A stretch of DNA of 64,000 nucleotides from Calvatia gigantea. Lineage: Eukaryota; Basidiomycota; Agaricomycetes; Agaricales; Lycoperdaceae. Below, one piece after another: positions 1-64,000 of this stretch. The translations under genes were made by a program, and so were the position numbers. The notes under the pieces are model-generated. The model saw nothing but the letters and a program-made list of their open reading frames with translations, ran no database searches and was not told where the DNA came from. The number at the start of each line of letters is the position of its first letter. Position 1 is the first letter of the stretch. The stretch covers positions 3,100,001 to 3,164,000 of the forward strand of contig JACAAK010000001.1 in the NCBI GenBank assembly GCA_025093985.1. The letters run 5' to 3'.

Positions 1-1400
1 GTATGAGGGACTGCATGATAAGCTGGGCGGGGGGTATTTGATTGGCTACCATGGTCTAAATCTCCCTGTCCTCATCATAGAAATGAGGCGCCAAGGGCAA
101 AGGTTGGATTGTACTTCATGCGACAACAGGATAAACGACCATCCAGTGATCGCGCCAGCAAAATCCGATATCCGACGCAAAACCGCCTCCGATTACCTCC
201 CGCCCATGACTAAAGTTGTCTCCTTCCATATCTCTTCCCATTATCCGGTCCCGTGTCGGTAACTAGAACCGGATATTAGTGGTTGGTTGGCCGAGGTGTT
301 TTACAGATGTGTTGATGATTTCCTTGACATCGGACAAACGTTGAAAATGGTCTTTATTCCGATCATTCCCAATTACTACCAATAAATCACAGCAAATGTT
401 CATCCCATCAGATATGTAATAGAGTGGTGCCGAATCGACGTCGCTGGCTGCCATCAGCAATTAATATTTAGTCATCACAGCAATGGCTCAAAGACATCAA
501 GAGCCCATACACTACCGAGCGTATTACTGCTGTGTATATCCATCGCTCTCCTTCCGTTACATTACCAAACCCGAGATATTTTGAATACATAATATAGAAT
601 TCTTCCTAATGAAACCAAAGCAGGCGGGAACGAAGTTCCTCTGATCGTGTCATCAATCTTTGCCAAAGTAAAGGGCCAGTACTCCAGTACCGAGTCAGTG
701 CAGACCCAATTTAGCCGCCAAAGCAAATGACTATCCAAGTTGGTTAGTGTCTGTTAGCATACTTCTGAGAAGACCCAACCGTCGGTTGCGCCCATATGAC
801 GCTCTCACGGGTTGACCTTAATGTATAACTACCTCCGTTCAATACTCACTAATACTCACACCCGGCTTCCTTCTGAATGTAGTCGAACTGGGCCAGTTTC
901 CCGCAGCATAGAGCATGGAGAATATGTGTGATTATTATTCCTGTTACGTTCAGGTTTGACGCCGAGCATTGCGCACAATCAATTTTCTGTTCTGTCGGGT
1001 GTGAAGAAAATTCTGAACGATCCCCGTTGTCTTCGTGAGGCCTTGGCCCCTCTTCTGGTCGTGAATTGAAAGACCCACTAGAAGACCTTCTACCTGAAAA
1101 CGTGCATCCCCCTGAATCTCTTGTTGCTGATTCCTCAATACCTTACCTGATAGACTCCTATTCATAGATGTACGATTTCGTCGGCAGTCTAAGTACGAAT
1201 AGCGCTTAAGAGTCCAGATGTCACCACTGTTGGCCTTGCAACAATTTTCCTCCTTCCTGGCGAAATTTATTTTCAATCAAGTCTGGGAAAAATACACCGT
1301 TAGTTTATCGACAGCCGGTAATAGTATTTCCGCATATGTCACACCCTGGATTCCCCACACTTGAGACAGGCGTAATAGAAGTCCTTTGATCTTTTACAAT
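1..1400. other. No recognisable gene
   Basis: Only short, unconvincing reading frames occur here; none carries a motif I recognise. The longest is a 108-codon frame on the minus strand (950-1276) with no family signature and no paralogue elsewhere in the window. The right edge is the 3' flank of the first prolyl-aminopeptidase-like gene. The left edge may hold the end of a gene lying outside the window. Confidence 0.4.
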
Positions 1401-3559
1401 TCAGTTATACTCCCTCTTGGAAAGTTGGAACAGGCGCTTTATAACATCCTTCGAATCATCCCGAATCCCATCGTGGAATAATTGGTTCGTAATGTATTGC
1501 TCGGCACCCTTGACCTTCGATGCCGTGTCTTGGGCAAAATTGAAGTCGACATACCTGACAGGAAGGAAGTGACATGTCATGGAACAAAGTTCGGCAGAAA
1601 ACCAAAATGAAAGCGACGAACATGTCATCAAAGTATCTAAACGCAATATGCCGTAATCAGTTTGGTTAGGTCGGCGGAACGCCCATGAAACACTCACGTC
1701 ACAGCGGACACTTTAACCTCGTTCTTCGATAGCTGCTTGAGGTCGTAGATTGGAATCCAGGTGGCATCTTCTGCTAAAAGCTCTGCTGCTCGTTTCCAGG
1801 GACGCAGGTTAGCGTAGTCTTCAAACATGCTCGGAAAGATCTAACCACAATGAGGATGTCATGAAGCTTAATCGCAAATGTCATACCATCTCTCCTGTGA
1901 AGTAGATTGGTTCGTTTTCCAAGGACTTGACCTGGGACCAGGAAAACTGCGCGTGCTGAGAAATTATCCTTTGAGCTGACCATTTCGAAGCGCGGCTTTG
2001 GATAATCATAGCCATTTCAGTCAGACCATAAAGCTTTAAAGGTGGTTAGTGTCCTTACCCTTGACAGTAGATTGCTTCGTGAATGATCGCGTATAGAGGG
2101 TTTCCGTCAAATGATTGTGCTTGCTGAATTGATTGCAACGTCTTGTAACCGATCTTTTTAATGGTCTCAAGTTCTCGTGATGCCCGAAAGACAAGCTCTA
2201 GAACGGATACGTAAGGTTTGAATTGATTTTTTTTTCAGAAGCTCATGTTCACTTACGATGGACTCTGTCAATGCCACCTAAAAGGGGATGTAAATCATTA
2301 ATAGTCTCTCAGACACAAGAAGACAATCATTTCCTCACCGCTCATTCCAAAGTCTATCCCGAGTTGCTGCCAACGACTTGGAGTAAGGCGCCCGCCTCCT
2401 GGCAGGACGATATCGTTGCTCTCAAGATACTGCCACGATGTCCCGAACCTGGGTTTAATCGGTTAGCTACAGCTGCAATTTCACGGTACACAAGCATACC
2501 CGTTTAACGTCTCGCGGATACTTCTCATAATAGATTTTATTCCTTTGTGTGACACGGTCTATTAAAACAAATGAACAACACGCCTTATGTGGCATTTGTA
2601 GCGCAAAACTCACGAACAAGGGCAGAATATACTGCGTCCGGATCATCCACCAATGGCGGGAGACCACCCGTCAGAAACGCCTCCTTAACCCCTTCACTAA
2701 AGAATGAAAGGTAAGTGATGGCGCAGAAACCGCCGAAGCTCTGCCCCAGCAAAGACCACTTTCTATCTTCAGGATTTTCCTTGTCTCCAAGGATTAACTG
2801 CCGGATCGCTTCGCAATCTCTCACTGGACCGATGGGCCGTCAGCACCTTCAATCGATGGCATCGATAAAGGAGGGGCTTGCCGATATTATCTTGACGGAA
2901 ATGCTTGAGGTATGCTGCGATCTGTTCGTCTGTCTTGACATGCGATGGAAGGGTATCAGGGGTGAGGGGCGTGCTGAGCCCTGTGCCTCGCTGATCGAGC
3001 CACAGAATCTGTTTCGAGTTCAGGATCAACACACATTGTGGTTCAGCAGGAGGTCATTAGGTACCTGATACCCTTCTTGATAAATCTGCCGAACCGTGAA
3101 TCAATATAACCCACAACGCGTACGTCACTTTTACACACCTCTGCTGCGTATCCAGAATTTTTCTGCAGCACAATTTCGAACCCTGGACCTCCTGGAACTG
3201 ATGTTATAGCAGCAATTGTATGTATAAAGGGAAGGCATACCTTGAAGGTACACCACTGCGATCTTGTGAGAATCAATGTGAAGTATAGCGGAAGATACAC
3301 ACAGAACGGGAGTTTCGCCTCATCTTCCTTCGTCTTTGCCTTACTTGTTGGGATCGAGTGTCTCGCAAATACAACGATCTTAGCGCCCTCTGGATTGGAG
3401 TAATCGAGGGGGACCTGGAAGAAGCGTTCAACAATTTTCAGGCCCTCTGCAATTAAACCATGATCGTCAGCGCCAGCCAGATCGAGGCAAGTAGTTGACA
3501 CTATCCGCACCTTTGATCGTATAGATCTCGTGGTCCTTGTCGTTGATCTCGGTCGCCAT
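1401..3559 (-). CDS. Prolyl aminopeptidase-like alpha/beta hydrolase, copy 1 (frame-disrupted)
   Basis: Peptidase family S33 hydrolase expected to remove N-terminal proline from peptides in the cytosol. The start is the ATG at 3559 (MATEIND...), matching the paralogue at 4702-6856. Exons assemble to roughly 480 aa: the FQVPLDYSNP segment, oxyanion-type GGPGFE, WLDQRGTGLSTPLTPDTLP, nucleophile elbow GQSFGG (about 2735), and the C-terminal YVDFNFAQD and QLFHDGI stretches that should supply the catalytic Asp and His. Two 15-nt exons (3241-3255 and 1622-1636) are needed to keep the frame. The intron after DNI appears to use a GC donor (GC AAGC). Relative to copy 2 there is one extra base near 2430, so the exon starting VRDI goes out of frame. 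Acceptance at a CAG 19 nt downstream would skip VRDIxS and restore the frame. It is either a decaying duplicate, a splice-rescued gene or a sequencing error. Family assignment is firm; function of this copy is uncertain. Confidence 0.75.
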
Positions 3560-4178
3560 GTTCACTAGTTTCCGGTATAACGCCTATCTGATGTGTTAGG
3601 TGTTGCGATCTGTTGCGATGTCCCTGCACCACCGTTAAACGCCCTAAATAGAGCAGGCGCCCGTGTGTTGTGACAAGTTAAGTAATACATCAACAATATC
3701 AGATTGATCCGATCATATCTCTGGACTTAGCTATCCCGAGATTAATTCAAGCCCAATGCCGACCTTAGTGAGTCGCCTAGCTTGATACACCTGCGACAAT
3801 TCAGTAGCGGTCAACGAGTTAGAGTGCCTCGGATCAAGCTCTTGATCACGGCGTTATTCATGATTTTCTTTCAATGCCTAATATTCTCAACTGGATCACG
3901 CCCAGGCCAAACAAAAGGCAGCAGTCGAGAGAAATTCAAATTCCAATCATAGCCGTCGAGGTGATTGGGTCATAGTTGTAAGTCGTGCTTACCGTGGAAG
4001 AGATGTTTACGCTACCTTGGTTGCTTGAACCATTTTCGCTTCGCTCCTTCTGCACGGCCTCGAATTGACTAGAAAAAAAAGGGAGCTTGTAGCATGTGAT
4101 ATAACATATAAAGAAGTTTAACAGGTCTGTTTGATGGATACAGCGACCGGGGTAAGTTCGAAAGCGGAGTACCTTAGC
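3560..4178. other. Intergenic spacer between duplicated units
   Basis: No supported gene. It occupies the position where the 3' part of the outer ERV2 copy (the CAVHNEVN exon) would be expected by comparison with 7186-7420. I could not find a convincing trace of it, so that part was probably deleted or has diverged beyond recognition. Confidence 0.4.
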
Positions 4179-4400
4179 TCAGTAGAAGAAACTCCTTGAC
4201 CAACCCTTGGAGCTCAGCCGCGTATTCTCCATGCGAATGATGACACCTGGTAGAAGTACTACCGGGTATTTCATGTGTTCATCTTTTGTTGAATGCTGCG
4301 TGCCGTGATCGCTAGATGCTCCGACAGAAAACAAATTGGAAGGAAGTACCCCGGTAAACCACAGTGTCATTAGGTGCTTCCAGGCCGTGTACAATGTTGT
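4179..4400 (-). pseudogene. ERV2 sulfhydryl oxidase remnant
   Basis: The nucleotide sequence aligns with the ERV2 exons at about 7545-7740: the segment equivalent to TLRFPE followed by the segment that encodes YPCGECAAEFQELLKK in the intact copy. Here the active-site codons have changed, so the CxxC disulfide centre is gone, and the frame reads MENTRLSSKGW in place of CGECAAEFQ. The upstream and downstream exons are missing or unrecognisable. Its position, between two prolyl-aminopeptidase-like copies, shows it was duplicated together with that neighbour. It cannot encode a working oxidase. Confidence 0.65.
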
Positions 4401-4701
4401 AAACCCCCCCTTCCTTTTCGGCTGTTGAGATCCTTTATATAATTGACAACTTCGAAAGTCGTATGAAACAGGTCGCCTCCTGAGTATACCACTGACGCTT
4501 CGTTGTTCCCCGGCTTGAGAGATTTACACCTATGAGGCAGTGGCACCGGCAATAGCCCAGTATGCAGATAACTTCGAGTTCTTCGTCGGGTGTGACCACT
4601 GGTCATTCAGCAGCAATTTGTGGGAATCAAACAACATTAGATTTATAAGGGAACCTTGGAGATTCTCAAGCAGGTGTATCAGTAATTCGATCTCCAATGA
4701 T

Positions 4702-6856
4702 TTAAGCGTACTCCCTCTTCGAGAGTTGGAATAGACGTTTCATAACGTCCTTTGGGTCTTCCCAAAGCCCGTTGTGGAAAAGTTGGTTCGTGATATACTG
4801 CTCGACACTCTTGATCTTGGACGCTGTGTCTTGTGCCAAGTTGAAGTCGACATACCTAATAACAAGGAGAGAGTCAGCTAGTGTAGGTAGACAGAATTGG
4901 GAACAACGAACATATCATTAAAGTATCTGAACACAAAATATCGTGGTCAGTCTGGTTGGGTCACGGCGAACGCTCTTGAGACGCTCACGTTACAGCAGAC
5001 ACCTTGACCTTATTCTTCGACAGTTGTTTGACATTGTACAATGGACCCCAAGTCTCCTCTGCTAGTAGATTTGCTGCTCGTTTCCAAGGGCGAATGCCAG
5101 CGTAGTCATCAAACATGCTGGGGTAGATCTACCACGGCCAGTACGTCATTGTTTGTTAATCACGATCTTTTCTGAACAAGAGGTCTACCATCTCTCCTGT
5201 GAAATAAATAGGCTCATTTTCCAGCGGCTTGATCTGGGGCCAAGAGAACTGCGCATGTTGAGAGAGTATTTTATGGGCTGACCATCTCGAAGCACGTCTG
5301 TGGGTAACCATAACATATCAGTCCGTTCGTAAAGTTTCTAATAAACCCAGTAACGTTCTCACTGTTGACAGTAAACTGCTTCGTGGATGATTGCGAACAA
5401 AGGATTTCCATCAAGTGGTTGTGCTTGTTGAATTAATTGCAGTGTCTTGTAACCGATCTTTCCAATGGTTTCCAGTTCCCGTGATGCCCGGAAAACCAGC
5501 TCTGCACCGATGCGTAAGATTCAGGTTTACTTTCATAGGAGATTATATCCACTGACGATGTACCCCGTCGATACCACCTAAAAGGAGATCAGGTTATTAG
5601 CAGTTTTCAAGCGCAGAGACAATTTCCCCCACCGCTCATTCCCAAGTCCATTCCAAGTTGTTGCCAGCGAATTGGAGTGAGATGTCCACCATTAGGGAGG
5701 ATGACGTTGTTGGATTCAAGGTAGGATATGATGTCGCGGACCTAGCTATTGGTCAACCACAGAAATCTCGTCATAGTACATGACATACTCTCTTAACATC
5801 TCGGGGGTACTTTTCATAGTAAAGCTTGTTCCGCTTCAAGACTCGTGCTAGTATTTATTAGATTATGAATATTACCCTAGGAGTCATCTGCGCTATAGAA
5901 CTCACGAATAAGCGCGGCGTACACCTCATCCGGGTCATCCACCAGCGGTGCGAGTCCACCCGTCAAGAACACCTCCTTCAACCCTTCACTGAAGAATGAG
6001 AGGTAAGTGATGGCGCAGAACCCGCCGAAGCTTTGGCCAAATACGGTCCACTTTCTGTCTTCGGGGTTTTCTTTATTTCCAAGAAGTAGTTGGCGAATCG
6101 CTTCGCAATCCCTTACTGTTATTGGGCGATCCGTAACTTTAGTATCTAAGTCGAAGGTATAAGGAAGAAAGCTGACCGATGTTATCCTGACGGAAATGCT
6201 TGAGGTATGCTACGATTTCTTCGTCGGTGCGGACATGTGAGGGAAGTGTGTCAGGAGTGAGAGGAGTGCTGAGCCCTGTCCCTCGTTGGTCGAGCCATAA
6301 AACCTAACGTAAGTGCATATGAATACACATCCGCGTTCAACATGGAGTCGTTAAGTACCTGATATCCTTCTTGATAAAGCTAGCGGATACTGGATCGTTA
6401 CTCTCTCCCGAGATGGGTGCGACGTGTACGCACCTCTGCTGCACATCCTGAGTTTCTCTGCAACGTAACCTCGGATCCCGGACCTCCTACATATGGTGTT
6501 ACGACAATTGTTGCATGGATACGTATAAAACATGCCTTTCAGGAATAGTACTGTGCGGTGGTTGGGATGAGCGTCACAAAGGGCTGCTGAATACTATACA
6601 TACGGAACGGAAGTTTGGCCTCGTCCTCCTTCGTCTTCGCCTTGCTTATCGGGATCGTGTGTCTTGCAAACACGACAATCTTCTCTCCCGTCAGGTTCGA
6701 ATAATCGAGTGGGACCTGGAAGAAGCGCTCAATGACTCTCACTCCTTCTGTGAAAGGATCATGATCGTCAGTGGTTTCGGTCAACAGAAGACTGGTATTG
6801 CCTGCACCTTTGATCGTGTAGATCTCATGGTCCTCACTATTGATCTCGGTCGCCAT
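4702..6856 (-). CDS. Prolyl aminopeptidase-like alpha/beta hydrolase, copy 2
   Basis: Intact paralogue of 1401-3559, family S33, about 480 aa after splicing. The start is the ATG at 6856 (MATEINSEDHEIYTIKG); an in-frame ATG two codons upstream is also possible. It ends LFQLSKREYA then TAA. Visible landmarks: FQVPLDYSN, GGPGSE, WLDQRGTGLSTPLTPDT, FGQSFGGF with the nucleophilic Ser, DMYVDFN-type Asp region and LFHNGLW for the His. Two 15-nt exons lie at 6536-6550 and 4912-4926. The intron following the first has a GC donor (GCATGT). Without these microexons the LPFLLFLKGGPG stretch cannot be built. I found no frame break in the exons inspected. ERV2 lies directly upstream in the same orientation, 330 bp away, and the pair was duplicated as a unit. 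Likely a cytosolic peptidase; the true substrate is inferred from family only. Confidence 0.85.
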
Positions 6857-6915
6857 GTTCATTAGTCCCGGTATTACCGCTGCCTGGGTGTATGAGCGTT
6901 GTAGTAGTGGACCGT

Positions 6916-6926
6916 TATATATATAT
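6916..6926 (-). promoter_or_regulatory. TATA-like run upstream of hydrolase copy 2
   Basis: An alternating TATATATATA run lies about 60 bp upstream of the start codon at 6856, a plausible TATA position for a gene with a short 5' UTR. The rest of the 6857-7185 spacer shows no other feature I can name. Confidence 0.3.
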
Positions 6927-7185
6927 CTGAATGAGTCAAACCTTTACAGTTATATCAGTTTGACCTCGTTGATACTCATCTCGCAGACCCACGGTCCCAT
7001 GTGTTTTAGGTTTACTTTCCAAGGTTCGTGAGGCTCGTCGCTGATTCCAGTAGAAACATAGTTGACACCGTAAGACAACACAACAAAGCTAACCAGTCAA
7101 TAAATTACACCAAAAGTATGCAAGTAAATACCACAAAAAAATCACAATTCCACAAGCCCTAGATCTGGACCAAAATCTATGATTA

Positions 7186-8209
7186 TTACCGGCCGCCCTT
7201 GATGAGCTCAGCTCCAGTAATGTCGTCTTTGGTTGGGTCACGTTCTAGATCCATGAGATCGGTCTGTTGGGGGCGATTTGTTGTTGTCGTCGCGGTGAGT
7301 AGGTCGTCACCGCAACCACAATCATACTCGGAAGAGAGGTTTGCACAGTCGAATTCAGGTTTCTTGAGTCGCTTGTTCACTTCGTTGTGTACTGCACAAA
7401 GCCTGATTAAATGAATCAGAGAGGAAATAATGTTGACATATGAGGAGCTGTACCATAGCGAAGCGGCGCGACGAGAGGAAGTCTGTCGAGCGTCCTTAGC
7501 TTCACTTCCTGATGCGGAACGGATTACTTACCTGTGGAGGGAACTTTCTTAAGCAACTCCTGGAATTCCGCCGCGCATTCGCCACATGGATACAACCGTG
7601 AGCTAAGGTAGAAGTATGATTCCAGTGCTTCACGTTCATCGTGCGTTGGGTGCTGCAGACTTAACAGTTAAAAGCCTTGAATAAAAGCGAGCCGGAACTC
7701 AGGGGCTACCTCAGGAAACCGTAGCGTCACTGTATGTCTGCGAAATTTGTTCAGTATGTAAGCTCATTTTAAACCTGGGATAAGGACCTACAACAGCTTC
7801 CACGTTGCCCGACCTAATGCTGCTCTGTTTTGGTTAAGGTCGTCGTATATCATCGCTTGAACGGGTATCGACGTACTTGGCGGTCTCGTTTCCCAATTTT
7901 GCCATGATCACTCCGCCCTCTGTTACGGATTTATGCGGAAGTTTAGCAGGGTGGATTGTCTTCTCCACGCCTCCTTCGCCAAATATTTGACCTGACCACG
8001 GATCAAAGTAGGAACGCGAGGGGGGATGTAGCATGGCCAGCATGGCCAATAGGGACTGAAATAAAAAGCTCCCATTCAAAGGTTGATTTAAGGACTACAC
8101 ATTGGAGGACACTCACACATGCAAATATAATTATGAGTAGTGATTTGGCAAAGCGGGATATCATGGCAACTACCGAGGAATGACGAGAGGAGACAGAACA
8201 CACAATCAT
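7186..8209 (-). CDS. ERV2: FAD-linked sulfhydryl oxidase, ER type
   Basis: Erv/ALR family oxidase that passes electrons from protein thiols via FAD to oxygen, supporting disulfide formation in the ER. Exons on the minus strand give an N-terminal signal anchor (SLLIIIFAC-SLLAMLAML), a luminal linker, then MAKLGNETAK, LGRATWKLLHT, TLRFPE, the redox motif YPCGECAAEFQ, QTSSRRAASLW, CAVHNEVNKRL and EFDCANLS-EYDCGCGDD. These include the FAD-contacting W/H-x-x-N and second Cys pair typical of the family. Met at 8209 gives a slightly longer N-terminus than the in-frame Met at 8164; either keeps the hydrophobic anchor. The run at 7545-7547 contains one A too many on the coding strand: the expected KKFPPQ splice-joined to TSSRR needs one base fewer. 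This is a real frameshift or a homopolymer error. The paired neighbour is the S33 hydrolase. Confidence 0.85.
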
Positions 8210-8835
8210 GACAACCTCACTGGCGTTTGTCCTTGTTTGCCAAACGAGTAACTGCTCAAGCTCAAGCAGAATAAGAACAAAGAGTCAACGCTGTGCGGCG
8301 GAGCCATAACGGTCAGAGGTGGTTTCCTGGAGATTGCCCGCATCGTCGAACTCACCACTAACATCACGGAACCTAATCCGTGCGCTCAAGCCCCGGATAG
8401 GCCTCCGCCTCCTCACCACACGTCATGGAAGGCCAGGTATGTCCACGACCCCTCTCCAGTCAACCGACCCTGTCCGTCCCCGTCCAGAAGCAGAGCGTTA
8501 ACAGCAAACCTTCAGACCCATCGTAGAAGTGGTCTGCTGCTCGACCTCAAGACAATAGCTCTCGCCTGTAATTCGACTTATCCCAACAACGCTCAGGAGT
8601 TTAAATTTTACACCGCATTACCCCATCCATGGGCGTCTTCCTCAAAATCACTGTTGTGATGTCACGCAGATCCGGACTCTTGTCTCGCGGAAGGGGCACA
8701 GCCGTTCTCCGCCTCACAGTAGTCCACATTATTTGTGCTTCGTTCGTTCTCCTCCCAACACCATCTGTTACCGCCTTGAACGACTCCCTTCGATAATTCT
8801 CTCTCAGTCGATCCATTCTCACCATTGCCAAGTCT
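8210..8835. other. Intergenic, nothing recognised
   Basis: Upstream region shared by ERV2 (minus strand) and the NACHT remnant (plus strand), GC-balanced. Short frames are present on both strands, but none matches a family I know. Confidence 0.4.
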
Positions 8836-8839
8836 ACTC

Positions 8840-11121
8840 AATAGTCATTCCTCACCAACGCTCGGGGGGTTGAGATCAATGGTGGCCAGTTTACAGCCAT
8901 TGCTGTCCACAGTCCGAGTGGCCCAACTGGTAAGCTTCATCAACGGGGACAAGCCAATGAACTAATCTCAGCCCAGGCATCGATGTTCTACGCGAAGCAT
9001 CCGCTCCTGGGGCGGCCCATAATTCCTCTGCTCCTTCATACCCCCCTCGATGTTTCCCCGGGAACACGCGAACAATACATTGAAGATATTACGCATTGGG
9101 CTATCCCTTCCCTCGGCGACACCCCCCTCCCTATATACTGGATGAGAGGCCCGGCTGGAGTTGGAAAATCTGCCATCGCTCAGACGTGCGCTGAGAGACT
9201 CCAGAAAAGCGGGAGCGCTTGGTGCTGCGTTCTTCTTCTCAGTCAGCGGGCAACGCAAACCAGAGCAATTCTTCCCCTCCATTGCATATCAGCTCTCTAC
9301 TATCCATCCCGCCTACAGTGATCTTGTCGATAGGAGGATCCGTCACGACAAGACCCTTGTCAGCAAGGCGATGCAGTTTCAATTCCAATATTTAATCGAT
9401 GAACCCCTATGGGAACTGGATGAAAGTGGGAAGGGGATTAGGAAGGGGGTCCAAGTGTTCATTGATGGACTCGACGAATGTGAAGGGGCGGATGCCCAAT
9501 GTGAAATCATCCTGTATTGTTGCCACAGCAGTGTCCGATGGTGTCATTCCCTTGCGCTAGGCTTTCTTCAGCCGCCCAGAGCCTCATATTGAGGACCATG
9601 CTCTCCAGAACCAGCGTAGCACCCCATTGCTACAAGACAATACTCCCGAACTCAAGAGATACTGACAGGAGAAATTGAGCTGTATCTCAGGGGTTGTTTT
9701 GACAACATCCTCCCACGCCACAACGCTTCAGCAAGAACCCCGTGGCCCTCGGGTGAAGAGATGAAGATAGTTGTTAGTGCTGCGGCCGGGTCGTTCATCT
9801 ATGCAACAACAGTTGTTCGATTCGTTCGTCGTCCAGATTTGCTCACGCCTCAGAAGCGTTTACGTGCCATTATTGATGTCATTTTGGATCGTCGTGAACG
9901 TGGCCCTCACACTGATACCTGCACTGACGCACCATTTGCTGAGCTGGATGCATTCTACATGTTGATCCTGCAGCGTGTCCCTACGAAAATCTTTCCATCT
10001 GTCCACTTACTGCTTGCGATCATGTGCCGACTTTGGTATTCGAGTGCAATCTGGGTTGCCAAGCGTCCTGGGGTTGTCTAAAGATGAATTTGAAACTGTC
10101 TATGACTATGTGAATGCTGTTATCCACTTTGTGGACTCAGGCAAAGACCTTGAGCTTGATTTTATCATTGACACCAGCTCCACAAACGCGCAAGTCAGCC
10201 AAGATGTCCTTGGCCCACAAGTTCGTAATCACCTCGGAGGGCAGGTCAGCTTCTATCACAGGTCCTTCTACGACTTCCTCCTTGACCCAGCACGCTCTGG
10301 TAGCCATTGTGTCAAGGCATCGGAGGCGCTAGCAAGGCGCTACCTCAAAATCCATCTCGACTGCGACCGAAGCTTATGCTGGCGCGGCTCAGGTGGGCTT
10401 ACACCAACATATTACTTTTACGCATACTTCTGACCCCTATGCCCCCAGAATTAGTTCTTGTACCTGATGTCCATGATTTGGCGGCCTCCCTTTCCTATCC
10501 CCACACAAGTGAATTGGTCAACTCATTCCTCAAGGCTTGGCTCTATATTCAGGCTGGTGGTGAAGATCCATTCAGGTTCTCTGCATCTCGAGAATCAGGA
10601 GGACTGGGTGTCGGTTGTGATTTTCGCAAGCGCCTGCACATCTACACGAATATGCGGAGCACCGGTCATGTATTTAGCGACATGCTTTGGGGCTGTCAAT
10701 CTCAGAAGAAAGTGCTGGGGGGTACTTACATCCAATATATCTCACCCGGAGGATTTTCTGAATCAGCCGTGGTCGGGTTCAAATCGGTAAATATTTTCAC
10801 TTTGACATATAGTGAATGATTCTGACCACAAATTTTAAGATGATCAAAGAGCGAGAACGAGCAAATGTTATTCGACGACACCACCCCAACTTGACTTCCA
10901 AGGTCAAGTCTCTCTTTCACAACAAACCCGGCGAAGGTGTTGAATCCGCCTTGTATCGCATGGGACATGGTGAGAAGGCAATCTTCTGGTACCGGGAAAT
11001 CAACCACGAGCTGCGATATTACCGGTCGTTGCGTTCAATTGATTTAGCGGAAGGAAAGAAGATATTCCGAGAGGAGGATTTTGATTTCCGGTCGAGTGCA
11101 GGCACAGCTAGTCCGAAATGA
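8840..11121 (+). pseudogene. NACHT NTPase (NLR-like), decayed
   Basis: The translated fragments follow the usual order of Agaricomycete NACHT proteins. They begin with an N-terminal stretch of the type ARGVEINGGQFTAI. After an intron come PGIDVLREASAPGAAHNSS, PGTREQYIEDITHWA, Walker A RGPAGVGKSAIAQT, LGAAFFFSVSG, Walker B VFIDGLDECEG, AAGSFIYATTVVRF, LGLSKDEFE and SFYHRSFYDFLLDP. The C-terminal module contains HPNLTSKVKSL and YRMGHGEKAIFWYREI. The frame is broken repeatedly: an extra C at 9056-9059, a shift near 9214 between ERLQKSG and LGAAFFF, a shift near 9515, an in-frame TAG at 9558-9560 (where Trp is expected), and a shift near 10060. No single start-to-stop product is possible. These proteins are thought to act as intracellular non-self or stress receptors; this copy is dead, unless most of the breaks are sequence errors. 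Confidence 0.85.
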
Positions 11122-11181
11122 GGACCAGGACAGGGACGTGGGTGGGGACAGGGACAGGGTGATGATGGGAACAAGGACACA

Positions 11182-11586
11182 TCCTAATAAGTCAGGACCC
11201 CCCCTGATCAAATCCGGATAAGAATTTGGGAAATCTCACAGAGCCCTGTCCAGTTTCCCGGATAAAAATTGAAAATTTTCGGTTGAAACCCTAGTAGGGT
11301 TTCCGGATAAAAAATTGGGTCTGCAAGGGGAGCTTGATCGAATCCGGATAAAAAACCTTGCAGACCGGCAATCGGGGGCGGTCCAGGGTGGTCCCACTTC
11401 CAGACCGCCTCATTTGGGCCTAGAAACGCTTGATCCCTGGTGCAAAGTCCGGATAAGAAGGGGGGCCGGAGGCCCCTGATTTTTTTCCGGATAAGAATTG
11501 CAAAATTTTTCGAAAATTTGTGCGAATAAAAAGCCCAAATTTCGGATCAAGGGATCCCCCCCTATATTCGAGGGTCCTAATAAGTC
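11182..11586. repeat. TCCGGATAA repeat cluster bounded by direct repeats
   Basis: Six copies of a TCCGGATAA(G/A)AA motif, one with an extra C, occur at about 11213, 11257, 11302, 11343, 11448 and 11486, separated by irregular spacers. The block starts and ends with the same 12-mer TCCTAATAAGTC (11182-11193 and 11575-11586). That resembles either two outer repeat units or a footprint-type direct repeat. No coding potential. Identity of the element is unknown to me. Confidence 0.6.
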
Positions 11587-11706
11587 GCGGCATGTGGGCG
11601 AGGGAGGTCGAAAGTGGGCTCTGCTGGAGCCTGGAGGTGTTTCCGTAGTTAGTCATATTGGGCGTGTACCTGACCAGAATATCACTTGGATCTCCAGGTT
11701 CCGTTC

Positions 11707-11974
11707 ATGTCAGAGGAGATCCCGCACTTGAGAGAGGGCGAGGTTGGCGCTATCCTAGCGTTGGGAGTGATCGTGTCGTTGTTGGAGATTATCATCCGGA
11801 TGACACTATTCAAGTATATTGACCGTTTGTGGGATAGTTTCGTGGACCGTACACCTCTGGTATGTCCGTTCCACCATCTGATGGCATGTCGCAAACCCTG
11901 ACCACACTTAAATCGTGCGGGTGACATTGTAGATCCAAAGGCCACCCGTACGAGTGCTGGACGGGGTCTCATAG
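11707..11974 (+). CDS. Small single-pass membrane protein, hypothetical
   Basis: A two-exon reading frame (11707-11859 and 11933-11974, GT-AG intron starting GTATGT, phase 0) gives 64 aa. It has an acidic N-terminus (MSEEIPHLREGE), one hydrophobic helix (VGAILALGVIVSLLEIII), then a short amphipathic tail (KYIDRLWDSFVDRTPL) and a terminal VRVLDGVS. I do not recognise the family. The clear helix and good splice sites favour a real gene, but the frame is short and no paralogue is present to test it. Confidence 0.35.
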
Positions 11975-12537
11975 TTTACAGGTTTGAACACATGCAGCCA
12001 GCGGCCCATGCTTGCAGACTAAAGCCATGGTCCCCAGCCCAATAACGAAGTTCAATGTCATTGCACTGTGCGGGTACAATGTGCTCGATCGCACCTAGAT
12101 TACCACTTCATATACGTCCTCCTAATCCCTGTCAAACAAGGAGATACCCGACATTTCTTGCCCTCTCTTATTTCTACAAATCTTCGTCCTCTTTAGCGAT
12201 CTCCACCCTGTATGAAATTTGAAGTCCGGGCCGCACTGACATACTTTAAATTGTTCTTTTGAATTTATGGGCTTACTGTCTCCCCAGTAATGAGCACCGA
12301 CGCGCGACCCCTCCCTGTATCATAGAATAGAAATTTGAAGCATGAAATATAAGCGGTTTAAGCAAATAAACCGGTAGAGGCTCCGGACAAGGCGACCCTA
12401 AAAGGGACACTAATTCTTCCTCAGAAATAGCTGCTAAAGAGACTGTTTCAACTTCCACCAAGATACATCGTGGGAATCCAAGATCACAACTCCCATTCCA
12501 ACCACCAGCTCCTGAAAGTGATTGAATCTGCTTCGTC
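11975..12537. other. Intergenic region upstream of LSM4
   Basis: Contains the presumed LSM4 promoter. The minus-strand frame at 12273-12632 overlaps the spliced 5' exons of LSM4 and is judged a shadow. No repeat or RNA gene seen. Confidence 0.4.
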
Positions 12538-13289
12538 ATGGTGAGCATTCTTCTCGTCGCTCCTCCCGCTAATAAGCAGCTCACAGTTCTTTCATAGCTA
12601 CCTCTGTCTCTTCTCAATGCTGCACAGAACAAACCTATGGTAAGTATTCTGTGTGTTTCATGCCACCGCTCCGAGCTAAGACGCGACCTCTCAGCTGGTG
12701 GAACTTAAGAACGGCGAGACCTTCAATGGTCATCTGGTCAATTGCGACAATTACATGAACATTACGCTACGAGAGGTGTACCAAACAAGCGCAGATGGAG
12801 ACAGATTTTGGAAATTGAAAGAGTGTTACATTAGAGGGAGCACGGTATGTCTTCTGGTCCAAAGTTCTGGCCATCGCAACAAGATTGAGGTCCAATCGGC
12901 ACCTATATACTAGTTATATGCATCCTAATTCTTGTCTTCCGCGTTTTGCAATGTCTCCCGGTGCTGATCACCCCGCAGATAAAATACCTTCGGGTTCCCG
13001 ATACCCTTTTGGATCAAGTGAAAGAGGATCAAAACCGGGCACGCGAGACAAACCGAAATACTCGTGGTGGTCATGTCGGCACGAATAGAGGTACGTTATC
13101 ATCATCTCTCCTAACCCCCGTTTTAACACTAGGCCTTTATAGGCGGCCGTGGGGCACCAGCAAGAGGTATATGGTCCTAAGAATCATTAAAAAACACTGT
13201 TAATTCTGATTCGAATATCTCCAGGCTCCAGAGGAGGTGGTCGTGGAGGACCTATACGCGGTGGTAGAGGACGGGGTCGTGGACTATGA
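12538..13289 (+). CDS. LSM4: U6 snRNA-associated Sm-like protein LSm4
   Basis: Component of the Lsm2-8 ring that binds the 3' end of U6 snRNA in the nucleus and of the cytoplasmic Lsm1-7 ring in mRNA decay. Six exons fit: 12538-12540 (the ATG alone), 12598-12639, 12695-12844, 12979-13090, 13143-13166 and 13225-13289. The product starts [15 protein letters not shown], runs through Sm1 ([20 protein letters not shown]) and Sm2 ([16 protein letters not shown]), and ends in the RG-rich tail typical of LSm4 ([18 protein letters not shown]). The first exon consists only of the start codon; the acceptor at 12597 is required to give MLPLSLL. About 130 aa, normal for fungi. Neighbours are unrelated. 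Confidence 0.93.
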
Positions 13290-14246
13290 TGGTGTTTCGA
13301 AAAAATTGACCTATCATCTCCATGTTTGGTTTGTCAAGGAAGATTTGGGAAGTAGCTATGGAACTCCAATCCGATGCATCCGGAGATTCCGTCTAGATTG
13401 TGAGCTTTCTATCCCACACTATACATTCAATTTTCACGTCGTTGCGTGCTGTAGCACTTTACCCTTACCTATCCGCGTCCTGTGTATTCGATCCGCTTGC
13501 CTAGCTCTCAAGAACATAGGTTCTACCGACCGACTCGATGACCAGGGCTGCTGTCTTATCATCATCTATGTTTGCTTGTCGGATCACCACGAAGTGCATA
13601 AGCATTGTAGGGAAAAAATACCCAGTATCACGCGATAAACAAGAGCCGCCCTCGTTCTACCCATCACTAATCTCATACTCGCGCGCACGAACGTTGGGTT
13701 ACACTCTCCAGACTCCGTCAGACTCCGCACGACATGCATGACCTTCGTCCGTATGCGTGAAAATATGAACTCAGCTCGCGCTCCCGATAATGACACCAAG
13801 GCTAAGATTCCTGTATTGACTGCCCGAAATCCGGGGGAAATGCTTATGGTCGGAATTCTGGTCGACTGTAACCCAGCAATTTGGCACTGTCGTTCTGTGA
13901 GCTTGGACCCCGGAGAACATCACCCCAGACACCATTTTGACACTGTCTGCTCTAGCATCAGCCTCACCCAAGAAGGCGCATGAGTGCTCTACATACATCG
14001 TCAGCTTGCGGTTACTGATCGGGAATGATCGCGAGTTCTATCCTTAGGATTACAATATCTGTTTGAACTCGCAAAACCAGCCGTTTCCCTAGTTTCGACA
14101 AGGCATCATAATTTGAACAACTCCTGCAATAGGGCTGTGCCAGAGTCGATGAAAAAATCCACTGCATCTACCGCCAACTGATTTATTTAGTATCCGCAAT
14201 CCCTTTGCAAGTAAGGCTAACCGTTCCCGGGAATTTCACTAACGTT
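13290..14246. other. Intergenic, nothing recognised
   Basis: Holds the 3' flank of LSM4 and the 5' flank of a decayed membrane-protein gene. No motif, repeat or RNA gene was found. Confidence 0.4.
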
Positions 14247-14768
14247 ATGGACCAAACACCCGCTATCACACGGCAAGCGAGGATCGCTCTGTGGCTACCC
14301 CCCCGTGTCATCCATCATTGACTTCGGTTTCATGCTCTTAAATTTCGGATTATCCTCCCTCTTCATTGGGCTCTGTGCAACATGAATGGGTATCATCTAC
14401 TCAACACATCTTATCGTCGTCGGTGCGTGCGAGAAGCGCGCTCTCCGCCATCCTTCCACCCCCCATACGAAAAGCGTAGTTGGTACAGGTGACTTCCCGC
14501 CTACCTCGACATTACCTAGCCTGTCTGTTACCATATTCATCACCGCATGCTACATGGTAGTTGCAGGGGTATCAGTTTTTGGGCTCATCACTCGACTGGT
14601 CCCGGACGACCAGTTCGTGGTGGCTGTAGCATACTTCGACGTGGTGTTCGAGGTGTTGTGTGTAGTTGCACTAGTGTGGTTTGTGTTGTGGGCATAGGGG
14701 GAAGGAAGCGCTGTTTAGAACTAACTGGCAAGATACGGTCGGACGATACTTCGACTACTTCTACTTGA
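14247..14768 (+). pseudogene. Four-helix membrane protein, dead paralogue
   Basis: Nucleotide and protein similarity to 16170-16706 runs along its length: MDQTPAITRQARIALW here against MDQLPIITRQAKIALW there, then EKRALR, FPPTSTLP, VSVFGLI, and a tail ending DDTSTTS. A deletion/frameshift follows the first helix (the frame ends at RVIHH). A Cys codon after GLCAT has become TGA. A further stop follows the fourth helix (WFVLWA). The start codon is intact, so decay is probably fairly recent. Function of the family is unknown. Confidence 0.75.
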
Positions 14769-16169
14769 AAACCAAAGAGGAGAATCAGGACATACGGCGT
14801 CAAAGGGCCGAAATGAGATAGTGATCAGATATTCGTCGTATCAGCGTCGGGGCTTCCGAGTGCATTTGTCTCCACAAAGGTTGCGGCTTGAAACCGAAGA
14901 AAGGTGTTTACTAATCCTTGAGATACGTTTGGAATTCAGTTCCCTCGGTTCCCGTTGAAGAGATGAGGCGGCGGTTCAACGAGAATAGGGTGTGACTGCG
15001 TCCGTCAGTCACGAGGCTTCGAAACCGGGTCCAGGAAAAGAGAGACAGAGGCCGGGAACACAAGAGAACGAGGGGCGAGAGCGACGACGTCAGATACGTC
15101 GTTGAGAACGAGTCCAGGAAAGAGAGACAAGAGACTGCGAGCCGACGCGAGAACGAGAGACTGCGAGACGACACGAGAACGAGAGGTAAGATACTTGATT
15201 TTTAGCAACTTCGAGAGACAGAGGGTGGGTATCCAATTACTAGGTGTCGAGCCTCTACTGGCTCGACTGTATTTATACTGTAGACAACTTGTCCGGTGTT
15301 CAATTTCTACGGTTATCTACAAATACTGAATCTGTATAGCAAATGTGTTGAGTTAGTATAATGAAGGTTAGGCTAGGGAACTGTGGTAAAATGTTGAAAT
15401 TTTGAAACACAACGAGTGAATGTGCAACTACGGAGGCGAAGAGTCTGAATTAGAAAAAAAATGTCAATAACGAGAAAGATGTGCGGTGAAATTTTATTAA
15501 AGTGGGTAGTGGTCTAAAACACGACGTATGGCAGGTGAAATGGACGGTTGTGTAGTGAGCGAGGAACGAGCGGATCGGCGACGGATCGATGAATGGTCGG
15601 GGTGACGAAATCTTCGGAGGGCGGACTGATTAGTGTGAGATGCTCGTTGGGTGCCGTTCCGAAGGCAGCCGACGTGCAGTCTCCACACCGTGCTGAAGCC
15701 TGGACGACATGACCGCATATTAATTAACACTTGCACCGGAATGAATCCCGTGCCTCCCACTCCGGAATAACTTTTCCTAGACGACCGACCCCATTTCACC
15801 GGTGAAAATCTCGGTGCTGCAAAGAACAGGCACAAGGTACAAAGCCTGTTTAGCGGACATTTAACCACAGCCCCAACCATGTGGTCTTGAGGGCCCACGA
15901 ATTCCACTGGTCGGATTTGCGGCTGTTGGTGGAGAGTGAATTCTATTTTTAGCATCACGAGGCCTCCGATGGTATCCGTTTCAACTCCTGGACCCAAAGG
16001 TACTTTCGACCGGGCATACCCTCCCATGACTCCAACAGCTTCCGAAACAGGGGCTGTTGTCGGACACTGTGGAACTGCCCACTGCCTCTGAACGCTAGTT
16101 GAGCTATATAGCCATCTACAAGCTCTTCGCGAGGAGGACCCCCCATCCTTGAGATCTCCCTTACTAAAC
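14769..16169. other. Intergenic with purine-rich tract
   Basis: The segment 15050-15190 is strongly purine-rich on the plus strand and built from imperfectly repeated GAGAACGAGAG / GAGACTGCGAG words. The remainder is ordinary, with an AT-rich part near 15340-15500. The minus-strand 282-codon frame at 15497-16345 has no family signature and overlaps a convincing plus-strand gene, so it is treated as a shadow. Confidence 0.4.
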
Positions 16170-16706
16170 ATGATGGACCAATTGCCCATCATTACACGAC
16201 AAGCGAAAATCGCGCTATGGACCGCCCTCGTTTTGTCTATCCTCGATTTCGGTCTCATGCTCGGGAACATAGGGTTAAGCTCCCTCTTCCTCGGGCTCTG
16301 TGCAACATGCATGAGCATCATCCACCTCTCAACACATCTTATCATTCTTCGCGTGCGTGAGAAGCGCGCTCTCCGCCGTTCCCCTGTTACTCGCCATAAC
16401 GCCGCCTATCCTAGAAACGCTGATGGCGCTGATGTCTTCCCACCTACCTCAACATTACCCAGCATCTGCGTCACCATATTCATTATCGTTTTCTATGTAG
16501 CAGCCTTTGGCGTGTCGATCTTTGCGCTCGTCTCTCACGAAATTTATATGTTGGTACCCGCTGTGGTGTGTCTTGACGCGGCGTTTGAGGTGTTTTGTGC
16601 GGCCGCACTGGTTTGGCTTGTAGTGATTGGCGTGAAGGAGAGGAAGGGGTATTTGGAGTTGACTAGCAGGATACGGTTGGAAGATGCCCCGACTACCTCG
16701 AGTTAA
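16170..16706 (+). CDS. Four-helix membrane protein, paralogue 1
   Basis: Single-exon frame of 178 aa. I do not recognise a named family. Four hydrophobic segments are visible: ALVLSILDFGLMLGNIGL, LFLGLCATCMSIIHLSTHLI, SICVTIFIIVFYVAAFGVSI and AAFEVFCAAALVWLVVIGV. A basic/Pro-Thr loop (REKRALRR to FPPTSTLP) sits between helices 2 and 3, and a short Thr/Ser tail follows helix 4. The start is the first of two adjacent ATG codons at 16170. The same architecture recurs at 14247 (dead), 17168 (intact) and 46396 (fragment), and the motif FPPTS/LPPTS before helix 3 is shared. The genes repeatedly sit beside a DUF2828 gene on the opposite strand, suggesting at least co-duplication. Expected to be an integral membrane protein; role unknown. 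Confidence 0.65.
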   Translation: MMDQLPIITRQAKIALWTALVLSILDFGLMLGNIGLSSLFLGLCATCMSIIHLSTHLIILRVREKRALRRSPVTRHNAAYPRNADGADVFPPTSTLPSICVTIFIIVFYVAAFGVSIFALVSHEIYMLVPAVVCLDAAFEVFCAAALVWLVVIGVKERKGYLELTSRIRLEDAPTTSS

Positions 16707-17167
16707 AAAGGCAAAAGAGGAATTTATTTCGGCCCCCCAAAGTCGAGGATCTCTTAGCGAAATTGGGATAATCAAACATTTCTTGTGATTGGACTTGTAC
16801 GATGGGACAATATCATTAAAATTTGTGTACACCAGACTCTGCTCAACATTATGTGGGCCAACTTTTTGTAGCTGTACCGGCATATTTGTTGTCCAGTAAC
16901 ATTCGGATCGCAACAAAGGCTATGAATACAGGAAGGTGATTAGCACTGGAAACCCGGTATTACCGACATATTGTGCCAGATCTATGTAACCACCTTGGAT
17001 ACCATGACCGTAATACCCAAGGTACCATCTATAAATGGTCCCGCCCGCGTTGGAAGAGGTAAAAAAACAAATTTCTACCCACTGTGGCACTCTCATGGTT
17101 ACCCATATCAGGCGCCTCCACGATATAAGGACGACATCCTGACACTCTAAGAAATGAAACCCTTAGC
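16707..17167. other. Spacer between two membrane-protein paralogues
   Basis: Intergenic, 461 bp. No feature beyond presumed 3' and 5' flanks of the two paralogues. Confidence 0.4.
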
Positions 17168-17722
17168 ATGCCAGTTACGGCTCCAGTGCCGGTAGCGACA
17201 TGGAAAGCCCTGGTCCTCCTATGCTCAATCTTTGTCCTCGCACTCGTAGATCTCTCACTTTCACTAGTACATCTCGGATTGACGTCGTTTTTCCTGGGAC
17301 TTGCAGCATCAAGTGCAACCATAATCCACACCTTGACACAACTAGTGATCATCGTCTTCCGGTCAAGGCACCAATCTCGTCCATCTGCTCTCCGAACCAT
17401 ACAGTGGGAGGATGACCTACCACCGACGTCCAAGATGGCTTACTTGGCGATGGACGTCCTACTCGCAGTATTGTTCGCGGGGGCGTTTGTAACAACGCTC
17501 CTAGTCCGGATTTTGGGTTACTTCACTGAAGGAGGGAGCACGCGGGACATTCCCGGAGGGGTGGCCACCTTCAAAGTGGCTGTGAAGGTTGTCTATGCAG
17601 ATGCGGTCATGGAAGCGCTGTGTATAATTTTGTTGATCACCCTGGCTGTCCTTGGGCGCTCGGAGAGGCGACGGTTCCTTGAGGTGCAGAGGAAGATCCC
17701 AGTGAGCAATGCGGCGGCATAG
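17168..17722 (+). CDS. Four-helix membrane protein, paralogue 2
   Basis: Single-exon frame of 184 aa beginning MPVTAPVPVATWKAL. Four hydrophobic stretches: ALVLLCSIFVLALVDLSLSL, LTSFFLGLAASSATIIHTL, MDVLLAVLFAGAFVTTLLV and ADAVMEALCIILLITLAVL. A basic loop with LPPTSKMAYL precedes helix 3, as in the paralogue at 16170. The family is not recognised. The C-terminal half (from QLVIIVFRSR) is nearly identical to a fragment at 46417-46800, which marks one end of a segmental duplication. It is convergent with the DUF2828 gene whose 3' end lies 170 bp downstream. Confidence 0.65.
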   Translation: MPVTAPVPVATWKALVLLCSIFVLALVDLSLSLVHLGLTSFFLGLAASSATIIHTLTQLVIIVFRSRHQSRPSALRTIQWEDDLPPTSKMAYLAMDVLLAVLFAGAFVTTLLVRILGYFTEGGSTRDIPGGVATFKVAVKVVYADAVMEALCIILLITLAVLGRSERRRFLEVQRKIPVSNAAA

Positions 17723-17891
17723 GTACAGAACAATGTCGCACCATTTTACTCACACAACTCGGGTGGGCTCACGAAGAGTCGAGTAGGATTCATTTCAATG
17801 TAATATCACATGCAGTATACTTATTTATTTTCCATGGGGGTATCAAGATTAATTGCAGGGGAAACGAAGAAGCGAGTCCAGAAAAACCACT

Positions 17892-20198
17892 TCAGTCGAC
17901 AACCACAAGTCCATCGAACGACTTCTTGAACAACGCCTTCTTCATTACATTCAACGGCGTGAACTCATCCTCCTTGTCCTCCATGACCTCTCCCTCTTTC
18001 GTCACTTCAGCCCACTCGTCTCCCTCCTCAATTTCCTCAGCTTCACCCATGAAGACCTTTATCATCGCAGCCGAGAACCCACTCATCATCGCCACGCCTT
18101 TCCTCTCAGCTTCGACCTCGACCGTCTGCGCCCACGTAGACCCACCAGCCAAATTCCAGTACACGATCTCCGGAACATCATACCCGGCTTCCTTATATGC
18201 CTTCTCCACCAGATCGTGATTCGTCTCCCAGGTCTTGGTGTTGGTTTGCGAGACTGCCTCGTTAAATTGCATGTCTGAGAACACGAAGAGTCGCTTAACC
18301 ATATCCTCTTTCGCAATCCTGTGCTGCTTCGCGAGTGGGAGGAGGAGTTTGAGGAATACAGCTTGGAAGTCGGTGTCCATGCCCCAATCCGCTGTCAACC
18401 ATTTTCTCGACCAACTCGCCGAGGCTCGCTTCTTCCAAGTTATCGAGGCGCACAAATTCGGGACTGTGAGAGAAAGTGATGAAACCAGCATTGAACGGAG
18501 GTTTAGCCAAAGAAGCCAACATGAGGGAGAGCGAGACCGATGGGAATATCGGGCTGACGTTTTTCTTGTTGAAATGATTAATAGAACCCATCGATCCAGA
18601 TACATCACAGATTGCCAGAGAATTGTCCAGGGTACCACTCTCTTTCAGCCTCGAAACTAAGGTGCGCCACTGGGCATCAACGACCTTCATTTCCTGCCTG
18701 GCCACAATCGCCTTGGCTTCCGCGACCTTGGGAAACTTCGCATCCCTCTTGCCCAAGTTATCTTGTAAGCGCATAGCCTCCGCAACGAGCTCATGGGGCA
18801 TTAGCGTAGCACCACTGATTTTCCTCTTCCCACTTTCGACATCAATGAGGTATTGCTGGAAGCCTTCCGGGTCGTGTTCGATGAAACGCGTCTTGTTGGC
18901 CGCCATGCAGACGGAAGGAACGCGCGTGTATCGGATCTCCGTCCACCTCTTCGCAGACATGAGAGGCTCAGGGCAGCAAAGAATCTCGCGGAGCGGTTTG
19001 AGGATCCAGTGGCCATAGTAGCTGCGCAGGGTGATACAGTTTTCGCGGTCAGTGGGGATAGGATAGGGCGCGGAGCGAGGCAGAGGACCAATCGCATTTT
19101 GTCCCACGTTTTCAGTGGGTGAGAAGAGGAGCTGACAGATGGCGGTGGAGATGTTGGTTACTCTGTCATGGGATCCCCCGGGAGTCGGCGCCCATTTTCC
19201 AGCGAGGGTGATGCTTTTGAGGAGTTGGTAGTAGCGTTCTTTATCAGCGCTCTTATCAACACTCTTCAGTTCCTGCAGGGCCGCAATGTCTTTACGAAGT
19301 TGTTCGGCGAAGAGGCGAGTTACTGTGATGTATAGTGCCCGATATTTGGGATCGTTGGCAAGCTTCTTAACGAGCCTCTTGTGGAACTGCTCATGAAGCT
19401 CCTTCCTCGTTTTTTGTGCGCGTATGTGTGCTTCCTCTTCGGCCGCCTTGGCCTGCTCTGGCGTCCGGGACTTCCACGGACGCCTGGTCCACCGGTGGCG
19501 ATTTTGAGTTCGTGGATAGTAGTTGTGCAAGAAGGTAGCCTCTCTGGCGATATTGCTGAGCTGATCGCAAGTAGCCAAAGCCAAGATGTGGAGTAGGTCC
19601 TTCCAGTAACCATGAGGACGTGCGACATCCTTGTTCTTTGCCGTTGTGCATGCGGGAGTGATAATCATATGGAGGTTGGACAGGGCAGTGCGTGGATGAT
19701 TATCATAGAGCCAACCAAAAGACCTGAAGGATAAGTTCGTCAGTTACATATATCCTGGTTCTAATTTTAATGTATGGCGGCGCTTACCTGTAGAAGAGCT
19801 CCTTTTCGCCTTTGCCGTCGTGGATACTCCTTATATTCCAGATCAACCTCAAAGTCAGACCAGGATCCTCTGCCCAAGCCCTGGCAAGAGTGTCGTTCAC
19901 TGCCCCTCCGAAGGATACCGCGGAGAGACCATTAAACGCGTCAAGAGTAGCCGAACCCGTGGAGCTGAGGGCAGGGGCACCGTTTTCGGTGTAGGTGCGG
20001 TTGTCAGTCATGAGAGCCGTCATGAGAGGGTTGGTCGGGCCATCATGTTTCACTTTAGCAGTGGTATCGGCCTCTTTTTTCAGGGATGAGGACGTTGAGG
20101 AAGTTGGGATCGAAGAGCTCTGGGATATCTGGGAGGGTGATATTGCGAGAAGTACGCGCGATGGACTGGGCTGCCATGCTGGGGTGGTGAGAAGACAT
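17892..20198 (-). pseudogene. DUF2828 / von Willebrand A protein, copy 1 (two frame breaks)
   Basis: The best-preserved of three copies. The first exon starts at 20198 with MSSHHPSMAAQSIARTS, followed by ITLPDIPELFDPNFLNVLIPE and, after a frame break, TTAKVKHDGPTNPLMTAL. A GT-AG intron separates FYR from SFGWLYDNHPRTALSNL. A 457-codon open stretch covers the helical DUF2828 body and the vWA metal-site motif DVSGSMGS (DxSxS). Two lesions: a run of six A near 20068 where five are needed, and one extra base near 18395 between EKMVDS and DWGMDTDFQ. The C-terminal vWA part (KRLFVFSDMQFNEAV to KKSFDGLVVVD) is therefore out of frame. DUF2828 proteins are widespread in fungi with no settled function; the vWA domain suggests protein binding. 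Because both lesions are single bases, one in a homopolymer, a functional gene with sequence errors is also possible. Confidence 0.75.
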
Positions 20199-21420
20199 TT
20201 TGGAAGAGCGATTGTTATTTTATATCGTTGTGGTCCTGTGGCAGCCTGGGCGCCCAGGAGTGTCTCCTAATCTCTGAATGATGGCGAATGACTCGCTATG
20301 ATTCCATCAGTCTCTGTTGTGACATCATGATTCAGCCGGGCAACAAATGACTGGCCGATGGGAGGATGCCTACCACCACAGTCTCCGTGACGTGGGTAAA
20401 GCCCTTATCAAATAAATTCTCGAGGGCCCTGTGCCAGAGGCTTGAATTTGACGCAAGGCCACGCGTGAATGTGCAAAGCGAATTGACATGAAGCTATGAA
20501 GGCTCGGAGCCAAGGTGACTAGCAATAAGATCCAGGCCCAGGGGCATACTTCAGGAGAACATTCCCGAGCAGACCTAAGTTGTGAGCTGTTGTGAGGTGA
20601 CGAATACTTAAGGTTGTGCGCGCAAAGCTTCGTTCGGCCGGCATGTTTTACTAACACTCCTTCCTGTGCTTGATTAAGCAGATTTCAAGCTTAAAGCCCC
20701 AAGGACTCGCAAAGCGACAGGGGAACTGACATGGGTGCCTGACTGAGATGAGGGACATATCTTCACCAAAGGCCTAGCAACAGCGATTTTCATGTCTCTA
20801 TCACAGTCCTGCCGTGCACACCCCCTGACTTGTACACCAACAAAGCACCTAGGGATTGTCGAAGGGACAGGAACACGCTATATCCGAGGGGGACAAAGGA
20901 CCAAAGCTCCTGGTATTTTCCTATGGCTTCTATGTAAGTGCAGAAGGAGGAAAGTCGAAGGTGGGCTCGGTGACTTTCTTCTTCATCTACCCGCTTAGTC
21001 TTGGGACCCAACAAAATTCAAATATTCAGGCTCCAAACTAGGGGTTCCACCAGCCCAAAACTTCCCCGGACAACTATGAAGGAGGAATCGAACCCCAGTG
21101 GATCGAAGTGACATTGGCAGTGCGAACGGTAACGACCACGATGTTCCCCACTGACGCTCAAACCCATGGGCTGAACAGGCTTTTCAGAATGGTGCCCAAG
21201 GCCTCTGTCTGCTATTCCCCAAAGATTCGTGAAGGCTATGGACTCGGGATGTCCGAAGGGGTTTGAGCAAAACCAGTAGTCCAGTCTTGACATTTGAACT
21301 TGCTGAACCACTGGATGGTAGATCTAATTGTCCAGATTTTACGTCATGATGGGAAACACGGGTCAAGATAAGATAAGATGTTGTGAGGGCGAGTTAAAAT
21401 CCCGGGTGGCACTGTTTTAC
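20199..21420. repeat. Duplicated 5' flank of asparaginyl-tRNA synthetase, copy 1
   Basis: From about 20600 the sequence resembles 49260-49740, the authentic upstream region of the tRNA synthetase at 49791, and also 29531-30157 plus 45762-46260. Shared landmarks are CTGTGCTTGATTAAGC-like, a GCGACAGG(A/G)GAACTGAC word, and GATAAGATAAGAT near the 3' end (about 21370). Here the synthetase itself is absent and the block runs straight into the next DUF2828 copy. No coding potential. Position 20199-20600 is the 5' flank of the DUF2828 gene. Confidence 0.6.
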
Positions 21421-21429
21421 TCACATAAC

Positions 21430-22766
21430 TTGGGGTGGGCTCACGAAGAGTCGTGTAGGATGCATTTCAAAGTGATATTACATGCAGTATACTAATTTTT
21501 GTGTTTGATGAAGCACATCTTGTTGGTTGCCATACAGATGGAAGGAACATGCGTATACCGGATTTCTGTTCACCTCTTTGCGGACATGAGAGGGCTCAGG
21601 ACAGCAAAGAATCTCGCGGAGCGGTTTGAGGATCCAGTGGCCGTAGAAGTTAAGCAGGATGATACAGTTTTCACGGTCTGCGGGGATGGGGTAGGGTGCA
21701 GAGCGAGGCAGAGGGCAAATCGCGTTCTTCCTGACGTTTCAGTAGGTGAGAAGAGGAGCTGGCAGATGGCGGTGGAGATGTTGGTTACTCGGTCGTGAGA
21801 TCCTGCAGGAGTCTGCGCCCATTTCCCTGCGAGGGTAGTGCTTTTGAGGAGCTGGTAGTAGCGCTTCTGTATCCACGGTCTTGTCAACACTCTTAAGTTC
21901 CTGCAGGGCCATGAAATCTTTGTGAAGTTGGTCGGAGAAGAGGCAAGCCACTGTAATGCATAGTGCTCGATACTTGGGGTCGTTGGCAAGCTTCCTCACT
22001 GAGCCTCTCGTGGAAATGCTCCTAAAGCTCCTTTCTCTTTTCCCGCAGCACATGTGCGCGCATTCTCCTGAGCTGCCTTGACCCGCTCTAGAGTCTGGGG
22101 TCCACGAATGCTTGCCCCACCACGAGTGATTTTGGGGCCTTGGAGCATAGTTATGCAGGAAGGTAGCCTTTTCGGTGATATTGCTGAGCTGATCGCAAGT
22201 AGCCAAAGCCAAGATGTGGATGAGGTCATCTATCCATGGGGGCGGGCAACGTCCTTGTTCTTTAGCGTTGTGCATGCAGGAGTGATAAGCATATGGATGT
22301 TGTACAAGGCAGTGCGTGGATGATTATCATACAGCTAACCAAAAGACCTGAAAGACTAAGTAAGTTTGTCAGTTATATCATTGGTTCTATTTTAGTGTCT
22401 GGAAGCGCGTACCTGGGGAAGGAGCTTTCTCGGCATTTGCCGTTGTGGACACTCCTCATATTCCAGATCAACCTCAAAGTCAGACCAGGGTCCTCGGTTC
22501 AAGCCTTAGCAGGGGAATCGTTCACCAGTTCTCCAAAGGATCATGCAGAGAGACCATTAATCGCGGCAAGAGTAGCTGAACCTGTGGAGCTGAGGGCAGG
22601 GGCGCCATTTTCGGTGTAGGTGCGGTTGTTAGTCATATGAGCTCTCATGAGCGGATCGGTTGGACCAGCATGTTTCGCTTTAGGTGTGGTGTCGGACCCT
22701 TGCTCAGGGATGAGGATGTTGGGGAAGTTGGAATCTAAGAGCTCTGGGATATTCGGGAGAGTGACG
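21430..22766 (-). pseudogene. DUF2828 / vWA protein, copy 2 (fragment)
   Basis: Homologous to the N-terminal half of copy 1: NIPELLDSNFPNILIPEQ, HAGPTDPLM, NRTYTENGAPALSSTG, DPGLTLRLIWNMRS and later KRYYQLLKSTTLAGKW. The vWA half is missing. Its place is taken by about 60 bp matching the 3' flank of the membrane-protein genes (ACATGCAGTATACT, as at 17811 and 46894). Two in-frame stops (after NGLSA and PAKA) and frame changes are present, and the sequence is cut off at about 22766 within the first exon. Clearly dead. Confidence 0.8.
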
Positions 22767-23085
22767 TTGCGGGGACACCTATTTGGCCTAATTTGGTCCT
22801 CGAGTTAGATGAGGAGGTAGGCCATAGCACACTTAACCTCTCTGTCTGAACCAAATGGGGCCAAACAGGTGCTTGCCTCCGGCCATTTCTTGTCTTCTGC
22901 GTCGGAAAAGCGCTTGAACGATATCTACTCATCGTCAACCATCTTCACGTCCTATGTACTTAACGTCTTTGCAAAACACGATCTAAACTCTAGTGAGCCC
23001 GAATAACCGCTTGCCAATAGCCTTGCCAACAGCCTTGCCTCACTCCAACTTTGGATTTCGACCTCGATCCCACAACCTCGGTGCC
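22767..23085. other. 5' flank of the PFKFB-NACHT gene
   Basis: Short region between the truncated DUF2828 copy and the ATG at 23086. No obvious TATA box. The abrupt end of DUF2828 homology at about 22766 marks a rearrangement breakpoint about 320 bp upstream of the fusion gene. Confidence 0.4.
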
Positions 23086-26000
23086 ATGGTCGCACCACTG
23101 TACACAACAGCCTCAGGCTTACTCTTCCACTCCGGAAAGATTCTCGTGCTCATCGTTGGCCTTCCCGCACGTGGAAAAACGCACATCTCGCGAGCTTTGG
23201 AGCGGTACCTACGATGGATGGGTGTGAAGACGCAGGTTGTCAGTCTCGGCGATTACAGGCGAAAAGTCCTGGGTGGGGCACGGAATCTGCCTCCAGACTA
23301 TTTTACGCTTGGTACGTACTGTAAATAAGTGTAGGGTTGTATAGAAAACTGAAATTGGGCCCGGAGTATAGGTGAGAGGTCGCCTGAGACGGAGGGGTTG
23401 AGGAAGATGGTTTCGGAAGGGTGTGAACAGCTTATCTGGGATTTCTTTGAATCCGGTGGGCAAGTCGTGATCTATGATGCAGATAGCGAGACGAGGGCAG
23501 CGCGGGAGGCTTTGGCGGAGAAGTATGACAAGAAAGGAATCCACATAATCTTCCTTGGTAAGTTTGCTTTCGAATTAAATGTCATGTCCTTCCGATTTTG
23601 ACGGTTTTCACAGAATCATTTTGCGATAAGCGGGAGATCATTGAACGTAATATTAGGAGTGTCAAGATCTCATCTCCAGATGTACGTACCATCTTCCGGG
23701 TGTGTAACCTGAGTTGACCAAACGTGCACCAGTACAAAGGATGGGACCCAGATAAAGCCATTCAAGATTACTATCATCGTATCAGGGACCATGAAAAGTA
23801 CTATGAACCAGTTGAAGAACTCGCTTGGCCGTATATTCGGATTATCAACGTTGGAGAGAAACTTCAATTGAATGTCTGTCGCTGAATCATCGACCCTTCC
23901 TCCGTAAGCCTGACATACTCTATATTTAAAGAAAATTAAAGGATACCTCCAAGTACGTCTTTTGTTCTTGAAGGATGAGGTTCAAGGACGAATAGATCCC
24001 GTATAGTCACGAATGGTATTCTTCTTGATGAACATACACAACCGGTTCCGCACCATCTGGTTCGCCCGTGTACGCCCTTACTCGTTTTCCGCCGTGAACA
24101 TGTATAAGGCTCACGTCAATATAGTCTGGCCAGTCACTCATCGAAACCTCATATAAAGCCGATTCGGACCTCTCACCCGCTGGTTGGGAGTACGCCGAAA
24201 AGCTGAAAGACGTCGTCTCACAACGGCGGATGAAGGTCCTGCAAGAACGTGGTTTTGGCCCGGCGCAACGTAAACTCGTCGTAAGTCAATTTCCAGCCAC
24301 ACATGTCTATCTCTCACAATTCACGAACACGGATTAACTCTTGCGATCTGAATTTAGATCTGGACATCGACCCGCCGGAAAGCGCATCACACCGCCTGGC
24401 CGTTCCTTTCAAATCCACTTTCGGATGATGGTATCGATTCTAATCCGGAGGCGGAACTTTCTGGACATCAGCATATTCCAGATGGCGCGGATTTGGATTC
24501 ACCTGCGGCGCCATCCTCACACCATTTCACACCCGACCGTAACGCAACCCCGAATCCGGGCCAGGTTCCTAAAGTCCCAAAGTCTGTCCTGGGAACAGTT
24601 GCACGAGGCGCACTGGTTAACGCCCCTCGTAATGTGCCTGTATCTGACATCATAGCCGACGGTCAGACCCTCGGCCCGAGTACCTCGACGAAACAGGTCA
24701 AGGTAGTGGAGAAGGCGCAGATGTTGGAGATTAATCCTGGAATATGGGACGGTTTGACACTAGATCAGGCAAAGAAATATTATCCAGAAGATTGGGATAG
24801 GCTTATGAAGGATCCGTATTCTTTCCGGGTACCCAGAGCCGAGAGTTACCACGATCTGAGCGGTGCGTTTTTGATTATTGTCGGGTATTTCGAATCTTGA
24901 TGATATATCTGCAAAACTTAGTCCGGTTGGAACCCATACTTATTGAACTCGAACACGAGAGTGAAGATCTTCTTATCATCGGTCACGCATCTGTCATCCG
25001 CTGTCTCCTTGGATACCTCATTGGTTGCCCCGCATCTGAAATCCCAGCAATAGAAATCGCGCGTGGAGAATTGCTAGAGATTATACCGGCATCGTATGGT
25101 GTGCATAGCAAGGCTTTCCGCTTCTGGGATGGACCTGGGCGTAAAGGTGAGGGAAGGAGTGATGATGCTTGCGGTGCCACTGGGAGTGGGGACCAACGGG
25201 GAGAGGACCAAAATAACTTCTATGAGAATTACGCGGAGGATACGAAGGGTAAGGGAACTAGTTTTGAGAAACTCGTGACTGAGGAGAGGAGGCAGCGAGG
25301 CGGCCCCCTCCGGCAACATTCGTTCACCAGCGCTGAGCTGCGCTCTATGGAACGGTTTCCTCCACCGCGATGTCACCCAGGAACACGTACGGAGCTAAGG
25401 ACGGAAATATATTCTTGGTTGGTCAATGGGGATCGAGAACATGACATGCTGTGGCTATTCGGACCTGCCGGCGTAGGAAAATCCGCAATGGCACAAACCA
25501 TCGGAGAACTCGCAGAGGAACATGGCATTTTTGGTGCTGCTATTTTCTTTTCCCGGAGCAGGAAAGTCGACAATTCGTCGCTCTTCGTGACGTCAATCGC
25601 CTATCAACTCGCAGTCCGACGCCCAGTATACGACAACCTTGTTGTCAATGCCATCGAGAAGGAACATGCAATCTCAACGAGCGTGGATCAACGTGCCCAG
25701 TTGAGGAAACTCCTCACTGAACCCTTCAACACTCTCAGGCGCAGGAACAAACACTTGGCCAAGGAACTCATTATCATTGACGGGTTGGACGAGTGTGGGG
25801 ATGAGATAGAACAATTGGATCTTGCGAGACTCATCGTAGATACTGTCGAGGATTTCGATTCCCCTCCTCTTTTATGGCTGATTTGCAGCCGTCCGGAGCA
25901 TCACCTTACGGAATTCTTCCTGGATGGCAGCCTTTCTAAAATCTGCGGGCGACGGGATCTCTTACCTCAGGAACCCGGCGCCGATGCCGACATCGAAAGA

Positions 26001-27237
26001 TACCTGCTTGATGGACTCAAGCGCATCACAGAAAAATATTGTGACCAGCACGATGCAGGCACAAGACTATCTCTGACCCAGGGCTCGGAGACATTAAGCA
26101 AACTTGTCCGCACAGTATCCGGCATGTTCGTTGTCGCTTCATCGATGCTCGCTTTCATCGGCGATCCAGCTATCGCCAAACCAGCTTCCCAACTACAGAT
26201 TGTTCTCAACACCATAGATGGTCTCGTCATGGATGGCAGTGGCCAGAATTTCCTAGCGGCAATTGATGCACTGTATCTAGGAGTACTCCGAGTTCTGGAT
26301 AAAGAAGTCCTAACACAAACACTCCGAATTCTAGGAGCTTGTGCTGTTTCCCCCAGGATGCCCGCACTGCACTTCGCCAACTTACTCGGCATTACCCAGG
26401 CGGTTTTTTATTCCTCCCTTAGATCCTTACATGCATTCCTTTCCGTCCCACACCATACTACCGCGGTTCAGGAATCCTTACACTTCTTCCATGCATCATT
26501 TCCGGACCTTCTGCTTCACCATACGCGTTCAAGGGGAATACTTTCAAGATCGACACACATCGATTCAGGTTGGTTGAAGCATGTTTCCATGTGCTTAATT
26601 CCACCAGCATCACCTATTCAGATGATCTGTCATGGCTTCCTCCAGACCCTAACCAGGACGAAGATGACGCGATTTCACCAGAGTCACCTCTCTCTATATC
26701 ACATGATACCTTGAGCTTAGCCGCTATGCATACTTGGGACCTTTGCACAAGGATATCAAAACCCCGGGAGTGGGATCCCCTCCTCAAAAAAGTGGCTAGT
26801 TTTGACTTCAGGCACCTCCAACCATTTGGTGATGTGTTACCAGTTGGGTCGTTTATCCGTTTCATCAGGTGGATTTACATGTTGGTGGGTAGGATCACAT
26901 GTGATATATGTTTCATTCGTTGATTCAATGTTTAGGGAAAGGAAGTACCGGATCTAACGCACATAGTTCGGACACGCTGTGACTTCAGCACGGACAGGAC
27001 ATTACTGGAGAAGTGCAATACCATTTCACAACCACTCGTACGTTCACAACCTTTGTTGATTCCGTCGAGAACCACTGATCATTGCCCTGTCAGAACTTGG
27101 ATCCTATGGGAGGAATTGACGAATTTGGAAATACCCCCCGCTATGTCTTTGCCGGTTTTAGTACAATGACCGTTATCATCCTTCTTATTCCGGAAGCTGT
27201 GATGATATATTCATTGGAGGATATTAACAATCTGTAG
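23086..27237 (+). CDS. 6-phosphofructo-2-kinase/fructose-2,6-bisphosphatase fused in frame to NACHT NTPase
   Basis: Exons: 23086-23311, 23372-23557, 23614-23681, 23733-23873, 23932-23952 (21 nt, KIKGYLQ), 24007-24069, 24125-24280, 24358-24862, 24922 onward. The first about 565 aa form a complete fungal PFKFB: Walker A GLPARGKTH, SLGDYRRKVLGG, QVVIYDAD, YKGWDPDKAIQDYY, INVGEKL, a long insert, LEINPGIWDGL, IGHASVIRCLL. In the phosphatase half the catalytic His is replaced (ARSGQSLIE instead of RHGE), so it should make rather than degrade fructose-2,6-bisphosphate. With no stop after NFYENYAEDTKGK, the frame continues into FPPPRCHPGTRTE, Walker A GPAGVGKSAMAQT, Walker B LIIIDGLDECG, and LFHFF-type helices (HFFHASFPDLLL). 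A G-run at 26536-26539 is one base short: the frame as written stops at 26714. With one G added it continues through exons ending 26884, 26936-27037 and 27094-27237 to a hydrophobic C-terminus (FSTMTVIILLIPEAV). Whether one transcript covers both halves is inference from the open frame. Confidence 0.75.
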
Positions 27238-28099
27238 GATGTATATACTTTTTTATTTTCGCTTGTTCACTGTCCTAATTGATATCTAAAACATTCTTGA
27301 GATTCAAGTAATCTGTTCCGAGATTCACCGGTGCTTTAGATTCTCACTGACAATGGGCCCTCGAAGTTACCACGGCCACCACCAACGCTATCCTTTGCTC
27401 GTAAAGGCCAAATGTGCAAAACATAAATGCAGAGCAAATGGACCAGCCCTACAACAATTGCTGTGGATGGGCCTAAACATCCACTTTAATGCACTGAGAG
27501 ACCCTGGATTCTGTGGTAGTGCGGGCGCCTAAACTCAGCTAAGTGTTGTGTCAATGTTTGCAAGGCTGCAGAACCTTCTTTCCAGAATGAGACCACCTAC
27601 GGATATGTCTTGACTGTTTGCAGAGGCAGCACAGCCCTACTTCTGGAGGATCATAAATTTTTAAAATCTCTGAAACAGCAGATATTGCATCTCCAAGGGG
27701 CAACAATTGAACTGCTGAGGAAGAAAACACTTGCAACTGGAGTTTTTCAAACACCCAATCAACAATAGCATGATTTTATGCTCACTATCACTGATCCTCC
27801 ACTGTGGGTAGCAATACAGTTTTACGAGACTCATACAATTACAAAGAGTAAGCACATCCATAATTGTGAATATTGCCCATATTGCAAAAACACCAAAGGA
27901 ATCCACTAAAGCAGGTCTATGTATAAAAGCCCAATGCCAGAACACAAAAAGATGCAACTATAAGAGAAACAAATCGACGCAAAACTCGCCATGCAACCCC
28001 ATGAACACCACCACCTGGCTCTACATCACTCACATAAACCTCAACCCCCTCAGTCAACTCACAAAGGCCAATGTCAGCAAGGATATTGTCAAGCTGTGC
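27238..28099. other. Intergenic flank of the retrotransposon nest
   Basis: AT-richer than the gene regions. Minus-strand frames (27661-27957, 27917-28126) run into the solo LTR. They may belong to an old mobile element, but carry no motif I can name. Confidence 0.35.
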
Positions 28100-28644
28100 T
28101 GTTGAGAGAACGAGTAGACATCCCAATATAAGTTCACACTACCTAAGCGTGTAGGCGTCAGCGGTGGAGGGTAGTCGTATTCATCCGGGAGACGGTCCAG
28201 TAGGAGAGGCGCATGGTAGTGGACATTGTCCTGCTTATACCATCGTACTCAGAGAGTCTTGAGGAGAAGGGAAGCGATGCTTAAAGAAGCTAGCGTAGAG
28301 GAGAGAAGACATAGTGTCTTACGCCAGAAGGCGTACCCATAAGGGCCTACATACTACAATGCTACATAGGGTATATATACTAATATCCCTGGTCTGTGCA
28401 CTCTAAACCCTTATACGGGTGAGGTCTAACTCCCAGTAGCATAATGTGAGCATACTGTGCACGTCCGCATGTACTAGAAGGTTCCATGCGTAGTATCTAC
28501 CTGCTACTTACAGTGCGGTATCCTACGTGCGTAGTCCATCAATAGATGTTCGTTATTATCGACCCTCTGAAGGTGAAATACTCGAACCCCGTTTCAGCTA
28601 TAAATAGACTGAACCAACGTAGTGGTACGGAGCGAGATTCAACA
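28100..28644 (-). mobile_element. Solo LTR of copia family B
   Basis: A 545-bp sequence starting TGTTGAGAG and ending GATTCAACA on the plus strand is the reverse complement of the LTR at 30163-30707. It is flanked by a perfect 5-bp target duplication, TGTGC, at 28095-28099 and 28645-28649. No internal region is attached, so it arose by LTR-LTR recombination. It forms an inverted repeat with the 5' LTR of element B, 1.5 kb away. Confidence 0.9.
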
Positions 28645-28775
28645 TGTGCAAGACTCCTGCTTGAAGGTTTATTGCAAGTCAAGAAATGACAACAAGCACC
28701 ATGCTGTCAATGTGCAAGATAGAGCACAGGGTGCAATAGGTCCCCTCAAGAATGGCTGATATATGTAGGAGCCCC

Positions 28776-29262
28776 TGTTATGACTTCTATTCTAGCATTA
28801 TCCTTTTACGGACATATTTCCTTTCTTGTCCCTTCTTTATTTAATATCCCTGTATATACTTTTAGTCTGCTTCTTTCCTTTGCCTTGTTTCATCCTATTG
28901 CTTTGCCATCATTCCACTCCCCACCTTATATAGCAATCCATTCTTTTATAGTCTCTTCTCTCCCTATATGGTGCATGTTCAACACATGTGCATATCCTTT
29001 GTCCATTATCTTTCTTCCAACTTATCTAGTATAAGTAGCTAGTTTGAACTGGCTACCAGTCTCTTGCCTTACCACAATCCTTTTGCCTAAACTAAGGCTT
29101 CATCTATCAGAGATATTGCCTTTGTTCTTGACCAACTATATATAGAGACAAGTCCCTGAGTGGATTCCCTCTATACATAGATCCCTGTGTCAACTCTATT
29201 GGGAGTAAGTCTGTATAGATGCCCACAGAGAAGACAACCTCAAGGTGAGTGTGCATGTAACA
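28776..29262. mobile_element. Solo LTR of an unrelated retrotransposon
   Basis: A 487-bp sequence with terminal TGTTA...TAACA is flanked by the direct repeat GCCCC (28771-28775 and 29263-29267), the expected 5-bp target duplication. It is pyrimidine- and AT-rich on the plus strand. It is unlike the B or A LTRs, so it belongs to another family, possibly Ty3/gypsy. The 84-codon frame at 28780 lies wholly inside it and is not a gene. Confidence 0.75.
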
Positions 29263-29267
29263 GCCCC

Positions 29268-30157
29268 TGGAGCAAACCATGCATGAGAAAGCTATAGATT
29301 ATCTCATGTCCATAAGTGACAGGTTGGTGAGATGTGCTAGGACATGAGGGACACGAGGGTTCAACCAGCCAGCTGTGAGGGCACCAGCCCTATCACCTTC
29401 ATCAAAATACCTGAGATTGAGTGTGAGGGAATGAGGTGAGTAATGGGGAGCAGTGAAAGTGAGAAAGGCATCTGCAGAAATATTCACCCAGGAGGGCACA
29501 AGGGTTTTTGGTCAATGAGAATTAAGTATCTACTGTAAGCTTTAAAGTTGGGTGTGCAAGGTTTTGTCCAGCTGAATTATTTTGCCACCACACACTTTCC
29601 TGTGCTTGATTAAGCTTTTCAAGCTTTAAAAATAGACCATACTCACAAAGCAACAGGAGAACCGATGCAGACACTGGCACCTGAGTGAGATGTGACGTGG
29701 GACATACCTTCACCAGAGATTTAGCAACAACGATCTTTATGTCTCTATCGTAGCCCTGTGCACCGCACACTGTTAAAACACCTAGAAATACTTCCGGGTG
29801 AGTTGAGTTGCATTCAGAGAAGCTTGAGCCTCGGCAACTGTTAGCAATGTGCTAACATACAAAAAGTACAGCATTTCTCCGGTTAATGTCTTGAGTGGGG
29901 AGGTACTGCTCAGCACCCAGGATCCTCAATGTGTAACAGTGGCCAACATATATATAGGGAGGGGGGACGCATCGAGGCATAAAGTTCTGCCATCACGGCC
30001 TGTGATCCACTTCCTTGAGTGATGCAAATAAGAGTCACCGTTAGCTATTTGATATGATGGTTTGAGAAGAGAAAGTGAGGATTGGGCTCATCCCCTGATG
30101 AGAATCAGTACGAATCGAATTCTGCCTTTTGAGGGTATCCTTTGTATTTGACTAGTT
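29268..30157. repeat. Duplicated 5' flank of asparaginyl-tRNA synthetase, copy 2 (left half)
   Basis: From about 29531 the sequence (CTGTAAGCTTTAAAG, TTTCCTGTGCTTGATTAAGC, GCAACAGGAGAACCGATG) matches 20620-20850 and 49265-49500. It is interrupted at 30157 by copia element B and continues at 45762. The part before 29531 has a 66-codon minus-strand frame (29299-29499) of unknown nature. No gene supported. Confidence 0.6.
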
Positions 30158-30162
30158 ATCTC

Positions 30163-30707
30163 TGTTGAATCTCGCTCCGTACCACTATGTTGGTTCAGTC
30201 TATTTATAGCTGAAACGGGGTTCGAGTATTTCACCTTCAGAGGGTCGATAATAACGGACCATCACGGACTACATACGCAGTAGTTGTACTGCCCTTCTGG
30301 TAGTCGGTTATACCCTCCGCATGGAACCTTCTAGTACATGCGTCGTACATAGTATGCTCCAATTATGCTACTGGTAGTTAGACCTCACCCATATAAGGGT
30401 TTAGAGTGCACAGACCAGGGATATTAGTATATATACCCTATGTAGCATTATAGTATGTAGACCCCTTCGGGTATGCCTTCTGGCATAAGACACTATGTCT
30501 TCTCTCCTCTACGCTAGCTTCACTAAGCATTGCTTCCCTTCTCCTCAAGACTCTCTGAGTACGCTGGTATAAGCAGGACTATGTCTGCTACCATGCGCCT
30601 CTCCTACTGGACCGTCTCCCGGATGAATACGACTACCCTCCACCGCTGACACCTACACGCTTAGGTAGTGTGAACTTATATTGGGATGTCTACTCGTTCT
30701 CTCAACA
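30163..30707 (+). repeat. 5' LTR of element B
   Basis: 545 bp, TG...CA ends, immediately followed by GGTTATGGGCCCC, the same primer-site sequence as in element A. Carries a TATATATAC promoter-like run near 30428. Confidence 0.9.
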
Positions 30708-33700
30708 GGTTATGGGCCCCGACCGCCGCTCACTCAAACTGCGTTAGCAACGCTGGTAGAGTTTGAGGAGGCTACGGTCACTTTCAACCTGGGAGACAGT
30801 GGTGCCTTTGGTCCACTTGATACCCTGTCTGACCCATGTTATGAACGCGTGCACTACACACAGCAGTCCTACATGATGCTGACACGTTGTTACCCGTTCT
30901 TGGTTTTTGATCTGGCAAACCATCATCTTCAGTCTAGTTCGACCACTTTAGGTCCACTCCCCATTCTGGGTTGCAGCAGAACTGTTCCGCTCTGGTTGCT
31001 CCACCTCTGTTCTAGTATTCTCTCTCTGATCGACGACAATGCTTTGGGCTTTCTGGGATTCTCTTTAGATCCGCCTCAGTAATTTACTATATGATGTATC
31101 ATCTACACTGAGCACTGTGCTCCGCTTTGCTGGTGAATTAGCTGGTCTTCATGACCGCAATAATACCGCAGTGTCAGGCAAATTATAAGCCTTGTGTTCT
31201 TGTGTTCCAAGTCGATTGGGCAAGTCCCACCTTGAGTAGAATAACACACCACGAGCATATACCTGAGCTATTTGACCCACTTAAGCTGGCTGTTATAAGC
31301 CGCTAAGGCCTGCTTAATCAAATAAAGCTGGGATATAGAAAATATCTTTGAGAAGTCCGTTGTTTGTTCCTTCGCTTTAAAGCTTTAAAGCTTTACTCCT
31401 TCACATCTATTCGGCTACCGCTTTACTCTTTCTACGGATAGCTCATGCACTTTAAGCGCTTTATGCCATGCTAAGGCAATGGGCTGCCACATTTGCAGCA
31501 CTTACACTGGTATGGAAGACAGTGGCCGCAAGGCTGGCAGCACCAATAAAACCATGGCATTATGCCAATAGCAGCAGCACTTGCAGCATTCGCAAAAATA
31601 TCCAAAGAAGATAGCAAGGAGAAGAACACTAATTGTGTCCTTGCAGCTGGGAAATAAGGGGAGAAGGATAATGAGCTGGTAATACCACCATTATGTCGTT
31701 TCATGAAATACTTCAGAATATAGTTTAAATATGCCGCTGGCTCAAGCGACTGCTGCCATATACTATTTCTCTTATAGAGGAGCTGCATCACTTTATATGT
31801 GCCCTGCTTCTAGCATCAACATTACTTCACTTGTGTTAAGCGCAAGATTACGCGCCCAAGTTTGAAGACCTGTTTTAAGTTAGAGCATGGACGAGCACAT
31901 TAAAATGCTTTGTCTGCCAACTACAGGAATACAATGATTGCTTTAAGGAAGTTTGACTTTATGGAAGTCGCCATCCACGATTAGGACTCGAGCGCACCAT
32001 TTAGCAACTATAATTGAGAAAGAGGATGTGTATAGCACCATACGATGCAACACGCCGACGAATTCCTTAAGAAATCCTTTAGACCGCTCTTTATGGAGCT
32101 TGGCGCCGGAGGAGTTCTTGTGTCGCCATCTTCGGATGTCGCTGACCTTGATACCAATGGAAGGATATACGGTAGTACTTTCGACTTCATACTCCTTGAT
32201 AAATGCTACGAATAACAGTGTGCCATGTGAGATGTAAGCGCTGGCTATAAATCCTTTTCTACACAACAAGTGAGAAATCCTTACAGATCACATGAAGATA
32301 ATAGCGGGAGCACATCGCTCTATTCACTTGAGAAGAATATTCTTTACAGGATCTCATGAATCGCATCATTATAAAGAAAGGAAATTACGACACGTCTAGG
32401 AATTAGCAGAATAGCTCCCAACGTATAACGGTTGAGCTTCAGCACTGTGTCACCAGATTTAATTCTTAGACCTCGCCATTTTACATTAGGCTTGAGGCAA
32501 GAAACTGGAATCCTATGGGAACGACAAGTAGCTGAACTGCTTTTATATTCCAGCATTAGTCTATGACATTAGGGATAAAGATTTGTAACGCCACATTAGT
32601 GTGCGGCCGATCTATATCGAGAAAATCTTATAACGTATGTCCTCGAGTGTAACACTTTTGAGGCAATCATTAAAGGTCACCACTTTTGCAATAAGTCATG
32701 CAGAGCTGTTTTGTTCACCCAATCTCATCATTGTACACGAACTTGCGATTACAAGCAAGGAGATGACTGGTTGTTGAACATTACGCCTACTAGACTATAT
32801 CGTTTGACATCATTGAACAGAATTTCCCATAATTATGTCTTCTCCACTCGTCTTTTACGACTTGTCGAGATGTTGCATTATTTCATCGCCACTCTGGATT
32901 ATTTCACAAGGGAAATTGCATCAGTACCTTTATCCAGAATCTTTTATATGAATATCCTCGTCCTTGAGCATAATACTCGGACTTGATGGAATTGCTAGTC
33001 GTCTATTACGACGCTACTCTATGACCTCTTATCTCATGATGATAGTTGTCCTCCTTTGAAAGAAGTTATGAGGCTCTAAGATTCATTAGAGAAACCTCTA
33101 CAGTATAGCTGACAACGGCCAATGTCGCAACTGATTATGGAGGAGAGTTTGTCTAAATGAGAGCAATAGCAAACATTTGTGGCATGAATAACCCACTTAA
33201 ACCTCCTACTCCCAATGCTTTCGCAACGGTTGATGTAGAGAGACTGATCCGCACTACACTTTGAGAGCCTAAAAGCTTTATGGCAACGGGAATGTCTTAC
33301 CTGTCTCAGTGATAGTTTAAGCATTGACTAGAGCATAACACGCCAGTCCAAGCGTTTAAAAGTGGAAGGCACTTAATTGTGTAAATCAAGGGATAAACCA
33401 TTAATTTGGTTCTGTACTGTGGGTTTGGCTTTGCGGCACATCAGTTAACATGATGACCACCCAAACATGATTGCTTATTCAAGATGTAACATACCTTGAT
33501 TGTTTGATCAACGAGAACTTTCAAGTTCAAGCGGCACACAGAAAGGCTTAACGTTCTACGAACAATCCACATTTGGATGCCTTACTTGATGAGGGAATAT
33601 ACCCTTAAATGTCATGATTCAGCAACTGGATAGCAGTAACCAGTTCATTTGCAAAGAAGAGAGCAAAACCTGCACAAAGCAAGAAGTTGCTACATTTCTT

Positions 33701-36338
33701 TATCCGCCATCTTTCGATGTCGCAGGATATATTCCATTAAACTCCACGATCACCTCCTGATTCCTTTCCATTTCCATTCGAGAAATCTCTGCCCACCATA
33801 TCCTATGTCTTACGCTGATATATTCGCCAATTTAATGCAAAACATGCGCATTCTTTACAGGATATCTACTGCTTTTGACACACCACACTTCTGTGTCACC
33901 ACTTAGGTGGTACGACCGTTGTGGAGGAGTTATAGAATAAAATGCTGGTTGATACGCATTGCACAATTGAACCTGACTAGGAAAGACCGCACTGTTCATT
34001 ACGCGGGTCACCTACAGGTAGACTATAATGGATTAGGCGTTCAATTTCAAGAAGAACTCGTTTGGACTCACTGACTAGAGTTGGACAAGCATAAGACTTG
34101 CTACGCATTCACGCTAGCGTCTACCAGAAAAGCACAACAGCTCGGACATATCATCCTAAAAATATGTGATGGTTATACCTCTATATGAGCTTCCGCCTCG
34201 CATAGCTTAACAAACTTGCGAGAAAATTCTTTTATTTCTGGAATTGCATCGATAATGATCTGCCATTAACAATGCGCGTTGACATTTAAATTGAAAAACA
34301 CTCGTCGCTGAGGGAGGAGTACAGTAAAACAAGTTCTTAATCGCTGGTGAATAACCGCATACAATTAAAGCTTTCAATGGCTACACTTCGCCGGTCCGTC
34401 TTAATTGATGTGTGCCGCGGTGGTTCATAACATGATAAACACTCTCTAAGCCCTAAAAAGCGATATGATTGAGTAACATGTATTAGGAAACTTAACATGC
34501 TGAAAAGCATGGAGGAGAACAACGAATACAGTATTCTTACTCCAAATCCGATGACCGCCTTATCCTATGCTTCACAGCAAAGGAACTTCATTAAGTTGAA
34601 GGCATCGCTTTTGTGATTTAATTCTCCAGTTATCCGCGCATGTGAGAAATGCTTAGCGTTGATAACAAAACTGCTTTTGCAGACTGGATGAGAAGATACA
34701 CTGGAATAATCTGATGGGCTTCGACTTACCAGATAAGAAGAGAGTTTGAATGACACCAGATGAGCACTATACATGTTACGTGGAAGGAATCTTCAATCCT
34801 TGATTGAGCTGGATTTAATCCGCCTTCATGCGATTACGCTGGATTTTATCCGCATTTTCCAAAACCACTTCGTCGACCTCGCTTTGGCAATAAAGTCTAA
34901 CGGCCTTGCAACTAGCTGGCTCGAGCGATTGCCGCAACATGATACCAATTCCTACGTCATCACGAGCCCTCCTCTTCAGAGTTGATGGGGAAAATACAAA
35001 GGACATGATATTCCTTTCCACCTTCATACGAAGATGCTTGGATAAAAATATTAGGTTTAGAAATATTCCTTTCCACCACAGTCGCTGGAAAAATATATTC
35101 ATAGGACTTTCAATTGTTCCTATCGCCTCTCGCGAGTCGCTGATAAAACAACTGGGGAGTTATCCCCGCCGACATCTCAAGACGAGCACCTTAGGCAAAA
35201 ATAACATTAGGAAATTATTCCTTCCTCCTCTAACGAGTTGTAGGAGAAAATATTATAAGGTTTACACTTTGACCTTTCCACCTCTTACGAGTTGTTGGAT
35301 AAAATAAATCAGGAACATATTCCTTCATACTCGCACCAGAGTCGACTGTAAAAATATGGGAGGAACTTATTCCTTTCATAAGATAAAAATAAGATAGGGT
35401 CTAACGATCCTTTCTCTCTTTTACAAGATTGAGGAAAAACTTCATAGGTTTTGAATGTAACCTTCCGCCTCTTCATGAGCCTACGGTAAAACATCTACAT
35501 GGAATTTATCCATCCGCCTCAAACCGAGAGTCTGGAAAAATATATGGGGTCAATTTCAAGATCCTTCCACCTCTTCAGAGTTGTATGGAAAAACAAATAA
35601 AGGACTTAATTGTTCCTCCCTCCTTTTCGGAGTTGATGGGAAATAACAAAAAGTGTGTATGCATTTCTTGGGACTGAATCCTTAATCCACATTGGCTGAA
35701 ATGCCTTTTGCATGGAGGAAAATTGCATGAGACCACTTCCATTTGCGAATCCATTAATTTGGAATTTGTTTGAGTTATATCAGAACGAGGCTTGTAGCAT
35801 CATTGCTCCGCTGGCTCATAGGACTGCCGCGGCTAATTGGTCTACATAACCGCAAAGTGACGGCCTTGGTTACGCTGGCTTAATACTGCCACTTTCCTGA
35901 TCTCACAATAATCGCACGCTGAACAAGCAAAAATGGTTTTTGTATTTCGCACCTACGCGGAAAAACAGATTTGTTGAACGCTTCGAAAGAATTGCGGTTT
36001 ACAATTTCTGGAGGAGCCATTCTAGGCTTTCCTACTCCTTACTCTTAGACGAAAGTCGCGGGAGTTTAAAAGTTGAGTTAAAGGACATTTGATAGCTCAA
36101 AGCAATTGTCGTTGCGTCCTTTATGGCCATCATAGCAAACGCTAGCATCAATTCCTCTCCGCTACAGGAATGCTTTTCCAACCTTCAAAAGCTGGTTAAT
36201 TCCGCATGATCGTTGATGACTCCGACATTTGATGTTTGGCACTGCCGCTCTTTTGTTGAAGATTCCAATGTCTAAGCTTGGTTTCAATGCCGCTAGATTA
36301 TTGAAGCGTTAATCTTCCCCCCTTCAAGTGAGGAGGAG
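30708..36338 (+). pseudogene. Decayed internal region of element B
   Basis: The first about 200 bp align with the gag leader of element A (same GGTTATGGGCCCCGACC, GGGAGACAGTGGTGCC, CTACATGATGCTGAC). Further on, short blocks align with pol of A: integrase end (ACACGCCAGTCCAAGCG near 33345 against 41556), the Pro-rich linker (GGATAGCAGTAACC near 33629 against 41838), and CGCTGAGGGAGGAGTA near 34304 against 42617. It ends with the polypurine tract TTCAAGTGAGGAGGAG before the 3' LTR at 36339. No long frame survives; AT content is high. It also contains a Cys-rich 106-codon minus-strand frame (31471-31791) that I do not credit, and a repeat array at 34970-35660. Confidence 0.75.
34970..35660. repeat. 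Degenerate minisatellite inside element B
   Basis: About 13 diverged units of roughly 45-57 bp, each with the pattern CCTCTT..GAGTTG..GGAAAAATA....AGGA....ATTCCTTCC. Unit starts recur near 34976, 35025, 35080, 35227, 35282, 35420, 35470, 35520, 35572 and 35620. Nothing comparable is present in the intact copia element A. Confidence 0.6.
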
Positions 36339-36443
36339 TGTTGAATCTCACTCCGTACCACTACATTGGTTCAGTCTATTTATAGCTGAAACGGGGTTCA
36401 AGTATTTCACCTTCAGAGGGTCGATAATAACGGACCATCACGG
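36339..36443 (+). repeat. 3' LTR of element B, first segment
   Basis: Begins TGTTGAATCTCACTCC after the polypurine tract and stops at ATCACGG where insertion C enters. Continues at 37755-37871 (ACTACGTACGCAG to GTTAGACC), is interrupted by element A, and resumes at about 45439 (TATAAGGGTTTAG) to 45756. Confidence 0.85.
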
Positions 36444-37750
36444 TAAAGAGGCAGAAATAGAAATACTAAATGTGATATGGATGTTCGGCTTAGATTAAGC
36501 TGACGGAATAGATTTTTAAAGATTTCTGCACAAGGCAAGTTCGTGGGGAGGCAATCTGACAATATGAGGGACAATTCCACAAAATAACGCGAATCAACGA
36601 CGCGTGGAGAACACTAGAATAGCTAACTACCTTCGCTAAGAAGAGTAAAGCCAAGTTACACTGTAAAAAGTGTGACTCGTGTCCTTTATCCAAGAAGTTA
36701 ACAAGACACAGAACCTCAGGTACTCCCTAAGCTTCACCCTTATCAAGTTAACGACCAGAAGCGCACTGTCCTACACTTGTGATACGCCAAGTACCAGGGT
36801 GTAGCGATGCAATACGCTCTTAATCTAAGCTCACTTCATGAGTAAGCCCGAGGTCTTCTTCTTAGATCAAAAGGTCTCAATCCTAGCTCAAGTCACTTAG
36901 TCTAGTTAATCTCGAAAGAACTTATTACTTTGCTTCGCTCAGGCACAATAGATCGCTTTTCACTGCGCTCTGAAGGCTGGGCAATGGCTAGTAGGTTCCT
37001 TGCCACGTCCGACACCTCAGAGGGGGTTTATATATTATTTGGGTGCTCGTTATGACAAGACAATGATTACACAACTAGGAACATATTATCAAGCAAGGTA
37101 CAAACCGGTAGATTAGATTGCGCACCAAGAGAGCCGCAACCTGTTAGATTAGTGAAACATTGGAAATACAGAAGGATTCTGGGTATCCGTTTGTTCCGGG
37201 CTGTGTTTTAGCCCATTCTCTGGGTCTGCATTCTTCTCTAAATATGTAGAACATCTAAGATTTCGGACGTCGCGTGAACTGTTCTCCTACGTGTCCCCGT
37301 GGATTGTACGCGAACGCGTCCATACGTGTCATTAGTGCTGAGTGATGTTCGTTAATCTAACAACGGTGGCATTTCCTTGTGAACACGCCAATCAGCCTTT
37401 TAGATTAAGCACGTCGGACTTATTTCTCGAGTCTAGACTCATTGGAGGGGTCCCGTAGCTCTGTATAGACGCATTGGAATGGTTTTACCGCCTGGTCCGG
37501 CCGGAATCACGACTGGTCATATGGTACACTGTTAGAATTGCTTTTTGTTAAGCACAGTGGTCATCCCGTAGCCGCCGCTATCCGTCATCAATGGTCATAG
37601 TGTTCTACAGTGATCAAGTACTCTTTTATTATACTGTTGGGCTCTTAGATTAGGTCGTACTACTACAGGAAGGTTCGATGCAATCGTTAGATTAGGCTTG
37701 TATGCCTTAGATTAGCGATTTTCATGCGTGAAAACGGCTTTGCCGTTACA
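36444..37750. mobile_element. Non-autonomous insertion C (1.3 kb)
   Basis: Splits the 3' LTR of element B cleanly. Comparison with the intact 5' LTR (30258) shows ACGG duplicated on both sides (36440-36443 and 37751-37754). It has no coding capacity. Nine or so copies of TTAGATTA in both orientations are spread through it (36490, 36821, 37110, 37144, 37353, 37400, 37645, 37687, 37707). Its right end has a perfect short hairpin, AACGGC-TTT-GCCGTT. Subterminal repeats without long terminal inverted repeats suggest a small DNA transposon derivative; the class is undetermined. Confidence 0.7.
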
Positions 37751-37871
37751 ACGGACTACGTACGCAGTAGTTGTACCGCCCTTCTGGTAGTTGGTTATAC
37801 CCTCCGCATGGAACCTTCTAGTACATGTGTCATACATAGTATGCTCCAATTATGCTACTGGTAGTTAGACC

Positions 37872-38279
37872 TGTTGAATCTCGATCCGTACCAATACGTT
37901 GGTTCAGTCTATTTATAGCTGAAACGGCTTCTTGAGTACTTCACTCTTGAAGAGAGATAACGAACAATGTACTAGACCGCACTCTAGGTTGCTGGTCATG
38001 GTCTATTAAATAGAACAATGTACGCAGTATGCTCTGTATATGCTACTGGCAGATAAGACCTCACCTGTATTAGGTAGAACGGCGCACAGACCAGGGACAT
38101 TAGTTATATAAGACCTATGTAGTATGCGTATATTCTTTAGACAATCCAGTCTACAATCCTTCATCATACCGCTAAGATATCCACTAGCTACGGTCTACAA
38201 CTACCATCTCAACAAACCCAGTGAGTACGACTCCCCTCCGCCACTAGCGTTATGCTATCGTGGTGTACTCGTCTTAACA
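37872..38279 (+). repeat. 5' LTR of element A
   Basis: 408 bp, TGTTGAATC...CTTAACA. Shares about 60 bp at its left end with LTR B (GGTTCAGTCTATTTATAGC), so A and B are related families. Confidence 0.9.
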
Positions 38280-38294
38280 GGTTATGGGCCCCGA
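38280..38294 (+). promoter_or_regulatory. Primer-binding site of element A
   Basis: GGTTATGGGCCCC follows the LTR directly and is repeated after LTR B. The GGTTATGGGCC core is nearly complementary to an initiator tRNA-Met anticodon arm (GGGCTCATAACC), which fits half-tRNA priming as in Drosophila copia. The match is inferred without the host tRNA sequence. Confidence 0.5.
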
Positions 38295-38407
38295 CCGCCG
38301 CTCACTCCGACCGCGTTTAACAACGCTGGTAGAGTGTAGGAGGCTACGGTCGTACGCAACCTGGGAGACGGTGGTCCTTTGGTCCATTTGATCCCTGTGT
38401 CTGCCCC

Positions 38408-39330
38408 ATGTTGCGACGCGTGCATTACGCACTGCAGTCCTACATGATGCTAACGCATGTTTACCCTATCTTAGATATGTCTAAACCGGCCCCTGCTCCG
38501 CAGGGCTTTGTTCAAACCCCTAGCGGGCAGCTTCCCGTCCTTACTGGGACGGGTAACTACACTATCTGGTCGCTTCGCCTTCGGTCTGCACTTATGTGCA
38601 TTTCCTTAAACGATTGCTCCTGGACCGGATGGGACTTCTCTGGAGCCGTGGACGAACCTGTCCAGTATGAGCAGGCCTATGGACCTGAGCACCCCGCTAC
38701 CCCGGCGACTAGCACTTCGCCGGCACGTCCCGCACGACCAGGAACTCCAATTCCTGCGACTGCTGAGGAACGCCGCAGTGTTGGTATGGCCAACAACCTC
38801 CGGATGCGCGCTCTTGGGTTGATTGAGGCAACTCTCCCCAACAGCATGCTCAAGCATTCCGCCCGGGACGCTCGCGCTCTCTGGTCTCAGTTGCAGGGCC
38901 AATACGGTCTTCCTGGACCAGCTCAGGTCTATAACGAGTTCATTCGTGCTATCACGTTTGAGCTCCCTCTCGGTGGCGATCCCTCGCTCAAGATGAGCGA
39001 GCTCCAGCAGATTTTCGGGCAGCTTGACGCCATGGATAGTGGCATCGCCCCGGAGATCGAAACGATGATCCTCCTCCACTCCCTCCACCCGTCTTTGAGC
39101 CACGTAGCTCAGACGCTCCTCACCTCGAACACGTCGCTCCACGAGCTGACGTGGGATAAGGCCCGAAGCGGCATAATTGCCGCTTACGCCTCCAACCAGA
39201 CTGCCCACGCGCAACGAGCGCGCTTCACTCCACGACAGGGAGGTGGGCAGCAGCAGCAGCAGCAGCGCCAGCAGCAAGGAGGACAGCAGCGACCGCAAGG
39301 TCAGCAGCAACCTTCGGGGTCTAAAAAGCC

Positions 39331-39398
<68 letters not shown>

Positions 39399-42300
39399 CA
39401 TCTGGAGGAGAAGGCGACGGCGAAAAGAAACGCCGCTGGCGCCCTCGAGGAAAAGGAAAGGGCAAGGGAAAGGAGGGAGGTGTGCAAGGCAATGCCGCCA
39501 CCTCTTCCGGTTACATTCAGGACGTGGATTTCGTGTCGCAGGCACAAACTGTGCCGCCACCATCCACTCGATCCCTCGTAGAAGCAACGCGTAGAGCCAA
39601 AGTACCTCCAGTTGCATCTAGCTCCGCCGCCACAGGCAGCAATGCCACTCCGCTCGCGTCGCGCATCACTGCGCCCGAGCCCGAAGCTCGTCGCAAACCT
39701 TCGGTGAAAGCCAAGGTTACCGCCTTGAAGAATTGGGACAAACGTCTCGATTCTATTTCATCGTCGGGTGAGAGTTCGGAGGAGATGTGGAAGCGGTTTG
39801 ACGAAATGGATGTCGATAACAATCCATCCACCGTCACAAGGGAGGAAAACGAGATCGCGTGGCCGGCCCCTGTGTATAACAAGCCGGCGATTATCAAGAA
39901 GCCCAAGCCGCTCAAGAAGAAGCAGGCACCGAAGGAAATCGAGTCTGTCCTCGAGTCGGTCTTAGATGACAACGACTCGGACACCGACTACGGATCCGAC
40001 GGAGGGTGTGGGTCAGTACCTTCAACTGACTATTATTCTTGTTCTGATGTAGAAGAGGATGTGCAGCCCCATCAACGGATGGGACGGGACGATACAGACG
40101 CAGGGACTGTCCGCCTCGGAGCGGGACGCCCTGGAGATTCCGAAGTTGAGTTGGGACGACCAGGTGGCCGCCGAAGAGAGCGGGGCACCTATGCAGATGT
40201 AGCACGTCGTCCACCTCCTGTAGGGACTCGTCGTAGACACCGCTGTACAGACTTTTTGAATTGCAATGTATGCTGGAAGCGCGCCCAAGGCGCTTCTCCT
40301 TCTGCTTATTCCGCTAGTGAAACTAAGCTGGAAAGTAAGATGAACGCTACATATACCGTGAACAATCACGAGTATTCAGACAAGTTAAGGTCAGAACTCC
40401 ATGAAGAGCACGAGGATCTTAATCAGATCATCACATATCACATTTGTGATTTGTCTCAGTGCCAGAAATGTCGAGAAGAAGGGAATAAACATTCTGTGAA
40501 TAACGCAGACTGGCTCCTTGATTCTGGAGCATCGTACCATGTCACCGGTTATCTCTCTGATTTTGCAGAGGTTAAGATGGGCCACTTCGGGCTTATACAA
40601 GCCGCTGGCAACCGGATCTATGAAATGACAGGACGAGGGTCTGTGATTTTCCAGCATGATGTGTCAGACAAGGGAAAGTCCAAGAGCGCTACTTCATGTA
40701 TTGCGCCGGTCTTTTACATCAAAGAAATCACAGAACGGTTAATGTCCTCAGGCCAGATTCTTCGGAACGGCTATGTTCTTGAGGCAACCGTAAAAGGAAC
40801 CACCATCCGTGATAAATCAGGAAGTGCTGTATTATCCGCCTGGCCTCATCGTTTGTTTAAAAACAACGTACATACGGTGCACACGTATGTCTTGCACAAC
40901 AGCAAGGAGAACCCAGTAGCGTTGACATTACGCCAACTTGATTATATCGATTGGCATCGTCGAATGGGACACCCTTCGGATCGCGCGCTCTCCGAGCTTC
41001 CAAAGCACGTTGAGGGCATCGCGTCAATTCCCGCACCATCTACTCGGAAAAGCATTTGCGACGGCTGTGCCAAGGGGAAAATGCATAATAACCCCTTTCC
41101 GATTAACTCCAAGCGAGCCACCGCAGTCTTTGAACTATGTCACTCAGACTTGCTGGAACTGCCCGTCATTAGCTACCACAAATATAAATGGGCGATGACG
41201 TTCCTTGACGACTTTTCTTCTCACGCACATGTAGTCCTCCTTCGAAAGAAGTCTGAGGCTTCTGAGAAGCTCATTCAGCTAATCAGTGCATTAGAGAACC
41301 TCTCCGGAATGCGAGTCAAACGACTTCGCACCGATAATGGAGGAGAATATGTCAATGAGAGGTTATTGGCAGGACTCGCGGCGCGTGGAATTACCCACGA
41401 GACCACTGCTCCCTACGCGCATCAGCAAAATGGGAGAGCAGAGAGACTGAACCGCACCCTACATGAGAAAGCCCAAGCTATAAGGCTACAGGCATGTCTA
41501 CCTGACTCGTGGTGGGAATTTGCGTTGAATACAGCTGTGCATTTATATAATCGCACGCCAGTCCAGCGTCTGCAGTGGAAGACACCTTTTGAGTGTTATT
41601 CAAGGAAAAAACCAAATTTGTCCCATATCCGTGTGTTTGGATGCGGCGTGTACGTATATCTACCCGATGAAATCCGCCCAAACAAATTGTCCGCAAAATC
41701 CGAGATTATGATCTTTCTTGGGTACAAAGGCAGTAAAAATTACGTCTTTATGCGGCACACGGCAGGCAATGTGATCTTTATATCACCAAACGCCTTGTTC
41801 GACAAGGGATATTTCCCCAAATGCCCCAATTCAGTGCCGGATAGCAGTAACCGGCCTAATCACGGAGGAGAGAGAAATCTGCCTAGACCAGGATTAGGGA
41901 ATGAACCACCTATTCCGCCATCTTCGGATGACGCAGGAATTGTTCCACCTCCACCTGATCATCCAATACCGTTACCTCCGGTTGCTCCACCATTCAAACC
42001 GAAATATTCTCCGCCTTCACCTCCTTTACCCCGGCGAGATTCTACTCCGCCAGACAGCATTGATTCACGACGGCCATCACCTGGCAACACACCACCTTGG
42101 GTTCCCCCACCTGAGTCGCCACCTTCGCGTGGAACGACCGTTGAGGAGGAGCCTGATGTACGTGATAATTGGCATATGGACAGAGATGTATGGGATACCG
42201 AGAACGAGGAATTCCCAATCCCTGTTCCCAAACGTCGAGCTGTTGGTTCTGATCAGGTAGAGCCGCGTCGTTCTGAACGACAAGGCAGGCCTCCCGTCAG

Positions 42301-44281
42301 ACCAGGTAATACATATGGAGACAACAGGTGTCCAATTTCGATTGAAAGAGAAATAGACCGGACTCACCGACAAGAGCAGCAGAGGCAAAGGCAGCGCGTA
42401 CGCGCCAATGCCCCTCCAGACGAAATTATTCGTGAGCGTAGAGCAAGGACTAACCATCCTGAATATGTGAGGCAAAGAGTTCGTGCTCAGCGGTACCCGC
42501 CACAACCCTTTGACCTGCCTCCATTTCAGCTCCCTCCACGTCCGGAACTGCCGCCTATGCCTGAAAACAATGATCCAACATCTCACGATGTAAACGACAT
42601 GGACATTGAAAGGCTTGTCGCTGAGGGAGGAGTAAAGTTGATCGATTTCTTGATACAGACGGTACATAATACCGCACACGGAGAGCCTGAAACTTTCCGT
42701 GACATGCTTAAGCTTCCTGAGCCTGTCAAGGCAAAATGGATGGCTGCGTGTATCGAGGAACTCGACGCATTGAAAAAACGCGGAGTATATGAATTGGTAG
42801 ATCTTCCGAAAGGAAGGAGGACGGTTAAAAACCGTTGGGTATTTCTCGAAAAGTCTGACGGCCGCCTGCGAGCTCGCTTGGTTGCGAAAGGGTTCTCGCA
42901 GATTGAAGGCATCGACTACAACGAGCTTTTCTCACCAGTTGTCCGCTACGAGTCCGCGCGCGTAAGCTTCGCACTCGCTGCAATCCATGATTGGGATATG
43001 CATAGCGTTGACGTAAAAACTGCCTATTTATATGGCAAACTGGACGAGGAAATATACATGGAACAGCCCGAAGGGTTTCGACTTCCCGGGCAGGAAGGAA
43101 AAGTATGGAGACTCAGACGAGCGATTTACGGCCTCAAACAAGCCGGTCGCCAGTGGTGGAAAGAATTGCATCAATCTATGATTGAGCTGGGATTTACCCG
43201 CTGCAAATCCGACTACGCTGTGTATTTTCACAGACATCCAAAGACGAAAGAGCTTGTAGTAGCCATTGTCTACGTTGATGACGTGAATTTCTTGGGAAAG
43301 AAAGACTCCCCCCTCCTCAAAGAGTTGAAGGGAAAGTTCACCAAAAAGTGGGAATGCAGAGACCATGGTCCCTGTGAAGAATTCCTTGGGATGAAAATCT
43401 CGAGGAATTGCTCCAAGCGTCAAATCTTCATCCAACAGGTGAAATACCTGGATAAGATCTTGCAGCGCTTCCAGGTTCCGCAGTCCGCCGCGGCTAAAAC
43501 GCCATTACCAGCTGGCTTCCAATTCGTAACGAATAAGGAAACTGCATCGCACCCCTTCCGTCAAAAGTACCAACAATTGGTTGGATCTTTAATGTACTTG
43601 ATGATCGGTACTAGGCCCGACATAGCCTTTGCCGTAGTTAAGCTGGCACAGCATGCCGCTAACCCCGCACCCGAGCACTATCGCGCTGGAATTCATGTAC
43701 TAAAGTACTTGTCTATGACAAGGAACTATGCATTGAAATATGAAGGCGATACTGGGAAATCCGCGGTGACGCTGGAATGCCTTAGTGACTCGGACTGGGC
43801 TCAAGATACAGAAACCCGCCGATCTGTTTCGGGAAACGTTTGTATGATCGCGTCCGGTGCTGTCACTTGGACTTCGCGGCGACAAAAGACGGTTTCACTA
43901 TCGTCCACTGAGGCGGAATATAAAGAACTGTCTGACGCTTCACGACAAGTGAAATGGCTGTCACAGCTTCTGGAGGAGCTCAAAATTGAGCACCCAACTC
44001 CTATTCTCTACGGTGACAACGATGGGTCCAAATTCTGGACTGAAAATCCCATTGTTGAAAAACGATCGAAGCACGTGGATATTCATTACCACTATGTGCG
44101 AGAATTAGTCGAGGAGGGTATTATTGTTATTGGTGATGTGTCTTCACAAGACAATCCCGCCGATATCTTTACAAAGAATCTTGGTGTAACCAAAATCAAT
44201 CTCTTCCGCCCTGAACTTGGATTAATATTTGGTTCCGATATCGAAGCATGGGATAAAACCGCTCGATCGATGAAACGTTAA
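38408..44281 (+). CDS. Copia gag-pol polyprotein
   Basis: One uninterrupted frame of 1957 codons; translation may begin at the later ATG near 38478 (MSKPAPAPQGF). The gag part has a long Gln tract of about 22 codons (CAG repeat near 39331-39393) followed by a basic KKRRWRPRGKGKGKGK block where a zinc knuckle would normally sit. Pol order is copia-type: protease WLLDSGASYHVTG (about residue 700), pre-integrase CDGCAKGKMH, integrase D-D-E (HSDLLELP, LRTDNGGEYV, QNGRAERLNRT), reverse transcriptase (NRWVFLEKSDG, VDVKTAYLYGKL, YVDDVNFLG at about residue 1622), RNase H (DSDWAQD, SLSSTEAEYKEL, NPADIFTKNL). All catalytic motifs are intact, so it is potentially autonomous. Confidence 0.95.
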
Positions 44282-44295
44282 TCTCCCTCCTTCAA

Positions 44296-44306
44296 GTGAG
44301 GAGGAG
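44296..44306 (+). promoter_or_regulatory. Polypurine tract of element A
   Basis: GTGAGGAGGAG directly precedes the 3' LTR; the same tract precedes the 3' LTR of element B at 36328-36338. Confidence 0.7.
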
Positions 44307-44624
44307 TGTTGAATCTCGATCCGTACCAATACGTTGGTTCAGTCTATTTATAGCTGAAACGGCTTCTTGAGTACTTCACTCTTGAAGAGAGATAACGAAC
44401 AATGTACTAGACCGCACTCTAGGTTGCTGGTCATGGTCTATTAAATAGAACAATGTACGCAGTATGCTCTGTATATGCTACTGGCAGATAAGACCTCACC
44501 TGTATTAGGTAGAACGGCGCACAGACCAGGGACATTAGTTATATAAGACCTATGTAGTATGCGTATATTCTTTAGACAATCCAGTCTACTATTCTTCATC
44601 ATACCGCTAAGATATCCACTAGCT
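44307..44624 (+). repeat. 3' LTR of element A (first part)
   Basis: Matches positions 1-318 of the 5' LTR. The remaining part resumes at 45316 and repeats the last about 48 bp (CAATCCAGTCTACTATTC to CCACTAGCT) already present before the break. Confidence 0.85.
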
Positions 44625-45315
44625 AGCACAGACCAGGGATATTAGTATATATACCCTATGTAGCATTGTAGTATGTAGACCCCTTCGGGTATGCCTTCTG
44701 GCATAAGACACTATGTCTTCTCTCCTCTACGCTAGCTTCACTAAGCATTGCTTCCCTTCTCCTCAAGACTCTCTGAGTACGCTGGTATAAGCAGGACTAT
44801 GTCTGCTACCAAGAGCTAGTATAAGTAGCTAGTTAGATAATTTTTTGAAAGAAAGCCCCCCCCAAAAAGTTGAAGGGGCTTACCAAAAATAATCAGAGCC
44901 TTACCCAAAAATTTCCCTTGGGTGCCAGGAACTAAGGCCCTTTATCCAACAGGGGAAATACCTTAAGATTTTTGACCAACCATTATCCGAGACAAAACCC
45001 TTCCAGTGGATTCCATTCTAACAAAAAAAGATCCCCCCTTGTCAAAACCCACAATTGGGGATTTAAGTCTTTTATGATGCCCACAGGCCCGACAACCTTT
45101 CCCTAGGTGAGTGGCAGCATGGTAACCCCCCCCCCGGGGCAAAACCCTGCGCTGGAAAGCTAAAGATTATCTTCAAAAATCCATTAAAAATGAAGGGTTG
45201 GGAAATGGGGGGCTGGAATGAGGGACACGGGGGGTTCAAAAACCCCCCCAGCTGTTTGGGAAAAGGGACCGCCCTATCACCTTCCCCCAAAAGACCGGAT
45301 TTCTAGTACTTGCCA
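44625..45315. other. Probable misassembled low-quality segment
   Basis: 44625-44811 is identical, as far as I can see, to 45457-45643 (element B LTR). 44816 to about 45302 follows 29024-29405 base for base in outline but with bases miscalled into runs (stretches of C, G and A replacing mixed sequence, e.g. GTAACCCCCCCCCC where the other locus has GTAACAGCCCCTGG). It even contains the junction of the solo LTR at 29262. The flanking LTR A sequence is duplicated across the block. This pattern points to assembly error rather than biology. Confidence 0.7.
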
Positions 45316-45761
45316 ATCCAGTCTACTATTCTTCATCATACGCTAAGATATCCACTAGCTACGGTCTACAAACTACCATCTCAACAAACCCAGTGAGTAC
45401 GACTCCCCTCCGCCACTAGTGTTATGCTATCGTGGTGTTGTATAAGGGTTTAGAGTGCACAGACCAGGGATATTAGTATATATACCCTATGTAGCATTGT
45501 AGTATGTAGACCCCTTCGGGTATGCCTTCTGGCATAAGACACTATGTCTTCTCTCCTCTACGCTAGCTTCACTAAGCATTGCTTCCCTTCTCCTCAAGAC
45601 TCTCTGAGTACGCTGGTATAAGCAGGACTATGTCTGCTACCACGCGCCTCTCCTACTGGACCGTCTCCCGGATGAATACGACTACCCTCCACCGCTGACG
45701 CCTACACGCTTAGGTAGTGTGAACTTATATTGGGATGTCTACTCATTCTCTCAACAATCTC

Positions 45762-46309
45762 CAGGTGCCCTGAGTCCCAGGGAATGTTACAGAAAGAAGA
45801 AAGTCGAGGATAGGCTCGGTGACTTTGTCCTTCATCTACCCGATCGAAACCCGGTAAAATTCGAAAATTCAAGCTTCAAGCTAGGGGTTACACCAATTCA
45901 AAATGCTCTGGACAACCATAGAGCCATGCATTCCTGACGGGTCAAAACATTGGCAGTGTGGACGGCAACCACCCAGGTTACCTTGATGTTCAAGCTCATG
46001 CACATGGGGTAAACATGCCTGCCAGAATGGCGCCCAAGGCCTCTGTCTGCTATTTCCAAAAGATTCCTGGAGGCTATGAATTCGGGATGTCCAGAAGGGG
46101 GTAGAACGAAACCTATAATTCAGTTTTTATACTTATGACTTGCTAAATCACCAGACGGTGGACCTGATCGTCCAGATTTTACGTTGTGATGGGAACCTGG
46201 GACAAGACAAGATAAGATGCAGTGAAGGAGTTCGAGCCGGATCATTGGGGATAACAGATACCCGGTCCAGTTAATTCCTGTCCATCCCTTGCCACCTACC
46301 AGCTCCCTT
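45762..46309. repeat. Duplicated 5' flank of asparaginyl-tRNA synthetase, copy 2 (right half)
   Basis: Continues the block interrupted at 30157. Matches about 20940-21400 (GGCTCGGTGACTTT, CTAGGGGTT, ACATTGGCAGTG, GATAAGATG) and, near its end, 49680-49745 (GACAAGATAAGAT, GGATCATTGGGGATAAC against GATCATTAAAGATAAC). Confidence 0.6.
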
Positions 46310-46800
46310 TTCGCGGAACGGCCGCGAACACTGAGCATCGATTGTTGGAAGGTTATTGGCGCCGTTCCAGGTGCTGATGATGCTTTCACCAACGCATCAA
46401 GCGCAATTATAATTCAGACCTTGGCACAACTAGTTATCATCGTCTTCCGGTCAAGGCGTCAATCTCGTCCATCTGCTTTCTGGATAACACGGTGGGAGGA
46501 CAACCTACCACCGACGTCCGAGATGGCTTGCCTGGCGATGGACATCTTACTTGTAGTGCCATTCACAGGGGCGTTTGTAGCAATGCTCCTAGTCCGAATT
46601 TTGGATTACTTCAATGGAGGGAGTTTTACGCGGGACATTGCTGGAGGGGTAGCTACCTTCAAAGTGGCTGTGAAGGTTGTCTATGCAGATGCAGCCATGG
46701 AAGCGTTGTGTATAATCTTGTTGATCGCCCTGGCCGTCCTTGGGTGCTTAGAGAGACTACGGTTCTTTGGGCGCAGAGGAAAATCCTAAAGGCCAATGTG
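46310..46800 (+). pseudogene. Chimera of tRNA-synthetase exon and membrane-protein 3' half
   Basis: One continuous frame joins [16 protein letters not shown] (from exon 3 of asparaginyl-tRNA synthetase, cf. 50530-50580) to QTLAQLVIIVFRSRRQSRP and onward (from the four-helix protein, cf. 17336-17722). The join is at about 46393-46400. There is no ATG in frame before the join; the first in-frame Met is MACLAMDILLV. It retains two full hydrophobic helices and ends GRRGKS. A product is unlikely without a new start, but the frame is open for 166 codons. Confidence 0.7.
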
Positions 46801-46976
46801 TCGGCATAACTGAGTGTGGTATCGTTTTCCTCATATAAGTAATTCGGAGTGAGTTTATGGAGAGTCAAGTGATATTTACTTCAACGTAAGATTACATGCA
46901 GTATACTATTCTTTTTCCATGGCGGTATCAGAATTAATTGCAAGAGAAATGAAAAAGCGAGCCCGGATAAACCGCC

Positions 46977-48879
46977 TCAGTCGACAGCCACAAGTCCATC
47001 AAATGACCTCTTGAGCAACGCCTTCTTCATCACATTCAACGGCGTGAACTCATCCTTCTCGAGGAGTTTGAGGAATACAGTTTGGAAGTCGGTGTTCATG
47101 CTCCAATTCACTTTAACCATTTTGTTGACTAGCTCGCCGAGACGCACAAATTTGGGATTGTGGGAGAAAGTAATGAAACCAGCATTGAACGGAGGTTTGG
47201 CCAAAGAAGCCAACATGAGGGAGAGCGAGACCGATGGGAATATCGGGCTGACGTAGTTCTTGTTGTAATGCCCAATAGAACCCATCGATCCGGACACATC
47301 ACAGATCGCCAGAGAGTTACCCAGGGTGCCACTCTCTTTCAGCCTCGAAACTAAGGTGAGCCACTGGGCATCAACGACCTCCATTTCCTGCCTGACCATG
47401 TTCGCTTTGGCTTCCGCGACCTTGGGGAACTTCGGACCGTTCTTGTCCAATTCAGCTTGCAAGCGCATGGCCTCCGCAACGAGCTCATGAGGCATTAACG
47501 TAGCGCCGCTGATCTTCCTTTTCCCGCTTTTGACGTCAACGAGATATTGCTGGAAGCCTTCTGGGTCGTGTTTGAAGAAGCGCATCTTGTTGATCGCCAT
47601 GCAGACGGAAGGAACGCGCGTATACCGGATTTCTGTCCACCTCTTCGCGGACATGAGAGGCTCGGGACAGCAAAGAATCTCGCGGAGCGGTTTGAGGATC
47701 CAGTGGCCGTAGAAGTTAAGCAGGGTGATAATTTTCACGGTCAGTGAGGGTAGGGTAGGGTGCAGAGCGAGGCAGAGGGCCAATCGCGTTCTTCCCGACG
47801 TTTTCAGTAGGTGAGAAGAGGAGCTGGCAGATGGCGGTGGAGATGGCGGTTACTCGGTCGTGAGATCCTGCAGGAGTCTGCGCCCATTTTCCTGCGGGGG
47901 TGATACTTTTGAGGAGCTGGTAGTAGCGCTCTGTATCCACGGTCTTATCAACACTCTTAAGTTCCTGCAGGGCCATGAAATCTTTGCGATGTTGGTCGGC
48001 GAAGAGGCGAGCCACTGTAATGTATAGCGCTCGATACTTGGGGTCGTTGGTAAGCTTCCTCAAGAACCTCGCGTGGAATTGCTCGTGAAGCTCCTTCCTC
48101 TTTTCCCGTGCACGTGTGCGTGCGTTCTCCTCAGCTGCCTTAGACCCGCTCTGGGGTCCGGGGGGTCCATGAACGCTTGCCCCACCACGAGTGATTTTGG
48201 GGCCTTGGAGCATAGTTGTGCAGGAAGGTAATCTTTTCGGTGATATTGCTGAGCTGATCGCAAGTAGCCAAAGCCAAGATGTGGATGAGGTCATCTATCC
48301 AGGGGGGCGGGCAACGTCCTTGTTCTTTAGCGTTGTGCATGCAGGAGTGATAAGCATATGGATGTTGTACAAGGCAGTGCGTGGATGATTATCATACAGC
48401 CAACCAAAAGACCTGAAAGACTAAGTAAGTTTGTCAGTTATATCATTGGTTCTATTTTTAGTGTCTGGAAGCGCGCACTTGTAGAAGAGCTCCTTCTCGG
48501 CTTTGCCGTCGTGGATACTCCTCATATTCCAGATCAACCTCAAGGCCAGACCAGGGTCCTCGGCCCAAGCATTGGCAAGAGAATCGTTCACTTCCCCTCC
48601 AAAGGGCCACGCAGAGAGACCGTTGGATGCATCAAGAGTAGCCGAACCCGTGGAGTTGAGGGCAGGGGCACCGTTTTCGGCGTAGGTGCAGTTGTCGGTC
48701 ATGAGATCCGTCATGAGCGGGTTGGTTGAGCCATCATGTTACACTTTAGTATGGTTATCGGATTTTTGCGCAGGAATGAGGACGTTGAGGAAGTTGGGAT
48801 TGAAGAGCTCCATTTGGGAGGGTGACGTTGCGGGAAGTACGAGCGATGGACTGGGTTGCCATGCTGGGGTGGTGAGGAG
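46977..48879 (-). pseudogene. DUF2828 / vWA protein, copy 3
   Basis: Same gene as 17892-20198. Lesions: the start ATG is ACG (48879 region), a 5-bp deletion in the first exon (the LPDIPELF stretch reads LPNGALQ), and an AAA codon turned to TAA after NHTKV. About 125 codons are deleted from the vWA domain, so FLKLL joins directly to EKDEFTPLNV, in frame. The middle part is well preserved, including DVSGSMGS and KAITKR-like helices. The join at 47060 lies between CTCCTC-rich ends, consistent with a short-homology deletion. Confidence 0.8.
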
Positions 48880-49790
48880 ACGTTTTGGAGAGCGACTTTA
48901 TTGCCTTATATTATTGTGGTCTGCGGGAGGATTGTCCGTGAATGATGGCAGATGACTCGTCGTGATTGCTGTGACATCATGGTACCTGGTTCGGTCGATC
49001 AACAAATGACTGGCCGGTGAGAACTTGCCTGCCGCCACAGTGTATGTCTCCGTATCATACTCCGGAAGAAGTCTTGGACAGGTAAGTTCGTGAGAGAGCA
49101 ATTGCGTTAGAGGTTTGACGGAAGAGAACGCATAGATGCAAGAAGTGAAACGACATGGAAGCTTGGAACTGGCAAGGTGACCAATGGTCAGATTCAGGGG
49201 TATTTTCCAGGGGAATATTCCAGAGCCGACCTCGTGCATTGTGAGGCGGCAAACGTCAAGTGCTAAGCTTTAAGCTTTAAGCTTTAAGGTTGGACGTGCG
49301 GAGTTTTGTAAGGTGGGATTGTTCTGCCAACACACCTTTTCCTTCCCTTGACTAGGCTTTAAGCTTCGAGTACGAACTATATGCGCCCAGCGACAGGAGA
49401 ACTGACCAGGCGCCTGAGTGAGACGTGGACATCCCTTCATCAAACATTTGGCGAATAGCGATCTTCGCGTCCCTCTCAATCTCGCCCCTTCGTTGACACC
49501 CCCACGCGCCGTTCAAAACGCCAAGGAATCACTGGGATTGCACTTGATTTTGGGCACACACAATGTCCTAGAGGTCCAGGAGTCCGAAAGATCATTAATC
49601 ATTATTCACCTGAAAATCGAGCCAGGCGAATGGAACCTTTTCTGTGTCCAGATAAGATACCACTCAAGATCCTGTGATGGGAAACATGGGACAAGATAAG
49701 ATAAGATTTAGTGAGGTTGATCGAGTCAGATCATTAAAGATAACAAATACTCACTCACAACCTACCTCCCCCTCCCCCTCTGCGACACAA
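48880..49790. other. Divergent intergenic region, DUF2828 copy 3 / tRNA synthetase
   Basis: The original of the twice-duplicated flank. Contains a short tandem AAGCTTTAAGCTTTAAGCTTTA run at 49265 and the GATAAGATAAGAT word at 49696. CT-rich sequence (CCTCCCCCTCCCCCTC) lies just before the start codon at 49791, a common fungal promoter feature. Confidence 0.5.
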
Positions 49791-51900
49791 ATGTCGACAA
49801 TATACATAGACGAAACTGCAGGTTCCGATACCACGGGTACTGGCACCCAAGACACACCTTATCAAACTGTCGGATACGCCGTTTATGCCAACAATGTTAG
49901 CCTCGATGGTGTCAAGTACTTCACCCGAAAAGATGCTACCGCCGAATATGCTGAGGCGACACAGTCTTCATTGAAGAAAGCAAAAAAGACTGCGGAAGGA
50001 CTGGAGAAGAAGAAGAAGAAAGCAGAGGAGCTGGCGGAGAAAGAAGCCAAAGAGAAAGCCGAGTTGAGGGAGAAGAGGGAGAAGATATTAGAAGAGAGTA
50101 AGAAAGTCGTATTAGAGGAGGATAAGTCACTGCCCCAGGCATCCAGGGTATGTGATGTGATGTTTTTCTGACGTTAGCATTTTGGTAACATCTTTTGTTA
50201 CCAGGCCAAGGTTACCCAACTCGCTGATTATCGTGGCCAACGTGTGCGCGTCTTTGGATGGGTGCACCGCTTGCGGGATCAGAAGGGAATAATTTTCATT
50301 GTTCTGCGTGATGGTACTGGTTACCTTCAATCCGTTCTTTCTGGTCGTGTGGTATGTCCGTTCCTATGAAACTGAGTCGAGTCATTCAAAAGTCTGACCG
50401 TACCAATCAGGCACAAACATACGAGGCGCTGACACTCACGCTTGAGTCAACTGTCGAGCTCGTTGGTACTCTCCAACCTGTGCCTGAGGGCAAGACTGCA
50501 CCTGGAGGCCACGAACTGGTCGTCGATTATTGGAAGGTTATTGGCGCTGCTCCAGGTGCCGACGATGCTTTCACCAACCGCTTAAACGAGGTAATGGTGC
50601 CCTTGTTGACCTTCAACTTGCTGTTGACGTCTCAACTTGTTCACAGAAATCGGATCCGTCAATCCAAGCAGACCTCCGTCATCTCGTCATTCGAGGCGAA
50701 AACGCATCCGGTGTTCTACGACTTCGCTCGCATCTCCTTTCTGCCTTCCGCCAAGCCTTCAAGTCTCTCAATATCCTCGAAGTTACTACGCCATGTCTCG
50801 TGCAAACTCAAGTTGAGGGTGGTGCCACTCTATTCAAGTTGGACTACTACGGCCAACCAGCCTTCCTCACGCAAAGTTCTCAATTGTATCTGGAGACTTG
50901 TTTACCTAGCTTAGGCGATGTCTTCTGTGTGCAAGAAAGTTTCCGTGCCGAGAACAGGTATGCATTTCGCCATATTCTTTGCCTTGTCCCGTTCTCAAAC
51001 TTTGCCTAGTCACACGAGGCGTCATCTAAGCGAATATACCCATTTAGAGGCCGAGCTTGCGTTCATCAAATTCGACGATCTCCTGGCACATATTGAGGAT
51101 GTTGTACGCTTATCCTTCCCCTGCTGTTCCAGCTACAAATTCATAGGTTGTAATTTTTAGATCTGCAAAACCGTCGATATCCTCCTCGCTAACCCGAACT
51201 CCGCTACACTCATCAAATCTCTCAACCCCTCTTTCCAAGCACCCTCTCGCCCCTTCACTCGCTTAAGCTACGTCGATGCTATCAACTGGCTCAACGAGCA
51301 CGGCATTCAACACCCTGAAGAGGACGCTGAAGGAAACCCCACCAAGGATGAAACTGGCCAAGTCAAAATGGTCGACCATAAAGTCGGAGATGACATAGCT
51401 GAAGCCGCCGAGCGCCAAATGACAGACATCATTGGCAAGCCGGTGTTCCTATACGGCTTCCCTGCGGAACTCAAAGCATTTTATATGCAGAAGATGCCGG
51501 GAAAGCAAGGGGATACGGTGGTGTTTACGGAGAGCTGTGATTTGTTAATGCCGAACGTTGGTGAGATTGTTGGTGGGTCGATGAGGATTTCGGATGAGGA
51601 AGAGTTGTTAGCGGCGTACAAGAAGGAAGGTATTGATGCCGCGCCTTACTACTGGTACACCGATCAGCGCAAGTATGGCACTACCGAGCATGGTGGATAC
51701 GGGTTGGGTCTTGAGGTGTGTTCGGTCCGATTATTGCGGTCTTGATACTTAGCACATGCTCTTCAGAGATTCCTCGCTTGGCTTGCCAACAGATATACAA
51801 TCCGTGAATGCTCCTTATACCCAAGGTCAGATACTTCCCCATCCTTGTACGGACTGTGATTAATTGGGCTGTCAGGTGGCCTGGTCGTGCTACACCTTGA
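49791..51900 (+). CDS. DED81: Asparaginyl-tRNA synthetase, cytosolic
   Basis: Class IIb synthetase charging tRNA-Asn. Eight exons: 49791-50147, 50205-50351, 50411-50590, 50647-50957, 51010-51103, 51161-51715, 51767-51825, 51876-51900, all GT-AG and frame-consistent. The product has the eukaryotic N-terminal domain ([13 protein letters not shown]) and a Lys/Glu-rich coiled-coil linker ([17 protein letters not shown]). These are followed by the OB-fold ([23 protein letters not shown]), motif 2 ([19 protein letters not shown]) and motif 3 (GYGLGLERFLAWL), ending [12 protein letters not shown] as expected. About 580 aa. No lesion seen. Convergent with DPH5. Exon 3 was copied into the chimera at 46310. 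Confidence 0.95.
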
Positions 51901-52255
51901 AAGTTTGTCCGTTTGGAATTTGTTCTCACCCAGTCTTCGCAATGTTCTGGGTATCAATAGACCGCTACCTGTTCCGTCCGTTTTCCCAACAATATCATAG
52001 CCTGGAATCGTCTCATCAACTTCTGCCGGTTATATTACCCGTACACTCTCACAAAAGGGGATGAAACACTCTGCCTCGGTGGTCTCGGCAAGAAGACGAG
52101 TTGAAATAGTAGCAACCCCAAACCTGAAAGGCTGGTCCTGATTTACAACACTTCAAATTGTTTTGGCTATATCGGTACATGAGTTTTCCAAAAACGCTCA
52201 GGCGGTTCCGAAGGTTGAAACGTTGAGTGTTTAATAAATGAAATATATTTATAGA

Positions 52256-53545
52256 TCAATCATCCAAAACGCATCCATATGCCTCTCTCGCGATTTTCCG
52301 CCAAATATCTTTATCAATAGCAAAATCTTGTACATAATCGACCTCCAGGTGGTGTAGGCGTTTCCCGACGATGACGAGGCTATGGAGAGGTTCGCCGAAT
52401 ACTTCCGGAGGCTGCTGAGAGAGTTCAGTGAGAGTACCCGCGACAATACGCTGGTGGCCGTCTCCTCCCCCAACACGGGAGAGTGCAATAGCAAGGGTTA
52501 AGTCGGGTGAGAGTGTGCCTGATTGTCTGGACTGTTCAACTTCAATAAGTTGAGAGACGGCGAGAGGGATGGACATGTATCGCGGTGGTTCATAGATCTT
52601 GCGTCCACTAGAACACACGATCTAAACCTTTGAGATCTAAAAACCGATGAAATGTGCAACTAACCGCACTAAATTCTCTTCGCTCTGTTCCTTGACCTTG
52701 ATATCCAGCAGGAGGAGGGTATGCATGCCCAGGTCTACATTTTCTTTGATTCTATCGTAAAAGCTATCCGGTTTCCATGTCTCAGTAAAGAAAACAAGAG
52801 ACACTGTTTGTCCAAAGTTGTACAGTTGGAGACCGCATGCGCCAACCGCGTTCATGATAGAAGCATTATGAATCACGCGGGTGGGGATTTTGAGTGCACG
52901 GGCCCGGAGAATTATGTCTGTGTGTGTGGTCGCGCTATATTAAAGTAGATTGGTGGGTAGATGGTGTTGGCGACAATCATTTAGGTTCCGCGAGCCGTGT
53001 GAGTGGATGATGGGGAATTGTGATGTGGCATGCCGTGAATCATTAAGCGCGCGAGTGAAATGATGTACAAATATTGAGGTGACATGGGAGGTTCAGTGGA
53101 GTGGCGATGCGTCGCAACAACAGCCAGCAACGGTATAAAGTAAGCTGCTCATTACAAGAGAATAGAGGACAGGCATGACTCACCCAAACGGATCACCAAC
53201 AACAAGGAGAGATACGTCCTCCTTTTCCGCATTGTGGAGGATCTCGTCGCTCTGAGTCTCAACCATGTCACGATCTGCGATAATGATCTGTTTTTCATAG
53301 AAGACTTCCTTTCGGCGAGGTGATGGATAAAACGCTTGGGAAATAAGGACGGGTAAGACGGACCAGCCGCTCCTTCGGCACCATGAGGATGCTTGTATAC
53401 GCTTCTAGGTAAACCCTACTGGAACCTTTAATGGCCTGTTGGTCATTCAGCCTTTGTTCCTGCATTCTTAGAGAAATATCACCTCTAGCCCACGCAAAGT
53501 AACATCTTTTTCATCAGAAAGCCCCAAACCGATGATGAAGAACAT
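52256..53545 (-). CDS. DPH5: Diphthine methyl ester synthase
   Basis: SAM-dependent methyltransferase of the diphthamide pathway, which modifies a His of elongation factor 2. Five exons on the minus strand: start [21 protein letters not shown] (ATG at 53545); [36 protein letters not shown] to [29 protein letters not shown] to SEENLVR; and [19 protein letters not shown] to the TGA at 52256. The GxGxG-like N-terminus, the VGDPFGATTHTD loop and [19 protein letters not shown] are hallmarks of the family. About 290 aa, complete. The 3' ends of this gene and the tRNA synthetase are about 350 bp apart on opposite strands. Confidence 0.95.
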
Positions 53546-53684
53546 GGAGGGAGAGAAAGAAATTAGATAACATCTAAAAATATCCACCGAGAATTCGGAT
53601 CACCTGAGCTCGGGGTGCTCGGCTACGATCGATCAGCGAACATACATCCACGAGGGTTCCTGGCCTCAACCCTTCATAAGCCAA

Positions 53685-55741
53685 ATGTACGGACCATTTC
53701 TTCTCTTGTATGGCCTCATGCGACTATATTCAAACAAGCCCTCACGTTCGTTCTACAGGACTCCTCTGGTCACCGACGACCTCCCCCTAGATGTCCTACC
53801 TCTTATACTAGATGGCTTGGCTTCGCGGCAGGATTACCATGCGTGCACGCTGGTTAACAAGACATTCAACAAGATTGCGACGCCTTTACTATACCGCGAG
53901 CTCAATTCGAGGGCAATACCCAAGGTGAATATCTCTCATCAACAAACGACCGGTTGGCAGTTGATTGCAAGCATAACCATCGGTGTTCCCGGTCAATGAT
54001 GTTCAGTTTTGGGCGGGTGCCTTTCTCCTCTGAGAAAGTCTAACCTACGAGCAAGTGATATTCTATAATCCAAACAGTTCTCCCCACCGTACATGACACC
54101 ACGTACGTCCCCAAGATTTTTTTGGGAGGGGCGCTTGCTAGTCATATGCGGAGGACCCATGGCTAGGATACAACACTGTGTTAAGGGATTGACTGACTAA
54201 TCTCGAGCGTTTAGTCCCCATTGCATCACCCTGCATCAACAATACTGAAACGACCTGAACTTGCCAAATATGTGCGCCATATCACCGAGGCCGGTAAGCA
54301 TGTTCCGCTAGGGGATATCCCCATTCCTAATTCCTAGGTCAGGTTCTGTTCACAGGCGCCTGCAAGCACGATTCCCGACCATCATCAGTGACATTCTCCG
54401 TGCGCTAGGCCTATGCACGAGGCTCACCTCTTTTGCTTGGATTGATGATTCCCTTGCAACACACGATACGCTGCTCTCAATTATCGACGTTATGCGGAAG
54501 CATAAACATCCTCTGCACGAATTGACAATTCGCACACACAGCGACCTCGGAACGGAAGTCTGGAGCCAGTTAAATACCTTAACTGGCCTTCGTAGTATCA
54601 GCCTATGGTGCATGGAGGGGCCCCCAAGAGTTCTACAAGGCTGGAGCGAACCTCTTGGCCCGACACTCACACATCTGGAACTAGGAGTCAGTGTTTTCCC
54701 CTGTTCTCCTGCGGAATGTACGTCTCAATGCTTATGTCTCCCCGTTCTCCCTTGTCTTCGTGTTGAAATCTTAGCGTTGCGCTGGCGTCCCACCAACTAT
54801 CCTTGTAACAGTCCTCTCACATCTCCCACTCCTTACAAGTCTCCGCCTCAAAGGCGCACCAGCAACCGCAATCCTCACGATCCTCACGTGCCTCCCAAAC
54901 CTCAAAATTCTTGACACTGAATACCTTCCGTCATTTCGTACCGCCAAACCCCCTCCACCAGATCAAATGCCTACTCTCACCTCGCTAACGGTACGAACAA
55001 ATACGGTCGACAATCTTGGACCAGAAAAAATTTGGCATTGGATCAACGGCATATTACAAAATCCAGGCTTGGAGAAATTCAAGTTACATGCATTCACAAT
55101 GCCCAATTCGAGATATTTAGACACCGGAGAACCGGATGGCGGCGGGGCACCGGTGCCAAGAATGTTTATCTTGGATCTAGCTAGGACGCACGGAACAACT
55201 TTGAAGGAGTTTGATATTGGGAGTGTTGGGCTTACAATGAACGACGTGAGGTGTTTGAATACGCATTTCGGAAAGCTGGAGGCGCTTGGATGTGCAATTG
55301 CTATACCCAATGTTGTGAGTATCTCTTCCGTGGATTAATGGGATATCAATGTCTTTCCAAACAGTCAGCAATCCAGCTCATGATCTCGGGTGCGCTGAAT
55401 CTTCATACGCTTAACTTGGACGTGCACTGGATACCATACGCGTCACATACCATCAAATTAAGTCCACTGGAGTCACCAACATATGGACAATACCCCGGAA
55501 TAACCTTTACCCTCCAGGATGCTACGGACCTAATGCTTTCGCCTGAAAATCCCAGACTACGCAATATTGGGATTGGGAGGCAACATTTTGTTGTATGCCT
55601 ACGTTCCGCTTCATGCCGGTCTTTATACTGATCCCGGGAAATACACAGGGAAAGTGGGTTCTAGTGGAAGGAGATAACAAGAGGGGCGTTCCTAAATTTG
55701 AAGTGTCCACGGACACAGCGGAAGATAAATGGAATACATGA
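53685..55741 (+). CDS. F-box protein of the basidiomycete LRR-like type
   Basis: Likely substrate receptor of an SCF ubiquitin ligase. Exon 1 contains the F-box: DDLPLDVLPLILDGLASRQD, then ACTLVNKTFNKIATPLLYREL. Later exons give LKRPELAKYVRHITEA; ARFPTIISDILRALG to LTHLELG; LSHLPLLTSLRLKGA, LPNLKILDTEYLP and MPTLTSLTVRTNTVD, a leucine-rich pattern; DTHFGKLEAL-type helices; SAIQLMISGALNLHTLNLDV; and the family-typical end GKWVLVEGD to TAEDKWNT. Start ATG at 53685 is the best candidate; the N-terminus (MYGPFLLLYGLMRLYSNK) is uncertain. The splicing between 53920 and 54215 is also unclear, and a small exon near 54080 is possible. No clear frame break in the parts checked. Confidence 0.75.
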
Positions 55742-58700
55742 GGAGCAACAACGGGTAGCGAAAATGTAAAATTATTCATGTTCATGTTGCTCATGCCTGT
55801 CTCACCCTGACTGTAATGTTCATTTATCAATTGTCTGCCAGATGCGTAAAGCAGACGTGGGAGCGGATGCATGTCACACCTCCTTTGACGGTTTGCATTG
55901 TGTGATACGATGAGGACTGCTCAAGTTCGGCAATCGCCCTCGCTTCGGGCTGAAGGGTAGTGACTCGAGGACAGATAGACGCCAACTCCTTGGGGAATAC
56001 ACAACACAAAGAGTCTCTCGTGTAAGTTCAGATCAAAGCTCATGCACCTATGTTTGGTGTGATCTTCCGTGTGAAGCGGAGGTGGACTCTCGATCAAATA
56101 AGTACACGAATTCACTAATCAAATTAATCAAAAGTCTCATGACAAAACACTCTTCTAAGATAAGTTCGGTTTATTCCTCCTTGACCGCATTAATGTCAAC
56201 TGTGGAGGGGCGACAGACAGGTGCTGGGGTGGTTGGCGTCCTGGAAGCTGTACTATGTTTGTTGACCTCGCGTAAAGTGATTGAATTACAGCCACAATGG
56301 TGTGCTTGTATTCCAATCAGATGGGGGTGAGGCGAAGAGTCTACCGGAGAAAACGGCTCGGTGATCTCAAAGAGCTACTTAATGCACCATAGAGACAGTC
56401 TAGGGCAGAAACTGCGGAGTGAGAAGCCACAGGTAAGGGGACGCGTTCCGCGCTTATAAAGCGTTTGAACCCATCGAACCAAGCCAGGCCACATCAGGCC
56501 GCGGCCGGTTTCCAACAAGTCGTTCATTGCGCGCCGGCACCGATGCAATTCGCAACGGTGAACCATCTCGTCGCCATCAGGATCGTCAAAACCCAACCTG
56601 CTTGCGCCCAAAGTGATATCTGCATACGTCAGGTAATCTGGGTAACAGAGAGTAATACCCCTGTGCTTTTCTTCGAGCTTGGGTTTTTGCCGCTGCCTGG
56701 ACTTACACGAACACGTAACGATTACCGAGAACTTCGGAGCATACCAGTCTACTTCGTGCTTGGTGCTCTCCATAAGATGTAGACTACGTCCCAAGCGAGC
56801 CAAGGATACAGATTGGCGCTTGGCTCAAAATACCTACCCTATACACCCTTTTCTTGGCAGAGACCCTCACCTTATTTTATCGGTCAATATCGGCGCACAG
56901 AAAAAATGTTTTCGCTTGGTCTATGCCACTTACGCGGAAATTCCACCAACTTTGCGGACATAAAGGCACCCCTAATGGCATAACGACCCTTCAGGTATTA
57001 CTGTTGGTGTGGTCCCACTCCGAGCATTCGTCAATGGCAGTATCACTTGCAGCTGGCTGCAAAAAAAAAGGACTGAGGGAAAGAGTCTATGGAACAGGTG
57101 CAGTTGACGTACTCACCATTTCCGGGTGTGCCAGAAAATTCGCAAAGATTTGGACGATCGTGGAGGGAAGTGCATTGCGTTACCTGCAGTCTCTCAAAGT
57201 TTGACCCCGATTACATAGTAATGGATGAGGGACATGTTGCAAAACAGCACTCGCAATAATACGCGTTGGAATACCGAAGGCTTCCCCTCCAATGAAGCAC
57301 TTACGAGAGGATCAGATTAAAAGGAGGGGTATCTTCTACGAAAACTTTCTGTTATGGAGGAGTTGGGGGTTGAAACGTTGAGCTCCGACTCGTGGCAACG
57401 CCACCGGTTAATTCCACGCCACACGATTTCGCGTGGGTTCAATTGAAAGTCCCCACTATCTTTGATTGCCAAGTAAAGGCCATGCCGAGCCTTTGGCACG
57501 TAAACGCGATGCTGGCGAGACTTGATTTTCTCAGGCACAAACACGATACATCGTCCGACTCACTGCACTCTTCACTGTCTCAAGGCACCTGTGGCAGATC
57601 ATTACCGCAACTCAAACGTATAAACACCCTCCCTTGTTCTCTCCATTGTTCCTGGAACTGCCGGTTTCGTTAAAATGCTTGGGTGCCGTCCTGTCATTTA
57701 GGCGGTGGCAATGGTTCGGCGAACAATCAGCTACTGTGTGTATGTTAGTCGAGGCCCCTATCTCTTTGGAACATCTGTCGCCTGTCCCGGAGATGTTCTC
57801 TATGCGTAACAGATTTTGTACGTCCGCTCACCTCCAGAGAGTAGAGGAGCAGCGTTGATGCCGTTCTTTACGGGACACAAGGTCATGGTGATATTCATAA
57901 TCGAGTACTTGTTTCTGAACGACGGGGCATTATATTTTCTTTTTGTGTCAGAGCTATTACTCGTGGTACTCATAGGTTTCCAGAATACGGGCCTGACTTC
58001 CCGGGGCCACAAAAAAGCTTGACAGTCTATCCTCGATATGAACACACAATCCGCATCAATAGGTATACGGCACTTCCTCAAGTTCCTTACTCACCGGAAT
58101 GATGTATCAGTAAGTCAATTACGTCTGAGCTAGGTAGATATCGAGTTAAACTGTAGGACGCCCTTTGACAGTATCAAAATCGTCGGAATTGAAATCCAAC
58201 AGGGTGACTTTTCGGTTTATCATGTTTCTGTATGCGGCGGGAGGAGGGGGTTGAAGCGATACCGGCTGTGCAACAGAAGCGGCCCCCGCCCCCAAAGAGA
58301 GAGAGAAGCACAGATGACAGAGATTCCCGTGGTTCACTCCCGAAGCCATTCAGACAAACGGCCGCGGAACAGGCGATGGTCAGATCCGCTACAACACTAA
58401 CAGCATGCTGCGCGATGGTATCAGAACGAACGGTTAAACGCTTTGAGGTCGTCAACTGTTTTAGAAGGACGCTGAGGCTTCGGAGCGCTGAGGTGGTTAG
58501 TGCTAGTTACTTGTGTAACGCTCTTCACCCGAATTTGGGTCCTCTGTGTGGCGAACAGATAGCCTACCTCCTTTTGCCCCCGATCCCTTCGCTGAATCCG
58601 ATGCCTCGCCGACACTAGTGTTGAGCGGGGCTTATTCCGCGCAATATAGATATTGTCACCGGGGGGTCTGGGGTGTGGTTTCCCTTGTCGACAAGCGAAG

Positions 58701-60237
58701 AATGATCTGCACGAAGACGGGATGGGCAATTGAATTATATTACGCGATAGTGAGCATTACGAAAGGCCATCGGATCCCCCCATTGGCCCGTTTAGTGGGA
58801 AGCATTGCAGAAGTGTCTTTTTAAATTGAACATCAACTGATGCTCCAGAAGAGACCGCGCGCAATTCCAATGACACTCGATAATTTAAGCGAAGTCTGCC
58901 CAAGGAAAAATAATGTCGCCCGCCGATGGCGCCTAGCGTCTTGCCTACCATTACGGGATGGGGATGGGAAGTGACGAGTGTGAGTGAGTCAGACTGATAC
59001 TCGGTGCGTAGACAAGGACGTTGGGAGTGATTGTTGGCAGCGAAACGGAGGTATCTGCCTTGTATCTGAGAAGCTGATACATATTTTTCACTTCGTTATA
59101 TTTAACCTTTATTCGCTGCTTTGGTGAGCACATAAGCGATAAACGTATCACATCACTACTATCTCGATAGACTTTGAGCTTGTAGTACTGCCACTCACTC
59201 TCCGACAGGGCCCGGGTACGCCGAAATCAATCAATTTGATGTCCGATTAGGTATGCTTGACGAGTGCGTAGAGAAGTCTTTAGGAAGCCCACCTGGGCAA
59301 GCGCAAATGATTGAGCATGCCACAAGACTTTTGTGGCGAACCAGGAGTTATAGAAGCCCAGCTCCCAATGGGAAAATGGTGCACGCGGTGGTTTCTACCT
59401 AAGTGACCGCGGCCAGCGGTAATGAAAGACCTTCAAAGAACCAGCCTTACGACGGACGTGGGTAACTTGTCAGCCAGGAGCCGGTTAATTATTCGATTAC
59501 CTGTAATCTGATCGTTATCGCTTTATCATGTACGCGAGCAACACCTTCCACTGTGACAATGACCATGTAGCTGGCATATGAGCGGTTTGAAGCGGGCGAA
59601 GATAGATATCAACTCCGCGCTCCAGCACTATCCATTGGAGGTGAGTATCCTTGACTCTGAGGAGCAAGGGAGACGGCCGAGGTTCTCGTGCGGTTTTATT
59701 AAGGAAGTGATATCCGCCCATAATTCCTTTTGGGTAACCAGGTCACATGGGTTTGCTGACCTTCACACTAAATCCCGATGTCCAGTGTGCACCAGTGAGA
59801 GAATATGGGCCCAGTTGCATGCCAATGTGTCATTTTCAACTGGGATATTCAGGAGTGTTAAGTATGCGAGGGGAAAGGAGACCAGAGAAGACGACTTCGA
59901 TCAATGATCCGGGAATAGTACCTAGTCAAATCGGGTTATTTTAAGATGAGGCCAACTCCAAGTAAGATCTGGTTGACGATCAAGTTCAATTTTCTTCAGT
60001 TTACGCCAAGTAAACGTGCAAACAACGGACAACGGTGAGTTTCATGCTCCTGCCGCTTCATTTTGTTGCGTCCGCTGTCTTTCCACGTACTCGTCTCCAG
60101 TTATGCATACGCATCGGGTGGCGATCTGAAAGGCGCAATTGTTGGACCGGTATATATATGCCTGAACTTTTCTTTCAGCTTTTGGAATCAACGACCCTTT
60201 CCAGACTTTCTTCAGTCTTCCTACCTCTCTCATTACA
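55742..60237. other. 4.5 kb without a recognisable gene
   Basis: Many short frames on both strands. The better ones lie on the minus strand (56375-56803 with YADITLGASRLGFDDPDGD; 57317-57544; 57800-58081; 58146-58349 with NRKVTLLDFNSDDFDTVKG), but they share no family signature and do not join convincingly. This could be a degraded multi-exon minus-strand gene, or plain intergenic DNA. 60000-60237 is the 5' flank of the PABA gene. Confidence 0.4.
60151..60159 (+). promoter_or_regulatory. TATA-like box of the ADC synthase gene
   Basis: TATATATAT lies 79 bp before the start codon at 60238, with CT-rich sequence (CTTTCCAGACTTTCTTC) between, a typical fungal core promoter arrangement. Confidence 0.4.
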
Positions 60238-62546
60238 ATGGCTGAAGCCAAACCCCATGTTCTTTTGGTTGACTCCTACTGCTCCTTCGCTTACAAGTAC
60301 GTATCAATTCCACTTCCGCATACTCACGTCCTGACTAACCTCTCTCAGTCTCGCAGCACTGACCAAGAAGGCCATTCCAGGCTGTACCTTGCACGTCATC
60401 AAGAATGATACCCACACCATCCAAGATTTGCTCCCCGTCCTCAGCCAGTTTTCTGCCATCATCGTCGGGCCTGGTCCCGGCTCTCCTGATATCCCAACCG
60501 ACATTGGTGTCGTTTGTGACCTCTGGAAGGTAGCAGACAAGGATATGGTCCCAATGTTTGGTGTTTGCTTGGGTCAACAATCCCTGACAATTGAGAATGG
60601 TGGTACCATTCACCGACTCGGCACCGTGAAGCATGGTCAGGTCTCCGTTGTTCACCATAATGGCAAGGAGATCTTTGCAGGATTGGGAGACATCAAAGTC
60701 GTGCGATATCACTCACTTCACGTTCGACCAAAAGCTGGGGGACTTATTGAAGAATTGGCCTGGTCGGAGGATGAGGAGAACGGTGTTGTCGTGATGGGTG
60801 TCAGGCATACCGAGAAGCCATTCTGGGCTGTCCAGTATCACCCAGAGTCTGTTTTGACAGACGAGGGAGGTCTCAGGGTTTTCGAGAACTTCTGGAAGCT
60901 TGCACAGACATGGAACCGGCAGAACCGTCCTTCCTTCCAACCCCCGCACGAGCTCAACCTCGAGGGTTCCCACATCTGGCCCCGTATTAATGGACGCTAC
61001 TCCGCACATGCCTTCCAGAAGTCCCTTGGCAATGTTACGTACACCTCACTTGAGGTACCCAACCTTTCTGTCATCGACCTTTGCGAGTTCCTCGGTGCCA
61101 ATGATGACTCCAAACGCTTCATTTTCCTCGACAGTGCCGCTAACCCCGGTCAACACTCCGTTGTTGCTTGCTTGAACGACTCCTCCCCACAATTTACCCA
61201 CTTCGTCCATGAGAACTTCATCGAAGTCTCGACTGCTAACATGAAACAACGCCACGAGCTTGCCGGCAAGGACTACTGGACCTGGCTCGACGAGTACCGC
61301 GAGTCGCGCAAGGTTACCGGTGGAGACACTAGTGTTCCTTTCTGGGGTGGTTTCGCTGGGTACCTCACCTACGAGGCTGGCTTTGGCGGTCTGGGTGTTT
61401 CTGTTCCCAGGAAGGATGGACACAGTACCGTCAACCACCCTGATGTTAACCTCGTCTGGGTTGACCGCAGCGTCGTCATCGATGTCTCCACCTCGCAAGT
61501 TTGGGTTCAATCATTGGTCCCTAATGACCACGAGTGGGTCCATGAGATGGCCAAGCAACTTACTGCTTTGCCCAAGGCCTCGCCCATCCCTGAAATCCCC
61601 GCCCAGTCGAACATCAGCGTCAAGTTCCCCGACCCACAGCAGTACATGACGGACATCAACCGTTCCAAGGAATACCTTTTCTCTGGTGACTCCTATGAGC
61701 TCTGTCTCACTGGCCTCACCAAGATCACCGTGCCCAAGGAGGAAGCCATCACAACCTGGAACAGGTACAAGCTCCTCCGCGACGTCAACGCAGCACCCCA
61801 CGCTGGCTACCTCCGCCTCCAACCCACTACTTTCCTCTCTGCCTCTCCTGAGCGTTTCCTTTCATACTCTCGTTCCCCTGGCGCCGTCTGTGAGCTTCGT
61901 CCTATCAAAGGCACAGTCCGCAAGCTCCCACACATCACTCGGGAGATTGCCGAGGAGATGTTGGCCGGTAGCCGCAAGGAGATCGCTGAGAACTTGATGA
62001 TTGTTGATCTCATTCGTCATGATCTGCATAACGCTGTTGGCGAGCACGTTGATTGCTCGAAGTTCTGCGGTGTTGAGGAGTATAAGACTTTGTGGCAGCT
62101 TGTTAGTGTTATTGAGGGTTCTTTGCCTGAGGGCACGTCTGTTGAGGTTGATGATAGTCTTGGTTGGGAGGTTTTGAGGCGTAGCTTGCCACCTGGTATG
62201 TTTTATCCGTTATTCTCCGAAGAAAGATGGAGCTGATCGCATATGTATTACAGGCAGTATGACTGGTGCCCCCAAGAAACGCAGCGTCGAACTCCTCCAA
62301 GGACTCGAAGGATTCGAGCGTGGTCCCTACTCCGGTGTCTTTGGCTACTGGTGCGCCGGCGGTGGTGGTGACTGGTCCGTTACCATCCGCTCCTGCTTCC
62401 TTCACGATTCGAAGAAGGGTGGTGATGAAGAATGGGTGATCGGTGCTGGTGGTGCCATCACTGCTCTTTCTGAACCTGAGGCCGAGTTGGAGGAGACGAA
62501 CGTCAAACTCAATGGTGTCCTTCGCGGTTTCGGTGCCTCTGCTTAA
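60238..62546 (+). CDS. ABZ1: 4-amino-4-deoxychorismate synthase (PabA-PabB fusion)
   Basis: Makes 4-amino-4-deoxychorismate from chorismate and glutamine for p-aminobenzoate and folate synthesis, in the cytosol. Three exons: 60238-60296, 60349-62195, 62254-62546. The N-terminal glutamine amidotransferase has HVLLVDSYCSFAYN, VGPGPGSPDIP, nucleophile elbow FGVCLGQQSL and HxE (QYHPESVLT). The C-terminal synthase has YELCLTGLTKI, RFLSYSRSP, ELRPIKGTVRK (Lys at the chorismate site), MIVDLIRHDL, GSMTGAPKKRS and YSGVFGYW. About 730 aa, normal for the fused fungal enzyme; no frame break. It is the best-behaved long gene of the window and a useful standard for judging indels elsewhere. Confidence 0.96.
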
Positions 62547-63093
62547 ATGGCTTCGTCGTGTTCCTAGAGTTACCCCATTTTCCCAAAACTATGACCATTT
62601 CTAGCAGCATTATTTTTTTTCATCGTTTTCTTGTTTCGAACAAGACGAGTAATTTACACCGGGTAAATAAATCATATTGTACTGTGTACATTGTCACCAT
62701 ATTCCTTTCAAGTATAGGTAGGTCTTCCGAGGGCGGTATAGAAGATTCTTGTGTATAAAGGCGCATTTTTTGTACAGGATATTTCAGCAATAATATGAGT
62801 TCTACCGTTTTGGCACACGCGAAGTCAAGAATCTTAGCCCAACTTCCAAGCACATGTTTTCAGTCTGATATGTTTTTGTCACATGACATAATACGTTGAT
62901 TGACTTCTCGCGCTTATTCCCACGCCTCTTAGCCAGGGAGTCCCTGATGTCGATAACTCGGCTCCTTTCTCTCCCACTTACCACGAACAAACGCCGGCCG
63001 ATATCCATATTCCATTAATCCCCTCTTGGATAACCAAACCCTGTGATTCATAGTACAGACTAATACAACAAACGCGACTTGTTTGCGGATCCG
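62547..63093. other. Intergenic region
   Basis: 3' flank of ADC synthase and presumed promoter of the downstream gene. Minus-strand frames here (62620-63126) show no motif and are regarded as shadows. Confidence 0.4.
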
Positions 63094-64000
63094 ATGCCCC
63101 GAACAAGAAATATCACCCGCCAACAATGGGAAGCGGCCGTTTCGCCTACCGCTGACCCAGGTGCGGCTACGATTAGGTCTCTAGACTCAAGTCTACATGA
63201 GAGAAATACCAGTACCTCGACATTTGCCCACCCGACCGATCACTGGTCGACTCTCAGTGTCGGATCTTCGAAGGAGAATTATGGCTACGACGATGAGAAT
63301 GACGATTATGCAGGCGGGGATGAGAATGAACCGCCAGTGACACTTGGAAAAGGGAAAGGGAAGGAAAAAGAGTCGATAGAAAGAGCAACGAGGAAGAAAC
63401 GGCCATTGCAGGATATCACTGATATCGTCGTCTCAAAGGGAAACCAACCGGGCGATAATCCAAAGCGAAGGAAACGCGTAAGGCGCACACACCGCCAACC
63501 ATTAGCACCGCTACAACTTTCCACTACCGCGGAACGGACACCAGTCCATAATCCACGGTTCCCCTCGTCGTTACCACCTTCTTCACCCCCGCCGCCCGCA
63601 TCTTTTGAACAACCCCTACCGGATACGCGGACGCGAAGTGGAGTTTGGGAGCCTATCCTTTCACAGGAGCAGGAGGATCTTCCTATAGCCTCAGATGACG
63701 CGGAACCTTCAAATAACTCGGACCCTTTCGGTTTCTTCGCTGTTGAGAAGGAACTTAAAGCCAAACGCCATGCGCGACCTCCCTTGGGTCAAGGGTCGGG
63801 GGCAAGGGAGGCGGGTGGATTGGTCCTCGTCCCTGCTACATCTCCTCTCAGGCTAGACCTCAGTGTTATAACCAACGCGGGCGAAGGCGATGGGGAGGAA
63901 GAGATGATCTCACCTTGTGCCACCCCGCCAACGCCGCATAAGAAGAAGCGGAGACGGAAGGCTAGTATTGTAGATGAAAGGGTGGAGGAAGACTGTTTGC
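63094..64000 (+). CDS. Basic, low-complexity nuclear-type protein with KEN box (partial)
   Basis: An open frame from ATG 63094 (MPRTRNITRQQWEAAV) runs without a stop to the window edge, at least 302 codons. It is rich in Pro, Ser, Lys and Arg with an acidic patch (YDDENDDYAGGDENE), clusters of basic residues (KRRKRVRRTHR, HKKKRRRK) that look like nuclear localisation signals, a KEN motif (SSKENYGYDD) and a KRPLQDITDI motif. A conserved-looking segment, NSDPFGFFAVEKELKAK, follows. The PLxDIT and KEN combination is seen in several cell-cycle proteins degraded by the APC/C. Identity is not established; cohesion or mitotic regulators are candidates only. The C-terminus lies outside the window. 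Confidence 0.65.
   Translation, partial: MPRTRNITRQQWEAAVSPTADPGAATIRSLDSSLHERNTSTSTFAHPTDHWSTLSVGSSKENYGYDDENDDYAGGDENEPPVTLGKGKGKEKESIERATRKKRPLQDITDIVVSKGNQPGDNPKRRKRVRRTHRQPLAPLQLSTTAERTPVHNPRFPSSLPPSSPPPPASFEQPLPDTRTRSGVWEPILSQEQEDLPIASDDAEPSNNSDPFGFFAVEKELKAKRHARPPLGQGSGAREAGGLVLVPATSPLRLDLSVITNAGEGDGEEEMISPCATPPTPHKKKRRRKASIVDERVEEDCL

What the first reader, a model, noticed from the sequence alone, without database searches (positions are those of the whole stretch)
24922..26540. Metabolic enzyme PFKFB continues in frame into a NACHT (NLR-type) NTPase
The last PFKFB exon (GHASVIRCLL, NFYENYAEDTKGK) has no stop. The same frame runs about 100 codons later into FPPPRCHPGTR and the NACHT Walker A GPAGVGKSAMAQT, giving one open exon of more than 1.6 kb. 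PFKFB looks complete and kinase-competent; the NACHT part lacks only its usual first exon. A fructose-2,6-bisphosphate-making enzyme tethered to a STAND-type receptor would be a new integrated-domain NLR architecture. It could be a guard of a glycolytic regulator or a metabolite-sensing receptor. I know of no described protein of this kind.
Basis: partly seen in the sequence, partly recalled or inferred. Interest (0 to 1): 0.88.

Follow-up and report, generated by a model that had tools for sequence, protein, structure and literature searches.

The report
Enzyme copy fused to NACHT receptor
In a mushroom-family genome, a spare copy of a sugar-metabolism enzyme gene runs without a stop into an immune-receptor-type NACHT gene; the join is in the assembled DNA and looks like the latest swap in a receptor line that earlier carried another cell enzyme, but whether the joined protein is made or works is unknown.

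Summary
The in-frame PFKFB-to-NACHT exon is in the sequence (frame 24801-26714; modelled protein 1,052 aa). It joins two duplicated pieces. A nearly whole PFKFB copy (22878-25265) has a sister on contig C2 that reads 21 codons further and stops. A NACHT module has its nearest sister elsewhere on C2. That sister follows a Yak1-type kinase copy in frame, and the window keeps about 20 nt of the Yak1 tail at the seam (19 of 20 identical to the Yak1 gene). I read this as an N-terminal swap: Yak1-NACHT became PFKFB-NACHT. Pairwise dN/dS is 0.13 and 0.25 for the halves, with no stop or frameshift up to 26530.

The NACHT frame breaks at 26531-26551, losing at least 114 C-terminal residues, and its half shows no more constraint than its broken sister. 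No PFKFB-NACHT protein is among listed database hits. Fungal NLRs with integrated host-gene domains are already proposed (CHK-2 decoys), so this is a new variant of a known kind. Expression and function are untested.

The parts
22878..23085 (+). 5' flank of PFKFB shared with the C2 copy (retained upstream stretch)
   Evidence: blastn homology to L044 begins at 22878, alignment
23086..23311 (+). PFKFB exon 1 (ATG; Walker A GLPARGKT)
   Evidence: model; same intron position in the C2 copy
23372..23557 (+). PFKFB exon 2 (YDADSE in place of YDANN[G/S])
23614..23681 (+). PFKFB exon 3
23733..23873 (+). PFKFB exon 4 (its donor GTCTGT is unusual but shared by the C2 copy)
23932..23952 (+). PFKFB exon 5 (21 nt)
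24007..24069 (+). PFKFB exon 6
24125..24280 (+). PFKFB exon 7 (Ser at the phosphatase His site)
24358..24862 (+). PFKFB exon 8
24922..25265 (+). PFKFB part of the fusion exon; homology to the C2 copy ends at 25265, no stop
25266..25283 (+). 18 nt of unassigned sequence at the seam (6 codons, in frame)
25284..25303 (+). Remnant of a Yak1-type C-terminal tail, 19 of 20 nt identical to the Yak1 gene (16 of 20 to the C2 Yak1-NACHT copy), same frame
25304..26530 (+). NACHT module in its native frame: CHPGTR lead-in, Walker A, Walker B, HASF motif
25461..25484 (+). Walker A GPAGVGKS
   Evidence: read from the sequence; Pfam NACHT and NPHP3_N
25767..25793 (+). Walker B LIIIDGLDE
   Evidence: read from the sequence; DGLD columns invariant in the family alignment
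26531..26551 (+). Frame break relative to two paralogs: one base more at about 26531 and two fewer after about 26551 (placement depends on the alignment)
26532..26714 (+). Out-of-family tail to the stop codon (26712-26714)
26552..26893 (+). Former NACHT C-terminal coding sequence, 114 codons still open in another frame but not read by the fusion frame
25307..27284 (+). Extent of the blastn match to the C2 NACHT sister

Best explanation
This is a chimeric gene in a 46-Mb agaric genome whose PFKFB is closest to Agaricaceae. It arose by N-terminal replacement inside a NACHT-NLR line: an older Yak1-copy-NACHT fusion had its Yak1 part replaced by a duplicated PFKFB gene, joined coding tail to coding tail. 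Shown here: the DNA, a sister for each half, the Yak1-type remnant, and low pairwise dN/dS for both halves. Inferred: it is read as one PFKFB-NACHT protein of about 1,050 aa from the upstream stretch kept with the PFKFB copy, because the seam left no stop, no intergenic space and no NACHT start of its own beyond an internal ATG. Most likely function, inferred and weaker: the PFKFB half keeps its fold but not its kinase motif and acts as a built-in bait (integrated decoy) whose disturbance lets the NACHT ATPase oligomerise. The present allele has lost the NACHT C-terminal region and may be truncated or dying. My odds: chimera by swap 0.9; one protein made 0.6; bait function 0.35.
For: Homology to the C2 PFKFB copy stops at 25265 and that copy ends with its own stop. 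The C2 copy sits beside an RRM-type gene (read by eye), and two database models hold RRM plus 6PF2K (P0050, P0056), which suggests the ancestral neighbourhood. The nearest NACHT sister is preceded in frame by a Yak1-type kinase copy; the best match to that copy outside its own locus is a gene at C1:1183-1185 kb. 19 of 20 nt of that gene's tail lie at the seam, in frame, and 0 of 20,000 random 45-mers of the window PFKFB locus share 12 nt with the Yak1-NACHT border region of the C2 copy. A metagenome NACHT protein (P0077) has the same tail, 46 of 78 identical. PFKFB pair: dS 0.53, dN/dS 0.126; of 77 differences 40 fall on the window branch, 10 on the C2 branch, 27 unplaced. NACHT pair: dS 0.495, dN/dS 0.249. 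Neutral simulation: 2,988 coding nt stay free of stops and frameshifts with probability 0.11 at 0.02 substitutions per site and 0.018 at 0.04, substitutions alone, against about 0.26 per branch from dS/2 (0.17 from introns).
Against: No RNA evidence. The NACHT C-terminus is frame-broken. Since the split, placed amino-acid changes in the NACHT half number 30 on the window copy and 25 on its C2 sister (34 unplaced), although that sister is broken by five single-base insertions; so the window NACHT shows no more constraint than a pseudogene and its low dN/dS may be mostly older. No relative with this architecture among 120 listed of 279 and 120 listed of 765 hits. The selection signal may predate the fusion, whose age I could not date apart from the duplications. 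A GTAAGG donor-like site at 25249 could splice the seam in or out of frame. The Yak1 remnant is short.
Confidence: 0.52

Rival explanations
2. PFKFB and NACHT are made separately: PFKFB by splicing or polyadenylation near 25249, NACHT from the internal ATG at 25347.
For: GTAAGG donor-like site at 25249 with several AGs downstream; an in-frame ATG just before the conserved FPPPRCHPGTR.
Against: No intergenic space between the halves, and the PFKFB stop and 3' region of the C2 copy are absent.
Confidence: 0.08
3. Enzyme-effector NLR: the NACHT clusters and switches on PFKFB to raise fructose-2,6-bisphosphate.
For: The N-terminal position is the effector slot of fungal NLRs, some of which carry enzymes (passages of PMC9815663, and PMC4986451).
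Against: YDADSE in place of a motif kept in 183 of 183 relatives; four-fold more placed changes than the sister.
Confidence: 0.04
4. Assembly misjoin of an unrelated PFKFB copy and NACHT copy.
For: Not testable without reads; both sister genes on contig C2 show single-base insertions, so base-level errors exist there or those genes are damaged.
Against: The halves differ by 13-19% from the closest copies found, the join is in frame for both genes, and a Yak1-type remnant lies between them.
Confidence: 0.01

Closest known systems
Fungal NLRs with CHK-2/PRD-4-derived kinase domains (putative integrated decoys), Sordariales, PMC12258605 (passages seen)
   Same: A copy of a conserved host regulatory gene fused in one reading with a NACHT-type NLR, the parent gene kept elsewhere.
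   Different: [quoted passage not shown] here PFKFB is N-terminal, found once, no C-terminal repeats were found, and the NACHT end is frame-broken. PFKFB and Yak1 are different host genes.
N-terminal domain swaps between fungal NLRs with highly similar NODs, PMC4986451 (passages seen)
   Same: Similar NACHT modules with wholly different N-terminal parts, explained there by recent fusion events.
   Different: The swap rows seen in the passage are between recurrent fungal effector types; here the exchanged parts are copies of cell enzymes (Yak1-type, then PFKFB).
Agaricomycete NACHT proteins of the NPHP3_N/NACHT type (P0077, P0205, P0207 and others)
   Same: Same NACHT core, CHPGTR-type lead-in and HASF-type motif.
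   Different: N-terminal part replaced by PFKFB; C-terminal region lost to the frame break.
Macrolepiota fuliginosa P0036, a PFKFB copy read on into a protein kinase (database gene model)
   Same: A second, fast-evolving PFKFB copy extended in frame within a few residues of the same DTKGK point.

Membership tests
PFKFB / 6-phosphofructo-2-kinase | 6PF2K and histidine-phosphatase domains over Pfam cut-offs | tested here: met
   201.3 and 73.0 bits
PFKFB / 6-phosphofructo-2-kinase | Intact kinase-site motif DANN[G/S] (role recalled, not from a call) | tested here: not met
   YDADSE; 183 of 183 database proteins with GLPARGKT have YDANNG or YDANNS
PFKFB / 6-phosphofructo-2-kinase | Phosphatase His (RHG), for bifunctionality | tested here: not met
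   Ser here and in 10 of 10 fungal relatives aligned; human PFKFB3 has RHG
Fungal NACHT NLR (STAND) | NACHT domain with Walker A and B over cut-off | tested here: met
   PF05729 29.5 bits over 26.7, PF24883 75.8 over 24.8
Fungal NACHT NLR (STAND) | N-terminal effector domain of a known type | tested here: not met
   PFKFB occupies the slot
Fungal NACHT NLR (STAND) | C-terminal sensing region | tested here: not met
   Frame break at 26531-26551; no repeat domain in the Pfam scan
NLR with integrated decoy (sense of PMC12258605) | Domain duplicated from a conserved host gene and fused to the NLR | tested here: met
   Window/C2 PFKFB pair and in-frame seam, at DNA level only
NLR with integrated decoy (sense of PMC12258605) | One transcript and protein | not testable with these tools
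   No RNA data
NLR with integrated decoy (sense of PMC12258605) | Maintained across strains or species | tested here: inconclusive
   No PFKFB-NACHT among listed hits; a Yak1-type tail before NACHT occurs in this genome and in metagenome protein P0077
NLR with integrated decoy (sense of PMC12258605) | Bait function against an effector | not tested
   Needs experiment

The most novel reading that the evidence does not exclude
An agaric NACHT-NLR line that serially exchanges whole regulatory enzymes copied from the host (Yak1, then PFKFB, perhaps a third gene at C45) as N-terminal baits. The PFKFB copy is a kinase-dead decoy that lets the fungus detect attack on glycolytic control.
Probability: 0.22. 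Interest if true: 0.88.

Novelty: new variant of a known kind. Interest (0 to 1): 0.6.

Why it matters
Integrated decoys are established for plant NLRs (recalled) and recently proposed for fungi (PMC12258605, passages). A fungal NACHT that has carried two different host enzymes in turn, with the sister genes, a remnant of the swapped-out part and the seam all readable in one genome, would let the exchange be followed step by step. If the fused protein is made, it would suggest that glycolytic control (fructose-2,6-bisphosphate) and a growth kinase are worth guarding in mushrooms. If it is not, it is still a clear example of NLR N-termini being recruited from ordinary host genes.

Tried and rejected
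Rejected or left open. An ATG22-like gene (named by eye) upstream of a NACHT at C6 looked like a further fusion, but it has its own stop. A duplicated gene of unknown kind upstream of the NACHT at C45 would need an intron to join, so it is unproven; no Pfam match. Leucocoprinus models joining dynactin-6, PEMT or a hydrolase with NACHT look to me like merged gene models; for dynactin-6 a usual NACHT lead-in sits in between. An intron that would bridge the NACHT frame break: 8 candidates, each taking out residues that paralogs keep, donors poor by eye.

The solved-structure search with the NACHT alignment gave only two weak hits, E 0.0081. Paper searches: 15 listed of 424; 7 of 7; 12 of 17; 12 of 118; 10 of 3,515; no listed title or abstract start reports PFKFB-NACHT or Yak1-NACHT. 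PMC9815663, PMC4986451 and PMC12258605 were seen as passages only; 'phosphofructo' occurs 0 times in each main text, 'Yak1' 0 times in PMC9815663.

Limits. Upstream DNA was taken for 10 other family members, the C2 sister among them, of 106 matches. In one search I listed frames of 55 aa or more near the NACHT; that output was cut, and I then read three of the ten more fully. Frames of six others or parts of them went through Pfam: only NACHT-type matches, at C1:3571 kb; the region at C67:113-119 kb was judged by eye only. Database lists show 120 rows each. dN/dS is Nei-Gojobori with Jukes-Cantor correction; branch placement uses few outgroups. The simulated 2,988 nt run 15 nt past the frame break. 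The names Yak1, ATG22, RRM-type neighbour and TKL are recalled or read by eye, not returned by a call (Pfam gave Pkinase and PK_Tyr_Ser-Thr).

Mended on checking: one part coordinate, the count of codons before the C2 stop, wording on the 20 departures, the intron candidates, the NACHT branch counts (left out before); the best explanation's confidence went from 0.55 to 0.52 and the chance-chimera rival from 0.32 to 0.35 because of those branch counts.
Full report
Observation. The window lies at G000:C1:3100001-3164000 in an assembly of 45.95 Mb and 77 contigs. The frame 24801-26714 is open for 637 codons. A nine-exon model with GT-AG introns starts at ATG 23086 and reads without a stop from PFKFB into NACHT, 1,052 residues as assembled. 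Pfam finds 6PF2K, His_Phos_1, NPHP3_N and NACHT in that one protein, each over its cut-off. The best PFKFB hits with names are from Macrolepiota, Leucoagaricus, Agaricus and Leucocoprinus, so the fungus is probably in or near Agaricaceae; no call named it.

The PFKFB half is an extra copy. A second copy lies at C2:910-913 kb; homology runs from window 22878 to 25265, 81% overall and 87% in the last exon. All eight introns of the model have a counterpart in the C2 copy. After the last shared residues the C2 copy reads 21 codons and stops; the window copy does not. Upstream of the C2 copy is an RRM-type gene (by eye), and two database models join an RRM domain with 6PF2K (P0050, P0056), so I take C2 to be the ancestral site. 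A third, distant 6PF2K gene is at C77. The C2 copy as assembled holds one base too many compared with relatives, which makes a stop. If that is real and not an assembly error, the fusion carries the only intact gene of this type found.

The PFKFB half has changed. Of 306 columns invariant in nine relatives, the C2 copy departs at 1 and the window copy at 20, plus one gap that comes from where I cut it. Of 77 differences between the copies, 40 fall on the window branch, 10 on the C2 branch and 27 cannot be placed (two-sided binomial p 2.4e-5 for 40 against 10). Pairwise dS is 0.529, dN 0.067, dN/dS 0.126; introns differ at 125 of 468 aligned sites. The window copy is thus relaxed, but the pair is far from neutral. 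The motif after the kinase aspartate (role recalled) is YDADSE; all 183 proteins with GLPARGKT among the 306 database proteins held have YDANNG or YDANNS. Walker A is intact. The phosphatase His is Ser in the window copy, the C2 copy and 10 of 10 aligned fungal relatives, while human PFKFB3 has His.

The NACHT half belongs to a large family: 88 Pfam NACHT matches and 106 protein matches, lower bounds. The nearest sister by DNA is at C2:331-333 kb, 82%. Against that sister and against C1:3570-3572 kb the window copy has one base more at about 26531 and two fewer after about 26551. Up to there its indels against the C1 paralog are multiples of three; beyond, the family's frame stays open in another register for 114 codons to 26893, so the break looks recent. 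The fusion frame ends at 26714 with residues foreign to the family. The HASF-type motif (His 475 of P0077 is invariant in 45 aligned sequences) is kept; the region after it is lost. Pairwise dS to the C2 sister is 0.495, dN/dS 0.249. A result against constraint: placed amino-acid changes are 30 on the window copy and 25 on the C2 sister, with 34 unplaced, although the sister is broken by five single-base insertions; placed synonymous changes are 27 and 24. The window NACHT has therefore not changed more slowly than its broken sister.

The Yak1 link. The C2 NACHT sister is preceded on the same strand by a kinase gene whose catalytic part matches Pkinase (118 bits) and whose best match outside its own locus is a gene at C1:1183.5-1185.3 kb, 62-84% by exon, open over the parts I saw. 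I name it Yak1 from recalled sequence features; no call returned that name. The copy's tail runs in frame into the NACHT lead-in before a later frameshift. The metagenome protein P0077, 70% identical to the window NACHT, begins with the same tail (46 of 78 identical), so this fusion probably predates the split of two species. In the window, 25284-25303 equals the tail of the C1 Yak1 gene at 19 of 20 bases, in the same frame, at the Yak1/NACHT border, against 16 of 20 for the C2 copy; 0 of 20,000 random 45-mers of the window PFKFB locus share 12 bases with that border region. The simplest history is a Yak1-NACHT gene whose Yak1 part was replaced by a PFKFB copy, leaving six codons of unknown origin (25266-25283) and about seven codons of Yak1. 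dS is alike for the PFKFB pair (0.53), NACHT pair (0.50) and Yak1 pair (0.59); the values are too rough to order the events.

How general is it? I took the upstream DNA of ten other family members, the C2 sister among them. Only the C2 sister shows a clear captured gene. At C45 a duplicated gene of unknown kind (a partial copy, 44-55% identical, lies about 8 kb away) abuts the NACHT and could be joined through an intron. At C6 an ATG22-like gene ends with its own stop. Frames upstream at C23, C67, C74 and C1:3571 kb gave no Pfam match other than NACHT-type ones; one more region was judged by eye. So two captured host genes are supported in this family here (PFKFB, Yak1-type) and one more is possible.

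Function. In a neutral simulation from the present sequence, 2,988 coding bases stay free of stops and frameshifts with probability 0.35, 0.11 and 0.018 at 0.01, 0.02 and 0.04 substitutions per site without indels, and lower with them, while each branch carries about 0.26 synonymous changes per site (half of dS) or 0.17 by introns. So the reading frame was kept by selection until recently. Either the fusion is younger than that, or the fused frame itself has been kept; the data here do not separate the two. If a protein is made, its PFKFB end sits where fungal NLRs carry effectors; since the fold seems kept but the kinase motif is not, a bait seems more likely than an enzyme. This is inference. 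The loss of the C-terminal region and the NACHT branch counts argue that the present allele may be impaired.

Known kinds. The passages I saw in PMC12258605 describe fungal NLRs with CHK-2-derived kinase domains as putative integrated decoys, and those in PMC4986451 describe N-terminal swaps. So the kind is known; PFKFB and Yak1 as the captured genes, the N-terminal position and the readable serial swap are new as far as my searches show. No PFKFB-plus-NACHT protein is among 120 listed of 279 or 120 listed of 765 hits, and none in the listings of paper searches. A parallel is P0036 of Macrolepiota: a second PFKFB copy read on after DTKGKRI into a protein kinase, the only such model among 120 listed of 464 hits.

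Noticed in passing
   Followed up: partly
L044 (C2:906500-914500), minus strand, PFKFB exon 8: The presumed ancestral PFKFB copy has one base too many against its relatives, giving an in-frame stop; real lesion or assembly error is open.
   Followed up: partly
L058 (C45:2582000-2587500): Another NACHT of the family directly follows the tail of a duplicated gene of unknown kind, with a partial copy about 8 kb away.
   Followed up: partly
window 18298-19743 and 21570-22323, minus strand; also 46980-47849 minus: DUF2828-type genes, two of them in a direct repeat spaced about 2.63 kb just upstream of the PFKFB copy.
   Followed up: partly
window 38333-44278 +: A single 1,982-codon copia-type retrotransposon frame with gag, integrase and reverse transcriptase domains.
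   Followed up: no
window 28099-28644 and 30163-30708: Inverted repeats, 94-98% complementary, 1.5-1.9 kb between the arms, shortly after the fusion gene's 3' end.
   Followed up: no
window 60335-62233 +: A frame with glutamine amidotransferase and chorismate-binding domains.
   Followed up: no
window 9620-10078 +: A frame that looks by eye like a NACHT-family fragment, without a Pfam match.
   Followed up: no
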